Assembly (NCBI GenBank): GCA_964023275.1
Contig: OZ029929.1
Span: forward strand, 11,163,983-11,227,982
Length of the DNA: 64,000 nucleotides
Reading direction: 5' to 3'
From: Norana najaformis
Lineage: Eukaryota > Annelida > Clitellata > Crassiclitellata > Hormogastridae
Below are positions 1 through 64,000 of the stretch, one piece after another. Under the pieces are notes generated by a model that did no database searches, was not told the origin of the DNA, and was given only the letters and a program-made list of their open reading frames with translations. The stretch's first letter is position 1. The number at the start of each line of letters is the position of its first letter. The position numbers were made by a program, and so were the translations under genes.

Positions 1-757
1 TTGCAGGCGCTGAAGAAATCATGATATCACGATTCTTTTGAGATATATGATCTATTTTAATCTAATGAATTCTATAGCGCTGTTATCATGAAACATAAAG
101 CATCAAGCGGTGTTCGCTTGACATAGCTACAAATCGCGTGTAAACACTATGTACAGAACTGTAGAGAATTAAACTATACCAGTTTCCGGCATGATTCCGA
201 TGTAAGTAAGACACGCCCTCTGGTGATTCGCGCATAGGGTGGGACGAACGAACCCCACTCGACAGTAGGGGTCGCTGATTGAGGTACATTGAACGCAGCG
301 GAGTGGGAGAACACCTACATGCATAGGCAGAGAAACACGTTTTATGCAAACGGTCTGTTGTGGTCGTTTACGTGTAAAAACCCTACAGTCTGCATACAAG
401 TGAAGCCAGTGACACACTTAACATGCGCTACAAAAATGCCCAGATAAATCAGTGACGTGTAATTGGTAACGTCATCACTGTTGACGCCATAGACATCAGA
501 TGTAGGAGGACTCAGCTTTCGCATATGTTATCTATGACGTCGTTATACGGAGTTTAAAAAGTACACCTCTATTATATAATAAAGTCATGGACATCGTTGG
601 CATTGCTATTAATTAATAAAACATTATATTAACAATGCTTCTATCTTAGAAGTTCGTACCTATTATGTATTAAAACATGTCGTTGTCTAAAAATGCTTAA
701 TAGTATGCTAATTCTTTTATCGTAATCGTAATTCCAAGATTTCTACAGCGCCCAACG
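1..757. other. No gene recognised
   Basis: Only short overlapping reading frames of 60-87 codons on the - strand, with no recognisable motif and no splice context. A short fragment of SINE family A tail (TTCTACAGCGCCCAACGAAA) lies at about 736-757. I see nothing else. Confidence 0.5.
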
Positions 758-759
758 AA

Positions 760-957
760 ACAAAAATACACACGTACATGGCCTACATAAATCGTGTCGC
801 AATTATGCTGGTGGTCTATCGGTAATGCGTTTGGTCAATGATCACGGGGTAGCGGGATCGACTCCATGTAACGACTCTGAGCAATTTGTTTGCGCACACC
901 ATGCCTCTGTCACCTAGCAATATAAATTGGTCACGACGTAAGCTGGGAAGTAAACGG
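760..957 (+). repeat. tRNA-derived SINE head (unnamed)
   Basis: The stretch at about 795-860 reads as a degenerate tRNA gene: an A-box-like TGGTCTATCGG and a B-box-like GGGATCGACTCC about 45 bases downstream. The same segment occurs in inverted orientation at 19193-19390, next to the same family A repeat, so the two were copied or inserted together. A diverged third copy is at 35848-35990. Confidence 0.6.
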
Positions 958-1245
958 CAATCGTAATCGTAATTCCGAGATTTCTACAGCGCTCAACGAA
1001 AGCCACGTGACGGGGACCAGCTTATTCACAGGCGCTCAGTCAAAACAAAATCGATAGGTAAAAGGGTTCGGTTCCAGGTCAAGATCCAAAAGTCAGGCTG
1101 AGAGACAGCGTAGCAGCTACGGTGGGTGGTGTTTGGGGTTGGAGAGCAGAGAGAGAGAAAAGGAAGAAGGGGTGTCAGAATATGATCTGTGGAAGAGGAA
1201 TGTTTTATAGGCCTACCTTGGATGAATTGCAGAACGTGAAGTGCT
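958..1245 (-). repeat. SINE-like repeat family A, - strand copy
   Basis: Read on the - strand, the copy ends in GGCGCTGTAGAAATCTCGG followed by short (ATTACG)n-type repeats, the pattern of a retroposed 3' tail. Other copies are at 1610-1790, 18772-19190, 26975-27312, 51270-51612, 61905-62108 and 62130-62375. It has no open frame. The copy at 1610-1790 is in the opposite direction, so this is a head-to-head pair. Confidence 0.7.
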
Positions 1246-1609
1246 TTTAGAAGACCTGTTATCATGGTTGAAGTGCACCGCTGAATCTCGTCAGAGATTC
1301 CTATACCACTGGAAAATGCCCAACCTGAGACTTGTCTGCTCGCATTTATATAGCGCCTGAGCCGCCTGGTTGGCTAGGCAAATACTGGTCGACATAAGTG
1401 AAAGGCAATACGACCTGAGCCGCAGACACAGACCTCAGAATTATCACTGCATATAAAATTATATGTCTGTATAATTATGTATATATATGTATATATATAC
1501 TTATTTGGTAGATGTCACTCAGTGTAGCCTCTCGTTACTAAATTACTTCGTCCTCCAGACTCCTCTTCCTCAGATCATTTCCTGATTAGACCTACTCGCC
1601 TTCCCCTTG

Positions 1610-1790
1610 TCTCTGTTGCAGATCCAATTCTAAACGCCACCCACTGACTGACTGCCTGTCTGCCTCTTGGATCTTAACCTCGAACCGAATCCTTCTTGCC
1701 TATCGAATTTGTTTTGACTGAGCGCCTGTGAAGTAGCTGGTTTCTGCGGCTTAGCTTTCGTTGGGCGCTGTAGAAAACTCTAGTTTACGA
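1610..1790 (+). repeat. SINE-like repeat family A, + strand copy
   Basis: This copy carries the family A body (ACTGAGCGCCTGTGAA, then CTTTCGTTGGGCGCTGTAG). It faces the copy at 958-1245. The 360 bases between them are AT-rich sequence with no recognisable gene. Confidence 0.65.
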
Positions 1791-2122
1791 TCTACATTAA
1801 TTAATTTTAATAGTTATTGATGTGTTAGAAGTTTATATTGTGTAATTTGCTTTAAAGTTCAGACCATCTTTTACTACAAAGGCTTCACAAGTCTGACTCA
1901 AATGAATAAATATAATGAACTGTTAAATTTCTTGTTCATTCGCTAGGCGTAGCATCGCCGATGTAGATGTTTCGCAATTTGAAACTAGTTCGCCCCGACC
2001 CAAATAAGAAAACCATGTTATAACCCTGAAGGTCAGTGTAATATGAGAAAAAATCGAATAATGTTCGGTTGTTGGTCACGGATCTCGCTTCATTTTAGTT
2101 AAAACGCAGCAATCTTGACACT

Positions 2123-5100
2123 ATGGCATTCAATAAAATTCCAAAAACGCGGCGATCGAAAACGGTCGCAAAAGACGAAACTGATGGAGATGAGGTCGAT
2201 TCGAGCGGAATTCGATTGCCTCCCGTTCGAAGATACCCTTATATCGCTCGATACTCTGACGATCTTGGAGTTCCAGAGATTAATCGGGATTCGGGAGGAG
2301 ATGTAGATTCAGAGGCGGTTACTCGTCATACTTTGAGGAAATTTGACGAAGATAAGGATACACTCCATCAGTCAGAGGATGCAAAACATGACGATGTTAA
2401 ATACCTCCCGCGGGAATCGAAAACAAAAGTGGAGGAAGAATATTCGTACACTTACTGTGAAATGTTCTGGAGTCTGGTGGCAATCGGCAGTTACATCATC
2501 GACTTGGGAAGCGATGTTTTTGTTGCTTATATGTTCTATGTTAGTGGTGATTGGTGGTGGTTTGGGCTGACGGTGGGGTTTGCTGTGGCCTCGTCACTTA
2601 CAATAACTGTGGTGAGCCTAACTTGGTATAAGCAAGACCCGGAGCCAAAGCCTGGGGAGTCCAGATTCTCGCGTGCAGAATGGGTATTTCGAATTGTATT
2701 GCACGTTCTACAGTTGGGGCCAGTTGTCAGGTACGTTTGCTATTGACATCAATTCTTACCTCGCATAATCTTATAGTTGTGCCCGTAAATTTTCTTAGAA
2801 TGGATTAGGCTGAAGTTAGGTCAGTTTTAAATTTGAAATGCCTGGTAACAGTGGTCAGTTTAGGCAGCCACAATGCTCATAGATGACAAATGTCTTGTAA
2901 ATAGTGTTTAATTGAATTGACTTGAAGCTGTTTACTGATTCACCAATAGCAAGAAAGTACTAGAATAATACAAAAATAATATAAGTTGCAAATGTTTTCA
3001 GTTGCTGTTTTCATAAGGTCAGCCCTAATGAGTCAATGAACCCGCTAGGTGCAGGGCTGTCCCCTATATTAATGCACTCGCTGCAAATAAACCGATTCTC
3101 TTAACTTAATAAACTTTGTGGGCACTTTTTGTAGCAGTCAGACATAATTATTTTTTATTATTTCTGCATTTATTAAGCGCCGCTGTCTAGTGTCTAGACA
3201 TCAATCGAAGGCGCTGAGCAATTGTGAGTGAAGGACTTGCTCAAGGTCCCTTCACAGTAACCATCTCAGTTGAGGCTCGAACCCTTGCTCTCCCCGTTAC
3301 AAGCCGAGCGCTCTAACAAAATGGCTACTATGCCTCCACAAATGACTTTCTGTGTCTGGCCACGTTGCTTTTCCAGGTACACGGATACCATACGGTATGG
3401 TCTTCGGAGTCGACAAGCAGAAAAGCCCAAATCGCCACAGGATCGGTACTGGCACAACCAAAAGGCTTGCGAGGACACCGACGCTACCCTTCTCCGGCTG
3501 TTTGAGTGCTACCTGGAAGCGGCACCACAACTCACCCTTCAGCTCTACATTGTCATGGTTCATGGATTCTCAGAGACAACCTACTTTGGTCAGTTGCGTC
3601 TTCTGTTGGCCCCATTCTGGCTACTGATAGTGTCCGCTGTTAGCAGATATTACATGTGCTTTTAGAAATGTACTTATTTGGATTGTAGTTCTGCTGTTTG
3701 CTTTGATTGACCAGCTGGGTTTTAGTTTTACTTAAAAGCAGCCACTGACTGTTTACGATTTATTAAAATAGTTCTTGAATTTGATTAGATTAGATGTGGG
3801 TAAGTGAGCAAGTGATTGTGATTTGCCATCCTCTTTGGGTGATTCCTAGATCTGTAATAATTCAGCTTTCATTGCTAATTTTTGTGATAGGCTATCATGC
3901 GCAAAATAATTGTTTTGCAGTTATTTACTTTAACATTTAAGTTATTTTTACTCCAAGGAATAACATTCTCAAGAGATGTTTGTCTCCAGGTAAGGGTATG
4001 TGTTATTAATTTATTGATATTCGTGTTATTATTATTTCTTTTTAAGTTTTTATCTTGAGGTGCTGAGCACACAACAGTTCAGATGTGCAGAGCTAGTCTG
4101 CCAGATTTCATTTCTAGATTTGTTGTCTGTTTTTAAGGATTAGTAGTAAGTAGTAAGTAAATAAGTAAGACATTAATTTGTTAACACGCCATATGTCCAT
4201 CGGCTGAGCAAGGAATCGTAGGCATGGACGAGTCACTCCGGTCAGACAAGGACTGCCACTAGAAAGGCGTAAGCACAAGTCAAAGCTCTGAGTAACTCTG
4301 TTTGAAGGATTTAGGCTGGTCTTGAACACTTATTTTCCTAAGGACAAGTCAAGCATGTAACCAGTAGGCCTCCAAGGTATGCTGTTGGCTGTTGGGTTGC
4401 GAATCAGTACCAAACAAGAAACCTTCAGTGGAACAAGTCGTTTAGGAAAGGTGTGTTAATCATGGATGATGGCAAAAGTAAATAAAAGAATTGTTATCAT
4501 GGGTAGTGTTATATTTTAAATTATTTTTTGAATATTTTTGTTTTGGATATGATAATAATATTATAATTGTTTTCGATTCTAGCCGTTGGTCAGATCGTTT
4601 GCTGTGTGTCCTCATTGACCTCCATTGCCTGGGCTCTGACCTCCTACCACACTGCTCTTCGCTACTCTCTCATCGACAAGAACAACATGAGCAACGGAGC
4701 GATCGTCGTTATGTTCCTCTGGCGTCTTTGCTCGGTGACTGCTCGTGTGCTCGCCCTGGCTCTGTTTGCGTCGCACTTCCGTTTCTGGATTGCCACGGTG
4801 ATTGGGTTCCACGTTACCACGGTGTTTCTATGGATACTGTGTCAGCAGACCTCGTTCTGTAGGTCTCGAGCAACCGAGGTTTTGTTTGGAGTGGTTGTGG
4901 CTCTGCTTAATGCGTTCGACTACTTCAATCTTACTGAAGGACACACAAGACTTCGGTGGGTTTTGAATCATTTGTCTGTAGTTTAGATTGGCAGAGCAAG
5001 GTAAGGCTGTTACTGATTGATTGATTGATTGTTTGATTGATTGATTGTTTGATTGATTGATTGGTTCGTTCATTGATTTGTTCATTGATTCGTTCATTGA

Positions 5101-6042
5101 TTCATTTGATTGATTCAATCATTGATTCATTCGTTGATTGATTCGATCATTGATTCGTTCATTGATTGCTTGCTTGATGCTCTTTAAAGGTGTTACTGAC
5201 TTTTAAGATGCTCTTTACAGGTGTTACTGACTTTTAAGAAGCTCTTTGAATATGTCACTGCTTGCTCAAGTTCCCAACTCGGTTCAGTTATGATATTACT
5301 TATTTGGTGTAAGAATTTGACTGTTTAACCAACTGGTCACCTTGTCTCAATAATAACTTGTCTCCATAATAGCTTGTCTCCATAATAACTTGTCTCAATA
5401 GTAGCTTGTCTCCATAATAGCTTGTCTCCATAATAGCTTGTCTCCATAATAGCTTGTCTCCATAATAGCTTGTCTCCATAATAGCTTGTCTCCATAATAG
5501 CTTGTCTCCATAATAGCTTGTCTCCATAATAACTTGTCCCCATAACAACTTGTTTCCATAATAGCTTGTCTCCATAATAACTTGTCCCCATAATAACTTG
5601 TCTCCATAAACTTGTCTCCATAATAACTTTAGGAATTAAACTTAAGAAATAAAATTTAATGCACTTTAATCTGTTCGTGCATAGATCGGTCGGCTAATCA
5701 GTCACAAGACTGGATTACTTTTAATCTTCTTAGAATAAATTGATTTTTTGTTTCAGATACCTTTTATTTTACATTCTAATCTTCGTGGAGAACTTGACAA
5801 TGATGCTGACTTTCTTCTTCGCTGGTCCGTCGACCCCTCCGTCCTACCTCCATCCAGTCATGGCCACGATCCTGGCTTTGCACCTGGTTGCCATAGCGAT
5901 TCAGGTGCTGTATTACCTGAACTTCCATCCAAACAAGACCACAAAAGATGGAAGCAACCGGATCCGAGGATTCATATCCTGTTCTGAGCTGCTTCATGAG
6001 TGCTGCTCACAACCGGAAAAAACGCAAAACGGAGATCACTGA
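2123..6042 (+). CDS. XK-related (XKR) family membrane protein, 4 exons
   Basis: Exons 2123-2730, 3377-3588, 4583-4955 and 5757-6042 join with phases 2, 1 and 2 to give 492 aa ending in TGA. All junctions are GT-AG. The start has A at -3 and G at +4. Family evidence: a DLGSDVFVAYMF first membrane segment (about residues 114-138), then the signature RLFECYLEAAPQLTLQLYI encoded by exon 2, then the serine/tryptophan/arginine-rich core of exon 3 (SWRVLA-type FLWRLCSVTARVLALALF), FNLTEGHTR, and the EN motif FVENLTMML in exon 4. XKR proteins have about ten membrane segments; several act as caspase-activated phospholipid scramblases that expose phosphatidylserine, others (XK itself) partner with other membrane proteins. 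The 112-residue N-terminal tail is acidic and contains DEVD at residues 23-26 (2189-2200). Which XKR subtype it is cannot be told. Family call is near certain; exon ends are inferred from phase and homology. Confidence 0.93.
2189..2200 (+). other. Candidate caspase cleavage site DEVD-S in the XKR N-terminal tail
   Basis: Codons GAT GAG GTC GAT, followed by AGC-class serine codon TCG, encode DEVD-S at residues 23-27 of the XKR protein. This is the textbook caspase-3/7 consensus with a small P1' residue, and it lies in a tail predicted to be cytosolic. Cleavage itself is inference. Confidence 0.55.
3163..3320 (-). repeat. tRNA-derived SINE family C, - strand, ending just before XKR exon 2
   Basis: Read on the - strand it starts with a tRNA-like A box (TAGAGCGCTCGG) and B box (GGGTTCGAGCCTC), then GAGCAAGTCCTTNACTC and AATTGCTCAG, and ends GGCGCTTAATAAATGCAG. 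A + strand copy is at 48690-48872. The insertion lies about 55 bases before the exon 2 acceptor of the XKR gene. Confidence 0.75.
5016..5175 (+). repeat. (TTGA)n-type microsatellite in XKR intron 3
   Basis: About 160 bases of degenerate TTGA/TTCA/TTGT tetranucleotides. The long - strand reading frame across it (Asn/Gln/Ser-rich) is a repeat artefact. Confidence 0.85.
5337..5630 (+). repeat. 16-bp minisatellite in XKR intron 3
   Basis: About 18 copies of CTTGTCTCCATAATAG with single-base variants. Because 16 is not a multiple of 3 and the unit has few stops on the - strand, three - strand frames stay open with the same peptide; none is a gene. The array ends about 130 bases before the exon 4 acceptor. 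Confidence 0.9.
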
Positions 6043-9000
6043 TTGAATTAATTAATTAATTAAGGTATTCATTTGTGGGCGATACTTTTGGTTGTGCTCT
6101 CAAGTTGTGTTGATCATGTGGTTTAAGTCTGATCTGATATCAGGCTCAGTCAAGCGGGGAGGGTCAAAAGGGCTATTTGGCTCAGGCCTCGACCTCGAGA
6201 CCTGGGTCTGTTTCCAACAGGCTTTTGCAATGCGCTATAACTGGAACCTCAAAATCTAAGAGTAGCCAAGGCTTACCTCTGCCTCTAAATAAGCCCATCT
6301 GCTGGTCAGTGATTAGAGAACTTGAAGAGGTTCTCAGTGCACACTTGATTAGCACCATGGTCCTCCCTTGATTTATTACTTTTGTATTAGATTGGCACTA
6401 AAAAACTTGAAACGAGACAGTAAACAACATTAGAAATGAGTGTGTTTACTGTCTTGAAATGGTTCAAAAATTGGATCTGATGCGAAAAGCTCCGTAAACC
6501 AAACTTAAAACAATTTTATTTCCCACCAATAAATCAATTGATTGTATTTATGTACCACATGAATCAGTAATGAAATATATTTTTAAATGTCTCAGTGCCA
6601 GACAATAGCTGCATCATGGAGAACAGTAGTCACAGCTGGTCACATTACTCTGTAATTATGTAATTATTACATGTAACAGTATTATTCAGTGAATGTATCT
6701 GTAACTTGTTTTATCTTATTCACTTATTAACATTGCATTGAGGTCACGTTTACACCGTTTGCTATATGGGAACAGTAACTTCAGTATTGGTAATTCACTT
6801 TGTTATGCTTAAGTATTCCAATTAGGTCAGGTGAGATACATTAGCCGTGGATCTGTTGCATGACCCATTTTTTCAGTAGCCATCAGAGGCACATTCCTGG
6901 TTTGAAAGACGTCTTTGCCAAGTGCGACGTTACGGCAGCAATCCAACAATTAGTCGAATTTCTCTTACGAGTTTTGTGGCACGATGGCACTTTGTGATTT
7001 TCATTTTATGCACTGGTATCTGATCCTGTGATGCAGAGGTGAAAGGTGAAGATTGTCTGCCACTGTGCCTCTTCACACAAGACGTTTTATGTAGCTGAGT
7101 GTACTACCCACTATAGTGTCTTGTGTTAGCGGACATTATTTGTCGGTTTTACAGTTGCCACGTGTAGTAAGGAACGTATTTCACCAAATTTACTGTGAAA
7201 GACTATTTTGTGTGTTACTTAGATCTTTCCTTGAAGACGCAAACTTCTCATTTTCACTGATGCCATATGTGTATCACGAATGTATTTCACGACAGACGCT
7301 GTGCAAGCTCCTTTCATCTTTGACAGAAATCTTTTCTTAAACAAACATCTGTACTGCATGTCGGCTTGGTTCAAGCAAGTCCCCAAACAATTTTTGGTAG
7401 TTTAGTCACAATGGTTGACATAGTTTGACTCACCTCAATATTTTCCCCAAATTCCATAAATGAGGTCGGTGTTTCTTATTGAACGACATTTGTGACTTCA
7501 TTAACCCATTTATCTGCCCAGTAGGAGGGAGGAAGTATGGAAAAGCAGGGAGTTTATTTTTTCTTCATTTACTGAGGCAGGTTTATGCCAGAACAGCTTT
7601 TGTGACTTCACGTTACACTACGCCGTAAGTGTTCTACTTGACACTATTCTATGTGTCATGTTTACAGTGTGAAAGATATTGCCTCTTGAATAATGAAACA
7701 GATTTTGCCTCATGAGTAATGTAACAGATTTGACCTCATGAATAATGTAACAGATATTGGTTGAGCATTTAATCACAGTTTTCAGACATAGGTTAATATT
7801 TTTATTCAGAAAGAATTATGTATGCATATTGTTTGTTACTATCGGCGTCAGTATCTATCACTTATGACATTCGGAATTTTTACGATTCTCTTCAGAACAT
7901 TCTGTTTATATAAGTACTGTATGTTTTAATTTTTGTATATTGCTTTCATGACCACCTTTTTGTCATACTTTTTATGAGACAGATAGTCCTATTGGTTGGT
8001 TAGGTGAATGCTTGCCTTGTGCCATAGAGAAATTTATCATGCGTTTGCTTCACACCATAGAGTGTTGCATTGCATTTATGTAGTGGAACTATGTAAATTT
8101 AATAATGAAACTGTTCAAACCGCAAGTACAGTATTCCTAGAAGCATTGGCTTGGTGGATGATTGGTATAAAGAAACAGTTTCAATTGTATTTGATAGGCA
8201 GGTAAGCTGTGAGCTTTTATTGCCTATATCTCTCGATCCAACTGGGATGTCCGCCAGTGGGTACTGGTGGACCAGCTGTGGGCGCAGCGAAAGTGGGTCT
8301 CAGAGAACCCTTGGGACATTGACTGAATTTCCCCAGTGGCTCATCATGTTGGACTGCGGTTTTGTTTCATAGCATCCGTCGATTTTTTCCTGTGCATTAT
8401 GATAACGGCGCTATGATTACCTTTAGATGCGTTTGATTACTCGCATGTGATATTTATGAGCTATTGAGCCATATCAGGAGCAGCTGTTAATAGACATTTG
8501 TTTTTAGGAGTGTAGATCTGCCACTTGACTGTCTTGCTTTAAACATTGGAGACCCAGTTGGTGAAGTAAAGTGTTGGACTGAGATTTTCTGTGTGATTCT
8601 GTGGTGCAAACATTGACCCAACCCCAGCGCTTAACCTGGAGTTGGGGTCATTGACTTCAGTGCTGAGATCAAGCCACTTTGTCCAACCCCTAAACGAGTC
8701 CTAAACAGCCCAGGCTTCTGAGGCCGTTAAACTATAATACCTATGACCCACATGAAACTGTGGGCCCTGTGTAGGCCACAGTGGTTGTCTTGTATTGCAG
8801 GGCGTGTGTGGCAAGTTTGTGCACAGTTTTCTATAGAAACCGTAAAGCTACATAAGTAAGGGCAACATGTGTTAACATTCCACTATAGAAATTGATCAGA
8901 AGCATGTTCCTGAAGTTGAAGGCTCTGTTGGCTTAGGTGAAGTCACAACCACAGCAATTCAACAGCAGGATGCCTTTTTCTAACGTCCAAAATTGCATTC

Positions 9001-9536
9001 ATAAATAATCATTTACCAACCAATTAAGATGAATGGAAGACTGAGGGGGCTGCACTTGGAATGGTGTTTCAAGAACGAACCCAGTTTGCCTGAACTTGAC
9101 TGCGCCTGCCTGCAGTGTGTCAACATAACCAAACTGTTAGTCATATTGCCTCGACCAAGGAGTCCTAAGGACTTGATCCTGCATATTTATTGGGTGAAAT
9201 TCTTTACCATTTTGGTTGACTGCATATGGTCCCATAAGCTAGGACATATGACAATACTCCCATTTGGGCTTATTCTGATCTGCTTTTGTGAGATGATCTT
9301 TAAAAACCTATCAGTGACGTATCAGGTATCGATTTTTGCTGTAAATAATTATTTCTTGTTGAACTTTTTACTGAATTTTTAATATTGTTTTTGTGTATTG
9401 ACGTTTTTCATGTGGAGAAAGTGTTTAAGTGTGATAAATGAAGATCTGTTAATAAAGAAATTTGTTGTAAATGAAGCTGTGGCCTGTTTAATGTGAAGAT
9501 CTGAACACCCACCATTTTGCATCTTAGTTTATATCT
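6043..9536 (+). other. Downstream of XKR; possible 3' UTR, no other gene recognised
   Basis: AT-rich sequence with only short unrecognisable reading frames. Possible polyadenylation signals (AATAAA) occur near 6526 and 9453, so part of this may be 3' UTR of the XKR gene. A pair of near-complementary stretches at 8614-8650 (TGACCCAACCCCAG and CTGGAGTTGGGGTCA) could form a small hairpin. Confidence 0.4.
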
Positions 9537-9665
9537 TCATGTCACTTAGTTTATATCTTAGTTTATATCTTCATGTCATTTATGTCGTTTATATCTTCAT
9601 GTCATTTATGTCGTTTATATCTTCATGTCATTTATGTCGTTTATATCTTCATGTCATTTATTTCA
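9537..9665 (+). repeat. 26-bp tandem repeat, about 4-5 copies
   Basis: Copies of a unit built from TCATTTATGTCG and TTTATATCTTCATG are repeated almost exactly, degrading at the right end (TTTCATATATATC). It is unrelated to the 26-bp satellite at 28-35 kb. Confidence 0.85.
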
Positions 9666-11105
9666 TATATATCTTCTGGTGATTTATGCTTGGCAAAATT
9701 CATACTTTGCTGATGATTTGAGAATTCTGATTTGTTGTATTTGATTTTATTTCTGTTGCATCTGCAACAGTGCAACGGGTCTAGTATTGTATTGTATTTG
9801 TTAATTTATGAAGCACCTTTTTTGACTCTTGTTGTACATTCAGTTAAAGCAGTGATTATGCAGTTTATGTAAGATCTACGATGACCTATGACAGCCATGG
9901 CCTATCATGCTTATAATAATACTTTGCTTAGGATGTTAAGCCTGCCTAAAATACATTGCTGTCTAGTGATCACTAAATAAATTGTAGCCTGCAGTTTTCT
10001 TAGGCCACCTATGTAAAGGCAAATGCAAGAGGTGTAGACCTGTGGAACAGTTTAAATTATAGTGCTATCTTGGTGGAAACTATTGTAGCTTTTAAAAGGA
10101 AGATAAAAAGAATTGGCTTTGGTAGCATAAATTTTATTGTAATTTGCAGTGGTTCTGGCACAGGTGAAATCGAATCTGAATGACTTAAAGCCCTTGTTTT
10201 GTTGTGTTACATTGCGTTACTTTATGCTATCTCAAAATTTCTAAGTTACAAACAAACAGGCTGAACGAGGATACACTGTTGATGTAATTTTCAGAAGCAC
10301 CACGGTTGTGCAGGAAAATGTTCGTTTGCTATTCATTCGCTAGGGGCGCTTCACACACGCAAAGCAAGTTTATGGCCATTCTTGGATCTTATCCTTTCGT
10401 CTCACGTTGTGTTTCCCAGCTCGGCTTTCAAGCAGACGTCTGGACGGATGTAAGTTTTTTTTACATGTATTATGCCGGATGCAAATAAAGGCTAATCAAA
10501 AGTTTATGAGTAGCTGTACTGTGTTTAGGATTGAACAAACGCATATCGAATCGGTGAAGGGGAGCGATGGACGTACCCCTTTAAACTTAATTGGCTGATT
10601 CGCATTTTGCATAACTCCTGCATCTCAGACTCCACGGTCACTTCGCCTCTGCTTGCTTCAAACCTGATCCGCCCAGAGACTGTTTAAGAGTGTAATGTAA
10701 TCGGACAATGGGAAGCCTAGCTGATACCGGTTCCAGTTAGAGCATTAAGTTCACAAAAATGTTTACGTTCTCGCAGTAACATTATTTTGACGAATCAACA
10801 CATAACCAGTTATTAATAAGAGACATTTCGAGCTATAAATAATAGTAATGCGGCCCTCGCAGATTGTTTCTTGTTTTACAATTATATGTATCCGCTAAAT
10901 AAATTCGGGTAACGGGAGTTTTTTGTGTACGCCTCGCACATATTTAGCGCGTTGTATTAGGACGCCATGACATCAGACGAGAACCATTGTCAACTTAGGC
11001 AAAAGACGAAATAAACAATAAATATTTTTACACGCTTTATTTAATGATTTTTAGCTTCAGGTCCACATAGTCAAAATTAAGACAACTGTTTAACGAAAGT
11101 TCGAG
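9666..11105. other. Intergenic between XKR and GST omega
   Basis: No coding exon recognised. The final few hundred bases should include the promoter and 5' UTR of the GST gene. An in-frame TAA at 11091-11093 fixes the GST start codon at 11106. Confidence 0.4.
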
Positions 11106-14100
11106 ATGTCCAGCGAAGTGAAATGCTACAAATTGGGTACGTTACTAATGTATGTGCCGTTTAAAACTACTAGCTAGTAGTGCAGACTGCATAGGCCTCT
11201 ATTTCTTACCGTTTGTTTGGAAGTTCATCGGTTGCAAAACGACACAACTTCCTTCCGTAGTGGATGGTTAATACAGCTCCGGTTACCACAGTGTCTGCTT
11301 GGCGTTACTGACTCGTTGCCGGGAAGGGCAGTGAAGTTCAGCGTGGTTGAACGCGAGTAGTAGTTGGATGGGTGTTCGCCCGTGCCAGGGAATGCGACGC
11401 CACCTGATGTCCACAGACTTTTGTGGTCAGTAAAGGAGTACCAAATTCAGGTTGGGAGGTCAAAATGATGTCCTGTCGTGTTTGCGCCTCAACTGAATAA
11501 GTCTTTGAACTGAACTCGCAAACATGCTTCCAAGGAGTTTCTGTATAGAGGCATGGGAATAGTGTGTTACCTTTACCTTTGATACCCACTGCTTCCCGAA
11601 TCTGTTTTCCTGTCGCAGATAGAACAAGTCGGCCTTGACACTGTCAAACTGACACAGGGCAAAGCTATTTGCAGTCAAACCAACACTGGACAGGGTTTGA
11701 CGATTGTAGGTGGGTGTATACGATCCAAAACCACACAAAATCCGGGGAAGACTTGAAGAAATAACCCCAGAAAAGTCATTTAACCATACCATATGAGTGG
11801 TCTTCAAAAGGTGTAATCAGATACATAGATTTTGTATCTGAGTGTATTATATTATGATACATACACACACAAACACTCACACAGAGGTTTACCTGCACAT
11901 GGTAATTTGTCACTATATTCGATTACATTACAGTGCATTATCGTACATTTACAGGTGATCCTTTTCCAGCGTGTAAGCCAGGTCTGATGAGACTCTATGC
12001 CATGCGATACTGTCCCTACAGCCACAGGATTTGGCTGATTCTAGAGTACAAGAAAATTCCGTGAGTTAAAACATGGACAAAATCTAACATTAATGGCCAT
12101 TTGTTAGTGTTTTCTTAAAATTTTCTGATAGATTGGAGGATTACGTATCTGCTACTTTTCCATGATTATCTGTGTTTCATTTGTGCAGTCTTGTTGATAT
12201 TAGGAGTCATGACTTTTTTCATTCCTAGTGTGTTTGGATTTTGTGCATAGTTTCGCTGATGTATATGATGTATATGCATATGTATATGATGCATATGTAT
12301 GTGATGTATATGTATATGATGTATATGTATATGTATATGTATATGATGCATATGTATGTGATGTATATGTATATGATGTATATGTATATGATGTATATGC
12401 ATATGTATATGATGCATATGTATGTGATGTATATGTATATGATGTATATGTATATGATGTATATGCATATGTATATGATGCATATGTATATGATGTATAT
12501 GTATATGATGTGTATGTATATGATGTATATGCATATGTATATGATGCATATGTATGTGATGTATATGTATATGATGTATATGTATATGTTGTATATGTAT
12601 ATGATATAGTTTTATGATGGCCGTTTTTAATTTACAAGTTTAGTATGTAACCCTCACCCAGACCAGTTTGAAGGGGTGGGGCACTCAGTGGCATGCCCCA
12701 AAATCAAGTGGGGTGATGGCCAAATTGGTCAGACCACGATTTCAACCTATGAAAAGAAATTCAGATTGGTTCAGAAGAAAAACATCTGTTTACAAACATT
12801 TGTATACTTTTTGGACACTTTGGTTTTAAACAGACCCATGAATTTTTAATGAGACCATTCAAATTTAAAATTGCCAATCAATTTGTAAACATGCCAACCA
12901 ATAGTTTAAACCTGTCAATCAAATCAGTAAAATTTTAGACATGCCAATCTATTTATAAACATGCCAGTCAATTTTCAAACCTGCCAATCAAATTTTAAAT
13001 GTGCCAATCTATTTTTAAACATACTTATCATTTTTAAACATGTCAATCAAATTTTTAACATGCTGATCTATCTATAAACATGCCGGTCAATTTTTAACAT
13101 GCCAAGCAATTTTTGAAATGTCAGTCTATTGTAACAATGCTGATCAATCAATCTGCAATTAGTTTATAAATTTTTTCTAATCATTTTAAAGACAGTTAGT
13201 AGGTCATCAGTTATAGTGCATTTTAATTTCATAACATTTAAGTCAGTAAAACTATTCCTGCAAGTTTCAGTTTTTTAGTGTACCTTGAGATTTGTAAAAT
13301 GCAATTACTAACAATCATTTACCGTATAGGAACCTGTCGATTATTTCAGCTATGACATCGTCTTTGTCTGGTTGAGGGAGAAGTGTCCCCAGTGGATCAA
13401 GGATCGCAATCCAAGCGGATGTGTTCCGATCCTGGAAATAGACGGGCGTGTCATCTACGAGTCCCTGGTTTGTGCCCAGTACCTCGACGACGTCTGTCCA
13501 AAGCGGAAGCTGACTCCATCCGATCCATACGAAAAGGCTTGCCAGGCCATGCTCATTGCATCCTGGGACAAGGTCTAAGCATTTACTACTTGTACTAGTT
13601 CATGAATGTAAAGCCTGTAATAGCGAAAGGTTAGGTAATAGCTGGTAATGTAATACCTACCAGCAAAGTATGAATACATAGGAAAAGTAATGTCTGTTTA
13701 GGCCCAGAGGTGGGGCCAGCAGGGCCATTTGACCCAGGCCTCACTTGGTAAGAGGCCTCATCTTTACACACTGTTTTTCATCTACTTTAAAATAAGAAAG
13801 AAATGTTCTTACTCGAACCAAAGATTTTTGAGTAAGAACATTTCTTTCTTATTTTAAAGTAGATGAAAAACGGTATGTAAGGATGAATATTAATGATTTG
13901 GTATCCAGCAACAAATCTTTCAAATTCTTGTAATTTATTTTATTATTAATATTATTAATATTTCTCCTTTTTGTATTATGATTCACATCTGCGATTTAAT
14001 AGGCTTATAATATGCATGCTTCGAGATTCGGGCCTCGTATTTGCAGTGGCCCTGGCCCCTCTGACTCTCTGAAGGGCCCTGTGTGTGTTTAAATTCCTGA

Positions 14101-16275
14101 AAGTGATGTCCAGACACCATACATTGCTAAAAGTAACCCTATTGTCTGCATGCTTTGTTAAAAGTAATGTCGCCTTGCTAAATTCCTTAAAGTAATAAAG
14201 TCTGTATAATATCAAAATTGTACCTCTGCATACTTTTCTAGGCACTCCTAGAAAAGTATGCAAACACCCAGGCTTACATAGACATACAGTGACATACACC
14301 CAGGATGACATGCAGACAGATGCACAGGCAAACTAAACAGACACCCATGGACTTAGAAAAACACCCAAGCTAACAGGCATCTAGGCACACACAGATATAA
14401 ACCTTGACTAACTTAACGAATACTAAGACTAACTAAGACGTATAACGAAGCTGACTTGGACAGACAAAAGGCTGATGTAGTGAGACACCCAGGCACATAG
14501 ACAGACAGACACCTTCGCTAACTGAACGGACGCTAAGGCTAACTGATGTACAGCCAGGCTGACTTAGACTGACACAAAGGCTGACAGAGACACACCCCAG
14601 GCTGACTTATTCATGCAAAGCACCACTGATACTTAGACATATAGACTGAGGATCCTGTCTGTGAACGTTATTTTTTCAGCTGTTGAGCAAGCAAGTTGTA
14701 AGCGCGCGTTTGTATCGGAAATTTCTAAGGCGTTGACTTGTGTGTCGGCTGTCCCACGGTAAGGCGGTCGGGAGTTTCTGTCAACGGTCTCCGCCGACGT
14801 CAATGCGCGCTTACGCCGACTAATCAGAAGCGTACATTTCAAATGTACACGAACATGAATCAATGCTAACGTCAATTTGGCTTACAAACAAGTCAAAAAC
14901 CAGGAAACTTATCGACGTTACGTCACAGAAACTACCGGCGTAGCGCGGCACGTGCGCCAGCCAATCACACAATTAAGTCAGCAACCCCATGACTCATCAG
15001 TGTTAAGCCTACGTCATAGCAATTTCCGATACAAACGCTCGCTTAAAACTTGCTTACTTAGCAGCGGAATAATTACGATCACACTGACTGTATAGCTGAG
15101 CTGCGTTTCACTGAAACAGGAAACTTCTAGGCTTACCGGAAGCTGTTACTTTCATCTCATCGATCCGTCGTGCGCCGCACATTTACCTGACGACGAAGAT
15201 GACTCCACCTTCTTCTCTTGTTCTTCCTCCTCTTCCTCTTCTTCCTCCTCCTGTTCTTCCTCTTCCTGTTACTCCTCGTCCTCCTCTTCGCCCCTTTCTT
15301 AGACATACGCCTTCTCCTATTTTTCCTGTTCTCCTACTCTTCTTCCTCCTCTTCCTCCTCTTCTTTCTTCTTCTTCTTCCTCTTCCTCTTACTCCTCGTC
15401 CTCTTCTTCGTCCCTGTCTTACGCCTACTCCTCTTCCTGTTTCTCCTATTCCTCTTCTCCTATTCCTTCTTTTACTCCTCGTTCTCCACTTACTCCTGTT
15501 TCTCCTGTTCTTCTCATCTCCTCCTCCTCTTCCCTCCTCCTCCTCCCCTCCTTTGCCTCCTCCTCCCCTCCTCCCCCTCCTTCTCCTCCTTCTCCTGGTC
15601 CTCCTCGTCCTCGTCCTCCTCGCCTCCTCCTCCTCCGCCTCCTCCTACTCCTCCTCCTCGTCCTCCTCGTCCTCGTCCTCCTCGCCTCCTCCTCCTCCGC
15701 CTCCTCCTCCTACTCCTACTCCTCCTCCTGCTCCTCATTCTCCTTTATGTTGTTGTCCTTCTGCTATGCATTGCATTCGTTACCGTGAGTTTTGTTCATG
15801 CAGGTGTCGTCTGCATACCATGCTGTCGTCGACAAGATTGATGACAAGGAGAAGTGGGACAAACTGCTGACGGCTCTCGACAGGTTTGAGAAGGAGTTTC
15901 CAAGCGGAGCCACATTCTTTGGAGGTAATCCAACCACCGGACCATTATTCAGACAGTCCAGGGCTAAGGTCAAAGGGTCATGGTTTCCGGTAATCGTAAT
16001 CTGGAGAATTTCTAAAGCGCTGGTTTTAAACTAAGGTATCATACTTGGGGCATGTGCTACGGAAGAGTGGAGACTGCCTAGCGAAAGATGTCATCCAAGG
16101 CACAATGCCTGGATCCCGAGATCGGGGAAGGCCGAAGATGACCTGGATAGACAACAAGTCGTGGACGGAAAGGCGCCATATATATATATATAATATCATA
16201 TATATCATATATATATATATTATAAATATAATATATATATACGAAAGGCGCTATATATCATATATATATTATATT

Positions 16276-16312
<37 letters not shown>

Positions 16313-17902
16313 CCAGTTATTACAAGAGAAGACATACCTACTGAAGTACATGCGTGACTACGTACAGTACATGCGTCGGGCTATCACGGTCCGTACACGG
16401 GGACCTTAAATGGCGTGGCGGTGGTGAGGGCAGCGGTGGTGAGGGATCTCGCCCGATTAACTCACCGAAAATGAGCAGGGTCGAGGCCATACGATCGCTA
16501 TAGAAAAACGTGTAGGCCTATATTTACTTTTATCGTATGTGCAACATACATACATTAAGTATTTACGTATATATATACTGTACATATATATATATATATT
16601 GTACATATATATATATGTATGTATACCTATGCCTAGATGCAGCGAAATATACATCAGCCTTTTGTCTGTCCTAGTCAGCTTCATTGTACATCTTAGTTAG
16701 TCTTAGTATCCGTTAAGTTAGTCAAGATGTATGTCTGTGTGTGCCTAGATCTCTATGCCAGCTTGGGTGTTTATCTAAGTCCATGGGTGTTTGTTTAGTT
16801 AGCCTGTGCACCTGTCTACATGTCATCCTGGGTGTATGTCACTGTATGCCTGGGTGTTTAGTTTGCCTGTGCATCTGTCTGCATGTCATCCTGGGTGTAT
16901 GTCACTGTATGTCACTGTATGCCTGGGTGTTTAGTTTGCCTGTGCACCTGCTGCATGTCATCCTGGGTGTATGTCACTGTATGCCTGGGTGTTTAGTTTG
17001 CCTGTGCATCTGTCTGCATGTCATCCTGGGTGTATGTCACTGTATGTCACTGTATGCCTGGGTGTTTAGTTTGCCTGTGCACCTGCTGCATGTCATCCTG
17101 GGTGTATGTCACTGTATGCCTGGGTGTTTAGTTTGCCTGTGCATCTGTCTGCATGTCATCCTGGGTGTATGTCACTGTATGTCACTGTATGCCTGGGTGT
17201 TTAGTTTGCCTGTGCACCTGTCTGCATGTCATCCTGGGTGTATGTCACTGTATGTTTATGTAAACCTGGGTGTTTAGTTTGCCTGTGCACCTGCTGCATG
17301 TCATCCTGGGTGTATGTCACTGTATGTTTATGTAAACCTGGGTGTTTAGTTTGCCTGTGCATCTGTCTGCGTGTCATCCTGGGTGTACGTCACTGTATGT
17401 CACTGTATGCCTGGGTGTTTAGTTTGCCTGTGCATCTGTCTGCATGTCATCCTGGGTGTATGTCACTGTATGTCACTGTATGCCTGGGTGTTTAGTTTGC
17501 CTGTGCACCTGTCTGCATGTCATCCTGGGTGTATGTCACTGTATGTTTATGTAAACCTGGGTGTTTAGTTTGCCTGTGCACCTGCGGTTACAGTTGCCGC
17601 TATGTATAGCTGAGGAGCGGTTTTGTTTGCATGCGTCGGTGCTTAAAGGTGAGATGCCGAGCCTCGTTGACTTCGCCATCTATCCATGGTTCGAGCGTTT
17701 TCCCGCTCTGTCGATTCTCGCTCCGAGCTTTGCTCTGACGAAGGACCGCTATCCTCTGCTCTGCTGCTGGCAGTGCAACATGCGCCGCCTCGCCTGCGTC
17801 CGGGCCTGCTCGACCGACACCGTCACCCACGCGACCGTCATCAAGACCTTCCCCACGGACCAACCCGACTATGGATACGGCATGGCCGCCGTCAAGGTCT
17901 AG
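11106..17902 (+). CDS. Omega-class glutathione S-transferase, 5 exons
   Basis: Exons 11106-11136, 11955-12060, 13350-13572, 15804-15924 and 17649-17902 join in phases 1, 2, 0, 1 to give 244 aa, close to the usual 240 for GST omega. An in-frame stop lies 15 bases before the ATG. The N-terminal thioredoxin-like domain has RLYAMRYCPYSHR, where Cys30 is the omega-class active-site cysteine (mixed disulfide with glutathione), then NPSGCVPILEIDG with the cis-proline and YES with the Glu-Ser pair that binds the gamma-glutamyl group. The helical C-terminal domain includes TFFGGEMPSLVDFAIYPWFER and ends in PDYGYG, both typical of GSTO. Omega GSTs act as thioltransferases, dehydroascorbate reductases and methylarsonate reductases in the cytosol. 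The intron 3 donor (GTCTAA) is weak; other donors are consistent. No sign of decay. Confidence 0.93.
12254..12612 (+). repeat. TATATG/TATGTG hexanucleotide-type array in GST intron 2
   Basis: About 360 bases of TATATG, TGCATATG and TATGTGATG in a loose higher-order pattern. Frames across it are open on both strands (Met/Tyr/Val-rich on +, His/Ile-rich on -) purely because of the repeat. Confidence 0.92.
12860..13165 (+). repeat. Degenerate tandem repeat (about 22-27 bp) in GST intron 2
   Basis: A diverged unit of the form CATGCCAATCNATTTTTAAA recurs about a dozen times with small indels, ending about 185 bases before exon 3. Confidence 0.75.
13758..13886. repeat. Long near-perfect hairpin (MITE-like) in GST intron 3
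   Basis: The arms 13773-13814 and 13830-13871 are perfect reverse complements over 42 bases around a 15-base loop, and continue outward with a few mismatches to about 13758 and 13886. No coding content. It may be a small foldback transposable element; no clear target-site duplication was found. Confidence 0.85.
14228..14261. repeat. 15-bp perfect inverted repeat
   Basis: GCATACTTTTCTAGG and its exact reverse complement flank a 4-base loop. It sits at the end of the inverted minisatellite copy at 14262-14478. Confidence 0.8.
14262..14478 (-). repeat. Inverted copy of the intron 4 minisatellite region
   Basis: Read on the - strand it contains CATCAGCCTTTTGTCTGTCC, TTAGTTAGTCTTAGTAT, the CCATGGGTGT junction and CATCCTGGGTGTATGTCACTG, colinear with 16652-16858 on the + strand. 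Exon 4 of the GST gene lies between the two. Degenerate related sequence continues to about 14640. Confidence 0.85.
14666..15077. mobile_element. Candidate non-autonomous DNA transposon (MITE), about 412 bp
   Basis: Terminal inverted repeats of about 65 bases: the left arm (about 14666-14730) and the reverse complement of the right arm (about 15010-15077) share GCAAGTTNTAAGCGNGCG followed by TTTGTATCGGAAATT. There is no transposase frame. Target-site duplication not identified, so exact ends are approximate. Confidence 0.65.
15205..15735 (+). repeat. Half-kilobase pyrimidine tract (TCC/TTC/CTT) in GST intron 3
   Basis: About 530 bases almost entirely C and T on the + strand, ending about 70 bases before the exon 4 acceptor at 15803. 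Long Leu/Ser/Pro frames on + and Arg/Glu frames on - are artefacts of the repeat. Confidence 0.93.
16036..16165 (+). pseudogene. LINE reverse transcriptase C-terminal fragment
   Basis: The + strand encodes GHVLRKSGDCLAKDVIQGT and RDRGRPKMTWID, the conserved tail of non-LTR retrotransposon polymerases (GH-R, QG, GR-GRP-W-D). It is cut off by a TA-rich microsatellite (about 16178-16312). Old insertion in GST intron 4. Confidence 0.75.
16178..16312. repeat. TA-rich microsatellite
   Basis: TATATA tracts interrupted by CGAAAGGCGC and TATCATATA, in GST intron 4. Confidence 0.9.
16368..16516 (+). repeat. SINE family B copy
   Basis: Shows the family core: CACGGTCCGTACACGGGGAC, CTTAAATGGCGTGG, GGTCGAGGCCATACG and CTATAGAAAAACGTGTA. 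At least ten other copies occur in the window in both orientations. Confidence 0.8.
16652..17580 (+). repeat. Minisatellite array in GST intron 4
   Basis: A unit of about 60-75 bases (CCTGGGTGTTTAGTTTGCC, then TGTGCATCTGTCTGCATGTC, then ATCCTGGGTGTATGTCACTG) is repeated about 11 times, with unit variants that duplicate GTATGTCACT or carry GTTTATGTAAA. The left 200 bases are non-repetitive and match 14262-14478 inverted. The array ends about 70 bases before exon 5. Confidence 0.92.
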
Positions 17903-18294
17903 CTTGTGTCTTAGGCCGTTGCGGTTACGGTTGACGTTGTTACGATCCACGGTTGTTATCATGGTAATGGTTGCCATGGCTACGCTTGACGCATGCGCGC
18001 GTCGTCCTGCGCTGCTGGAAACTGGGGAATTTACGTCGTTGGTTTGAAACGAAACACGTATCGCTAAGCCTGCCATTAAGCATGTACATTTACATTACAG
18101 CTTTTGCGGATGTAAACGTTACATTTACATTTACTTGCGTGTCTTTACTGGTTGCAGTTAAGGTCATCCGGTTATAACAGTGCTGTTTTTATTATTGTCC
18201 AGTTGTTGGGTTTTTAATTTCTCTGTTGTCACGTTGTTTGACTGTTAGTGCAATAGAACAACGGGGCAACATTTCCTTACGCGTCACATGTTGA

Positions 18295-18470
18295 CCTACA
18301 TTGTTGTTGTTTATTGTTGTTGTCATTGTTGTTGTTATTGTTGTTGTTATTGTTGTTGTTATTGTTGGTGTTGTTGTTATTGTTGTTATTGTTGTTATTA
18401 TTATTGTTGTTGTTATTGTTGTTGTTTTTGTCGTCGTCATAACCACCATCATCATCGTCATCATTGTTGA
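18295..18470 (+). repeat. (TTGTTG/TTGTTA)n microsatellite
   Basis: About 170 bases of TTG/TTA triplets. The stretch 17903-18294 before it shows no gene; it should include the GST 3' UTR. Confidence 0.9.
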
Positions 18471-18771
18471 ATGATCACAGACAAACTGTCGGGTATATTA
18501 AGGAAATTAACTGAATATAGCAGACAATTTATGTTTGTGATCATTCAACTTTTCTAGTATTCGTTTGAAAGTTTTTCACGGTCCGCCACATTTAAAGACA
18601 TAATTGTAGATCTCTGAAATTTCGTGCATATGTAATAAGTAAAATAAAGTAAAGCTTCCATGTCCCTTGGGGAAAGTATAGGCAGGAGCTCACCTCCTTT
18701 TCTTAGGCGCTTGAGCTGGCAGTGGATGAATCCCAAGATCATGGGCACGGATGGTCCAGTGCATCGCACGA

Positions 18772-19190
18772 CTCCAATCCCAGACACCACCCACTGTAGC
18801 TGCCACGCTATCACCCTGCCTGACTTGGAAATAGACCTGCAACCGAACCCTTTCGTCGTAGGGGCATTTCTGAAATTAGAGCGCCCGCAGACTGAGAACG
18901 CTCGCAACCGGCTGGGTTGATTTCAGGACAGCCCTGCGGCCTTAATGCGAAATCGGTCGCTTTTATGCACGTACCAAATGTGAGTCTTGTCTCCCTCCCT
19001 CTCTATCCAATCCCAAACACCACCCACCGTAGCTGCCACCGCTGTCTCTCTGCCTGACTTTTGGATCTTGACCTGGAACCGAACCCATTTACCTGTCGAT
19101 TTTGTTTTGACTGAGCGCTTGTAAATAAGCTGGTCCTTGTGACGTGGCTTTCGTTGAGCGCTGTATAAATCTCGGAATTACGATTACGAT
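18772..19190 (+). repeat. SINE-like repeat family A, long copy plus partial copy
   Basis: A partial body (18772-18860) is followed by a longer copy starting with GGGCATTTCTGAAATTAGAG (about 18863) and ending in GCGCTGTATAAATCTCGGAA with ATTACG repeats. The same long form occurs at 26975-27312. Confidence 0.75.
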
Positions 19191-19192
19191 TG

Positions 19193-19390
19193 CCGTTTAC
19201 TTCCCAGCTTACGTCGTGACCAATTTATATTGCTAGGTGACAGAGGCATGGTGTGCGCAAACAAATTGCCCAGAGTCGTGATATGGAGTCGATCCCGATA
19301 CCCCGTGATCATTGACCAAACGCATTACCGATAGACCACCAGTATATTTGCGACACGATTTATGTAGGCCATGTACGTGTGTATTTTTGT
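19193..19390 (-). repeat. tRNA-derived SINE head, inverted copy
   Basis: Reverse complement of 760-957 with few differences, including A- and B-box-like segments, adjacent to family A as in the first copy. Confidence 0.65.
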
Positions 19391-19394
19391 ATAT

Positions 19395-19680
19395 ATTAAC
19401 TTATGTATGTGTTTATGTATGTGTTTATGTATGTGTGTATGTATGCGTGTATGTATGTATTCACGTATGTATGTATGTCTGCTTTTCTATGTGTTTATGT
19501 ATGTATGTATGTGTTTATGTATGTATGTATGTCTGTCTATGTATGTATGTATGCGTGTATGTGTTTATGTATGTATGTATGCATGCATGTATGTCTGTCT
19601 GTATGTGTCTATGTATGTATGTATGTATGTATGTACGTGTGTATGTATGTATGTATGTATGTATGCATGTATCTATGGAA
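19395..19680 (+). repeat. (TATG)n microsatellite
   Basis: About 285 bases of TATG with TGTG and TCTG variants. All three + frames are open because of it. The stretch 19700-20310 that follows has a 22-base motif ending in GATCACGTGACCTG present twice (20010-20066) and no gene. Confidence 0.9.
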
Positions 19681-20639
19681 GGGTGAAGGTGAGTAAGGGT
19701 GTATGTATGTGTGCGTGTTGGTGTTTTTTCACAGCATGGCTCATGCAGAATTCAGGTGCAGTGGGCAGTTCGCAAATAATTTATTCCTCGTTCTTGGCAC
19801 AGCTTCATGTTTCCCAGAGTGCCTTGCGACTTCCTATTGCTGCTAATTCTTCCGGCAATTTGCCTCAAGACACGACGCTTCTGAAAGGCGCTACATAAAT
19901 ATCTTTATGCATACATGTATAAACATACAGGCCTAAATAAGGTGCGCGCAATGAGCAAACTGCACGGGATAGAGTAAGTATTTAGACGGTCACTGTTTTA
20001 AAATAGGCGTTGAATTTGATCACGTGACCTGTGTATTAAAATGGTGTTGAATTTGATCACGTGACCTGAAATAATTTCATCTGGGCCATGAAAAGCCAGG
20101 AAAATAGAAAATGTCAAAACGGGAAAAGTAAAATGATCATCTAACATTCAGAGGAGTTCAGAAAGGGCTTAAAAACTACTGATGGTCGAAAATCGTCGCT
20201 TAAATTCTGAGTTCTTGATAACTAAAAGGCTTTCAATATTTCTGTTCTTAATCCCGTGCAAAATATGCCCGCATACGGTCGCGACCCACAGTGACTGACT
20301 GCTTTGTTATTACGTATTTAGGTAGTCAAATAGGTATATATGTATGCACATGTATGTGTGACCCTTGACACTTAATATAGCGCCTTTAGGCACCTCAAAA
20401 CCAATACAGTAATGTCTCAGTAAATAAAAGCATAACAGTAATGTATTCTGGTGACGTGGCACATGTATAGGGTCTCTTGGAAGTTGGAACCAGACACTGA
20501 TGTGCGATCGTGAAAGACAGACTGTGAGTCGGAACCAGGTGCGATGTAGTCGTAACTGAAGCAGATGGGTGTCTGTAACGGTCAGTTGGGGGTGATGTGG
20601 TACAAATGAATCCGTCTTAATCAGTTGACGCTTCACTCT

Positions 20640-20663
20640 CGTCTGTCTGTCTCTGTCTTTGTC

Positions 20664-20704
<41 letters not shown>

Positions 20705-20762
20705 ATGTCTGTCTGCCTGTCTGTCTGTCTGTCTGTCGGTCGGTCGGTCGGTCGGTCGGTCT
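20640..20762 (+). repeat. (GTCT)n then (CGGT)n microsatellite
   Basis: About 95 bases of GTCT units followed by six CGGT units; simple repeat. Confidence 0.93.
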
Positions 20763-20899
20763 CAGCTTCCGATGGCTGCTGTCGAAAGTTCTGTCATTGT
20801 CCGATGAAAACGGACGAAAATTTATTACCCGTGTTATTTGTACATACATAGGCACCCTCAAGGTCATCTTGTCAGTCCCCATTTGATTTTGGGGGGACG

Positions 20900-21385
20900 C
20901 CATTGAGTTGCACCACTCCCCAAACTGAGGAGATAGGACATATGGGGGAAGTCCCGTCGGGCTTCTCCGATATAACTAATAACAGAGAAGTTTAAGTCGG
21001 TGGATTATGTGGCCAGAAGTTTACGGAACGAAAGTGTCTGCATTTGGTGGACATAATTTTCTTCGCTGCGGAGCGTAGACGCGGGAAACGCAGCGCTTCA
21101 AGTCTGTTTGTTCAACGGCTTAGCTGCTATCTGGCACTTGGGCGTGGCCTGGCCGGCGCATGCGCCCTGCGGTTTGCCTTTGTTTGAAGCCGGTCGTCTG
21201 ATTAGAGAGCCTGGCGTTTTAATTATCTTTTCTTCCGGGAAGAAAAGGGCTTCGGTTGCCATGCCGTCCAAGAGTAAGCCACGTAGTCTTATTAGGAAGG
21301 GTGTTTGGCGGATTATAATCAAGTCACACTGATCGTAATCTCAGTCGGTGAGCGTAACTACTTTGGGATCGTTGCTACTTTGGGT
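20900..21385. other. No gene recognised
   Basis: Moderately GC-rich sequence with overlapping short frames on both strands (21098-21332), none with a known motif. Nothing else seen. Confidence 0.4.
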
Positions 21386-21388
21386 AAA

Positions 21389-21435
21389 TAATAATAATAA
21401 TAATAACAGTAGTAGTGGTAGTAGTAGTAGTAGTG

Positions 21436-21466
<31 letters not shown>

Positions 21467-21514
21467 TAGTAGTAGTGGTAGTGGTAGTAGTAGTAGTAGC
21501 AGCAGCAGCAGCAT
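21389..21514 (+). repeat. (AGT/GGT/AAT/AGC)n trinucleotide repeat
   Basis: AAT then AGT/GGT then AGC triplets, ending directly against a partial SINE B copy. Confidence 0.92.
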
Positions 21515-21525
21515 TAATATGGCGC

Positions 21526-21622
21526 CCATTCAAACGGGCAGCAGTGGTGATGGATCTCGCCCGATAAATTCATTGAGAAATGAGCAGGGTCAAGGCCATA
21601 CGGTCTCTATCGTTTTCATTTG
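21526..21622 (+). repeat. SINE family B, partial
   Basis: Contains GGCGCCCATTCAAACGGGCA, GATCTCGCCCGATAAATTCA and GGTCAAGGCCATACGGTC, but lacks the tRNA-like head. The next 450 bases hold no recognisable gene. Confidence 0.8.
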
Positions 21623-22115
21623 CGTTTTAATAATAAGTGGATTTAGGTTTCAAACATTCTGGGTTCTTCCGCCACAAACGAACTGAAGCGCTTGTGAACT
21701 TTATGTGTTCAGTGTGTGCCGTAGTATGCTTGTTTCGTTTAAGTTTTGGCTGCAAGCGACGACATCGCGTTGCTCCGCGTTGGCCTATAGAGGGCACCAG
21801 TAATCAGTTGATAGCTCTTGGAAATGCGTCTTCCTGTGAATACGTCACCCGTCACCCGCCGACCCAAGTGATTCGTCACTAGCTGTCCGCTTCTCCTAAA
21901 TGAATGCGTCGAATGTATGTCTATACACATATCAGAGAAACCAGGGACGGTCGGAGAGATGGACACGTCAAGTCCAGCGATGGTGGGGCTGGATTCTGTA
22001 ATTTCCAACACAGCAGGAGAACGAGGATTGCGAAATTGCTCTCCTTTCAACTGTCCATTCTGTCCAACACGTATGCGAGTGTTTGTATGTGTGTCTGTGT
22101 GTGTACGTACGCATG

Positions 22116-22574
22116 TATTATGTAGACCTATACAAGGATGTGTGCGTCAATCCATCCACCTGTCCATCCAACCAGCCATCTATCCTTATACGTCGAACTA
22201 TCTGTCAGTCCATCCATCATTCCATCCATCTGACGAACTAGGCATAATGCTTGCGTCAAAGTGTTAGCCATCATCTCATAGTATATACCATACATTGCAT
22301 ATATATATATATTATATATATACAATGTATGGGCATACGTTGTATATATATTATATATATATATATTATATATATATATACAGTGTATGGTATGTGTATG
22401 GGCATATACCATGAGATGATGGCTAACATGTTTGACGCAAAGTATTATGCCTACTTGGTGAGATGAATGGAACGATGGATGGATTGACAGATAGTCGGAC
22501 GGAAGGATAGATGGCTGGTTGGATGGACAGATGGATGGATTGAAGCACTCATCCTTGGATAGTCCTACATAATA
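22116..22574. repeat. Foldback palindrome, about 170-bp arms around a TA-rich centre
   Basis: Left arm about 22116-22300 and right arm about 22385-22574 are reverse complements with scattered differences. Shared marks include ATTATGTAG, CAACCAGCCATCTATCCTT, TAGGCATAAT and GTTAGCCATCATCTCAT. Arms contain degenerate ATCC repeats and the centre is TATATA. It codes for nothing. Confidence 0.85.
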
Positions 22575-23569
22575 TATATGTTATATATATATATATATGC
22601 AATTACGTATACAGAGACATTGTATATAGATGTAAGGCTTCCGCGTGTAACATCTCCAGTGTCTGCTGCAACCCACCAGACATCTTTTCACCGCCTGTCC
22701 GATGAAACGAGTGTCTGCTGTGCACAGAGATTGTTTTCCAGAGGGTGGCGACACCAAGCGGCGATTGCGAAAGAGTAGTCATCACAGAGATTGCAGAATT
22801 CCAATCATGTACGCCAAGGTTAATCCCCCCTTCGTAGTCGTAGGCTCCCTCCCCTCGGAGGAAAGGGAAGGGAAGAGGCGAAAGAGGAGACGGACGAAGA
22901 GGGGATACATTGGAAGGAAGGGATGGGATCCGTCGTCCACCGCCCTCTATCGGCGGCAGCGGACGACGCGACATTCTAATTACGCTCCTCGGCTAATTAT
23001 GAAAAGATGTCCGCCAGGCGGAGCTGCGAACACGTGACCGGAAGGTGAATTGACACGACGACGCCGACACGAAATAATTTCATCGCCGCAACCGACATTT
23101 CTGTAGCGCCGTTGAGACTCCTGCATATGCGTCGCCACACTTGATGTACAATCGTGCTTACGCTTATGCGTTTATCCGGATATGTAAATTTGTACATGCA
23201 TAGCCTATACATATATCTGTTCGTATATGCATTTAAACAGATTTACAATGTGTATATGTATACACATTTATACAAATACATACATATGCAAAGCCGATAT
23301 AGGCTATGTATGTATACATATATGTACATAATTCTACATACATACATATAGGCAAATTAAAACACATATACGTATATGGACATCATTCATATATGTGTAT
23401 GTAGTAGACCCTTTTTCTTCAGTGTCGACAAAGCTATTGTTCTCTACACACTGTCTTCATGCATACAATCCAGACAAAGATGCATATGTCTGTCACTATG
23501 TATAATTTACAATAAGAGCGTCGGACCCAGTGTCCTTGTTTAAATGTGGGTATCCGGTACATAGATTCA

Positions 23570-23726
<157 letters not shown>

Positions 23727-23756
23727 CCGACGGTCTCACCAGTATCCGGTACATAG

Positions 23757-23760
<4 letters not shown>

Positions 23761-23846
<86 letters not shown>
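23761..23846 (+). repeat. (AG)n tract, about 86 bp
   Basis: Pure AG dinucleotides. The sequence ATCCGGTACATAGATTCAGA precedes both this tract and the TA tract at 23570, so the two may derive from a duplicated segment. Confidence 0.97.
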
Positions 23847-23848
<2 letters not shown>

Positions 23849-24077
23849 ATAATGTCTGTATAATATCAAAATTGGACCTCTGTATACTTTACTACGAATA
23901 ATGTCTGCAAACACCCAGGCTTACACTGACCCTAGTTAGCTACATCGGTAAGCGCGGTCTCTGCCACTGCCTTATTTGGGGGCAGTGCAAGTCCCAAGCC
24001 TGGATAAAGGAGGAGGGCGACGGCAACGGCCTTTGATGCCATAAGCTGTCGTTAAACATTGGAACTACTACTGCGTA

Positions 24078-24268
24078 CGCCAAGGAAGCCTCTGTGCGTG
24101 AGGATCCCCGGTTCGCGTCCCGGACCCCCGGTCGTGGCTTATTTCAGGGATTTGATTCTCTGGCTAGCACGGTCCGTGCACGGGGACCTTAAGTGGCGTG
24201 TGGCGGGGTGAAGGATCTCACCTGATAGGGTCGAGGCCATACGGTCGCTGTAGAAAAACGTGTAGAAT
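24078..24268 (+). repeat. SINE family B copy with tRNA-like head
   Basis: Head with CCTCTGTGCGTGAGGATCC and a B-box-like CCGGTTCGCGTCC, followed by the family core CTAGCACGGTCCGTGCACGG and GGTCGAGGCCATACGGTCGC. The preceding 23930-24070 is another tRNA-like, SINE-like stretch (TAGCTACATCGGTAAGCG). Confidence 0.75.
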
Positions 24269-24309
24269 TGTTTTACAAATTTTATGTATGTGTTATGCAT
24301 TCTACAGGT

Positions 24310-24620
24310 CTGAGTATGCAGGCCTGGTTGAGAGATAGGCTGGGATGCTGGATTCTCAGCTGTGAGCTTGGGGTTCAAATTCTCGCCAAGACAGAAAGGT
24401 GTTTCGAAATGTCTGCTCCGCTTGAGTGTGGACTGGTTACCGGGCACCTCGTTAAAAACGAGGACTGGCTAACGAGGTGGCCTGTAACCAGTCCGTGTCT
24501 TGCTACTCACTTGCGCTCCTTAACGAACTCAGCTATGAAGTGAGCACACTGTCGGTGGGAAGAACATGCGACGAGGAGATGACTGGCCACCCGCCCTGAT
24601 ATGCCGAGGCTAAGAATAAT
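24310..24620 (+). repeat. SINE family D copy
   Basis: tRNA-like head with GATAGGCTGGGATGCTGG and B box GGGGTTCAAATTCTC, and a 3' part with ACTGGCCACCCGCCCT shared with 36585-36812. It contains a hairpin at 24430-24494 with 25-base arms and two mismatches. Confidence 0.6.
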
Positions 24621-24667
24621 GAAGTCGCTAACACTTTACACCCATGGATGCCCCGCGGGGTTAGCTA

Positions 24668-24846
24668 CAGTGGCGGCTCCAGGATTGCTTTCGTAGGGGG
24701 GGGGGGCAAGAGCCTTTCCAGAGTGGCGCCGCATTCTGACAGTCCACCATGCACGAGTCTGGTCTGAGGGTCTCCGGAGTTTAACCAAGAGGGGCGGGGG
24801 TGGGGGGCGAAACGCCTCCCCACGCCTATAGCTAAATCCGCCACTG
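24668..24846. mobile_element. Candidate non-autonomous hAT-like element, 179 bp
   Basis: It begins CAGTGGCGGCTCC and ends TCCGCCACTG, so the termini are inverted repeats of CAGTGGCGG, a frequent hAT-type end. The interior has runs of G and no frame. No 8-base target duplication is evident. Confidence 0.55.
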
Positions 24847-25211
24847 ATATGCACACGCATGTACAGTGTAGGCCTTTGTGCTGCCACCGTCTCCTGTTGA
24901 TCGATCTTTTGGTCGGCTACGCGTATTCCTAAGCAATAACAATCTCCAACATTCTGCTATTTGCAAATGAATACTCGTATCTAACCTCGTCGAATGTTTC
25001 CCGACGTCTCCCAGAATTCAGATCTTCGGGGTAGACGGTACACGTCACACGCCAGGGGGCCACACAACGTAATCGTTGTGCTGATATTACAGACCAGTTC
25101 AACACGTGAAGTTCGGTTTATGAAATTCATTGATGTTCCAGTAGGAACATTCTTCAGTAACATAAACGAATGACCTGCTGTTTCACTCGATTCTGCTCAA
25201 CATTGGCATAT

Positions 25212-25450
25212 GGTTTAACCTAAGCCCCTACCACAAGTCGCGCTTGTTAAGATCTATTATATATAGGGGGGCCTATAGTTTAACCGTATTCCTTAAGTCG
25301 CGCTTGTTAAGAGCCGTGATAAGTTTAACCTAAGCCCCTGCCTTAAGTCGCGATTGTTAAGAGCCATCATATAGTTTAACCTAGACTACTACTACCTTAA
25401 GTTGCGCTTGTTAATATCCGTTATATAGTTTAACCTAGGCCCCTAGCTTA
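25212..25450 (+). repeat. Tandem repeat, about 4.5 copies of a 55-65-bp unit
   Basis: Each unit carries AGTTTAACCTAAGCCCCT, CTTAAGTCGCGCTTGTTAA and a short TA-rich spacer. Copies differ by small indels. No coding content. The flanks 24850-25200 and 25460-25600 hold no recognisable gene. Confidence 0.85.
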
Positions 25451-25604
25451 AGGTATAAGACAACAAGCCATGTGTGCGGCTTTTAAATTAGAGAGATCCT
25501 TGAAAGGCGCTATAGAAATGCCTTTATACACTCATACGGGTAAATTTCACCTATGCCCTAAGAAACGCGCCCTGCATTATAACACAGAATATGCAGTAAA
25601 TGTA

Positions 25605-25660
25605 AATGTAGACGTTTTTCTGTAGCGACCGTATACTGGCCTCGACCCTGCTCATTTATG
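25605..25660 (-). repeat. SINE family B fragment
   Basis: Only the 3' part is present: GTTTTTCTGTAGCGACCGTA and CCTCGACCCTGCTCATTT on the + strand. Confidence 0.65.
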
Positions 25661-25899
25661 TAGCCCTTGTAGTGCGCGGAAGAGAGCTTGATTCGGTCAC
25701 GGGTCACGAGTCTAAACGTGGAAATATTGGTTGCCCTTTGGAAAATCGCAACGGCTGGAGATCAGCAGAGTGGACACAAAGGAACACGGTTCCTGTGCTC
25801 AGGGTCCTCGCTGAGGAAACCAAATTTTCTCCGAGTTAGATTTAACTGCTCCCTATATTCACCTTCCGCTTACAGCTTATAAGCCGAAAGAGCCAGTCA

Positions 25900-26775
25900 T
25901 GTAAAGCCTAATAGGTGATCGCAGCCTCCTTAATTAAATTTTCTTGTAGTCGTACACACGCGTGAAAACAAAAGAATTTAATTAGTCTGCTCATTCGCTC
26001 GAACACTCGTTCAATCTTTCAGTTGTTCTTTTGGATTTACACCCGATACATCAACGTATCGGTGTTGACAAGTTGGAGGTGTTAGCCCCACCGGCAGACC
26101 CAGACCTACCAACCGACCGAATAGCTGCTGATGCTTAAAAACAAGTCTATTATACGCACGACAATGCTTACCAAAACGGAAAAGAAAGAAACAGACGACA
26201 AGCAGAACTTTTCACAGTTGTCGTCAGCGGATGAACATTCCTTGGAAGCGAGGCTCGTAATAAAACCTCACAAGCAGACGACAATCGTTCACGACACGGC
26301 AGAGCAGACGATAATTTGACGAGCAGGCGGTCGTTCCCGAAGAAAATCATTTCAGTCTAGCAGACGACCGTTTCTTGAAAGCAGACGACTTTCTGTCTGT
26401 CGTTCAACGGACGGTATTTCGGTCCTTATGGGGACGCCGTAGCAATCGTAGCGGGTTGGTCAACGGCTGACGGCAGCGGCTGATGTGTTGGACACCGAAT
26501 GGGGCGTCTTCGCCTCACACGCGGATTGGTGGTGGATGGCTGCAGAGGGGCTACCGGCGACGGTGGACGACAGTTGCTTGCACACGTTCACCTGAATTAG
26601 AAGGTTGGATCGATCGCTGAGTCGCCGGTAAGTCCGCTTGTAAGTCAAGGATAGAGACGAGCGCATAAATGCGTTGAAATGAAGATAAAGAGTAAGTCCA
26701 CGACGGAGATGAACGACTGTGTGTGATATTGTAGACGTTTAAACGAAGAGGAACACCAACCGCTTATTAGGGCCT
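25900..26775. other. No gene recognised; scattered GCAGACGAC motifs
   Basis: GCAGACGA or close variants recur about six times between 26190 and 26390 at irregular spacing, looking like a decayed tandem repeat. Short frames over it have no recognisable motif. Confidence 0.4.
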
Positions 26776-26779
26776 GTGT

Positions 26780-26960
26780 TAAGTGTAAATGTAAATGGTT
26801 TTCTATGGCGACCGTATGGCCTTGACCCTGCTCATTTTTCGATGAATTTATACAGGTGAGATCCTTTACCACAACTGCCCGTTTGAATGGGCGCCACGCC
26901 ATTTAAGGCCCGAGTGTATACGGACCGTGCTATCCCGAAGTTCAAATCTCTGACCATTCG
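26780..26960 (-). repeat. SINE family B copy
   Basis: Reverse complement shows the full core, including GGCGCCCATTCAAACGGGCA and the CTATAGAAAACC-type 3' end. Confidence 0.8.
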
Positions 26961-26974
26961 ATGTCCACTTTCGC

Positions 26975-27312
26975 TGTACGGGCATTTCTGAAATTAGAGC
27001 GACCGTGAAGTGAAAACGCTCACAACCGGCCGGATTGATTTAAGGGGGACAGTCCCGTAGCCTTAAATGCACAATCGGTCGCTTTTGTGCACGTCCCAAA
27101 TACGAGTCTTGTCTCCCTCCCTATCTCTCCAATCCCAAACTCCACCCACCGTAGCTGCCACGCTGTCTCTCTGCCTGATTTTTGGATCTTGACCTGGAAC
27201 CAGACCCATTTGCCTATCGATTTTGTTTTGACTGAGCGCCTGTGAATGAGTTGGTCCCGTGACGTGGCTTTCGTTGGGCGCTGTATAAATCTCGGAATCA
27301 TGATTACGATTT
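26975..27312 (+). repeat. SINE-like repeat family A, long copy
   Basis: It starts GGGCATTTCTGAAATTAGAG and ends GGGCGCTGTATAAATCTCGG with an ATGATTACGATT tail. Colinear with 18863-19190. A (CATC)n run follows at 27580-27640; the rest of 27313-28178 shows no gene. Confidence 0.75.
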
Positions 27313-28178
27313 TCCTGTGCCTTTCTTATTCCCATTTTATTTACTGGTTCGATTTATTGGAATAGACCAGAAGTTTGATTATAGCATACACAGTGGTAGG
27401 CCTATTATTATTTTTTTCCCACTTTCGAGTGGAATTCATGATCGGATTCACTTGCGGAAGGGCCTTGCGTCTCAGGGTAATGCAGCGACCAATAGCATGG
27501 GGAGCATGGCCTTGTGACCTGCATACTTATCCCGTGATACATTTAGGGAATTCTCCTGGCTAGAAATGGCGGACATCAGTTCTCCATCCATCCATCCATC
27601 CATCCATTCATCCATCCATCCATCCATCCTTCCTTCCTTCCGTTTGCCTATAGGCAAATCAGACATCTTGCAACAATGGAACAACGCACACGTTTAGTTA
27701 TAATTTATCTGTTGAACGAGTTTAAGTTACACACTAAATTCAGTTCCTATTCGACTATGTTTCTGTGCTGTTGACGACTTGATGTTTATCGCTGTATATT
27801 ATGTGGGTATATATTTATTCACGGCAGTGTTGGGCGCCTGTGCATGTAAATATGTCAGACGTGTTCAATATTAAGAGCCAATGGGAAAGGACGGAGGCAG
27901 TGTGTTTACAACGTTGGCCTATGAAAAGGTTAGAAATGGTGTCAGGAGCATGCGCAATAGCTGACCGCTGGTACAAGTCAGAGATGGTGTTCTGTTGAAG
28001 TGGACTGGGTCACGCGATGCAGCCATTCTCTGCCGAGGGGCTACTTTTTGCCAAATTACCCTACCTATAGAGTACAGATGAACAAGGACTGTTCTTTTTC
28101 CTCCGGCCAGCTTGCTCGCAGCCGCTGTGGAAGTGGAGCTACGCGTTGGATGACAAGGCATCCATCCACTGCTTACGG

Positions 28179-31100
28179 AAACATCTAGCAACCCTGATCC
28201 TAGGCGACATCTACATCTAGGAGACATCTAGCAACCCTGACCATAGGAGTCATCTAGCAACCTTGACCCTAGGAGACATCTAGCAACCCTGACCATAGGA
28301 GACATCTAGCAACCTTGACCCTAGGAGACATCTAGCAACCCTGACCATAGGAGACATCTAGCAACCCTGACCATAGGAGACATCTAGCAACCCTGACCAT
28401 AGGAGACATCTAGCAACCTTGACCCTAGGAGACATCTACATCTAGGAGACATCTAGCAACCTTGAACCTAGGAGACATCTAGCAACCCTGACCATAGGAG
28501 ACATCTAGCAACCCTGACCATAGGAGACATCTAGCAACCTTGACCCTAGGAGACATCTAGCAACCCTGACCATAGGAGACATCTAGCAACCTTGACCCTA
28601 GGAGACATCTAGCAACCCTGACCCTAGGAGACATCTAGCAACCCTGACCATAGGAGACATCTAGCAACCCTGACCATAGGAGACATCTAGCAACCTTGAC
28701 CCTAGGAGACATCTAGCAACCCTGACCCTAGGAGACATCTCGCAACCCTGACCCTAGGAGACATCTAGCAACCCTGACCCTAGGAGACATCTAGCAACCC
28801 TGACCATAGGAGACATCTAGCAACCCTAACCCTAGGAGACATCTAGCAACCCTGACCCTAGGAGACATCTAGCAACCCTAACCCTAGGAGACATCTAGCA
28901 ACCCTGACCATAGGAGACATCTAGCAACCTTGACCCTAGGAGACATCTAGCAACCCTGACCCTAGGAGACATCTAGCAACCCTGACCATAGGAGACATCT
29001 AGCAACCCTAACCATAGGAGACATCTAGCAACCTTGACCCTAGGAGACATCTACATCTAGGAGACATCTAGCAACCTTGACCCTAGGAGACATCTAGCAA
29101 CCCTGACCATAGGAGACATCTAGCAACCTTGACCCTAGGAGACATCTAGCAACCCTGACCATAGGAGACATCTAGCAACCTTGACCCTAGGAGACATCTA
29201 GCAACCCTGACCCTAGGAGACATCTAGCAACCCTGACCATAGGAGACATCTAGCAACCCTGACCATAGGAGACATCTAGCAACCTTGACCCTAGGAGACA
29301 TCTAGCAACCCTGACCATAGGAGACATCTAGCAACCCTGACCATAGGAGACATCTAGCAACCTTGACCCTAGGAGACATCTAGCAACCCTGACCCTAGGA
29401 GACATCTAGCAACCCTGACCATAGGAGACATCTAGCAACCCTAACCCTAGGAGACATCTAGCAACCCTGACCCTAGGAGACATCTCGCAACCCTGACCCT
29501 AGGAGACATCTAGCAACCCTGACCATAGGAGACATCTAGCAACCCTAACCCTAGGAGACATCTAGCAACCCTGACCATAGGAGACATCTAGCAACCTTGA
29601 CCCTAGGAGACATCTAGCAACCCTGACCCTAGGAGACATCTAGCAACCCTGACCATAGGAGACATCTAGCAACCCTAACCATAGGAGACATCTAGCAACC
29701 CTGACCATAGGAGACATCTAGCAACCCTAACCATAGGAGACATCTAGCAACCTTGACCCTAGGAGACATCTAGCAACCCTGACCATAGGAGACATCTAGC
29801 AACCCTGACCATAGGAGACATCTAGCAACCTTGACCCTAGGAGACATCTAGCAACCCTGACCATAGGAGACATCTAGCAACCCTGACCATAGGAGACATC
29901 TAGCAACCTTGACCCTAGGAGACATCTAGCAACCCTGACCCTAGGAGACATCTAGCAACCCTGACCATAGGAGACATCTAGCAACCTTGACCCTAGGAGA
30001 CATCTAGCAACCCTGACCATAGGAGACATCTAGCAACCTTGACCCTAGGAGACATCTAGCAACCCTGACCATAGGAGACATCTAGCAACCCTGACCATAG
30101 GAGACATCTAGCAACCTTGACCCTAGGAGACATCTAGCAACCCTGACCATAGGAGACATCTAGCAACCTTGACCCTAGGAGACATCTAGCAACCCTGACC
30201 ATAGGAGACATCTAGCAACCCTGACCATAGGAGACATCTAGCAACCCTGACCATAGGAGACATCTAGCAACCTTGACCCTAGGAGACATCTACATCTAGG
30301 AGACATCTAGCAACCTTGAACCTAGGAGACATCTAGCAACCCTGACCATAGGAGACATCTAGCAACCCTGACCATAGGAGACATCTAGCAACCTTGACCC
30401 TAGGAGACATCTAGCAACCCTGACCATAGGAGACATCTAGCAACCTTGACCCTAGGAGACATCTAGCAACCCTGACCCTAGGAGACATCTAGCAACCCTG
30501 ACCATAGGAGACATCTAGCAACCCTGACCATAGGAGACATCTAGCAACCTTGACCCTAGGAGACATCTAGCAACCCTGACCCTAGGAGACATCTCGCAAC
30601 CCTGACCCTAGGAGACATCTAGCAACCCTGACCCTAGGAGACATCTAGCAACCCTGACCATAGGAGACATCTAGCAACCCTAACCCTAGGAGACATCTAG
30701 CAACCCTGACCCTAGGAGACATCTAGCAACCCTAACCCTAGGAGACATCTAGCAACCCTGACCATAGGAGACATCTAGCAACCTTGACCCTAGGAGACAT
30801 CTAGCAACCCTGACCCTAGGAGACATCTAGCAACCCTGACCATAGGAGACATCTAGCAACCCTAACCATAGGAGACATCTAGCAACCTTGACCCTAGGAG
30901 ACATCTACATCTAGGAGACATCTAGCAACCTTGACCCTAGGAGACATCTAGCAACCCTGACCATAGGAGACATCTAGCAACCTTGACCCTAGGAGACATC
31001 TAGCAACCCTGACCATAGGAGACATCTAGCAACCTTGACCCTAGGAGACATCTAGCAACCCTGACCCTAGGAGACATCTAGCAACCCTGACCATAGGAGA

Positions 31101-34100
31101 CATCTAGCAACCCTGACCATAGGAGACATCTAGCAACCTTGACCCTAGGAGACATCTAGCAACCCTGACCATAGGAGACATCTAGCAACCCTGACCATAG
31201 GAGACATCTAGCAACCTTGACCCTAGGAGACATCTAGCAACCCTGACCCTAGGAGACATCTAGCAACCCTGACCATAGGAGACATCTAGCAACCCTAACC
31301 CTAGGAGACATCTAGCAACCCTGACCCTAGGAGACATCTCGCAACCCTGACCCTAGGAGACATCTAGCAACCCTGACCCTAGGAGACATCTAGCAACCCT
31401 GACCATAGGAGACATCTAGCAACCCTAACCCTAGGAGACATCTAGCAACCCTGACCATAGGAGACATCTAGCAACCTTGACCCTAGGAGACATCTAGCAA
31501 CCCTGACCCTAGGAGACATCTAGCAACCCTGACCATAGGAGACATCTAGCAACCTTGACCCTAGGAGACATCTAGCAACCCTGACCCTAGGAGACATCTA
31601 GCAACCCTGACCATAGGAGACATCTAGCAACCCTAACCATAGGAGACATCTAGCAACCTTGACCCTAGGAGACATCTACATCTAGGAGACATCTAGCAAC
31701 CTTGACCCTAGGAGACATCTAGCAACCCTGACCATAGGAGACATCTAGCAACCTTGACCCTAGGAGACATCTAGCAACCCTGACCATAGGAGACATCTAG
31801 CAACCTTGACCCTAGGAGACATCTAGCAACCCTGACCCTAGGAGACATCTAGCAACCCTGACCATAGGAGACATCTAGCAACCCTGACCATAGGAGACAT
31901 CTAGCAACCTTGACCCTAGGAGACATCTAGCAACCCTGACCATAGGAGACATCTAGCAACCCTGACCATAGGAGACATCTAGCAACCTTGACCCTAGGAG
32001 ACATCTAGCAACCCTGATCCTAGGAGACATCTAGCAACCCTGACCATAGGAGACATCTAGCAACCCTAACCCTAGGAGACATCTAGCAACCCTGACCCTA
32101 GGAGACATCTCGCAACCCTGACCCTAGGAGACATCTAGCAACCCTGACCATAGGAGACATCTAGCAACCCTAACCCTAGGAGACATCTAGCAACCCTGAC
32201 CATAGGAGACATCTAGCAACCTTGACCCTAGGAGACATCTAGCAACCCTGACCCTAGGAGACATCTAGCAACCCTGACCATAGGAGACATCTAGCAACCC
32301 TAACCATAGGAGACATCTAGCAACCCTGACCATAGGAGACATCTAGCAACCCTAACCATAGGAGACATCTAGCAACCTTGACCCTAGGAGACATCTAGCA
32401 ACCCTGACCATAGGAGACATCTAGCAACCCTGACCATAGGAGACATCTAGCAACCTTGACCCTAGGAGACATCTAGCAACCCTGACCATAGGAGACATCT
32501 AGCAACCCTGACCATAGGAGACATCTAGCAACCTTGACCCTAGGAGACATCTAGCAACCCTGACCCTAGGAGACATCTAGCAACCCTGACCATAGGAGAC
32601 ATCTAGCAACCTTGACCCTAGGAGACATCTAGCAACCCTGACCATAGGAGACATCTAGCAACCTTGACCCTAGGAGACATCTAGCAACCCTGACCATAGG
32701 AGACATCTAGCAACCCTGACCATAGGAGACATCTAGCAACCTTGACCCTAGGAGACATCTAGCAACCCTGACCATAGGAGACATCTAGCAACCTTGACCC
32801 TAGGAGACATCTAGCAACCCTGACCATAGGAGACATCTAGCAACCCTGACCATAGGAGACATCTAGCAACCCTGACCATAGGAGACATCTAGCAACCTTG
32901 ACCCTAGGAGACATCTACATCTAGGAGACATCTAGCAACCTTGAACCTAGGAGACATCTAGCAACCCTGACCATAGGAGACATCTAGCAACCCTGACCAT
33001 AGGAGACATCTAGCAACCTTGACCCTAGGAGACATCTAGCAACCCTGACCATAGGAGACATCTAGCAACCTTGACCCTAGGAGACATCTAGCAACCCTGA
33101 CCCTAGGAGACATCTAGCAACCCTGACCATAGGAGACATCTAGCAACCCTGACCATAGGAGACATCTAGCAACCTTGACCCTAGGAGACATCTAGCAACC
33201 CTGACCCTAGGAGACATCTCGCAACCCTGACCCTAGGAGACATCTAGCAACCCTGACCCTAGGAGACATCTAGCAACCCTGACCATAGGAGACATCTAGC
33301 AACCCTAACCCTAGGAGACATCTAGCAACCCTGACCCTAGGAGACATCTAGCAACCCTAACCCTAGGAGACATCTAGCAACCCTGACCATAGGAGACATC
33401 TAGCAACCTTGACCCTAGGAGACATCTAGCAACCCTGACCCTAGGAGACATCTAGCAACCCTGACCATAGGAGACATCTAGCAACCCTAACCATAGGAGA
33501 CATCTAGCAACCTTGACCCTAGGAGACATCTACATCTAGGAGACATCTAGCAACCTTGACCCTAGGAGACATCTAGCAACCCTGACCATAGGAGACATCT
33601 AGCAACCTTGACCCTAGGAGACATCTAGCAACCCTGACCATAGGAGACATCTAGCAACCTTGACCCTAGGAGACATCTAGCAACCCTGACCCTAGGAGAC
33701 ATCTAGCAACCCTGACCATAGGAGACATCTAGCAACCCTGACCATAGGAGACATCTAGCAACCTTGACCCTAGGAGACATCTAGCAACCCTGACCATAGG
33801 AGACATCTAGCAACCCTGACCATAGGAGACATCTAGCAACCTTGACCCTAGGAGACATCTAGCAACCCTGACCCTAGGAGACATCTAGCAACCCTGACCA
33901 TAGGAGACATCTAGCAACCCTAACCCTAGGAGACATCTAGCAACCCTGACCCTAGGAGACATCTCGCAACCCTGACCCTAGGAGACATCTAGCAACCCTG
34001 ACCCTAGGAGACATCTAGCAACCCTGACCATAGGAGACATCTAGCAACCCTAACCCTAGGAGACATCTAGCAACCCTGACCATAGGAGACATCTAGCAAC

Positions 34101-35699
34101 CTTGACCCTAGGAGACATCTAGCAACCCTGACCCTAGGAGACATCTAGCAACCCTGACCATAGGAGACATCTAGCAACCCTAACCATAGGAGACATCTAG
34201 CAACCCTGACCATAGGAGACATCTAGCAACCCTAACCATAGGAGACATCTAGCAACCTTGACCCTAGGAGACATCTAGCAACCCTGACCATAGGAGACAT
34301 CTAGCAACCCTGACCATAGGAGACATCTAGCAACCTTGACCCTAGGAGACATCTAGCAACCCTGACCATAGGAGACATCTAGCAACCCTGACCATAGGAG
34401 ACATCTAGCAACCTTGACCCTAGGAGACATCTAGCAACCCTGACCCTAGGAGACATCTAGCAACCCTGACCATAGGAGACATCTAGCAACCCTAACCCTA
34501 GGAGACATCTAGCAACCCTGACCCTAGGAGACATCTAGCAACCCTGACTATAGGAGACATCTAGCAACCCTGACCATAGGAGACATCTAGCAACCTTGAC
34601 CCTAGGAGACATCTAGCAACCCTGACCCTAGGAGACATCTAGCAACCCTGACCATAGGAGACATCTAGCAACCCTAACCCTAGGAGACATCTAGCAACCC
34701 TGACCCTAGGAGACATCTCGCAACCCTGACCCTAGGAGACATCTAGCAACCCTGACCCTAGGAGACATCTAGCAACCCTGACCATAGGAGACATCTAGCA
34801 ACCCTAACCCTAGGAGACATCTAGCAACCCTGACCCTAGGAGACATCTAGCAACCCTAACCCTAGGAGACATCTAGCAACCCTGACCATAGGAGACATCT
34901 AGCAACCTTGACCCTAGGAGACATCTAGCAACCCTGACCCTAGGAGACATCTAGCAACCCTGACCATAGGAGACATCTAGCAACCCTAACCATAGGAGAC
35001 ATCTAGCAACCTTGACCCTAGGAGACATCTACATCTAGGAGACATCTAGCAACCTTGACCCTAGGAGACATCTAGCAACCCTGACCATAGGAGACATCTA
35101 GCAACCCTGACCATAGGAGACATCTAGCAACCTTGACCCTAGGAGACATCTAGCAACCCTGACCATAGGAGACATCTAGCAACCCTGACCATAGGAGACA
35201 TCTAGCAACCCTGACCCTAGGAGACATCTAGCAACCCTGACCATAGGAGACATCTAGCAACCCTAACCCTAGGAGACATCTAGCAACCCTGACCCTAGGA
35301 GACATCTAGCAACCCTGACTATAGGAGACATCTAGCAACCCTGACCATAGGAGACATCTAGCAACCTTGACCCTAGGAGACATCTAGCAACCCTGACCAT
35401 AGGAGACATCTAGCAACCCTGACCATAGGAGACATCTAGCAACCCTAACCCTAGGAGACATCTAGCAACCCTGACCCTAGGAAACATCTAGCAACTCTGA
35501 CCCTAGGAGACATCTAGGAGACATCTAGCAACCCTGACCCTAGGAGACATCTAGCAACCCTAACACTAGGAGACATCTAGCAACCCTGACCATAGGAGAC
35601 ATCTAGCAACCCTGACCATAGGAGACATCTAGCAACCCTGACCCTAGGAGACATCTAGCAACCCTGACCCTAGGAAACATCTAGCAACTCTGACCCTGG
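28179..35699 (+). repeat. 26-bp satellite array, about 7.5 kb, with higher-order structure
   Basis: About 289 tandem copies of a 26-base unit: constant part AGGAGACATCTAGCAACC plus an 8-base variable part following YTRACCMT (for example CTGACCAT, TTGACCCT, CTAACCCT). A 17-base short unit (AGGAGACATCTACATCT) recurs at about 28431, 29046, 30285, 30900, 31671, 32910, 33525 and 35024. Distances are 615, 1239, 615, 771, 1239, 615 and 1499, each an exact multiple of 26 plus 17. A second marker (TCTCGC instead of TCTAGC) and a third (TTGAACCT at 28462, 30316, 32941) show the same periods. Units diverge at both edges. No open frame crosses the array. Confidence 0.98.
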
Positions 35700-35847
35700 A
35701 ATTAGGTATGTAAAAATTATTCAAATGCAGCAACATGGTCAGACAAAGACATTTTCAGCGGGCAGTGAACGAATTCCAAGGTCCTAGGCCATTGCAATAC
35801 TTGCCGTTGCCTTCTTTGTTTAAGGGGATACCATAATCTACACTTGG

Positions 35848-35990
35848 TGACAGAGGCAGGTGTGCGTAAACAACTTGTTCGGGGTCGTTAAACTCGTTAC
35901 ACGGATTCCGTTTAGAAGACTCGAACCCACAATCGTTCGATTACAGCCTAGGCCTGCTTCCCATAGACCACCTCTTAAAATGCGCTATGT
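35848..35990 (-). repeat. tRNA-derived SINE head, diverged copy
   Basis: On the - strand: GGTGGTCTATGGGAAGCAGG then GTGGGTTCGAGTC, resembling A and B boxes, followed by the same GTTTACGCACACCTGCCTCT as the other two copies. It abuts GCGCTATGTAAATCTTC, a SINE-type tail, on the other side. Confidence 0.6.
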
Positions 35991-36093
35991 AAATCTTCAC
36001 ATACATATATACATACATACATACATTAACACATACATACATTCATACATACCGTGTCGCATCAGTGGTTCAGCGACTTCAGCATAGAAGGGG

Positions 36094-36262
36094 TAAAGTG
36101 TAAATGTACACGTTTTTCCACAGCGACCGTATGGCCTTGACCCTTGACCCTGCTCATTTTTCAGTGAATTTATAAGGTGAAAATTAGCTGCCCGCTGTAA
36201 TGGGTGCCACGCCATTTAAGATCCCCACGTACGAACCGTGCTAGATCGAGATTCAAATCTCT
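36094..36262 (-). repeat. SINE family B copy
   Basis: Reverse complement shows the AGATTTGAATCTCG head remnant, ACGGTTCGTACGTGGGGATC and the CTGTGGAAAAACGTGTACA 3' end. A short (ACAT)n run precedes it. Confidence 0.75.
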
Positions 36263-36584
36263 TAAATGATCCACGACCGGTATGGGAACCGGTATATTTA
36301 CGCCCAGAGGCCCCTAGATGAATACGCTTTAACAAATAATTCTATCTAATGAGGCCAACATATCAAACCAACGCCTCCGCCTCTAAGGAATTTTGTTGAT
36401 GTAAACGAGTGTAATAAACCTTAAGGCGACTGACAGCTTTATTTTCTTCTTTGAAGAATGCATTCATACGTAGAGCTTTTCAATAGTAAGAAACAAACAA
36501 TTTTTGAACCACTTTGAACCCTCGTTTAGATTAGGCGCTGCAGACATCTCGAGTTTACTATTACGACTGTGTTATTAGGCGCTG

Positions 36585-36812
36585 GCTAATGGTTACAATG
36601 CTGGATAGTCAGTCCAGGAGTCAGAGATTCGGTTCCCAGCCAATCAAGACGACGATTTCTCCGAACTGTTTTTGCAATATCTATGCAGCTTGGAAATTTC
36701 CTGCACTAGTGCACTCTAGCGAACTTGGTTATAAGCTATAAACAACAGATGAAAACTCGAATAAAAGAAAGGTCGAAGACTGGCCACCTGCCCTCGTATG
36801 TTTAAAAAATGA
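36585..36812 (+). repeat. SINE family D copy
   Basis: tRNA-like head TGGCTAATGGTTACAATGC with B-box-like GAGATTCGGTTCCC, and a 3' part with GACTGGCCACCTGCCCT as at 24580. Confidence 0.6.
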
Positions 36813-38249
36813 ATTTGCTTACACATGGTAAACTAGGATGCATTTCGGTTTAACAATTATTTACGTTGCGTTAATTACGTACTTCTATTACAAGGCATAT
36901 GAGGTAAAGCTCTTTAGACAGGGGCAGTTCTTACCAACCATCCAGATCTTTACGATCAGCTGCAGAAAGCCGTTTATCTCTCTTTAGCATCAGCTAGGCC
37001 CAGCCTGAATTTCTCTAGGCGAATTCAGCGATTCTGCACCAGCTATCTGGAATAGACACATTGTTTACATTGCTCACAACAATATGTCGCTAGACACATT
37101 CATAACGACCTATTTGTACCGTCTTGTTTTTGTTGCCTGACCGTCGTGACCCACCCGCGCCTACGATTCCACGCTCATCTGATGGACATGTGCGTGTCAA
37201 CAAATGCATTACTTACTTACTTGGTGGTCTTGTTGTCACGTGATACACATAAACTTATGACGTAAGGGTTCATTGCCATGCGGATCCGCGTAGGTGAAAA
37301 AGTCCGAAGAAGTTAAATGTCGCTTGTCGTTGTAAGCGGGGATGGCTGTTATGTTTCACGCTACGGTAAGGGTATGCCGACTCATTTTTGCAAATCCTGT
37401 TACCGGTAATTATACCATCGGCTGTTCTTTAATCGAATGTGCGTCTATGTCGCCCAAATGTTCCGTTTCGGGGCGGTTTTCTTATCCGAACTTCCTTCGT
37501 GTTTGACTTGGTTTGACCCGCTAAGGGCTAAGTTCACGTTAGACAGATAGGGATATCATGGCTGCCCCTTGCCCTCCCGATGGAACATATAACTGAAACA
37601 GACAGGAGTTCGGTCTTTCTTTCGGGTGAAATCGTATCGACTGTGGTAGAAAGCTGCCATAACCTAACAGTTGGAACAAGTTGCGTCTTGTATAAGCAAT
37701 TAAATTAGAAAACTGATTAACGACGCAAGTTGGCCGCTGTGTCACGTATCACGTTTTGAAAGGTCTGCTGTAATATCCATTTACATTTCCGTGATGTGGA
37801 TATGCATTACGGTTTTGTAGATGTGTAGCTGTGTAGATAAATTTTATAGGCATTTGCTTTCGTAATTTCCAGATCACTGACATCGCTGCGAACTGAGGGA
37901 GTTTCTATCTCGGGCATTTGGATTTCTTAGCTGTAAGTCGTTATTTTTTCTAATGTAATGAGTTCTGTAGTGTCGTGAACAATTGTTCACATGTGTGTGG
38001 CTAAAACAAATTACCAGTTTCTTGGGATGTCCTGGATTTGATCCCCGAATGCAGAAGTGGAATGCAACAGGGTTAATGAATCATGCTGTGTAGAAAAATT
38101 AAACAAATCCAAAGTATTGTGTTAGTTTCTCCTCTCTTTCTCACAGTATTTGTCCTGCCATGATGCCCTGTCATGCTTCTTTCTCTGCCTTGCTTTCATT
38201 GTCCCCGTTTCCTCCTTCCTTCCTGTTCTGGATCACCCCCTCTTTTCCG
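36813..38249. other. No coding exon recognised; possible 5' non-coding exon
   Basis: No family similarity in any frame. Around 37340-37375 a sequence ending CACGCTACG before GTAAGGG has the look of a splice donor and could close a 5' non-coding exon of the downstream phosphatase gene; this is a guess. Confidence 0.25.
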
Positions 38250-38462
38250 CTAAGGCGCCTCTGTGGGTGAGGATGCTGGTTCGCATTCTGATCATGGCTA
38301 ATCTTAGAGGTTCGAATCTCATGCTAGCACAGTTTGTGCACAGGGACGTTAAATGGCATGGCCCTCATTCAAAGAGGCAGTGATGGTGAAGGATCTCAGC
38401 TGATAAATTCATTGAAAAATGAGCAGGGTCAAGGCCATGAGGTCACTGTAGAAAACCGTGTA
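38250..38462 (+). repeat. SINE family B copy with tRNA-like head
   Basis: The fullest copy: CGCCTCTGTGGGTGAGGATG, a B-box-like GAGGTTCGAATCTC at 38308-38321, then the core and the CACTGTAGAAAACCGTGTAC end. 38463-39120 after it holds no recognisable gene. Confidence 0.8.
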
Positions 38463-39135
38463 CAGTTTGCTTTCATTTTCCTCTACATACATTCCTCCAG
38501 CGTTTATGACATGTATCGCTTCCGCTGCACCATTTTCATTGATGCCTGCTTTCCTTCGTTACCTTTGTACCTCTGTTTTCCCCCTTTTTCCACCTAGTAA
38601 CCCTCCATCTGTCTCTCTCAGTCTTTCTATGTGAATTTTTTCCCTCTACATTTTGTCAGTCCAGTCTCCACCAGTCTACCCATCTTTTTCATTCATCAGT
38701 TGTGGTGATTGTGGTCAGGCATTTGTATAGCACCGCTTCAAGGAAATTCTTCATAGGCACTGATAACAATCTATACTGTAGTTCATACATCCTATATCCA
38801 CCCCCATCCTTTATCCAACTATCCGTCCATACATCCATTCATACATCCATTAAACCATCCATCCGTCCATTCATTTATCCTAAAAGGATTCTGTCTGCAC
38901 AGACCTTTTTTCAAACTATTACTTCCTGATGCGTCAGTGACCTATTACTGCTCAATACCAACACATGAATTTATAGAAGTTTATAGTAACTTATCAAACT
39001 ACACACTCGCTGTGATATAAAACCCGGACGCTTGTCTGACCTACATTCATTTTGATAAGACAATTTTTTTATTGCAAATGAGTGAAAGTAAACAATTTGA
39101 GCACTTGGTGGTACCAGAGATTTTAATCTCGAGCG

Positions 39136-39252
39136 GGTAATCTCGGGCTAGCACGGGCCGTGCACTGGGACCTTACATGGCGTGTAGCGGTGGTGAAGGA
39201 TCTCACCCGATAGGGTCGAGGCCATACGGTCGCTATAGAAAACCGTGTACAA
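39136..39252 (+). repeat. SINE family B copy, internally deleted
   Basis: GCTAGCACGGGCCGTGCACT to CGCTATAGAAAACCGTGTAC, missing the CCCATTCAAACGGGC segment, as does the copy at 24078. Confidence 0.75.
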
Positions 39253-39289
39253 TTTATAGTTTTATCAGACATATGTATGTATGTATCTC

Positions 39290-39590
39290 TAAATTTGTAA
39301 AGCGCCTTTTAAGTAACTCACAAAGGCGCGGCAGCACGGCTACCTAACGGTCTCTAAATAGGAACGTCTTGAGACGGGCAGAAAATGTTTCTTGAGCTGT
39401 TGAACAGGCAAGGGATTTGATGTCTGGTGGAAGAGTGTTCCAGAGAGACGGCCCCACAGTGGAGAAGGCGCGGCCAGCCCGAGCAGACGTACGAGAACGC
39501 GGTACAATGAGTTGACCATGTGTCGCCGATCGTAGTCTCTTGTTACATTCTGTCTGAGATGGTATGAGTGTGGAAAGCAAGAGATGTAGT
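39290..39590 (-). pseudogene. LINE 3' end: reverse transcriptase C-terminus plus tail
   Basis: The - strand encodes RLRSATHGQLIVPRSRTSAR, then AFSTVGPSLWNTLPPDIKS and FSARLKTFLF, the hallmark C-terminus of CR1/L2/jockey-type non-LTR elements. The stop codon is followed by about 55 bases and the tail AAAGGCGCTTTACAAAT with an (ATAC)n run. 5' truncated. Confidence 0.85.
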
Positions 39591-39599
39591 TTGAGATTT

Positions 39600-41650
39600 A
39601 AGACACGTAATTGGATTGGCTAAGACGTCACACTTGAGCTATATTTAAAAACCGTGAAATTTAATCGGCGATCAGTGTTACAATTTAAATAGCTGTGTGC
39701 ATGGGAGCGAACTTCCCCTCCCCTTGAGTTGAAGCGCTGACGAAATACTTGCGGTGAACGTGTATGAACATGTACCCTATTAGAGACATTAGTTTCTAAT
39801 ATTTCGTTTTCCATGGTATGAAGCAAAACATGCCTTTATTGTGGCTGGTTTGGTTATTGGCGCAAATTGTCTAACAGGTCGTTACAGTCCACTCTTACCG
39901 TCCGTCACTTTGGTGTTCTAGTATTCAATACCGAATTGACTGGCAGGTTGTGTGGGCTGGTGTGAGGTGTGTACTTCTTTTAGACAGTTTGTGCTTGTGT
40001 CTCACTAGTGGCAGGCGTTACGCTTTGTCGAAATTGCGCGGATTCCGAGACGTTGACCCCCCACCCCGAGATAATGGCAGTCGCAGTTTGGGGGCCTCGT
40101 AGGCTTCTAAACTTTGCTTTGTAGTGTGTGCTCTGCAGCCTATTTATTATACGTGTGCTGTTGAATTGGCTGGTGATGAAAAGTGGCTAGGATCAGGAGG
40201 AGGAGGAGAAGAAGAAGGAGGAGGAGGAAGAGCAGAAGAAGGAGATGTGGAGTGTGTATCTTAGTGTGTCATTTCCCACGGACTGTTGCGCAAGACGGCT
40301 TTTGTGCGCAGAACAGTAACAGAAGTGGACTACGTATGTTGGAGAGGATTCTGAAGAATGACAGTGACTCATTGAGGCAAAGAGTAGGGCAGACAGACGT
40401 GACCAGACACGGAGACACTGAGACAGGCAAGAGAGAGAGAGAGAGAGAGACACACACACACATATAGACAGACAGGCTTGGCGTCGGTGACCTTGCTCCA
40501 CTTTGAGACTCAGTCAGTTGGTCGGGGTGGGATAGTCGTGAGGTTTCTTGTGCCCAAAAGCTCTCGTGGTTGTTCGCGGTAAGCTGCTGACAGGTGTGTA
40601 ATTCCCAAGTCTTTTCGTTCTACTTGTGGGATTACCCATTGTCGATAAACAGTGAACGTGGTACATGTTTGGATCGTTTAAAAAGGCTTGTATAGTATAT
40701 GAGAAGGTGTTTATCACCCTGAATGTCTTGGTCGTTAAAAGGGATAACCGACCCAAAGGGTTTGGGTTAGGTTGGGGTTTCTGTCTAAAGCTTGACTCTA
40801 TGTGGCAATGACTTTGTATCATTTGTAATGTATTTCTGTAACTACTGCTGTAACTAATAACTTTAAAAAAAAAGTAACGCGCAGCAGTAATGGATTACTT
40901 TAACGAGGTAATAATAATGCAGAAAATTAGTTACTTTGCATTACTTTGAAATTCTGAAATTTTGAAATTAGTTTGCATCAAATAAATTGCGCTTCAACTA
41001 TTGTTCGTAGTGCGAGCTTAGTTCAAGAAATGCTTTCGGTATTTGACACCTGAAAGAATTCGTCAAATTACTGAGCCAAACTGACAGAATGTGTTGCTAA
41101 AATTTAAACTTTGCTTGCTTTTGTGAAAAGTTCTTAGTATGGCTATCAACTGAACACAAAGTTTGAAAGAGGAAGTTGAGTACATGTGTACATCAGAACA
41201 TTAAACTTTGAACTTTGAACACTTTTATGTTCTCAGGCTGAATGAAAATATACCTAAAGCACAAAGTCTAGTTTCTCTTTATCTTTCTCATGAATTGCAT
41301 TGGTCCATTTTTGCAACTTACATTGTATTTTCAAATTAACACTGATATAGTATATCTGATTGATGGTGACCTGCCATTTATACCCAAAGTAGTGCTTTGC
41401 ACTAGGTTTTATAGGAAAAATGGTGGCTTCTTTATAACAGGTATAACTTTAGGTAATTCTCTGTTTTAACTGTTTCTGTTAATGGCTGAACCTATTACAT
41501 AAAAATAAAATTTAATAAAAGGACATACTTTATGACTCATCATCGTCATCAATTCCTGTTGCCAACCGTTTGGCAGCAATGGTGTGAATAAATGATTTAT
41601 TATTTCATTAATTCAGACATTTGTCAAATGAAGTGCTGTCCTTATGTTCA
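39600..41650. other. No gene recognised; simple repeats
   Basis: GAA/GGA-rich stretch at 40195-40245 and (GA)n(CA)n at 40430-40463. Short frames overlapping them are artefacts. Otherwise AT-rich unique-looking sequence. Confidence 0.4.
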
Positions 41651-41654
41651 CTCT

Positions 41655-42112
41655 AACTCTTGAAAAGAAAAGAATGGTAAAATATCTCATATGGAGTGTA
41701 ACACTGTATGGTTCTGAGACATGGACTATTGGAAAGGCGGAAATAGAGAAACTTGAGGCATTTGGAATGTGGATTATGTAGAAGACTGGCCAAAATCAGT
41801 TGGAAAGATTATAAAACCAATGAGGAGGTGTTGCACTTGGTACAAGAAGAAAGGACACTGGTCAATACAATAAGGAGGAGACAAATGAACTGGATTGGTC
41901 ACATACTGCGTGGAAATTCTCTCCTGAGGACAGTGAGTGAAGGAAGAATAAAAGGAAAGAAGGTTCCAGGAAGACCAAGAAATATGCTGTTGGACTGGAT
42001 GATGGACAAAGAAAGAAAACGGGGCTACAAAGATGTTAAAGAAAGGGCACAGAACAGAGAAGAGTGGCGTTGTTGGACTCGTGGACCTGACTAACGGCAG
42101 AACACTGAAGAA
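41655..42112 (+). pseudogene. LINE reverse transcriptase C-terminal remnant
   Basis: Encodes LYGSETWTIGKAEIEKLEAF, then [32 protein letters not shown] and [16 protein letters not shown], the end of a non-LTR polymerase. The frame shifts near 41770-41780, so it is dead. It ends with (GAA)n at 42105. A second copy lies in the phosphatase gene intron 2. Confidence 0.85.
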
Positions 42113-43704
42113 GAAGAAGAACTCTTGTTATGTTGTCGTTTATATTGTCTATACGGCATAGTCCACATGGTCCTGCTTGCTTCTCTTTCATTCGCATCTT
42201 GTGTGTAATGCCTTGTGTGAGATTCAGTCAGTTGGCTTTTTTCCATGTGGGAAACTAAAACAGGAAACCCAAAAAGTCATCAGAAACAGGAGAAACAAAA
42301 GAAAAGTCATAGAAAATCCTGCTGACAAAATAAGGTTGTCGAAACGGTGAAGTACAGTCTTACTTGGCCCTCCTTCTCGGTTTTTAAAGGAGGAGAGATG
42401 CCAAGAAAGACTGAGGAATGTCCTCTTCCACTTTACTTCATCGTTGTGGAATTGAGTGAAAGTAATTGTAATGAGTCCTGACTGGCAGACTCAGTGAAGA
42501 CGACCTTCTAGTAATTAATTATCCGTCATAAATCATGAAACTAATAAATACAAGTCAGAAGTGGGCTTTATGACCAGTCGAGTTCAGAGCTGCTATTTAA
42601 TATTCAGAGTCTGTAAGATACTCAGTACCCTTGGTTACAGTGTTGGCGTGGCTACAGCTTACAGTCCGTTTGGTGTTTTGTTAGTCTCTGCGTTCGGTAC
42701 GGATTTCCATAAACTGCTCTCCTGCTGTGTTGATTACAAAGTTCATTTCTGGCAGGAAGGTTAAGGTACTCGGTGGCTTGAAATGGCACTGAGAGTTTAC
42801 CTGTTGGCATGGAAACTGGAATCGATTTCGAAGCACCTGTGATGGGAAGGGTTACTGCCATTATAAGACGTAAATTTTAACACATTGATCCATCGTAGAA
42901 TAGCTTTCAAAATGGGGGTTAATTTCTAAACTGTGTGGATGGCATGGTTTTTATGCTGTGTGGGTAGCACGGCTCAGTACCTACTTGACCCTTGATACAC
43001 TGAAGTCAAATTCTCACCAACATCTTGCCACACATCTGCGTTGCTGTTGATTATGCTAAAGTGTTGTAGTGACATTTTGTTATTGTTTATCTTTAGGTTG
43101 TGACGTGTTTGGAATTGTGCGCAGAGTGAAACCTACGACACATCTTTGACTGACAAAGACAATTTGTTGGAAATAAAAATGTAGATCTTAGAGCTCCCCT
43201 GTCGATCCTTTCGTACTCGCATTTGGACTTGGCAAGCTTCGAAGTAAAGGTCATTTGAAAATTATTTATTATTATTGGTGTCTAGCATGTGACTTACTGG
43301 CTGCAACCAGATTTGTTTCCAATGCCAGTTCACAACCCTTACTTATCACAGTTGTCTTGTTGTGCTGCTAGCATTTCAAAATAGGACCCTTTATCTGTGA
43401 TTGCCATCGTTTGGCAGCTGCACCATATCTTGGCACCAGTGCCTCAGCTCAGTGCCATATCAGAGTGCCAGTTTAAAGACTGTGTCAAACATCGGCGTCA
43501 TCTAGGCACCGTCTATCCGTGCCAGTGCGACGTCTTGTGCATATCTGTTCTTTTCTAAAGTGTTGGTGGTGCCAGTCAGTACCAGCACCTTGTATTCACA
43601 GTAAATATTACTGAAACGTGTTGGCAAGGCGTGTCCGTTGTCGTTTCGCGCATGACCGACGAAGTTCAGCAGTCGAGAACCAAGAAGGAGGCCGTTCCTG
43701 CAAG
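42113..43704. other. Upstream region of the PRL phosphatase gene
   Basis: No coding exon recognised. It should include the proximal promoter or last 5' UTR of the phosphatase gene. Between 43420 and 43600 the words GTGCCAGT/GGCACC recur several times, without a clear unit. Confidence 0.35.
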
Positions 43705-46700
43705 ATGTCGGTGCCAAAGGTGAAGGTCAACGCATCCGGGTCAGACGGAAAGTTCCGGAAGCCAGAACCAGCCGAGATCATTCACAAGAACATGCGGTTC
43801 CTCATCACGTATCGGCCGACTGATGCTACAATGGACAAGTTCATCGAGGTCTGAGTCATGGCTCCATCGTTTCTTTGCCACCTTGTAATGTAACATCTGA
43901 CAAAGTAGGTGAAGTGGTAAAGTAAGATGACTGCTAGTTTTGCGTCCTTTGTGCAGTTGAAGGATTCAAAGCACAAAGGTTGTAATTGTAATTGTAATTT
44001 GAGATTTATAAAGCGCCTCTTAGAGGATAAACTCAACAGAGGTGCTTCCGACCCGAAAAAGTAAAATCACTGTTGAACAGTACAGTCTTCAGGCGCCTGC
44101 GGAACACCGAGAGGGGGAGAGAAAGGAGCTCATGTCGCAGTACTCGAGGGAGACGATTCCAGGTTGCCTTGAGGTTTCAAAAGTAATGTTTGGCATAAGA
44201 AACACATGGTTAAAGTGTTAATAGACATTTTTTATACAACCTTAGCGTCGAGTTAATGTCTGGTTTATCCATAGTCGAGTGGTGCTGAAGAAGCTCCAAA
44301 GGTGACACTGCCTAAGTGTGTGTTGAATTGTTGTTTCCGATCAGGAACTGAAGCGACACAACGTGAAGGACGTTGTTTGTGTCTGCGAGCGAACGTACGA
44401 CAAAAAGAAACTCTGTGATGAAGGAATTCAAGTCGTTGTACGTACGTCGTGGATTTGTCGTTCTTCGTATCGTTTGATTCATTTTAGCTTTGATAGATAA
44501 CGTATATTAGTGTTGCTGTCATATGCATTTCGGCATCAATCGATACCTTGCTCAGTCTGCCTGTACAGCGCTTGTGAATAAGCTGGTACCCTGCACTTTG
44601 CTTTTACATAGCACTTAAGAATTTGTTTACTTTACGATATAATTATGAGACGTGGACTGTTGGAAGGGCAGAGACTGAAAGACTTGAGGCATTTGAAATG
44701 TGGATATGGAGAAGACTGGCTAAAGTCAGCTGGAAGGAATATAAAACAAATGAGGAAGTGTTGCACTTGGTAAAGGAAGAAAGAACACTGGTCACTGGAT
44801 TGGTCACTTACTACATGGAAGTTCTCTCACAGTGATTGAAGGAAGAACTGTGGGGAAGAAAGTTCCAGAACAACCAAGGAATATGCTGTTGGACTGGATG
44901 ATGGATAAGGGAAGAAGACAGGGCTACAAAAAAGTTAAGAAAAGGACTCTGAACAGAGAAGAGTGGTGTTGTTGGATTCCTGGACCTGCCTAAAGGCAGT
45001 ACACGGAAGAAGATAATTACAATATATGACTACAATTTATGTTACGATTACAATTTACAGTACATTTGCCTATCTTTGGCAAGATTCTTAAAACTTGGCC
45101 TAATGGGATGAGCCCATAACCAAGGAGCCATAGCTGAAATAGCTGTCTGCAGAGCTTTTGAGACAGCTACCAACAGGTGCTTTGCAAATGTCAGCTACAC
45201 GCATCCATACTTTTACTGATATACTAGTGTCTGACCTTTGACTCGGTTTAATATTCTGACGGATTTGGTATGTGGTTGACCTTTGACTCGGTTTAGTATT
45301 CTGACGGATTTGGTACTTGGTGGTACCTTCAGTTCTGTAGTTTGAGCCACCTTTCTGGATGTCTTTTCAGCCAAACCCCAGTGTGTATGTATTTGAGTAT
45401 GTACCTTACTATTTATATAGCACCTTCAATAAAGAACCTCATAAGTTTTATGTTGCAGTTTTGCTGACAGTAGCAACGACCGTTGATTGATGCCTCGTGT
45501 AATATTACAACGCAGCTGGTGATGATTAGATAAAATGGATTAGCGTCTCAGTTCGTTAAATAAGATGGTGAGAATGTTATTGGCTGTTACCAATATCAGG
45601 TATTTATTTATTGTGATGCTGGGTATTAATCAGTAGAGATACTCTACCTTTTCTTTTTCAGATATTAGCTTACCAGCGTTACCTTACTGCCTGGCTGTGT
45701 CTCGTCTTACCAGACATTGTTGTCATTTGGTGTAGGACTTGGAGTTTGAGGATGGCATGCCCCCATCCGTTGAAATCGTGGATGAGTGGTTCAACTTGCT
45801 GAAGACACGCTTCATTGACGACCCATCAGCCTGCATTGCCGTTCATTGCGTCTCGGGACTTGGGAGGTCCACCCTCTTCTTCTTTGTTAAGAAGCAGCCT
45901 AAATTAACTGAAATAATAATAATACGCTCATAAGAAATGTCTATTAATATTATTTATTGGTGTTTCATTAATTGTTATGATTATCATTTCCATTGTGCGT
46001 TATTATGGTGATCATATTAATTATAATATTAATAATAATGTTAATTACAATATTAATTATAACTTGTTTAGAAAATTCATGGTCATCGTAACCGTATTAT
46101 TCACTGTTGTACGTAATACTCGTATTATGCTTAACGTGTCCTATAAAACATCTACCTTGAGGTGTGTCCAATCCAGTGTTGGCAAAACAGTCTTTAATCT
46201 TTGGGAGAAAGTGGCACTGGCCGCTCCTTAAATCATGAAGTACAGATAAAGATGTACACCATTCCAGGCATGTGGTGCCCTAATAGAGCAGCCTGTAATA
46301 GATGTTGCATGGCTGTAGTGTAAACAAAAGGGTTGGGCCGTTCGCCACTACCCGTTAGAACATGGGGAACTTCGTGTTAATTTTTTGCATGCATCTCAAC
46401 AATGTGACATTGTGTTTTTTCAGTGGGAGCTCAATCTGGGCTAGCATAGTCTGTACACGGGAACCTTAAATGTCGTGGGGCCCATTCAGACAGGCAGCGA
46501 TGGTGAAGGATCTCCCCAGATTAATTCATTGAACAATGATTAAGGTCGAGGCCATACGGTCGCTATAGAAAACATGTACATTTACATAGGAAGGGCCTCC
46601 CTCTCATTCTGCATGTCCTTTTGGCTAATTATGCTACGTACACCTTTCACCAATACTGGAAGGGATGCTGTATAAATGTATGAATGAATGAAAGAGCATG

Positions 46701-47533
46701 TATTGGTTGTCAGATTTATCATCGCGGCCTTATTGTTTTTACTGTAACTGGCATGATAAATTGATGAAATTGTGTAAGTGTTGTTGCATTGATTCTGTTG
46801 CAACGGTTGTCTGTTGTTAGGGCTCCTGTGCTTGTTGCATTGGCCCTGATTGAGCTTGGAATGAAATACGAAGATGCTGTCGAATTGATACGAGAGTTAG
46901 TGCCATTTCTCTCATCCTGTCTTACTTCATTTGATAGTAAGGTACGGTAATCACTCGTTTATTATTAATTTCTATTGTCAGTAGTCCTTGGACATAGAGA
47001 GGTGAAGGTAAAGGTTACACATGCATTTACACGAATCTATGGACACTGTTCAGATGAGTGGTTTTGTGGTTGAAAGATCTTCCTGCCAACGGCCTAATGT
47101 GACGGCATTCCAACAACACGCTTTATAACCTCTTGGTGTTGATACCCTTGGTGACCTCAAAGTGGTTGATGGCCAGCTGAGAACAACATTATGCTGTGAA
47201 CACTTTCTTCTGGCTGTCAGTCCTTGTTCCTGCAATTTTAGCTTTTGGCCTGAAGATGAACTCTGTTCCTACGAAATAATAACATCATTAGGCTAGTGAG
47301 GAGTGCCTTTGAGAGATTCATTGAAAGTGCTATTTTACGTGCTTAAATAACGTACATTTTTGCTTTATAAATGCACAATATACAGAACAACTGCAGAGCC
47401 AGTTATTTCTCTTGTGTGTGTTGATAGGAAGCGAAGGGGAGCTATCAACGCCAAACAGCTCTCCTACCTGGAAAAGTATCACGCCAAGTCTCGACTGAAG
47501 CGCAACGGCCAAAAGTCTTGCTGTGTCATGTGA
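43705..47533 (+). CDS. PRL-type protein tyrosine phosphatase (PTP4A family), 5 exons
   Basis: Exons 43705-43848, 44345-44437, 45736-45866, 46821-46895 and 47428-47533 join in phases 0, 0, 2, 2 to give 182 aa (vertebrate PRLs about 173). [20 protein letters not shown] opens the domain. The active site HCVSGLGR contains the nucleophile Cys117 and Arg123, and is followed by [11 protein letters not shown] with Ala where most PTPs have Ser/Thr, as in all PRLs. Asp85 in DLEFEDG is the general-acid loop position; the Trp-Pro of human PRLs is Leu-Glu here. Cys62 (VCVCERTYD) matches the redox-regulatory cysteine. The C-terminus is basic ([10 protein letters not shown]) and ends CCVM, a CaaX box for farnesylation and membrane attachment. 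PRLs bind CNNM magnesium transporters and have weak phosphatase activity. The exon 1 donor (GTCTGA) and exon 3 donor (GTCCAC) are non-ideal. Confidence 0.95.
43980..44165 (-). pseudogene. LINE C-terminal fragment in phosphatase intron 1
   Basis: The - strand encodes [20 protein letters not shown] then [10 protein letters not shown] and SGRKHLC, followed by the stop and tail GGCGCTTTATAAATCTC with (AATTAC)n. Same class as 39290-39590, intact at the 3' end. Confidence 0.8.
44600..45015 (+). pseudogene. LINE reverse transcriptase C-terminal remnant in phosphatase intron 2
   Basis: [40 protein letters not shown] then a frame break; close relative of 41655-42112. Confidence 0.85.
46432..46578 (+). 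repeat. SINE family B copy in phosphatase intron 3
   Basis: CTAGCATAGTCTGTACACGG to CGCTATAGAAAACATGTACA, including GGGGCCCATTCAGACAGGCA. Confidence 0.8.
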
Positions 47534-48139
47534 CCAGTCTCGTCAACGTTCGGCCACCGCACCTCAACCCGTTGAGCGCCCGAGATATTTGAACATAGTC
47601 AGATGAATTGTGTTTTTATTTATGCCCATCTTCGTAGGAGGTTGACACTATTTTTATGAATGCAAATGCAAGATTGTATATTTTGCTATTCGAATTAGAC
47701 GGATTCTTGCAGCTATGGCGGGTCGAACCGCTGAATTTTTCGTTTAAGATTTTCTTGCCCGGGTCCCGTAATTTGTAGGTGGTAACCTATGCTGGTGTGC
47801 AGTACTAGGACATCTATGTTGGGGAACTCCTCCAGAGCCGATGTGCATACCTAGAAAGCAGCAGTTTGTACGGACAGATTTCTTGTTCTCAATTTTGTAT
47901 TGCACATTCTGTGTTTTAGCTATGTTAGCCTACACTGGTATGCTGCATTGGATAATTATATAAAGCTAGATGTAAGGATTTTGATTGCAGCTTTTATAAA
48001 CAGGCTGTGTGGTGTGGTTCTGGGTGTCTAGAAGCTTTAGCTGAGGCCCAGATGGACAACACGAGTCGGCCAACTGGGGAGACGTTGACTTGTTGCTACT
48101 GCAAGAAGTGCAGATCATAATGCCGATCTTGGTACAAAT

Positions 48140-48145
48140 AATAAA
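48140..48145 (+). terminator. Likely polyadenylation signal of the PRL phosphatase gene
   Basis: AATAAA about 610 bases after the stop codon, in the first good position downstream. The 3' end itself cannot be seen. Confidence 0.45.
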
Positions 48146-48689
48146 ATTGGTTGAATCCAGAGATCCTTTGCTTTTAATTTTTACACCTCGGTTCGAAAAA
48201 ATTGACCTCCTTTGCGTTTACAGTTTAAACTGGTGTATGGTGTGAAGAGTACGGTTTAATCTAGTAGAGTTGGGATAAAATAAGAAGAACGAACAGGTTG
48301 CTTCATGAGGATTTTCGAACTGAACGAGCACAGAGCAGTGACGTTGAGAGGATTCCTTGTAATGTACGAGTGAACATGTGTCAGATTGACTGTTGGGGTT
48401 TTGATTCATTCTGGTCCATGGGCTATTCTGTTCTGATGTAAAGAATGTAATGGTGTACATGATTTATACAGCGTCTCTTCAAGATCCACTCAAAACAGCT
48501 AATCTAGGAACATCGGAACATGTAGCTCCAGTGTCATTATAGTTACCAACGGTTATTATGTTTTAGAGATATAAGTTGACAAAACATTGCTGAGACCTTG
48601 AGTAGTTAGCAGTCGCAAAGCAACTGACAGTTTAGGAATTGAGCCTTGCTTTTCTTGACAGTGACCCATGATATTTGTGGGGCACGGTA
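48146..48689. other. No gene recognised
   Basis: AT-rich intergenic sequence; short frames only. Likewise 48873-49440. Confidence 0.4.
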
Positions 48690-48872
48690 GCGGACTGTGG
48701 GACACAGTAGTCTATTGGATACAGCATTGGGCTTGTAATACGAAGTGTACGGGTTCAAGCCTCCCTCGAGGTACTGTGTAGCGACATTGAGCAAGTCCTT
48801 AACTCAATTGCTCAGTGCGATCAACTGATGCTTAGTCATTAGATAGTGGCGCTTCATAAATGCAGAAATAAT
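48690..48872 (+). repeat. tRNA-derived SINE family C copy
   Basis: Head AGTCTATTGGATACAGCATT with B box CGGGTTCAAGCC, then GAGCAAGTCCTTAACTCAAT and the tail GGCGCTTCATAAATGCAG with AATAATAAA. Homologous to 3163-3320. Confidence 0.75.
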
Positions 48873-49445
48873 AAAAGAAACTAGTAACTTATTTATGGGG
48901 TACATATTTATAATGGAATTCCACAACCCTGTAAGCCTTGCCGTGTTTACTTCAGTGCCCCCTATGTCTGCCTTGTTTTGAATACACGAGTAGTTGGATC
49001 TCCCAGTTACCATATTTTGTGTGGTCTAGGATGAGCTTTATACAGATGACTAGATTGGAATTGTTACCATCAGTGATTTAATTATTTTGTCTAGTATTGG
49101 TTCTCCTGTAAGGCGATAATGATTAGATCTTTTTGTCACTGCATTTTCCAGTTCAGTTAACAGGTGAGAATATTTCCTGTAGAGAGGGTCGTTTAGCAAG
49201 GCTTGTTTAGAATTATTTCACTTAAGAAATCAGAAAATCACTCGAGAAATTGTCAGCTTTCTTGAGTTTTGTCATATGTTGGCGCGATTTGTGTGGCTCT
49301 TGAAAAGGCGCTGTGTAAATGTCCAGTTACATTATTCCATGTTTTTGCAGCTTGGATTGAGGGGGAACATAACCCAGTGTACTGATGTCTTTGGCTTCAT
49401 TAGTGTCGGTTGACTGTTGTACATGAGCAGACCAATTATATCAAA

Positions 49446-50641
49446 GCCACGCCCATAAGTTGTCAAGGCTTGAGCCGTGATTGGTGGACTTTTATGCCTC
49501 TAACACTGCAACTTGACTAGGATTTGATAGGCTGGACGTTAGGAAAATTGACTGATTGGCTTGAATTTACCGGTATACGTGTTGTCGTTTTAAGCGTAAA
49601 TTTGTGTGTAGATGTACAAGTCTGAGTTGTAATTGGCTCAAACTTTGGTGTGTTGTGGTTATGGGCGTGGCTTATTTGCGTTTTGACAAACTGGTTTCCG
49701 GAACACAATTGGCTTATTTGGAGCCTAATGTAATAAACCTTGAATCACTAGCTTTTAAGCTTGCACTTGGTGTAGCACGATATGTTAAAACTGCATTAAA
49801 CTGTAGCTTATGGCAATCCAGCTTGAGGGTTGAAAAATTGAAATGTGTTCTTTATTGTGAATTTAAGGGTAGTTTTGTGCAGTTTAGTTTTAAGGTAGTG
49901 GATGTTTACATAAACTGTTATGGGTTATCAGATAACTGGCATTGCAGTTGGCAGCTGTTGAATTTCAGTATTTAACACAAGAGCCGTGGCACATATTATT
50001 ATAATAACGTGAATACGTGACGATTGTTTTGGGCGTGGTTTATTGTCGGTGGGCGTTCTTGCTAGTCGTAAGAGCCTCATGATTGGTTGTTATTTGTGTG
50101 TGGCGGGAGTTATAAGTGTTAAACGTTTGATATTGTACTTAGGCGTGGATTGCTGTGAGTGGCGACCACTTGAAACCTTTATACAGTATGCTGTAAGTTA
50201 GTTGTGGGCATGGTTTGTTATGTATAGATTTAAATGGCTAGACTTAATTTGTAGTTTTGCTGTGATTGGCTATGTTATTCTGGATATCTTAAGTGGCAAT
50301 ACTAAGTTAAGACGTATGACTGTGTGTTAAACACTATTTTCAGTTAAGCTAGCGGTTCAGTGGCCTGTGTTAGAATTATTTGAATGTGCGTACAATGTAA
50401 AGTATTTTTGGAATGTTGCCAGTTTTAATGTGGTGCTTAGAAGACTTTGAATAGACGTCTTTGGTTTTTCCATACGTCCTTAAGCGGTTAACAGCTATTC
50501 TGAGTGGCTGGCTTATTCTGAGTGGGCGTGGTTAGTAGGCCTACTAGTTACGTCCAGTATTTAACGACATCTTATGGGTCGTTGACGCCTAGCGTACTTT
50601 ATGTCTGTGGGTGTGGCTTCTTAGTTAAACGGAGTGATTGG
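49446..50641. promoter_or_regulatory. Cluster of CCAAT and GGGCGTGG (KLF/Sp-type) motifs
   Basis: ATTGG (CCAAT on the other strand) at 49480, 49555, 49632, 49708, 50082, 50265 and 50637, and GGGCGTGGY-type words at 49446 (reverse), 49663, 50031, 50524 and 50609, with near matches at 50141 and 50206. It lies 1.2-2.4 kb before the claudin-like gene. It could be a distal control region or simply a decayed tandem repeat. Confidence 0.3.
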
Positions 50642-50817
50642 CTGCAAGAAATTCGGCATTGGCGCCACAACGAAAGATTATAGAACAATATTGTGATCTT
50701 TGACTGAAATAATAGTTTATGGAATGTTGTTTTATGTGAAACTAGAGTTTGAACGGGTGCTTGTTTAAGCGTAGGTCTGTGTGGTATGATTATTTAAGAG
50801 ATTTTAATCGCGGCCTA

Positions 50818-50948
50818 ACAGGGGGACCTCAAATGGCGTAGGGCCCATTCAAACGGGAAGATGTGGTGAAAGGTCTCGCCCGATAAATTCATTGAAATAT
50901 GAGTAGGGTCGAGGCCATACGGTCGCCATAGAAAAACCTGTAGGGCCT
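50818..50948 (+). repeat. SINE family B copy
   Basis: GGGGGACCTCAAATGGCGTA through GTCGAGGCCATACGGTCGCC to ATAGAAAAACCTGTAG. Confidence 0.8.
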
Positions 50949-51269
50949 ACATTTATGCTACGATTACATCACACGAACATGGAAGCCGAAACTGAGAAAT
51001 ACGAGCAGTCGTTGTTATTGGTATACTTCTTAGAATGAAAGAAAAATACGGCAAGTTTACGGGGAGGGATATGGATAAAACGGCTTTTTCGTTCAAATCG
51101 AGTGACTAGGTTACGAAATGGAGTTGTTTGATGGCGCTTTAGAAGGATTCTACCAGAATGCGTATGCAAACCAGCGTTAAAATAAAATAAAATAGAATAA
51201 AATGTGTTTAAAAGTTTTTACTGCGTAGGCCTGTGTGTTACGAACATTAATCTTTTCTATTTGGCCTCA

Positions 51270-51612
51270 GACTTAATCGTAATCTCGAGACTTCTACAGC
51301 ACTCAACGAAAGCTAAGTCACGGGAACCAGCTTTTTCAAGGCGCTCAGTCAAAACAAAATCGTTGTGTCAAATTCCATTCCAGCGTAGTCTTGCGGTAAA
51401 GCATCAGCACATCAATTAGAGAAGCAGAGAAACAGCAAATCAATGACATAATTAAGAAAAATCGTAAACTCGGTGTTTCCACAGGGCCCAACGAAAGTTA
51501 ATTCGCGGGTACCAGCTTAGCGCTCAGTCAGAACAAAATCGATAGGCAAGAAGGTTTCGGGTGCACGTCAAGATCCGAGAGTCAGGCAGACGGCTACGAT
51601 GGCTTGCGTTTG
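51270..51612 (-). repeat. Two SINE-like family A copies in the same direction
   Basis: Partial copy 51270-51365 and longer copy 51455-51612, both with the tail on the left (GAGACTTCTACAGCACTCAA; GGTGTTTCCACAGGGCCCAA). Confidence 0.7.
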
Positions 51613-51852
51613 GAATTGGATCTCTTAAATATCATTCCTTATAAAAGTATAATATAAAGTTATTGCTTCGGATATTATATTTTTTAGTTTCTAATTTCAG
51701 AAACATTTTGTTAATAGTTAATTTCCCCCTAACTCTGACCGGAAGTGTTGCTAGAGGATTCTATGTAGAGGATATCTATGCTTATAAAAATTAATGTGGA
51801 TGGTTCATAGTCGTTCTTGGCCCGATATTTTTAATTTCTAGAGTAGTCGAAG

Positions 51853-54800
51853 ATGTCGTCTCGTTCCGTGAAATCTACAAAATCCACCAACAGCCTCGAT
51901 ACTTTGAGATCAAGGCGGTCCAAACTGTTGTCAAAGAAAGCGCCCGGAATACCGCGGGCGGCTAACTGGGGCTGGAGTCATCTGCCGTTGTCCGCGAAGA
52001 TTATGATTCTCGGTGTCTTCTCGGGGTTGGTTTGTCTGACGACCCCCTTCTGGGCCTACATTAAGACGGACGTCTTCGGCACGGCCACCTTCGGTCTGTG
52101 GCACTACTGTAGCGGAGATAAATGCACATCGATCCACGACAATCTGGTTCAAGGCAAAAGTGTCCCAGGTAACGCCATTCATAATATACATCGACTATGA
52201 GAGTCTGGTTTTGTTTAGGTAGCGTTTTCATTATATCTTACTTAAAATGCTATTCAGATTTATCGGCCCTCTTTTAATTCGGCCGCTGCTCAAACAACTC
52301 GGTTCGGCTGTTTCTTCCTTACACCTTCCTCTTTCTCATCCTCCAGTAGACCTAACATCATTTCCCAAATTTTATAGACATTCTTTAATGTGTGTTGCAT
52401 CAACTTTGGAACGTGTGAACTTTGAAAGGAATGCAGGTTAACTAATCCACCTGTTTTTGACTGATTTCTGTTAACCTTTCATTCGTCTTGCCGTTTCTAA
52501 CCAAGTATTTAATTCAGAACCCAAAATGGAACTCTAATGATTAAAGTTCTGGGTTTGGGCTTTTGCTATCGAGCAAATAATCAAATATTTGTGACACCAC
52601 GGCAATGAAAGTGACCAAACAGATTGACTGTTGTGGGTTTGATTGGATTCAGCACCAATGAATAAACAGGTTCCACGGCAGCTTTTGTGACGCATTGAGA
52701 AATTTCTGCAATTTAATTAATTTTGCTGAATTTCCCACGTGTATAAAAGAGCATGAATTCCTAGAATAAATTATAAGGAGCAATGTGAAATGAATGTCAT
52801 CAGTATTTACCATTTGCTATGTGAATTTTGGCTATTAGTGGTAGTTACTATTTGCTGCCTTGTGAAATGGCTTGTACCAGTATATACTGCACTTTGCCAC
52901 ATCTAACTTTGCTCTGTTGTTATTATTATTGTTAGTAGTGTAGTTTCCTTCTTATTAAATACTGTCTTGTGACATCTAGCTATACTGTAATTTACCTTGT
53001 GTCAGTTTGCTTTATTGTTATTATAAATAATTTCATATAATTAAAGTGTAATATAGTGATTTCTAGCAGTACTAATCAGTTTGCACTTGAAAACTAGGAG
53101 ACCTCCTTTCCTTAGCCTACTTTCCAGTGACATTACCTGTTTGTGCTTCAGCGTGGTATCACATGACCCAAGGCAACCTGTGCATTGGAGTTGCCTTGAG
53201 TATCATTGGACTTGGCATCCTGACGAACAGCATCGAGGGTCGAGAGCTCAAAATGACTGTCACAGTCCACCGAGCAGCTGCCTGTGTTTTTGGAATCTCT
53301 TGTAAGTCATTGAGTGAATTTGCTCGTTGAAGAGGTGTGATAGTTGTTACAGTAGACGCTAATGTGGCCTGGAAAACATGGTAATGTCTTATAGCGGATA
53401 CTAATTTGGCAGGAAAATCCAGTATCGGGTAAGAATGTACACAAGTGTAGACATAATCCTATGGACATATTACAGACATATTACTTGGTAAATGAGAGGA
53501 CAATAAGTGTATATTACAGCTGGATAGTTTGTGTTCATCATACTGCAGTGTCTGGCAGTGTATGACAGTGCTGACTACACTGTTTATTCTTATTTCTTCT
53601 CTTTATGTCATGTTTTATTGTTATTATCCCTGAAATTTCTGTAGCACAACTGTAATAATACTTGAATATCTCTGTCTAATAATACTTGGAAATCTCTGTG
53701 GCCAGCTCTGTAGCAATGTCTAGGGTAGGAATCCCAGTTCAATTAGTTAAAATCAAAATTTTGCCTCTTGTGCATTTCTCTCTGTGTTTATTTTGTTGAA
53801 ATTTCCTTCACTGTGAAATTCATTCTTGTGTTAATTGAGAGTTTGTAAATTTTGTTTCATTTCATTTTTGGTTTGATTCAGTTGGTGTTTGAGTATCCAG
53901 ATTTTGTGAGGCAACGCCGAATTTCTTCCGTCGTGTCATGTTTTCAAATGCTTCATGTTGTGTGGTTTGTATATTTTTTATTTTGATTTTGTTTGATTGC
54001 TGGGTTAAAACTTTCAGGGGCTTTTGCATGTTAAAATTGTGTGGTTCCATCAAGTAATTTATAGTGGATCTCATTTATTTTTTGCAGTGGCAAAAGATCT
54101 ACAAAACTCTGAGGCTCTAGCCATATGTGTGTCCCTAATGTAACTGATTGTAATTGTAAATTTATATAGCGCCAGATCAAGAGAAACTCAGCATAGGCAC
54201 ACCCGACCTGACAATGCAAAACCACGATAAAACCATGATTGTGGAAGCATCAATTCTTCAAGTTGGCAGCTGGGGGGTTTTTCTCATTTTTCATGTTACA
54301 TTGCACTTTGTTGTCAAACCATGGAAAATATAAGGAGGGTTCTTATAGTGCTTTCTGCAGGTACTTTAAAGGCGCTATATAAATATTCAGCTACATACAT
54401 GTATGTACAAAGTTGCCTTTTGAATTACTGTATGTTATGCTTGAGCTGAAAGACCCTACAGACCATGAATTCTGCCAAGAATTGATGATAGTCACAATTG
54501 TGGCCCGGATTTCTGGCTAAGATCAATGTGTACTGTCATTTAAATACAGGTTATTTAACAAGAGGTCCATAAAAGGTGCTAGGTTGAGTATCTTCACGAA
54601 GCCTTAATAAATGAGTAGATGGTTAACGCATTTGAATGTTGTTGATTTGTGCCCCTCTGTGGCTTTGGGAAAAAATATAGGGACTTGATGGGTGATTTGG
54701 GGTCTAGAAGTCCTTAATGATCTTTATAGTTCTACGATGTTTTGTCATGAAAGCGATGCTGTAGAAATTTAAAACAGATATTAGAAGTAACGTGCTTTAT

Positions 54801-55875
54801 TGTGTGTTTGGAGATCAGAACCTCATTGGGGTCGAGACCATAGGGTCCCTATAGAAAAACGTGTACCTGTACTATCTGGAATAGAGATGCTGGAATCCCA
54901 TGTTATGTGGTCAGTTTTCTATAATATTGCATGTCAGTGTCATGTATTATTGTAACCAAGATGTACAGTATCTGTTTATAGTACATTGAAGTTATGTAAT
55001 TGTAAGATGCTCTAAAGGCTGTATATCTGCCAACTTTTGAAAGGGAAAATTTGATGCACTTTGCAAACATGTACAGTACACGAATGCTTCATCAGATTAT
55101 GGATTATGCTGGGAAAATTGGATATGGTCTCAACCTGCATAGTCAAGTATACTGTCAATAATGCATGCTGCAAGACATCAGCAGAAACTTCATTCAAGAA
55201 GCAGGAGGCAGCAAGAAGTTACTATGAACTAAGGTTATGACCAGAGTTGTATGAAATTTTCTTCAAACTGCAGTATAGTTAGTAATATCTTAGTTTCCAT
55301 GTGATGTGAAATTGTGGGATTTCTCAGGAGCCAAAATCGTTGCAGTGCACCAATATTTGTAATTTTTTGTTTCTACATTGGTTGCTGCTTCAAACATTTC
55401 AGCACTTGAGCACTTTGTTGGGCTGTACATCTTCGCGACATACCTCGAGGAAACGGACTTCCTTGTCGACAAAGAGCGCACAAGTTACTACATTGATTTC
55501 TATGGTTCCTACTACATGGGAGTTGTCAGTTTCCTCTGCTCGATTGTCGCCGGGCTCGTCGTCTACTGTGACGATAGCATCTCTCGCGTTGTAAAACTGG
55601 AGCCTCCCAGGAGCAACGAGTGTACATATGAAGAATTTTATGCCAACAATGGGTACTACTACGACAGTGAGGATTTCAACGACTTTACAGTCTATAATGG
55701 CCAGTACATGCCTTATGGAAATGAATATCCGCATGATGCAAATAACCCAGTTGGTGATGATAATGTGGATTACACGGAACGTTTCTACGATTATCCGCGT
55801 CAGAGAGATCATGAATATGCAGCATGCAGCGACCTCTTCAACCAGCCAATTGTGGAGAGTGCAGAATACCAGTGA
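51853..55875 (+). CDS. Claudin/PMP22-like four-transmembrane protein, 3 exons
   Basis: Exons 51853-52168, 53128-53301 and 55403-55875 join in phases 1 and 1 to give 320 aa. An in-frame TAG nine bases before the ATG fixes the start. A basic N-terminal tail of about 45 residues precedes TM1 (AKIMILGVFSGLVCLTTPFW). The first extracellular loop has the family signature W (residue 67), GLW (81-83), Cys86 and Cys91. Then come TM2 (LCIGVALSIIGLGIL), TM3 (HRAAACVFGIS into LEHFVGLYIFATYL) and TM4 (MGVVSFLCSIVAGLVVYC). The tail of about 100 residues is rich in Tyr, Asp, Glu and Asn (YANNGYYYDSEDFNDF) and ends SAEYQ, without the usual claudin PDZ ligand. Such proteins act in cell junctions or as membrane-protein partners. 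An alternative acceptor at 53151/53152 keeps frame and removes 8 residues. A further small exon in the 2.1-kb intron 2 cannot be excluded. Confidence 0.82.
54143..54225 (-). pseudogene. LINE 3' end fragment in claudin-like intron 2
   Basis: The - strand encodes FALSGRVCLC then stop, and the tail TGGCGCTATATAAATTTAC with (AATTAC)n, the same 3' end as 43980-44165. A related tail (AAAGGCGCTATATAAAT) is at 54367-54383. Confidence 0.65.
54820..54868 (+). repeat. SINE family B fragment
   Basis: 3' part only: GGGTCGAGACCATAGGGTCC and CTATAGAAAAACGTGTAC, with the first G shared. Confidence 0.6.
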
Positions 55876-56510
55876 AATGAAATTGATATCATTTTGCACA
55901 GCATCTCAATTTTGGTAGAATTTAATGTACTTTTGCCAGCTACTTTTGCCTTTAACTTTTACCATTTCAAACTGGTACTGCTTTTGAAACTGGATGCCTA
56001 TTAAGCGGTTTTTCTTACTACTATGAACTTATTGGTAAATTTAGCTATTGTGAACCTTGTTGATGGCCCTTTGTTGGTTGGCCTTTTGCAGGCCAACAAA
56101 CAGTGGCATGTTGCAGTGGCATCTGCTTTGGTCAAGTGGAAATAGATAACACCATCTGAGATGTGCGGTGCTGTGCTACTTGGCTTTCTCACAAAGGGTG
56201 CTAGTCAAGACGTTTTCACTTGCAGACAGTTAAAACAACTACAGTACATGTTTCATGTTAACATTGGATTTATTGGAAAAAAATCGATGAAACTCTGTCC
56301 TGGTTATATTAAATGCTACAAAACGAGTCTGGTATGTGTTGCTACAAATGCCAACAGGAAGCCATATGCCGTTTTTCTAGGGATCACAACCTACAAAAAA
56401 AACAGTAAAGAAAGTCAGTTTTTCCACACCACTCCTTCAGATGTATTAATCTGGGAAAGTGATAAAAAATAACCAAAATATTTAAAAGGCACCAAATGGT
56501 ACATAATCCC

Positions 56511-56592
56511 AGATTTGCTCAGTACTTCTCAGAGGATAAGAGAGGAACATATCACTGCTTATTCAACTTCCATTGTTCATCATTGCAAATCT
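56511..56592 (-). ncRNA. Box C/D snoRNA, SNORD61-like (18S U1442), copy 1
   Basis: 82 nt. Terminal stem AGATTTGC/GCAAATCT (8 bp, perfect), C box ATGATGA (56577-56583), D box CTGA (56519-56522). The guide before box D, CCTCTGAGAAGT, pairs with 18S ACUUCUUAGAGG with one G-U pair. The fifth base from box D faces the U equivalent to human U1442. A 3' splice-site-like sequence lies 59 nt downstream. Confidence 0.8.
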
Positions 56593-56821
56593 GTTCAGCC
56601 CAAAAAACTTGAGCTTATCCTGTATCCTGAGCAAATGTATTCAAAATAGTCACAATTTCTAGGCAGAAGATATTACAGGCCAATTTATCCATGCCATTAA
56701 CTGAACCGGATGTAAAACAAACTGCATAGTGATAAATAGGGTATGGGTATTTTCAAATGCATCGTGGTAATCAGTAATAATACAATGCATTCCTAAAAAC
56801 CAGAAACACTGTTTTCATGCA

Positions 56822-56920
56822 GTCGTTTGCAAATTAGAACATTAAGTTGTGTAAAATCAAAGATTTTCATATATATGCTTGTCGTTTGCAAATTAGAACA
56901 TTAAGCTGTCAAGACTATAT
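56822..56920 (-). pseudogene. Partial snoRNA copy (SNORD27-like) without C box
   Basis: It repeats about 35 bases of the snoRNA at 56962-57035, including ATATATGCTTGTC, and is flanked by direct repeats of GTCGTTTGCAAATTAGAACA (56822 and 56881). Box C and the closing stem are absent. Confidence 0.65.
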
Positions 56921-56961
56921 TGTAGTTTACAACAGATTTGGATGTAAAACTGGTTAAAGTT

Positions 56962-57035
56962 GAGCTTTCAGATCAGTGTAAAATCAAAGATTTTCATATA
57001 TATGCTTGTCTTCACCTTCATTCATCATTAAGCTC
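56962..57035 (-). ncRNA. Box C/D snoRNA, SNORD27-like (18S A27), copy 1
   Basis: 74 nt. Stem GAGCTT/AAGCTC, C box ATGATGA (57022-57028), D box CTGA (56968-56971). Internal guide AGACAAGCATAT is complementary over 12 bases to the 18S 5' end (AUAUGCUUGUCU); D' is ATGA and the fifth base from it faces A27. The guide before box D (TTTGATTTTACACTGAT) has no target I recognise. Confidence 0.85.
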
Positions 57036-57215
57036 GTCTGAAATTGGACCAGGAACTTCGCCAGTAAAATGCAGAATTATATTTTTACAAAAAGAAAAAA
57101 TGCACAATAAGCATGCATCCTTTGTAAAGCAGTGTCCGACTAGTACGAGTCATTTGTGATCATAGCAAAACAATACTAATGTAACTAACAAGCTTTTTGA
57201 CTTTAAAAAACTTAC

Positions 57216-57391
57216 AATTCACCAACTGCTTCTTTGCCACAGCAACGATTGCCAAAACGGAATTTTACATCACATAGATATACATCTGTACATCTTTCTG
57301 CTAACAAAACAAAGCCAATTCTCAGTTACAACTGAAATCCCACTGGATTAGTTCTAGCATCTGCCACAGCACTTTGTAGCATTAAACAGTG
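57216..57391 (-). ncRNA. Candidate exon of the snoRNA host gene
   Basis: Bounded on the - strand by acceptor CCAATTTTTTGTAG and donor GAATT before GTAAGTTTT. The sequence has no sustained open frame. A second acceptor-like GTTTTGTTAG inside it could shorten the exon. Confidence 0.4.
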
Positions 57392-57453
57392 CTACAAAAA
57401 ATTGGTACAGTGGGAAACAGTTACCATGAAATGCTGGTCAACAAAATTAGTAC

Positions 57454-57529
57454 TCTGCTCAGAACTTCTTAGAGGATAAACACAGGAGAATTTCATCTTG
57501 AAATCAATCTCCATTCTCATCACTGCAGA
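57454..57529 (-). ncRNA. Box C/D snoRNA, SNORD61-like (18S U1442), copy 2
   Basis: 76 nt. Stem TCTGC/GCAGA, C box GTGATGA (57517-57523), D box CTGA (57459-57462), probable C' AGATGAA. The guide CCTCTAAGAAGTT pairs perfectly over 13 bases with 18S AACUUCUUAGAGG, and the fifth base from box D faces the U equivalent to human U1442. The acceptor at 57392 lies 61 nt downstream. Confidence 0.9.
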
Positions 57530-57648
57530 CTGTCAACGTGATCTTAAATAATGGTTGCTAAATACAGAAATATGAAAATGGAGCAATTCATTTATATGAG
57601 CACAAAAGCAATAGCACAATATACTTAATTCGATTGCTTCATAGCCCA

Positions 57649-57850
57649 AATTTTATTTAGAAAATAAATTGTTACATAAAATGACCCCAAAAAAGTAAAA
57701 AAATTGGAATCATCCTGTTGCTTACCAAAACCATTGTTTTTTTCCAGAATCTTTCTTCATCATGTTCTGCCAATAGCAAAAAACTTCCAATTTTTATTTA
57801 GAAAATAGACAGTTACATAAAACTACCGCAAAAGTAAAAAATTTGAATTT
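57649..57850 (-). repeat. Local duplication next to a snoRNA
   Basis: About 65 bases starting ATTTAGAAAATA and including GTTACATAAAA and AAGTAAAAAA occur at 57652 and again at 57793. The first copy is followed by a lone TCATCAT (57756-57762), which reads as an orphan C box on the - strand. This looks like a duplicated intron unit whose snoRNA has decayed. Confidence 0.6.
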
Positions 57851-57903
57851 TTTTGTTTAAATCAAAACCACTGTTTTTATCAAATCTTTTATTGTCAAAC
57901 AAT

Positions 57904-57976
57904 GAGCTCATCAGCTAAATTATAATCATGAAGACTTCATACATATGCTTGTCTATAAGAAATCATCATCGAGCTC
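57904..57976 (-). ncRNA. Box C/D snoRNA, SNORD27-like (18S A27), copy 2
   Basis: 73 nt. Stem GAGCTC/GAGCTC, C box ATGATGA (57963-57969), D box CTGA (57911-57914). Internal guide AGACAAGCATATG pairs over 13 bases with 18S CAUAUGCUUGUCU; D' is ATGA and the fifth base faces A27. The box D guide (ATTATAATTTAG) differs from that of copy 1 and has no target I recognise. Acceptor about 80 nt downstream. Confidence 0.9.
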
Positions 57977-58603
57977 GAAACAATTGACAGCCAATTTTAC
58001 TTGTACGTGCAGAACTTGGATCTTAACTGGTCTCCAATAAGGAGTTCTGGGCAACCTTGAAAAACAAGAGTTTTGTTTCCATCTAAGAATTACAGGTTAC
58101 AGTTCTAGGAGAACTCTTTTGGGGGCCTTGCCATTTCAATCATGCCCCAGGCCCAACCTGGTCCATAAAATGCAGCATTAGACTAATTTATTTTAGGCAT
58201 ATCCTGCATGTTATAAAAAATTATAATATAAATAATAATAATATTAATAATGACATGCCTCAATCGTTGCTGTTATTGGAGGATGCCACATGGCAGACCG
58301 AGAGTTGTCTGACCAGAAAAGGAATTGCAAGCATATCACCAGACTGAACACTGAATGGACATGGGCTCAGTAAAACACAGGGTAGTGTCACACTGACGCT
58401 AAGGCTGCATTCATCACACAAGTTTGGTTTCGATGAAATTGAAACAACTGTTTTGTCTGCATCTGCTCGACATCTAAAATGTAATAAATATAACACTAAA
58501 TTTAATACAGTGTAGGTACACTGCATCTCTCGAGTCAGTATTACTGCAGCAACTTGCACACAATCCTAAACAGCGGCACAGTACAGAGCCTTTAAGATAA
58601 ATG

Positions 58604-58737
58604 AATCTGCTCAGACATCCACATGGAGTTCTTTGCACAGTCTGTTACCTGGTGTTGGGGGTTCAGCTATAAAAAATAGCTCCAACACCAATATGGCAAC
58701 AATTCTGCAACAAAATTATTTTCGATCATTGCAGATT
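58604..58737 (-). ncRNA. Long C/D-like small RNA, family X, copy 1
   Basis: 134 nt. Stem AATCTGC/GCAGATT is perfect, D box CTGA (58611-58614), C box position reads ATGATCG, a weak match. It encloses a hairpin (GGTGTTGGAGCTAT paired with ATAGCT and CCAACACC with a small bulge). The guide before box D would be CTCCACATGGATGT; no rRNA target recognised. A probable acceptor is 60 nt downstream. Confidence 0.6.
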
Positions 58738-58859
58738 TGAGGTTTACTTAACAATGAAATATTTAGAAATGATTATAAATATACATTTAAAATACCACAA
58801 TTTCAATAAGCAGTTGAATTATATTAAATGCAAAAGCCAGATAAGAAGTGAACATCAGT

Positions 58860-58960
58860 ATGATCTGTAAAATCATGTAACATTAATATCCAAATTACAT
58901 AGTTTTTGCATTTGCAAATACACGCATATCTAAAAGAAATTACCATCAGGCTCAGAAATT
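58860..58960 (-). pseudogene. Decayed snoRNA copy
   Basis: 58920-58960 resembles the C-box end of the 57904-57976 snoRNA (GCATATCTAAAAGAAAT and CCATCAGGCTCAG against its CATCATCGAGCTCG), but both the C box and the stem are broken. Confidence 0.4.
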
Positions 58961-59394
58961 CAGTTCCAATTTTTGAGTCTTTAGAAAGATGTCAGTTATT
59001 AATGCTTCAGCTTTATCCATTACCTACACTGACATTGCCATGTCAGCAATGTCTGATTTTTGGGTAGACTTATTTTTAGGAACAGTTCTATACTGCAGGC
59101 CTGTTTGTATCTATGCCTCTATATCTTTGTTCAAAAGGCTACAAATAACCACTTTCTCATTTTGTCTTTCCATCCAAGACAAAGTAATTGCTTTACTAAC
59201 CATGAATGCTCAGCAGTTCGACTTTTAATGCTCTGACATGGATGTAAAGTTGGCTGCAGTTACTAAAACATAGTAACAGAGAACAATAAAATTTTCTTCC
59301 TTGAAAGACACAGCTAGGCTGTTGATAAAAAACCTTTGTCATAACAAACAATGCTCCAGCCACAGAACTGAACGCTGGCCAACCAGATTAGCAC

Positions 59395-59469
59395 CGAGCT
59401 CATCAGATAAATTTTTCCGCAACAGAGTTCAGATAATACATGCCAATTTAATCATCATCATCAAGCTCG
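59395..59469 (-). ncRNA. Box C/D snoRNA, SNORD45C-like (18S U172), copy 1
   Basis: 75 nt. Stem CGAGCT/AGCTCG, C box ATGATGA (59455-59461), D box CTGA (59403-59406), perfect D' CTGA (59429-59432). The D' guide GGCATGTATTA pairs over 11 bases with 18S UAAUACAUGCC, the fifth base facing the U equivalent to human U172. The D guide (GCGGAAAAATTTAT) has no recognised target. Acceptor TTTTTTATCAACAG about 75 nt downstream. Confidence 0.9.
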
Positions 59470-59701
59470 ATAACTGCACAAGATTTTGATCAGTGTAACA
59501 TAACAGTGCACTTTCTGCAGCACTTACACAAACAGACTCTGGAAAATTTTACAAAAACACATCAGCCATGAGACAGCAGGAATTAAAACGTTCAGCATTC
59601 CAGCCTTGCCACTCGAACACGGTAACCCTAAACTTTTAAACCTTCTAAATTATACACCAGTACACAACACTACTTACACGTACATTTAGTCTTATCTACT
59701 A

Positions 59702-59776
59702 CCGAACTTCTCAGAATAGGTTTTCCACAGATTATTCAGATAATACATGCCATTAAAAAACATCATTGAAGCTCGG
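59702..59776 (-). ncRNA. Box C/D snoRNA, SNORD45C-like (18S U172), copy 2
   Basis: 75 nt. Nine-base stem CCGAGCTTC/GAAGTTCGG with one G-U pair, C box ATGATGT (59760-59766), D box CTGA (59711-59714), D' CTGA (59736-59739). The D' guide is identical to copy 1 and keeps the U172 register. The D guide (GGAAAACCTATT) differs from copy 1. The last C-box base is changed. Confidence 0.85.
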
Positions 59777-60434
59777 CTGTAACCAAACGCTTTACATCGA
59801 CTTCCTTTAAATGCCGTTAAAAACTTAAAACAAGTGTTGCAGTCCCATGAGCCGTTCTAGTTTTCACTTAGAAACACAGTAGGGATACTTAAAGTATCGG
59901 GGACCGTTCCATTTTGGGCATGGCTTTCAGCCATTAAGCTTAGTTGCCGCTAAGATGAAAGTTTTCAAGCTAAACATTATTTGCAAAGATCAGTTAAGCA
60001 TTATTCAATATTTACAAAGCTGAACTAGGAATTAGAATCCATGTTTATTTACTTCGATCAGTGACGGGACACTTACAGAAGCCACGCCTATAATTAAAAT
60101 CACTGCAGTGGGTGACACAGAAAAGCAATGGCCAAAACAGAGCAGTCCCCGATACTATAAGTATGCCACTCAGTAAATAACTACAGAAATTTATTACATC
60201 CATCATCTCTGTGTCCTACGCAAGTGTTTTTAATGCCAGTTTTGCAATTGTAAAATATCTTTGGTGCCATTTCACCCACCAATGTCAAAACAGACAGGAC
60301 AATATACTAAGATTTTAACTAGAGTAAGCAATGATGTGGTTGGTCTGTCACGTAACATCATTTAATAAAATGTCCTTCTATAAGTAGCATAAAGCATGAC
60401 AATTACCCACAACCATTCACCATAACATTGTTAT

Positions 60435-60570
60435 GAATCTGCTCAGACATCCATGTGGAGTTCTTTGCACAGTCTGTTACCTGGTGTTGGGGGTTCAGCT
60501 ATAAACAATAGCGCCAACACCAATACGGCAACAATTATGCAATCTATGTGATTTCAATCATTGCAGATTC
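60435..60570 (-). ncRNA. Long C/D-like small RNA, family X, copy 2
   Basis: 136 nt. Stem GAATCTGC/GCAGATTC (8 bp, perfect), D box CTGA (60443-60446), C-box position ATGATTG. Internal hairpin GGTGTTGGCGCTATT with AATAGC/CCAACACC. Nearly identical to copy 1 around the D guide and hairpin, while the rest has diverged. Confidence 0.6.
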
Positions 60571-61050
60571 AGTGTTTTCCTTGCAGCATCCAAAAAGACT
60601 AAAGACTTAATTAATTTTTCAATCGATCCATGTGACAGAATAAACTGATCAAATCAAATTATAAATTCTATCAGTGATAAAATTACTTTGCTGTAAATAA
60701 ATGAAAATTTTTTTTTATTTTGCTAAAACTGTTATTTACCTTCACATGTTTACTTGTTGTGCAAATGGAGGCAGATCAGAGACGTTCACCACAGTCAAGG
60801 CTTTGCTACGTCATTCTGATCAGATCTTTCGGTCAATTCTAAGAAAAGAATTAAAATCTTAACCACTAATACTGCTTGGTAAAAAGTCATGCTACCCAAT
60901 GACACTAGATTACCCCAACAAACTGACAAGACTTCTATTACACACTGCATAAACTGCTATTTTTCTTTGTGGTGACAAAACAAAACGTAACGACTCACCA
61001 ATATTCCTCTGCATTATCATTCATAATTTCAAAAGTTTAATTATCTATTG

Positions 61051-61197
61051 CAAATCTACTGAGACGTCCATGAGGAGTTTTTCGCAGGGTTACCTGGTAC
61101 TGGGAGTTTGTTAGCTATTAAAAATAGCACCAATACCAAAATAGCAACATTTCAGCAACAGGCTTGTTTTCAATAATTAAAGATTTGACAATTAAAT
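61051..61197 (-). ncRNA. Long C/D-like small RNA, family X, copy 3 (diverged)
   Basis: 147 nt. Stem CAAATCT/AGATTTG is perfect although its sequence differs from copies 1-2. The hairpin is kept (GGTATTGGTGCTATT with AATAGCTAACA and CAGTACC), including a G-C to A-T change on both sides of the stem. The D box reads GTCTCAG rather than CTGA and the C box TTATTGA, so it may be inactive. Confidence 0.45.
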
Positions 61198-61663
61198 AAC
61201 AAGTTTTAATAACGTTCAATTATTGTACCCTTTTAGATCAAAGCAATTTTCAATTTTTAATCGAATTGCACTGAACATTTCCCGGCCACGTGGCAGCCCA
61301 ACTTAATGCATTTCACCAGATATTGTAACTTTACAATTACAACCAAGCTACAATAATCACATTACTAAATCTACAGTTTTGTTGTCTTATTTATAAGAAA
61401 CCCCACGTGGCGCTTCTACAAAGCAGTTACCCAAATTTAACCGCTTATGGTCACACTTTTAGACTATAACAGAAAGAATTTCCGAATAAGCATTTAAAAT
61501 TTTTGTCACTGCTAACTAACTTATAAACATTACATAATTTCAAAACGTTACAGAATGCTACTAGACTGCAAATGTTTTATGATAAATCAGCTTTTCACAA
61601 CGCCTTCTTACTTTTCACCGACCACCTTCTTCTGGAATGAACGAAATGAACGGATGCGGAAGT

Positions 61664-61904
61664 CGACCAGCCACGTGATCTAAGTAAGCTCTTGACTTTG
61701 TTCTTTGCTTGCATTCAGGTATATAGCTCTATATTAAATTATGCATTCATTCTGAGCATTTACATAACGCCCCTATAATTGTATACCCAGAGGATCTCCC
61801 CGCCCAGTCCCGGCGAATAAGAAGTTTTCAACTGTTGGTGAAAGGCGGATCTAGACACTCCTCGACCGCAGATCCAATCCCGATGCCTCTCCTTTCCTTA
61901 ATAT
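61664..61904. promoter_or_regulatory. Possible promoter region of the snoRNA host gene
   Basis: CACGTG E-box at 61672-61677, 60 bases upstream of the first donor on the - strand. A pyrimidine-led start such as CTTCCGC (about 61663-61657) would fit a 5' TOP-type transcript. This is inference from position. Confidence 0.3.
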
Positions 61905-62108
61905 CTATCTCACAGAGTCAATTCCAAACAGAATGGGTGATCACCTCAGCCGTCCGACAGCCTGCCTGTCCGACTCCTGGATCTCTACCTTAACCGAACC
62001 CTCCTTGCCTGTTGATTTTGTTTTAACTGCGCGCCTGTGAATAAGCTGGTTCTTATGCGACTTAGCTTTCGTTGGGCGCTGTAGAAATCTCGAGTTTACG
62101 ATTACGAT
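61905..62108 (+). repeat. SINE-like family A copy (left arm of an inverted pair)
   Basis: Body and tail as in other copies, ending CTCGAGTTTACGATTACGAT. Tail-to-tail with the next copy. Confidence 0.75.
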
Positions 62109-62129
62109 CTAGCATCCCTCACGTCAGCT

Positions 62130-62375
62130 TATGGTAATCGTAATCGTAATCCCAAGATTTCTACAGCGCCCAACGAAAGCCGCGCCGCGGGGACCAGCTT
62201 ATTCACAGGCGTTCAGTCAAAACAAAATCGATAGGCAAAAGGGTTCGGTTCCGGGTCAAGATCCAAGAGTCAGGCAGAGAGAGACAGCGTGGCAGCTACG
62301 GTGGGTGATGTTTGGGGCTGGAGAGCAGAGGAAGAAGGGGTGTTAGGATAGGATCTGTGGAAGAGGAATGTTTTC
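62130..62375 (-). repeat. SINE-like family A copy (right arm of an inverted pair)
   Basis: Starts with TAATCGTAATCGTAATCCCA on the + strand. With 61905-62108 it could fold into a hairpin of roughly 150-bp arms with a 20-base loop. 62376-63600 after it shows no recognisable gene. Confidence 0.75.
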
Positions 62376-63612
62376 AGTTTTGAGTGAAAGGCCGAAGGTT
62401 CTCCGCCCAAGACCCCGGTGGGACAGCAGACAACGCTCCCCCACCAGGGTATTTGCTAGGTTCTTCGCCCCTTATGCTATAGGTGTATATGCAGTCTCGC
62501 ATTCCAGATGTACTTCGCAGGTGCAGTAAAATTTGAGTCTGCTCTGCCTTTGTTGCAGACTTGGGCCCTGCCTCTCATGTAACTAAGGGGCCAATACAGT
62601 ATAAGCCCCGAATTTACACATTAACCTCAACGGGGGAAAAGATGGCCAGAAACTGAAGATTTAAACTTGTAACAAATGTAAAGCTCTCGGCTGTACATAC
62701 AAGGAATAACCAACATCACTGTATAATTCGCCAAAGTACTTTCAAGGCAAAGATTTAAACATTTTAGTTTCATTACCAGAACCTCTGTCTAATGAACATA
62801 TTTAGAACGCACAAAAGCCAAATTTAACTTATCTCCATAGGTCATAATCTCTTTATATAACGCAACCTTGTTACAACGCTCGACACTCGATGCGAAATCA
62901 ATGACAGCATTTAATTACCAGAGAGTTTCTGGGTAATATTAGACTACATTAGTCGTAATGACTGGTAACGGCAGACATCAGCTTGGCCATGAAACTCTTC
63001 ACCACTGTCTGGTAGTAGAACACAGCACCTTTGAGGTTTTTGGACGGCCCCTATGTTCGGATAATACATACAGCCACTACAGCCGTCAGGTTGCTCGATA
63101 ATTTTACTTGCCGTCATGCATAAGAGCGTTTTGGGTGCTCAGAATTCTGTATCTGCAATGCGAATTTCATTGACAATATATGTATTTCGGTACATTTTTC
63201 CAGTGTGAAAGCACGAAACAGCTTTCGTAGCATTGCTGTGCAATTCTTTTGTCTGCCTGAAGTGCTATAAATTAATAGCTGCCAGACAGTATATTCCAGC
63301 AAGCAAGCCAGTATTCTGATTGAACAAACGATTTGATCAACATACCCGTAAGTAAATGTGGTGTTGCAAAACTCAATTCAGTTTCATTCTTGATCAAACC
63401 AAGATCGTAAGAATATGTGAGTAAGTAAGCAAGCATGTAAGTGTGCACGCAAGTACATTTTCAATGTGCATACACAGAGATAATTGGCAAACACATTAGT
63501 CACAATGCGTATTAGAAGAACAAGACCTTGAGCCAGCCCCAACAGCCAACCATGGATATGAAGTGTTACCAACTTCATATTTCTTAGCCTCTGCACGTCT
63601 CTGCATTGGACC

Positions 63613-64000
63613 GCATACATGTATGTATGCATGCATGCATATATACGAGTTTGTATATATGTATGTATTACGTATGTTTGTAGTATATATGTGCAGTATG
63701 CACCGGTATGTATTTATGTATGCATGCATGCATGTATGTATGCATGTATGTATGTATGCATGCATAGATGCATGCATGTATGTATGCATACATGTATGTA
63801 TGCATGCATGCATATATACGAGTTTGTATATATGTATGTATTATGTATGTTTGTAGTATATATGTACAGTATGCACCGGTATGTATTTATGTATGCATGC
63901 ATGCATGTATGTATGCATGTATGTATGTATGCATGCATAGATGCATGCATGTATGTATGCATACATGTATGTATGCATGCATGCATATATACGAGTTTGT
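63613..64000 (+). repeat. 173-bp tandem repeat made of ATGT/ATGC tetranucleotides
   Basis: The block from GCATACATGTATGTATGCAT recurs at 63613, 63786 and 63959, exactly 173 bases apart, and runs off the window end. Nearly identical copies include the non-simple marker CAGTATGCACCGGTATG, so the duplication is recent. Confidence 0.93.

Follow-up and report, generated by a model that had tools for sequence, protein, structure and literature searches.

Does the - strand between about 61.66 and 56.25 kb of the window (the whole 64,000-nt stretch of Norana najaformis DNA analysed here) constitute a single host gene for small RNAs, and what would those RNAs do? The preliminary description read it as a non-protein-coding host of box C/D snoRNAs. 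Between 59.8 and 56.5 kb the - strand carries six box C/D RNAs, in pairs that resemble SNORD45, SNORD27 and SNORD61. The locus also holds three C/D-like RNAs of ∼137 nt with a large inner hairpin, two of them good and one with weakened boxes. The earlier inventory was therefore right about the six short RNAs but incomplete, having missed the three longer ones. The content looks like two copies of each of three known guides, together with a longer C/D-like RNA present in triplicate, and the region is very probably a non-protein-coding snoRNA host gene. Its features, in 5' to 3' order on the - strand, are as follows.

61614..61677, - strand: putative host 5' end and possible first exon; CACGTG at 61672-61677, then an exon ending GAAAA/GTAAGA near 61614
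61051..61187, - strand: longA, the third and diverged member of the long set; AATTATTGA in the box C region, CTCA as box D, terminal stem of 7 bp
60433..60569, - strand: longB, a long C/D-like RNA with a large inner hairpin; ATGATTG as C box, CTGA as D box, terminal stem of 9 bp
59702..59776, - strand: U45a, SNORD45-like C/D snoRNA, D' guide to 18S U172 (Rfam, C/D scan, guide register)
59396..59469, - strand: U45b, SNORD45-like C/D snoRNA, D' guide to 18S U172 (Rfam 21.7 bits, C/D scan, register)
58601..58737, - strand: longC, long C/D-like RNA (C/D scan score 10.5)
57904..57977, - strand: A27a, SNORD27-like C/D snoRNA, D' (ATGA) guide to 18S A27 (Rfam, scan, register)
57454..57529, - strand: U61a, SNORD61-like C/D snoRNA, D guide to 18S U1442 (Rfam above gathering, scan, register)
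56962..57035, - strand: A27b, SNORD27-like C/D snoRNA, D' (ATGA) guide to 18S A27 (Rfam, scan, register)
56822..56909, - strand: duplication fragment, in which 56849-56883 repeats 35 nt of A27b exactly
56510..56593, - strand: U61b, SNORD61-like C/D snoRNA, D guide to 18S U1442 (Rfam, scan, register)
56250..56451, - strand: putative host 3' end; AATAAA at 56274, a strong acceptor that ends at 56451 and another at 56391

The C box, CTGA D box and terminal stem earlier ascribed to six - strand segments are all present. The C box RTGATGA is perfect in five of the six short copies and has one change in U45a (ATGATGT), the D box is CTGA in every copy, and each of the six is closed by a terminal stem, 5-11 pairs long with G-T included. 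A strict scan for C and D boxes with a terminal stem, at a threshold of 11, returned seven host sites, namely the six short RNAs and longB, all on the - strand and none on the + strand; across eight 7-kb segments covering 0-56 kb it returned no site on either strand. A laxer C/D scan has a background that reaches 15.5 in a repeat-rich control, and a relaxed scan for extra copies added three host sites at 7.0-9.5, scores that controls also reach. The strict two-hairpin H/ACA scan gave nothing on either host strand, where its strict criteria leave absence unproven, and one match in two other 7-kb control segments. The A27b copy at 56849-56883 is flanked by two near-identical 29-nt direct repeats (56822-56850 and 56881-56909); we rejected this segment as a snoRNA because it lacks a C/D pair with a terminal stem.

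The Rfam models for SNORD27, SNORD61 and SNORD45, proposed at the outset as a check, recover the expected family for all six RNAs, but gathering mode accepts U61a alone (SNORD61 at 57455-57526, 43.7 bits). The E-value mode yields SNORD61 at 56515-56586 (U61b, 37.6 bits), SNORD45 at 59705-59771 (U45a, 35.0 bits) and 59408-59453 (U45b, 21.7 bits), and SNORD27 at 56964-57033 (A27b, 34.8 bits) and 57906-57974 (A27a, 33.0 bits). The RNAs resemble SNORD45, SNORD27 and SNORD61 (RF00279, RF00086 and RF00270) in boxes, length, guide sequence and register. They differ in that five of the six fall below gathering, each still matching its expected family, in that U45b scores better in another family (snoZ221_snoR21b, 23.5, ahead of SNORD45), and in the D' box of the A27 pair, which carries one change (ATGA). 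Unlike SNORD45, the U45 copies show no guide at the D position, where they score 6.5 and 7.2 against a random median of 7.8. A whole-genome search with RF00270 returned 0 and missed even the known 43.7-bit copy, making its answer uninformative.

All six short RNAs carry about 10 nt or more of complementarity adjoining D or D', with the fifth base upstream of the box facing U172 (two copies), A27 (two) or U1442 (two), which we take to be the expected 18S target bases in human numbering. The fifth-base register, a central claim of the preliminary description, thus holds throughout, the reference being a human 18S of length 1869. The organism's working 18S was not found in the assembly searched, in which AACTTCTTAGAGGGAC has no match and the sole find was a diverged, truncated SSU copy on another contig, so the target sites rest on the human 18S. 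For 150 random guides, each taken at its best score over all targets, the median was 7.8, the 95th centile 9.9 and the 99th 11.4; the targets were that 18S, an incomplete 28S (fragments totalling 2316 nt), 5.8S, U1, U2, U4, U5 and U6. The six guides score 10.4-11.1, and because none singly passes the 99th centile, the case rests on their six-fold agreement with register and family. Box C/D identity and the three specificities are supported by the C/D scan, the Rfam families and the 18S register.

Three further box-adjacent stretches exceed the random 95th centile. One in A27a at 57929 scores 10.1 against a 28S fragment with four G-T pairs, one in U61a at 57507 scores 10.0 against U2 with three, and an inner CTGA of longC at 58666, which sits in the hairpin, scores 10.2 against a 28S fragment with one mismatch. 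As many boxes were tried, we take these as chance rather than as second guides. A 28S stretch scanned against bacterial and viral collections gave nothing.

The grouping into three paralogous pairs is borne out, with the likeness confined to the snoRNA bodies. These are identical at 57/79, 61/82 and 60/80 positions, which none of 100 shuffles equals, whereas nine comparisons of paralogue flanks stay at shuffle level (equalled by 6 to 98 of 100 shuffles). Judged from sequence, such body-only conservation points cleanly to selection acting on RNAs that would be borne in introns. In the 608-Mb assembly, the exact guide-plus-box patterns occur in 3, 2 and 2 places, every one in this locus; an exact search passes over copies carrying other changes. 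A DNA search with U61a found its self-match alone and did not see U61b, so the absence of diverged copies stays unproven. The two A27-U61 blocks have box C to box C spacings of 446 and 445 nt and inter-spacers unlike each other (51/100 shuffles as good). They may have arisen as one block duplication, for which the spacing speaks and the inter-spacers do not.

The long RNAs form a group of their own. LongB and longC are 90% identical over 137 nt, with z of -4.83 and -5.54, respectively, and both have a C box, D box and terminal stem, the C box keeping RTGAT with two changes in the full seven. LongA has a CTCA D box and a changed C core, and the C/D scan missed it. None of the three is assigned to an Rfam family, and at E up to 10 none matches a family of long C/D RNAs of U8, U13 and U22 type. 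A covariance model built from them recovers its three source copies, opposite-strand echoes at 18.8 and 16.9 bits, and a weak place at 8097-8192 on the - strand (17.0 bits, E 0.27). Like U8, U13 and U22, longB and longC have C/D boxes adjoining a terminal stem and a structured interior; the long RNAs differ from them in their intron-like setting, their three copies and the lack of an Rfam match. The D-adjacent stretches of longB and longC score 6.5 and 6.8 against the random median of 7.8. As they carry no D-adjacent guide to the RNAs tested, we would sooner guess that the long RNAs serve as chaperones or in processing. We tentatively suggest, as a possibility rather than an expectation, that longA-C are lineage-specific long C/D RNPs that share a conserved inner hairpin, lack a 2'-O-methylation guide, take part in rRNA processing or act on another RNA, and were amplified within an 18S-guide host gene.

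Outside the boxes, an 11-nt match to U4 3-13 is common to longB and longC, and longA has an 11-nt match to U2 153-163. These matches lie in the conserved stem, and nothing is drawn from them.

The C/D scan places several snoRNAs on one strand of one locus, and Pfam finds no match in the three - strand frames, both as expected of a non-coding host gene. It had been proposed that the RNAs come from introns of one transcript, with good 3' splice sites 55-80 nt downstream of most. At that distance after D, three of the six short RNAs have an acceptor with a score of at least 3, namely U61a (67 nt, 5.7), U61b (68 nt, 11.0) and A27b (62 nt, 3.1), but not for U45a, U45b or A27a. The acceptors at 69 nt are poor for U45b (1.3) and U45a (0.1), and the best ones lie further off for U45b (89 nt) and A27a (88 nt). 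With the nine RNAs taken together, 191 of 5000 random anchor sets are as good, leaving the splice-site argument weak. Eight donors score 7 or more, three of them inside the long RNAs themselves; the first-exon donor near 61614 was read by eye and is not among the eight. The case for one transcript is indirect and draws on the common strand, the E-boxes at the 5' end and the lack of a Pfam match in three frames, which make a single transcript hosting all the RNAs likely. CACGTG occurs three times near the host 5' end (61672-61677, 61404-61409 and 61287-61292); across the window there are 12 against 9.5 expected, 3 of the 12 falling within these 391 bases. The AATAAA at 56274 is one of eight in the scanned stretch and is weak alone.

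Genuine snoRNAs could also lie in the introns of a short-exon protein-coding gene, or in more than one transcript. The account in PMC13228274 places intronic snoRNAs in coding and non-coding hosts, the splice evidence here is modest, and a 101-aa open frame at 58260-58565 (-), the longest on that strand of the region, counts against the non-coding reading. Pfam, however, searched with an E limit of 1 in all three - strand frames of 56250-61663, gave no match there, though very short exons could escape it (nor did it give any on the + strand at 36000-41001), and dense snoRNAs, one per intron, without a frame are the Uhg pattern described in PMC4430873. We regard this alternative as unlikely and favour the earlier designation of the host as non-protein-coding.

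Independent snoRNA genes with their own promoters would have room enough, the copies being some 300-1000 nt apart, but all nine RNAs are on one strand, and the paralogue flanks share nothing detectable, so no common promoter element travels with the copies. As reported for flies in PMC13228274, host introns hold 95% of the expressed snoRNAs and about 3% are intergenic, and we consider independent transcription highly improbable. Decay does happen in the locus, as the weakened boxes of longA and the plain A27b fragment at 56822-56909 indicate. That the copies are non-functional remnants still resembling C/D RNAs is nevertheless hardly credible, because boxes, guides and paired terminal stems are kept in the bodies while the flanks are randomised, and the guides have no other exact match in the assembly.

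In the reading that we prefer, a spliced non-coding host, one RNA polymerase II transcript would span the locus, and its debranched introns would be trimmed to box C/D RNAs shielded by their terminal stems and the C/D protein core. The six short RNAs would direct fibrillarin to 2'-O-methylate 18S at U172, A27 and U1442 (human numbering). The two paralogous guides per site would have arisen by duplication inside the gene and been retained, both copies, through selection on the snoRNA body; the three longer paralogues would be freed from introns likewise.

Among vertebrates, SNORD27 resides in SNHG1. The locus is most likely an ordinary non-coding snoRNA host akin to the Drosophila Uhg genes and vertebrate SNHGs. 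The Uhg genes, as described in PMC4430873, are non-coding and spliced and have up to 16 introns, nearly all of which hold a single snoRNA; Myc binds four of seven of them at or near E-boxes, and several of their promoters have E-boxes, as the 5' end has here. This locus, for its part, combines duplicated guides for three 18S sites with a long C/D-like RNA, in a host predicted from sequence. It is also like the vertebrate GAS5 and SNHG1 (UHG), non-coding hosts with several C/D snoRNAs in the account of PMC2653536. That source places the chicken U45A/C counterparts in RABGGTB and U61 in RBMX, whereas these specificities lie together here.

The three duplicated specificities do occur together, as the preliminary description held, but their grouping was overstressed as unusual. 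Duplication within one host is common for C/D snoRNAs: members of human C/D families mostly share a single host gene according to PMC8178906, and PMC2653536 reports that intragenic duplication dominates in chicken, with duplication inside the gas5-like gene. Pairings of snoRNA and host are described in PMC3511168 as drifting across eukaryotes.

The locus is a clear case of such drift outside the usual model animals. It brings together guides for three 18S sites, each in two copies, whose exact patterns occur nowhere else in the assembly searched, so that removing one locus would test three methylations at once. Its longer RNAs may represent a new orphan C/D-like family.

All six box C/D snoRNAs of the preliminary description, which form three paralogous pairs similar to SNORD45 (U45a and U45b), SNORD27 (A27a and A27b) and SNORD61 (U61a and U61b), were recovered when the - strand of 55.5-62.5 kb was scanned for a C box (no more than a single change, or RTGAT kept intact), a CTGA D box and a terminal stem. 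The scan also listed two longer C/D-like RNAs with a large inner hairpin:

58601-58737, - strand: longC, 137 nt, C box RTGAT, CTGA, terminal stem of 7 pairs
60433-60569, - strand: longB, 137 nt, C box RTGAT, CTGA, terminal stem of 9 pairs

At a threshold of 11, seven sites pass on this strand, the six short copies and longB, with longC scoring 10.5. No site reaches that threshold on the opposite strand of the interval or on either strand of 0-56 kb, taken as eight 7-kb windows. Under a laxer scan, the background reaches 15.5 in a repeat-rich control window. Two kinds of terminal stem occur between 56510 and 60569 (- strand): the A27 and U45 copies have GAGCT, and the U61 copies, longB and longC have CTGC or TTGC. 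Stem classes that cut across families in this way hint at common descent or at conversion between families.

Each of the six copies matches its expected Rfam family, but only U61a (57455-57526, SNORD61) does so at gathering score, the single such match in the window. The other five fall under the cut-off in E-value mode, at 37.6 bits for U61b (SNORD61), 35.0 and 21.7 for U45a and U45b (SNORD45), and 34.8 and 33.0 for A27b and A27a (SNORD27); U45b is matched better by snoZ221_snoR21b (23.5 bits). The proposed guide register holds in all six copies. Against a human 18S of length 1869, the fifth base from the box faces U172 in both U45 guides, A27 in both A27 guides, where the D' box is ATGA, and U1442 in both U61 guides. 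Compared with 150 random guides, each guide taken singly scores above the 95th centile but below the 99th, and the case comes from the agreement of all six with register and family. Three further box-adjacent stretches score 10.0-10.2 on the same scale, but contain G-T pairs or a mismatch and were taken as chance. The sole SSU match returned from a search of the assembly is a diverged, truncated 18S copy on contig C5 (L004:979-1800), which by eye has an insertion at the A27 site.

In an exact search of the assembly (608,420,607 bases, 17 contigs; the window is 11163983-11227982 of contig C17), which copies with further changes would escape, the U45 and U61 guide-plus-box patterns each occur in two places and the A27 pattern in three (two snoRNAs and one fragment). 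None of these places is outside the locus, and reversed control patterns occur nowhere. The paired bodies are identical at 57/79 (A27), 61/82 (U61) and 60/80 (U45) positions, values equalled by none of 100 shuffles preserving base composition only. Nine flank comparisons for the U45, A27/U61 and long copies, covering spacers as well as pieces on the upstream and downstream sides, remain at the level of such shuffles (best flank, 6/100 equal). Because the bodies are alike and the flanks are not, it is the RNA body alone that has persisted. Within 56822-56909, 35 nt identical to part of A27b stand between two 29-nt direct repeats (97% alike), an arrangement that resembles a recent snoRNA-fragment insertion with a duplicated target site.

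The locus is best read as an ordinary snoRNA host gene; these results support it well as a snoRNA cluster and less well as a single non-coding transcript. Along the putative transcript the order is longA (a third long RNA), longB, U45a, U45b, longC, A27a, U61a, A27b, the A27 fragment and U61b. The suggestion that most copies lie 55-80 nt upstream of good acceptors stands in part: with a simple weight matrix, the best site falls 62-69 nt after the D box in U61a, U61b, A27b, longB and U45a, although that of U45a scores 0.1, whereas it falls at 88-96 nt in A27a, U45b and longA. For longC, the second-best acceptor is at 67 nt. For all nine RNAs together, 191 of 5000 random anchor sets were equally good. 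Downstream of the last acceptor (56451), which is a strong one, an AATAAA stands at 56274, one of eight in the stretch. The host region has no Pfam match in three frames. CACGTG occurs 12 times in the window versus 9.5 expected, with 3 of the 12 within 391 bases at the host 5' end. In Drosophila, four of seven Uhg genes are bound by Myc at E-boxes or close to them, and Myc also binds most vertebrate SNHG promoters (PMC4430873).

Several other elements lie in the window. Inverted repeats of 46 nt (59882-59927 and 60122-60167; 83% complementary, 194 nt apart) are possibly a small decayed DNA transposon within the host gene. Directly upstream of the putative promoter, a large imperfect palindrome (61966-62277), with arms of 85 nt and 44 nt within, is by its sequence a predicted fold-back element. 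A 7.5-kb satellite with a 26-bp unit (reported as a 52-bp unit, 93% matches) occupies 28217-35697, and an XK-related protein gene has exons at 2099-4986 (+ strand), where three open frames match Pfam PF09815. This gene, the eukaryotic SSU copy and the C/D snoRNAs give the genome an animal look. Oriented toward the host 3' end, a 170-aa open frame lacking a Pfam match (55363-55875, + strand) resembles, on visual inspection, the end of a membrane-protein gene.

Human SNORD27 lies within SNHG1. A limited search of open-licence literature found no description of SNORD45-, SNORD27- and SNORD61-type guides together in one host. In chicken, the U45A/C counterparts are in RABGGTB and that of U61 in RBMX, whereas here they share a locus; intragenic duplication predominates in that genome (PMC2653536). 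Two other studies place human C/D family members mostly in one common host gene (PMC8178906) and describe snoRNA-host pairings as shifting during evolution (PMC3511168). The three guides together are at most a new arrangement of known parts, unsurprising in kind.

LongB and longC are 90% identical and fold far better than shuffles (z of -4.83 and -5.54); longA (61051-61187), which has a CTCA D box, gives -0.68 for a folded piece without the 3' stem arm. In an alignment of the three, 4 of 43 pairs are altered at both partners in one or more of the sequences, but the covariation term, at +1.34 kcal/mol, is slightly on the unfavourable side, so that covariation support for the fold is small. With E up to 10 allowed, the long RNAs match no Rfam family save for a 13.7-bit lncRNA hit overlapping the end of longA, and no D-adjacent guide was found in longB or longC among targets that included an incomplete 28S. 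A DNA search of the genome with longC returns only itself and longB, longA being too diverged for such a search. Outside the host gene, 8097-8192 (- strand) weakly matches the long-RNA covariance model (17.0 bits, E 0.27). The long C/D-like RNA merits follow-up.
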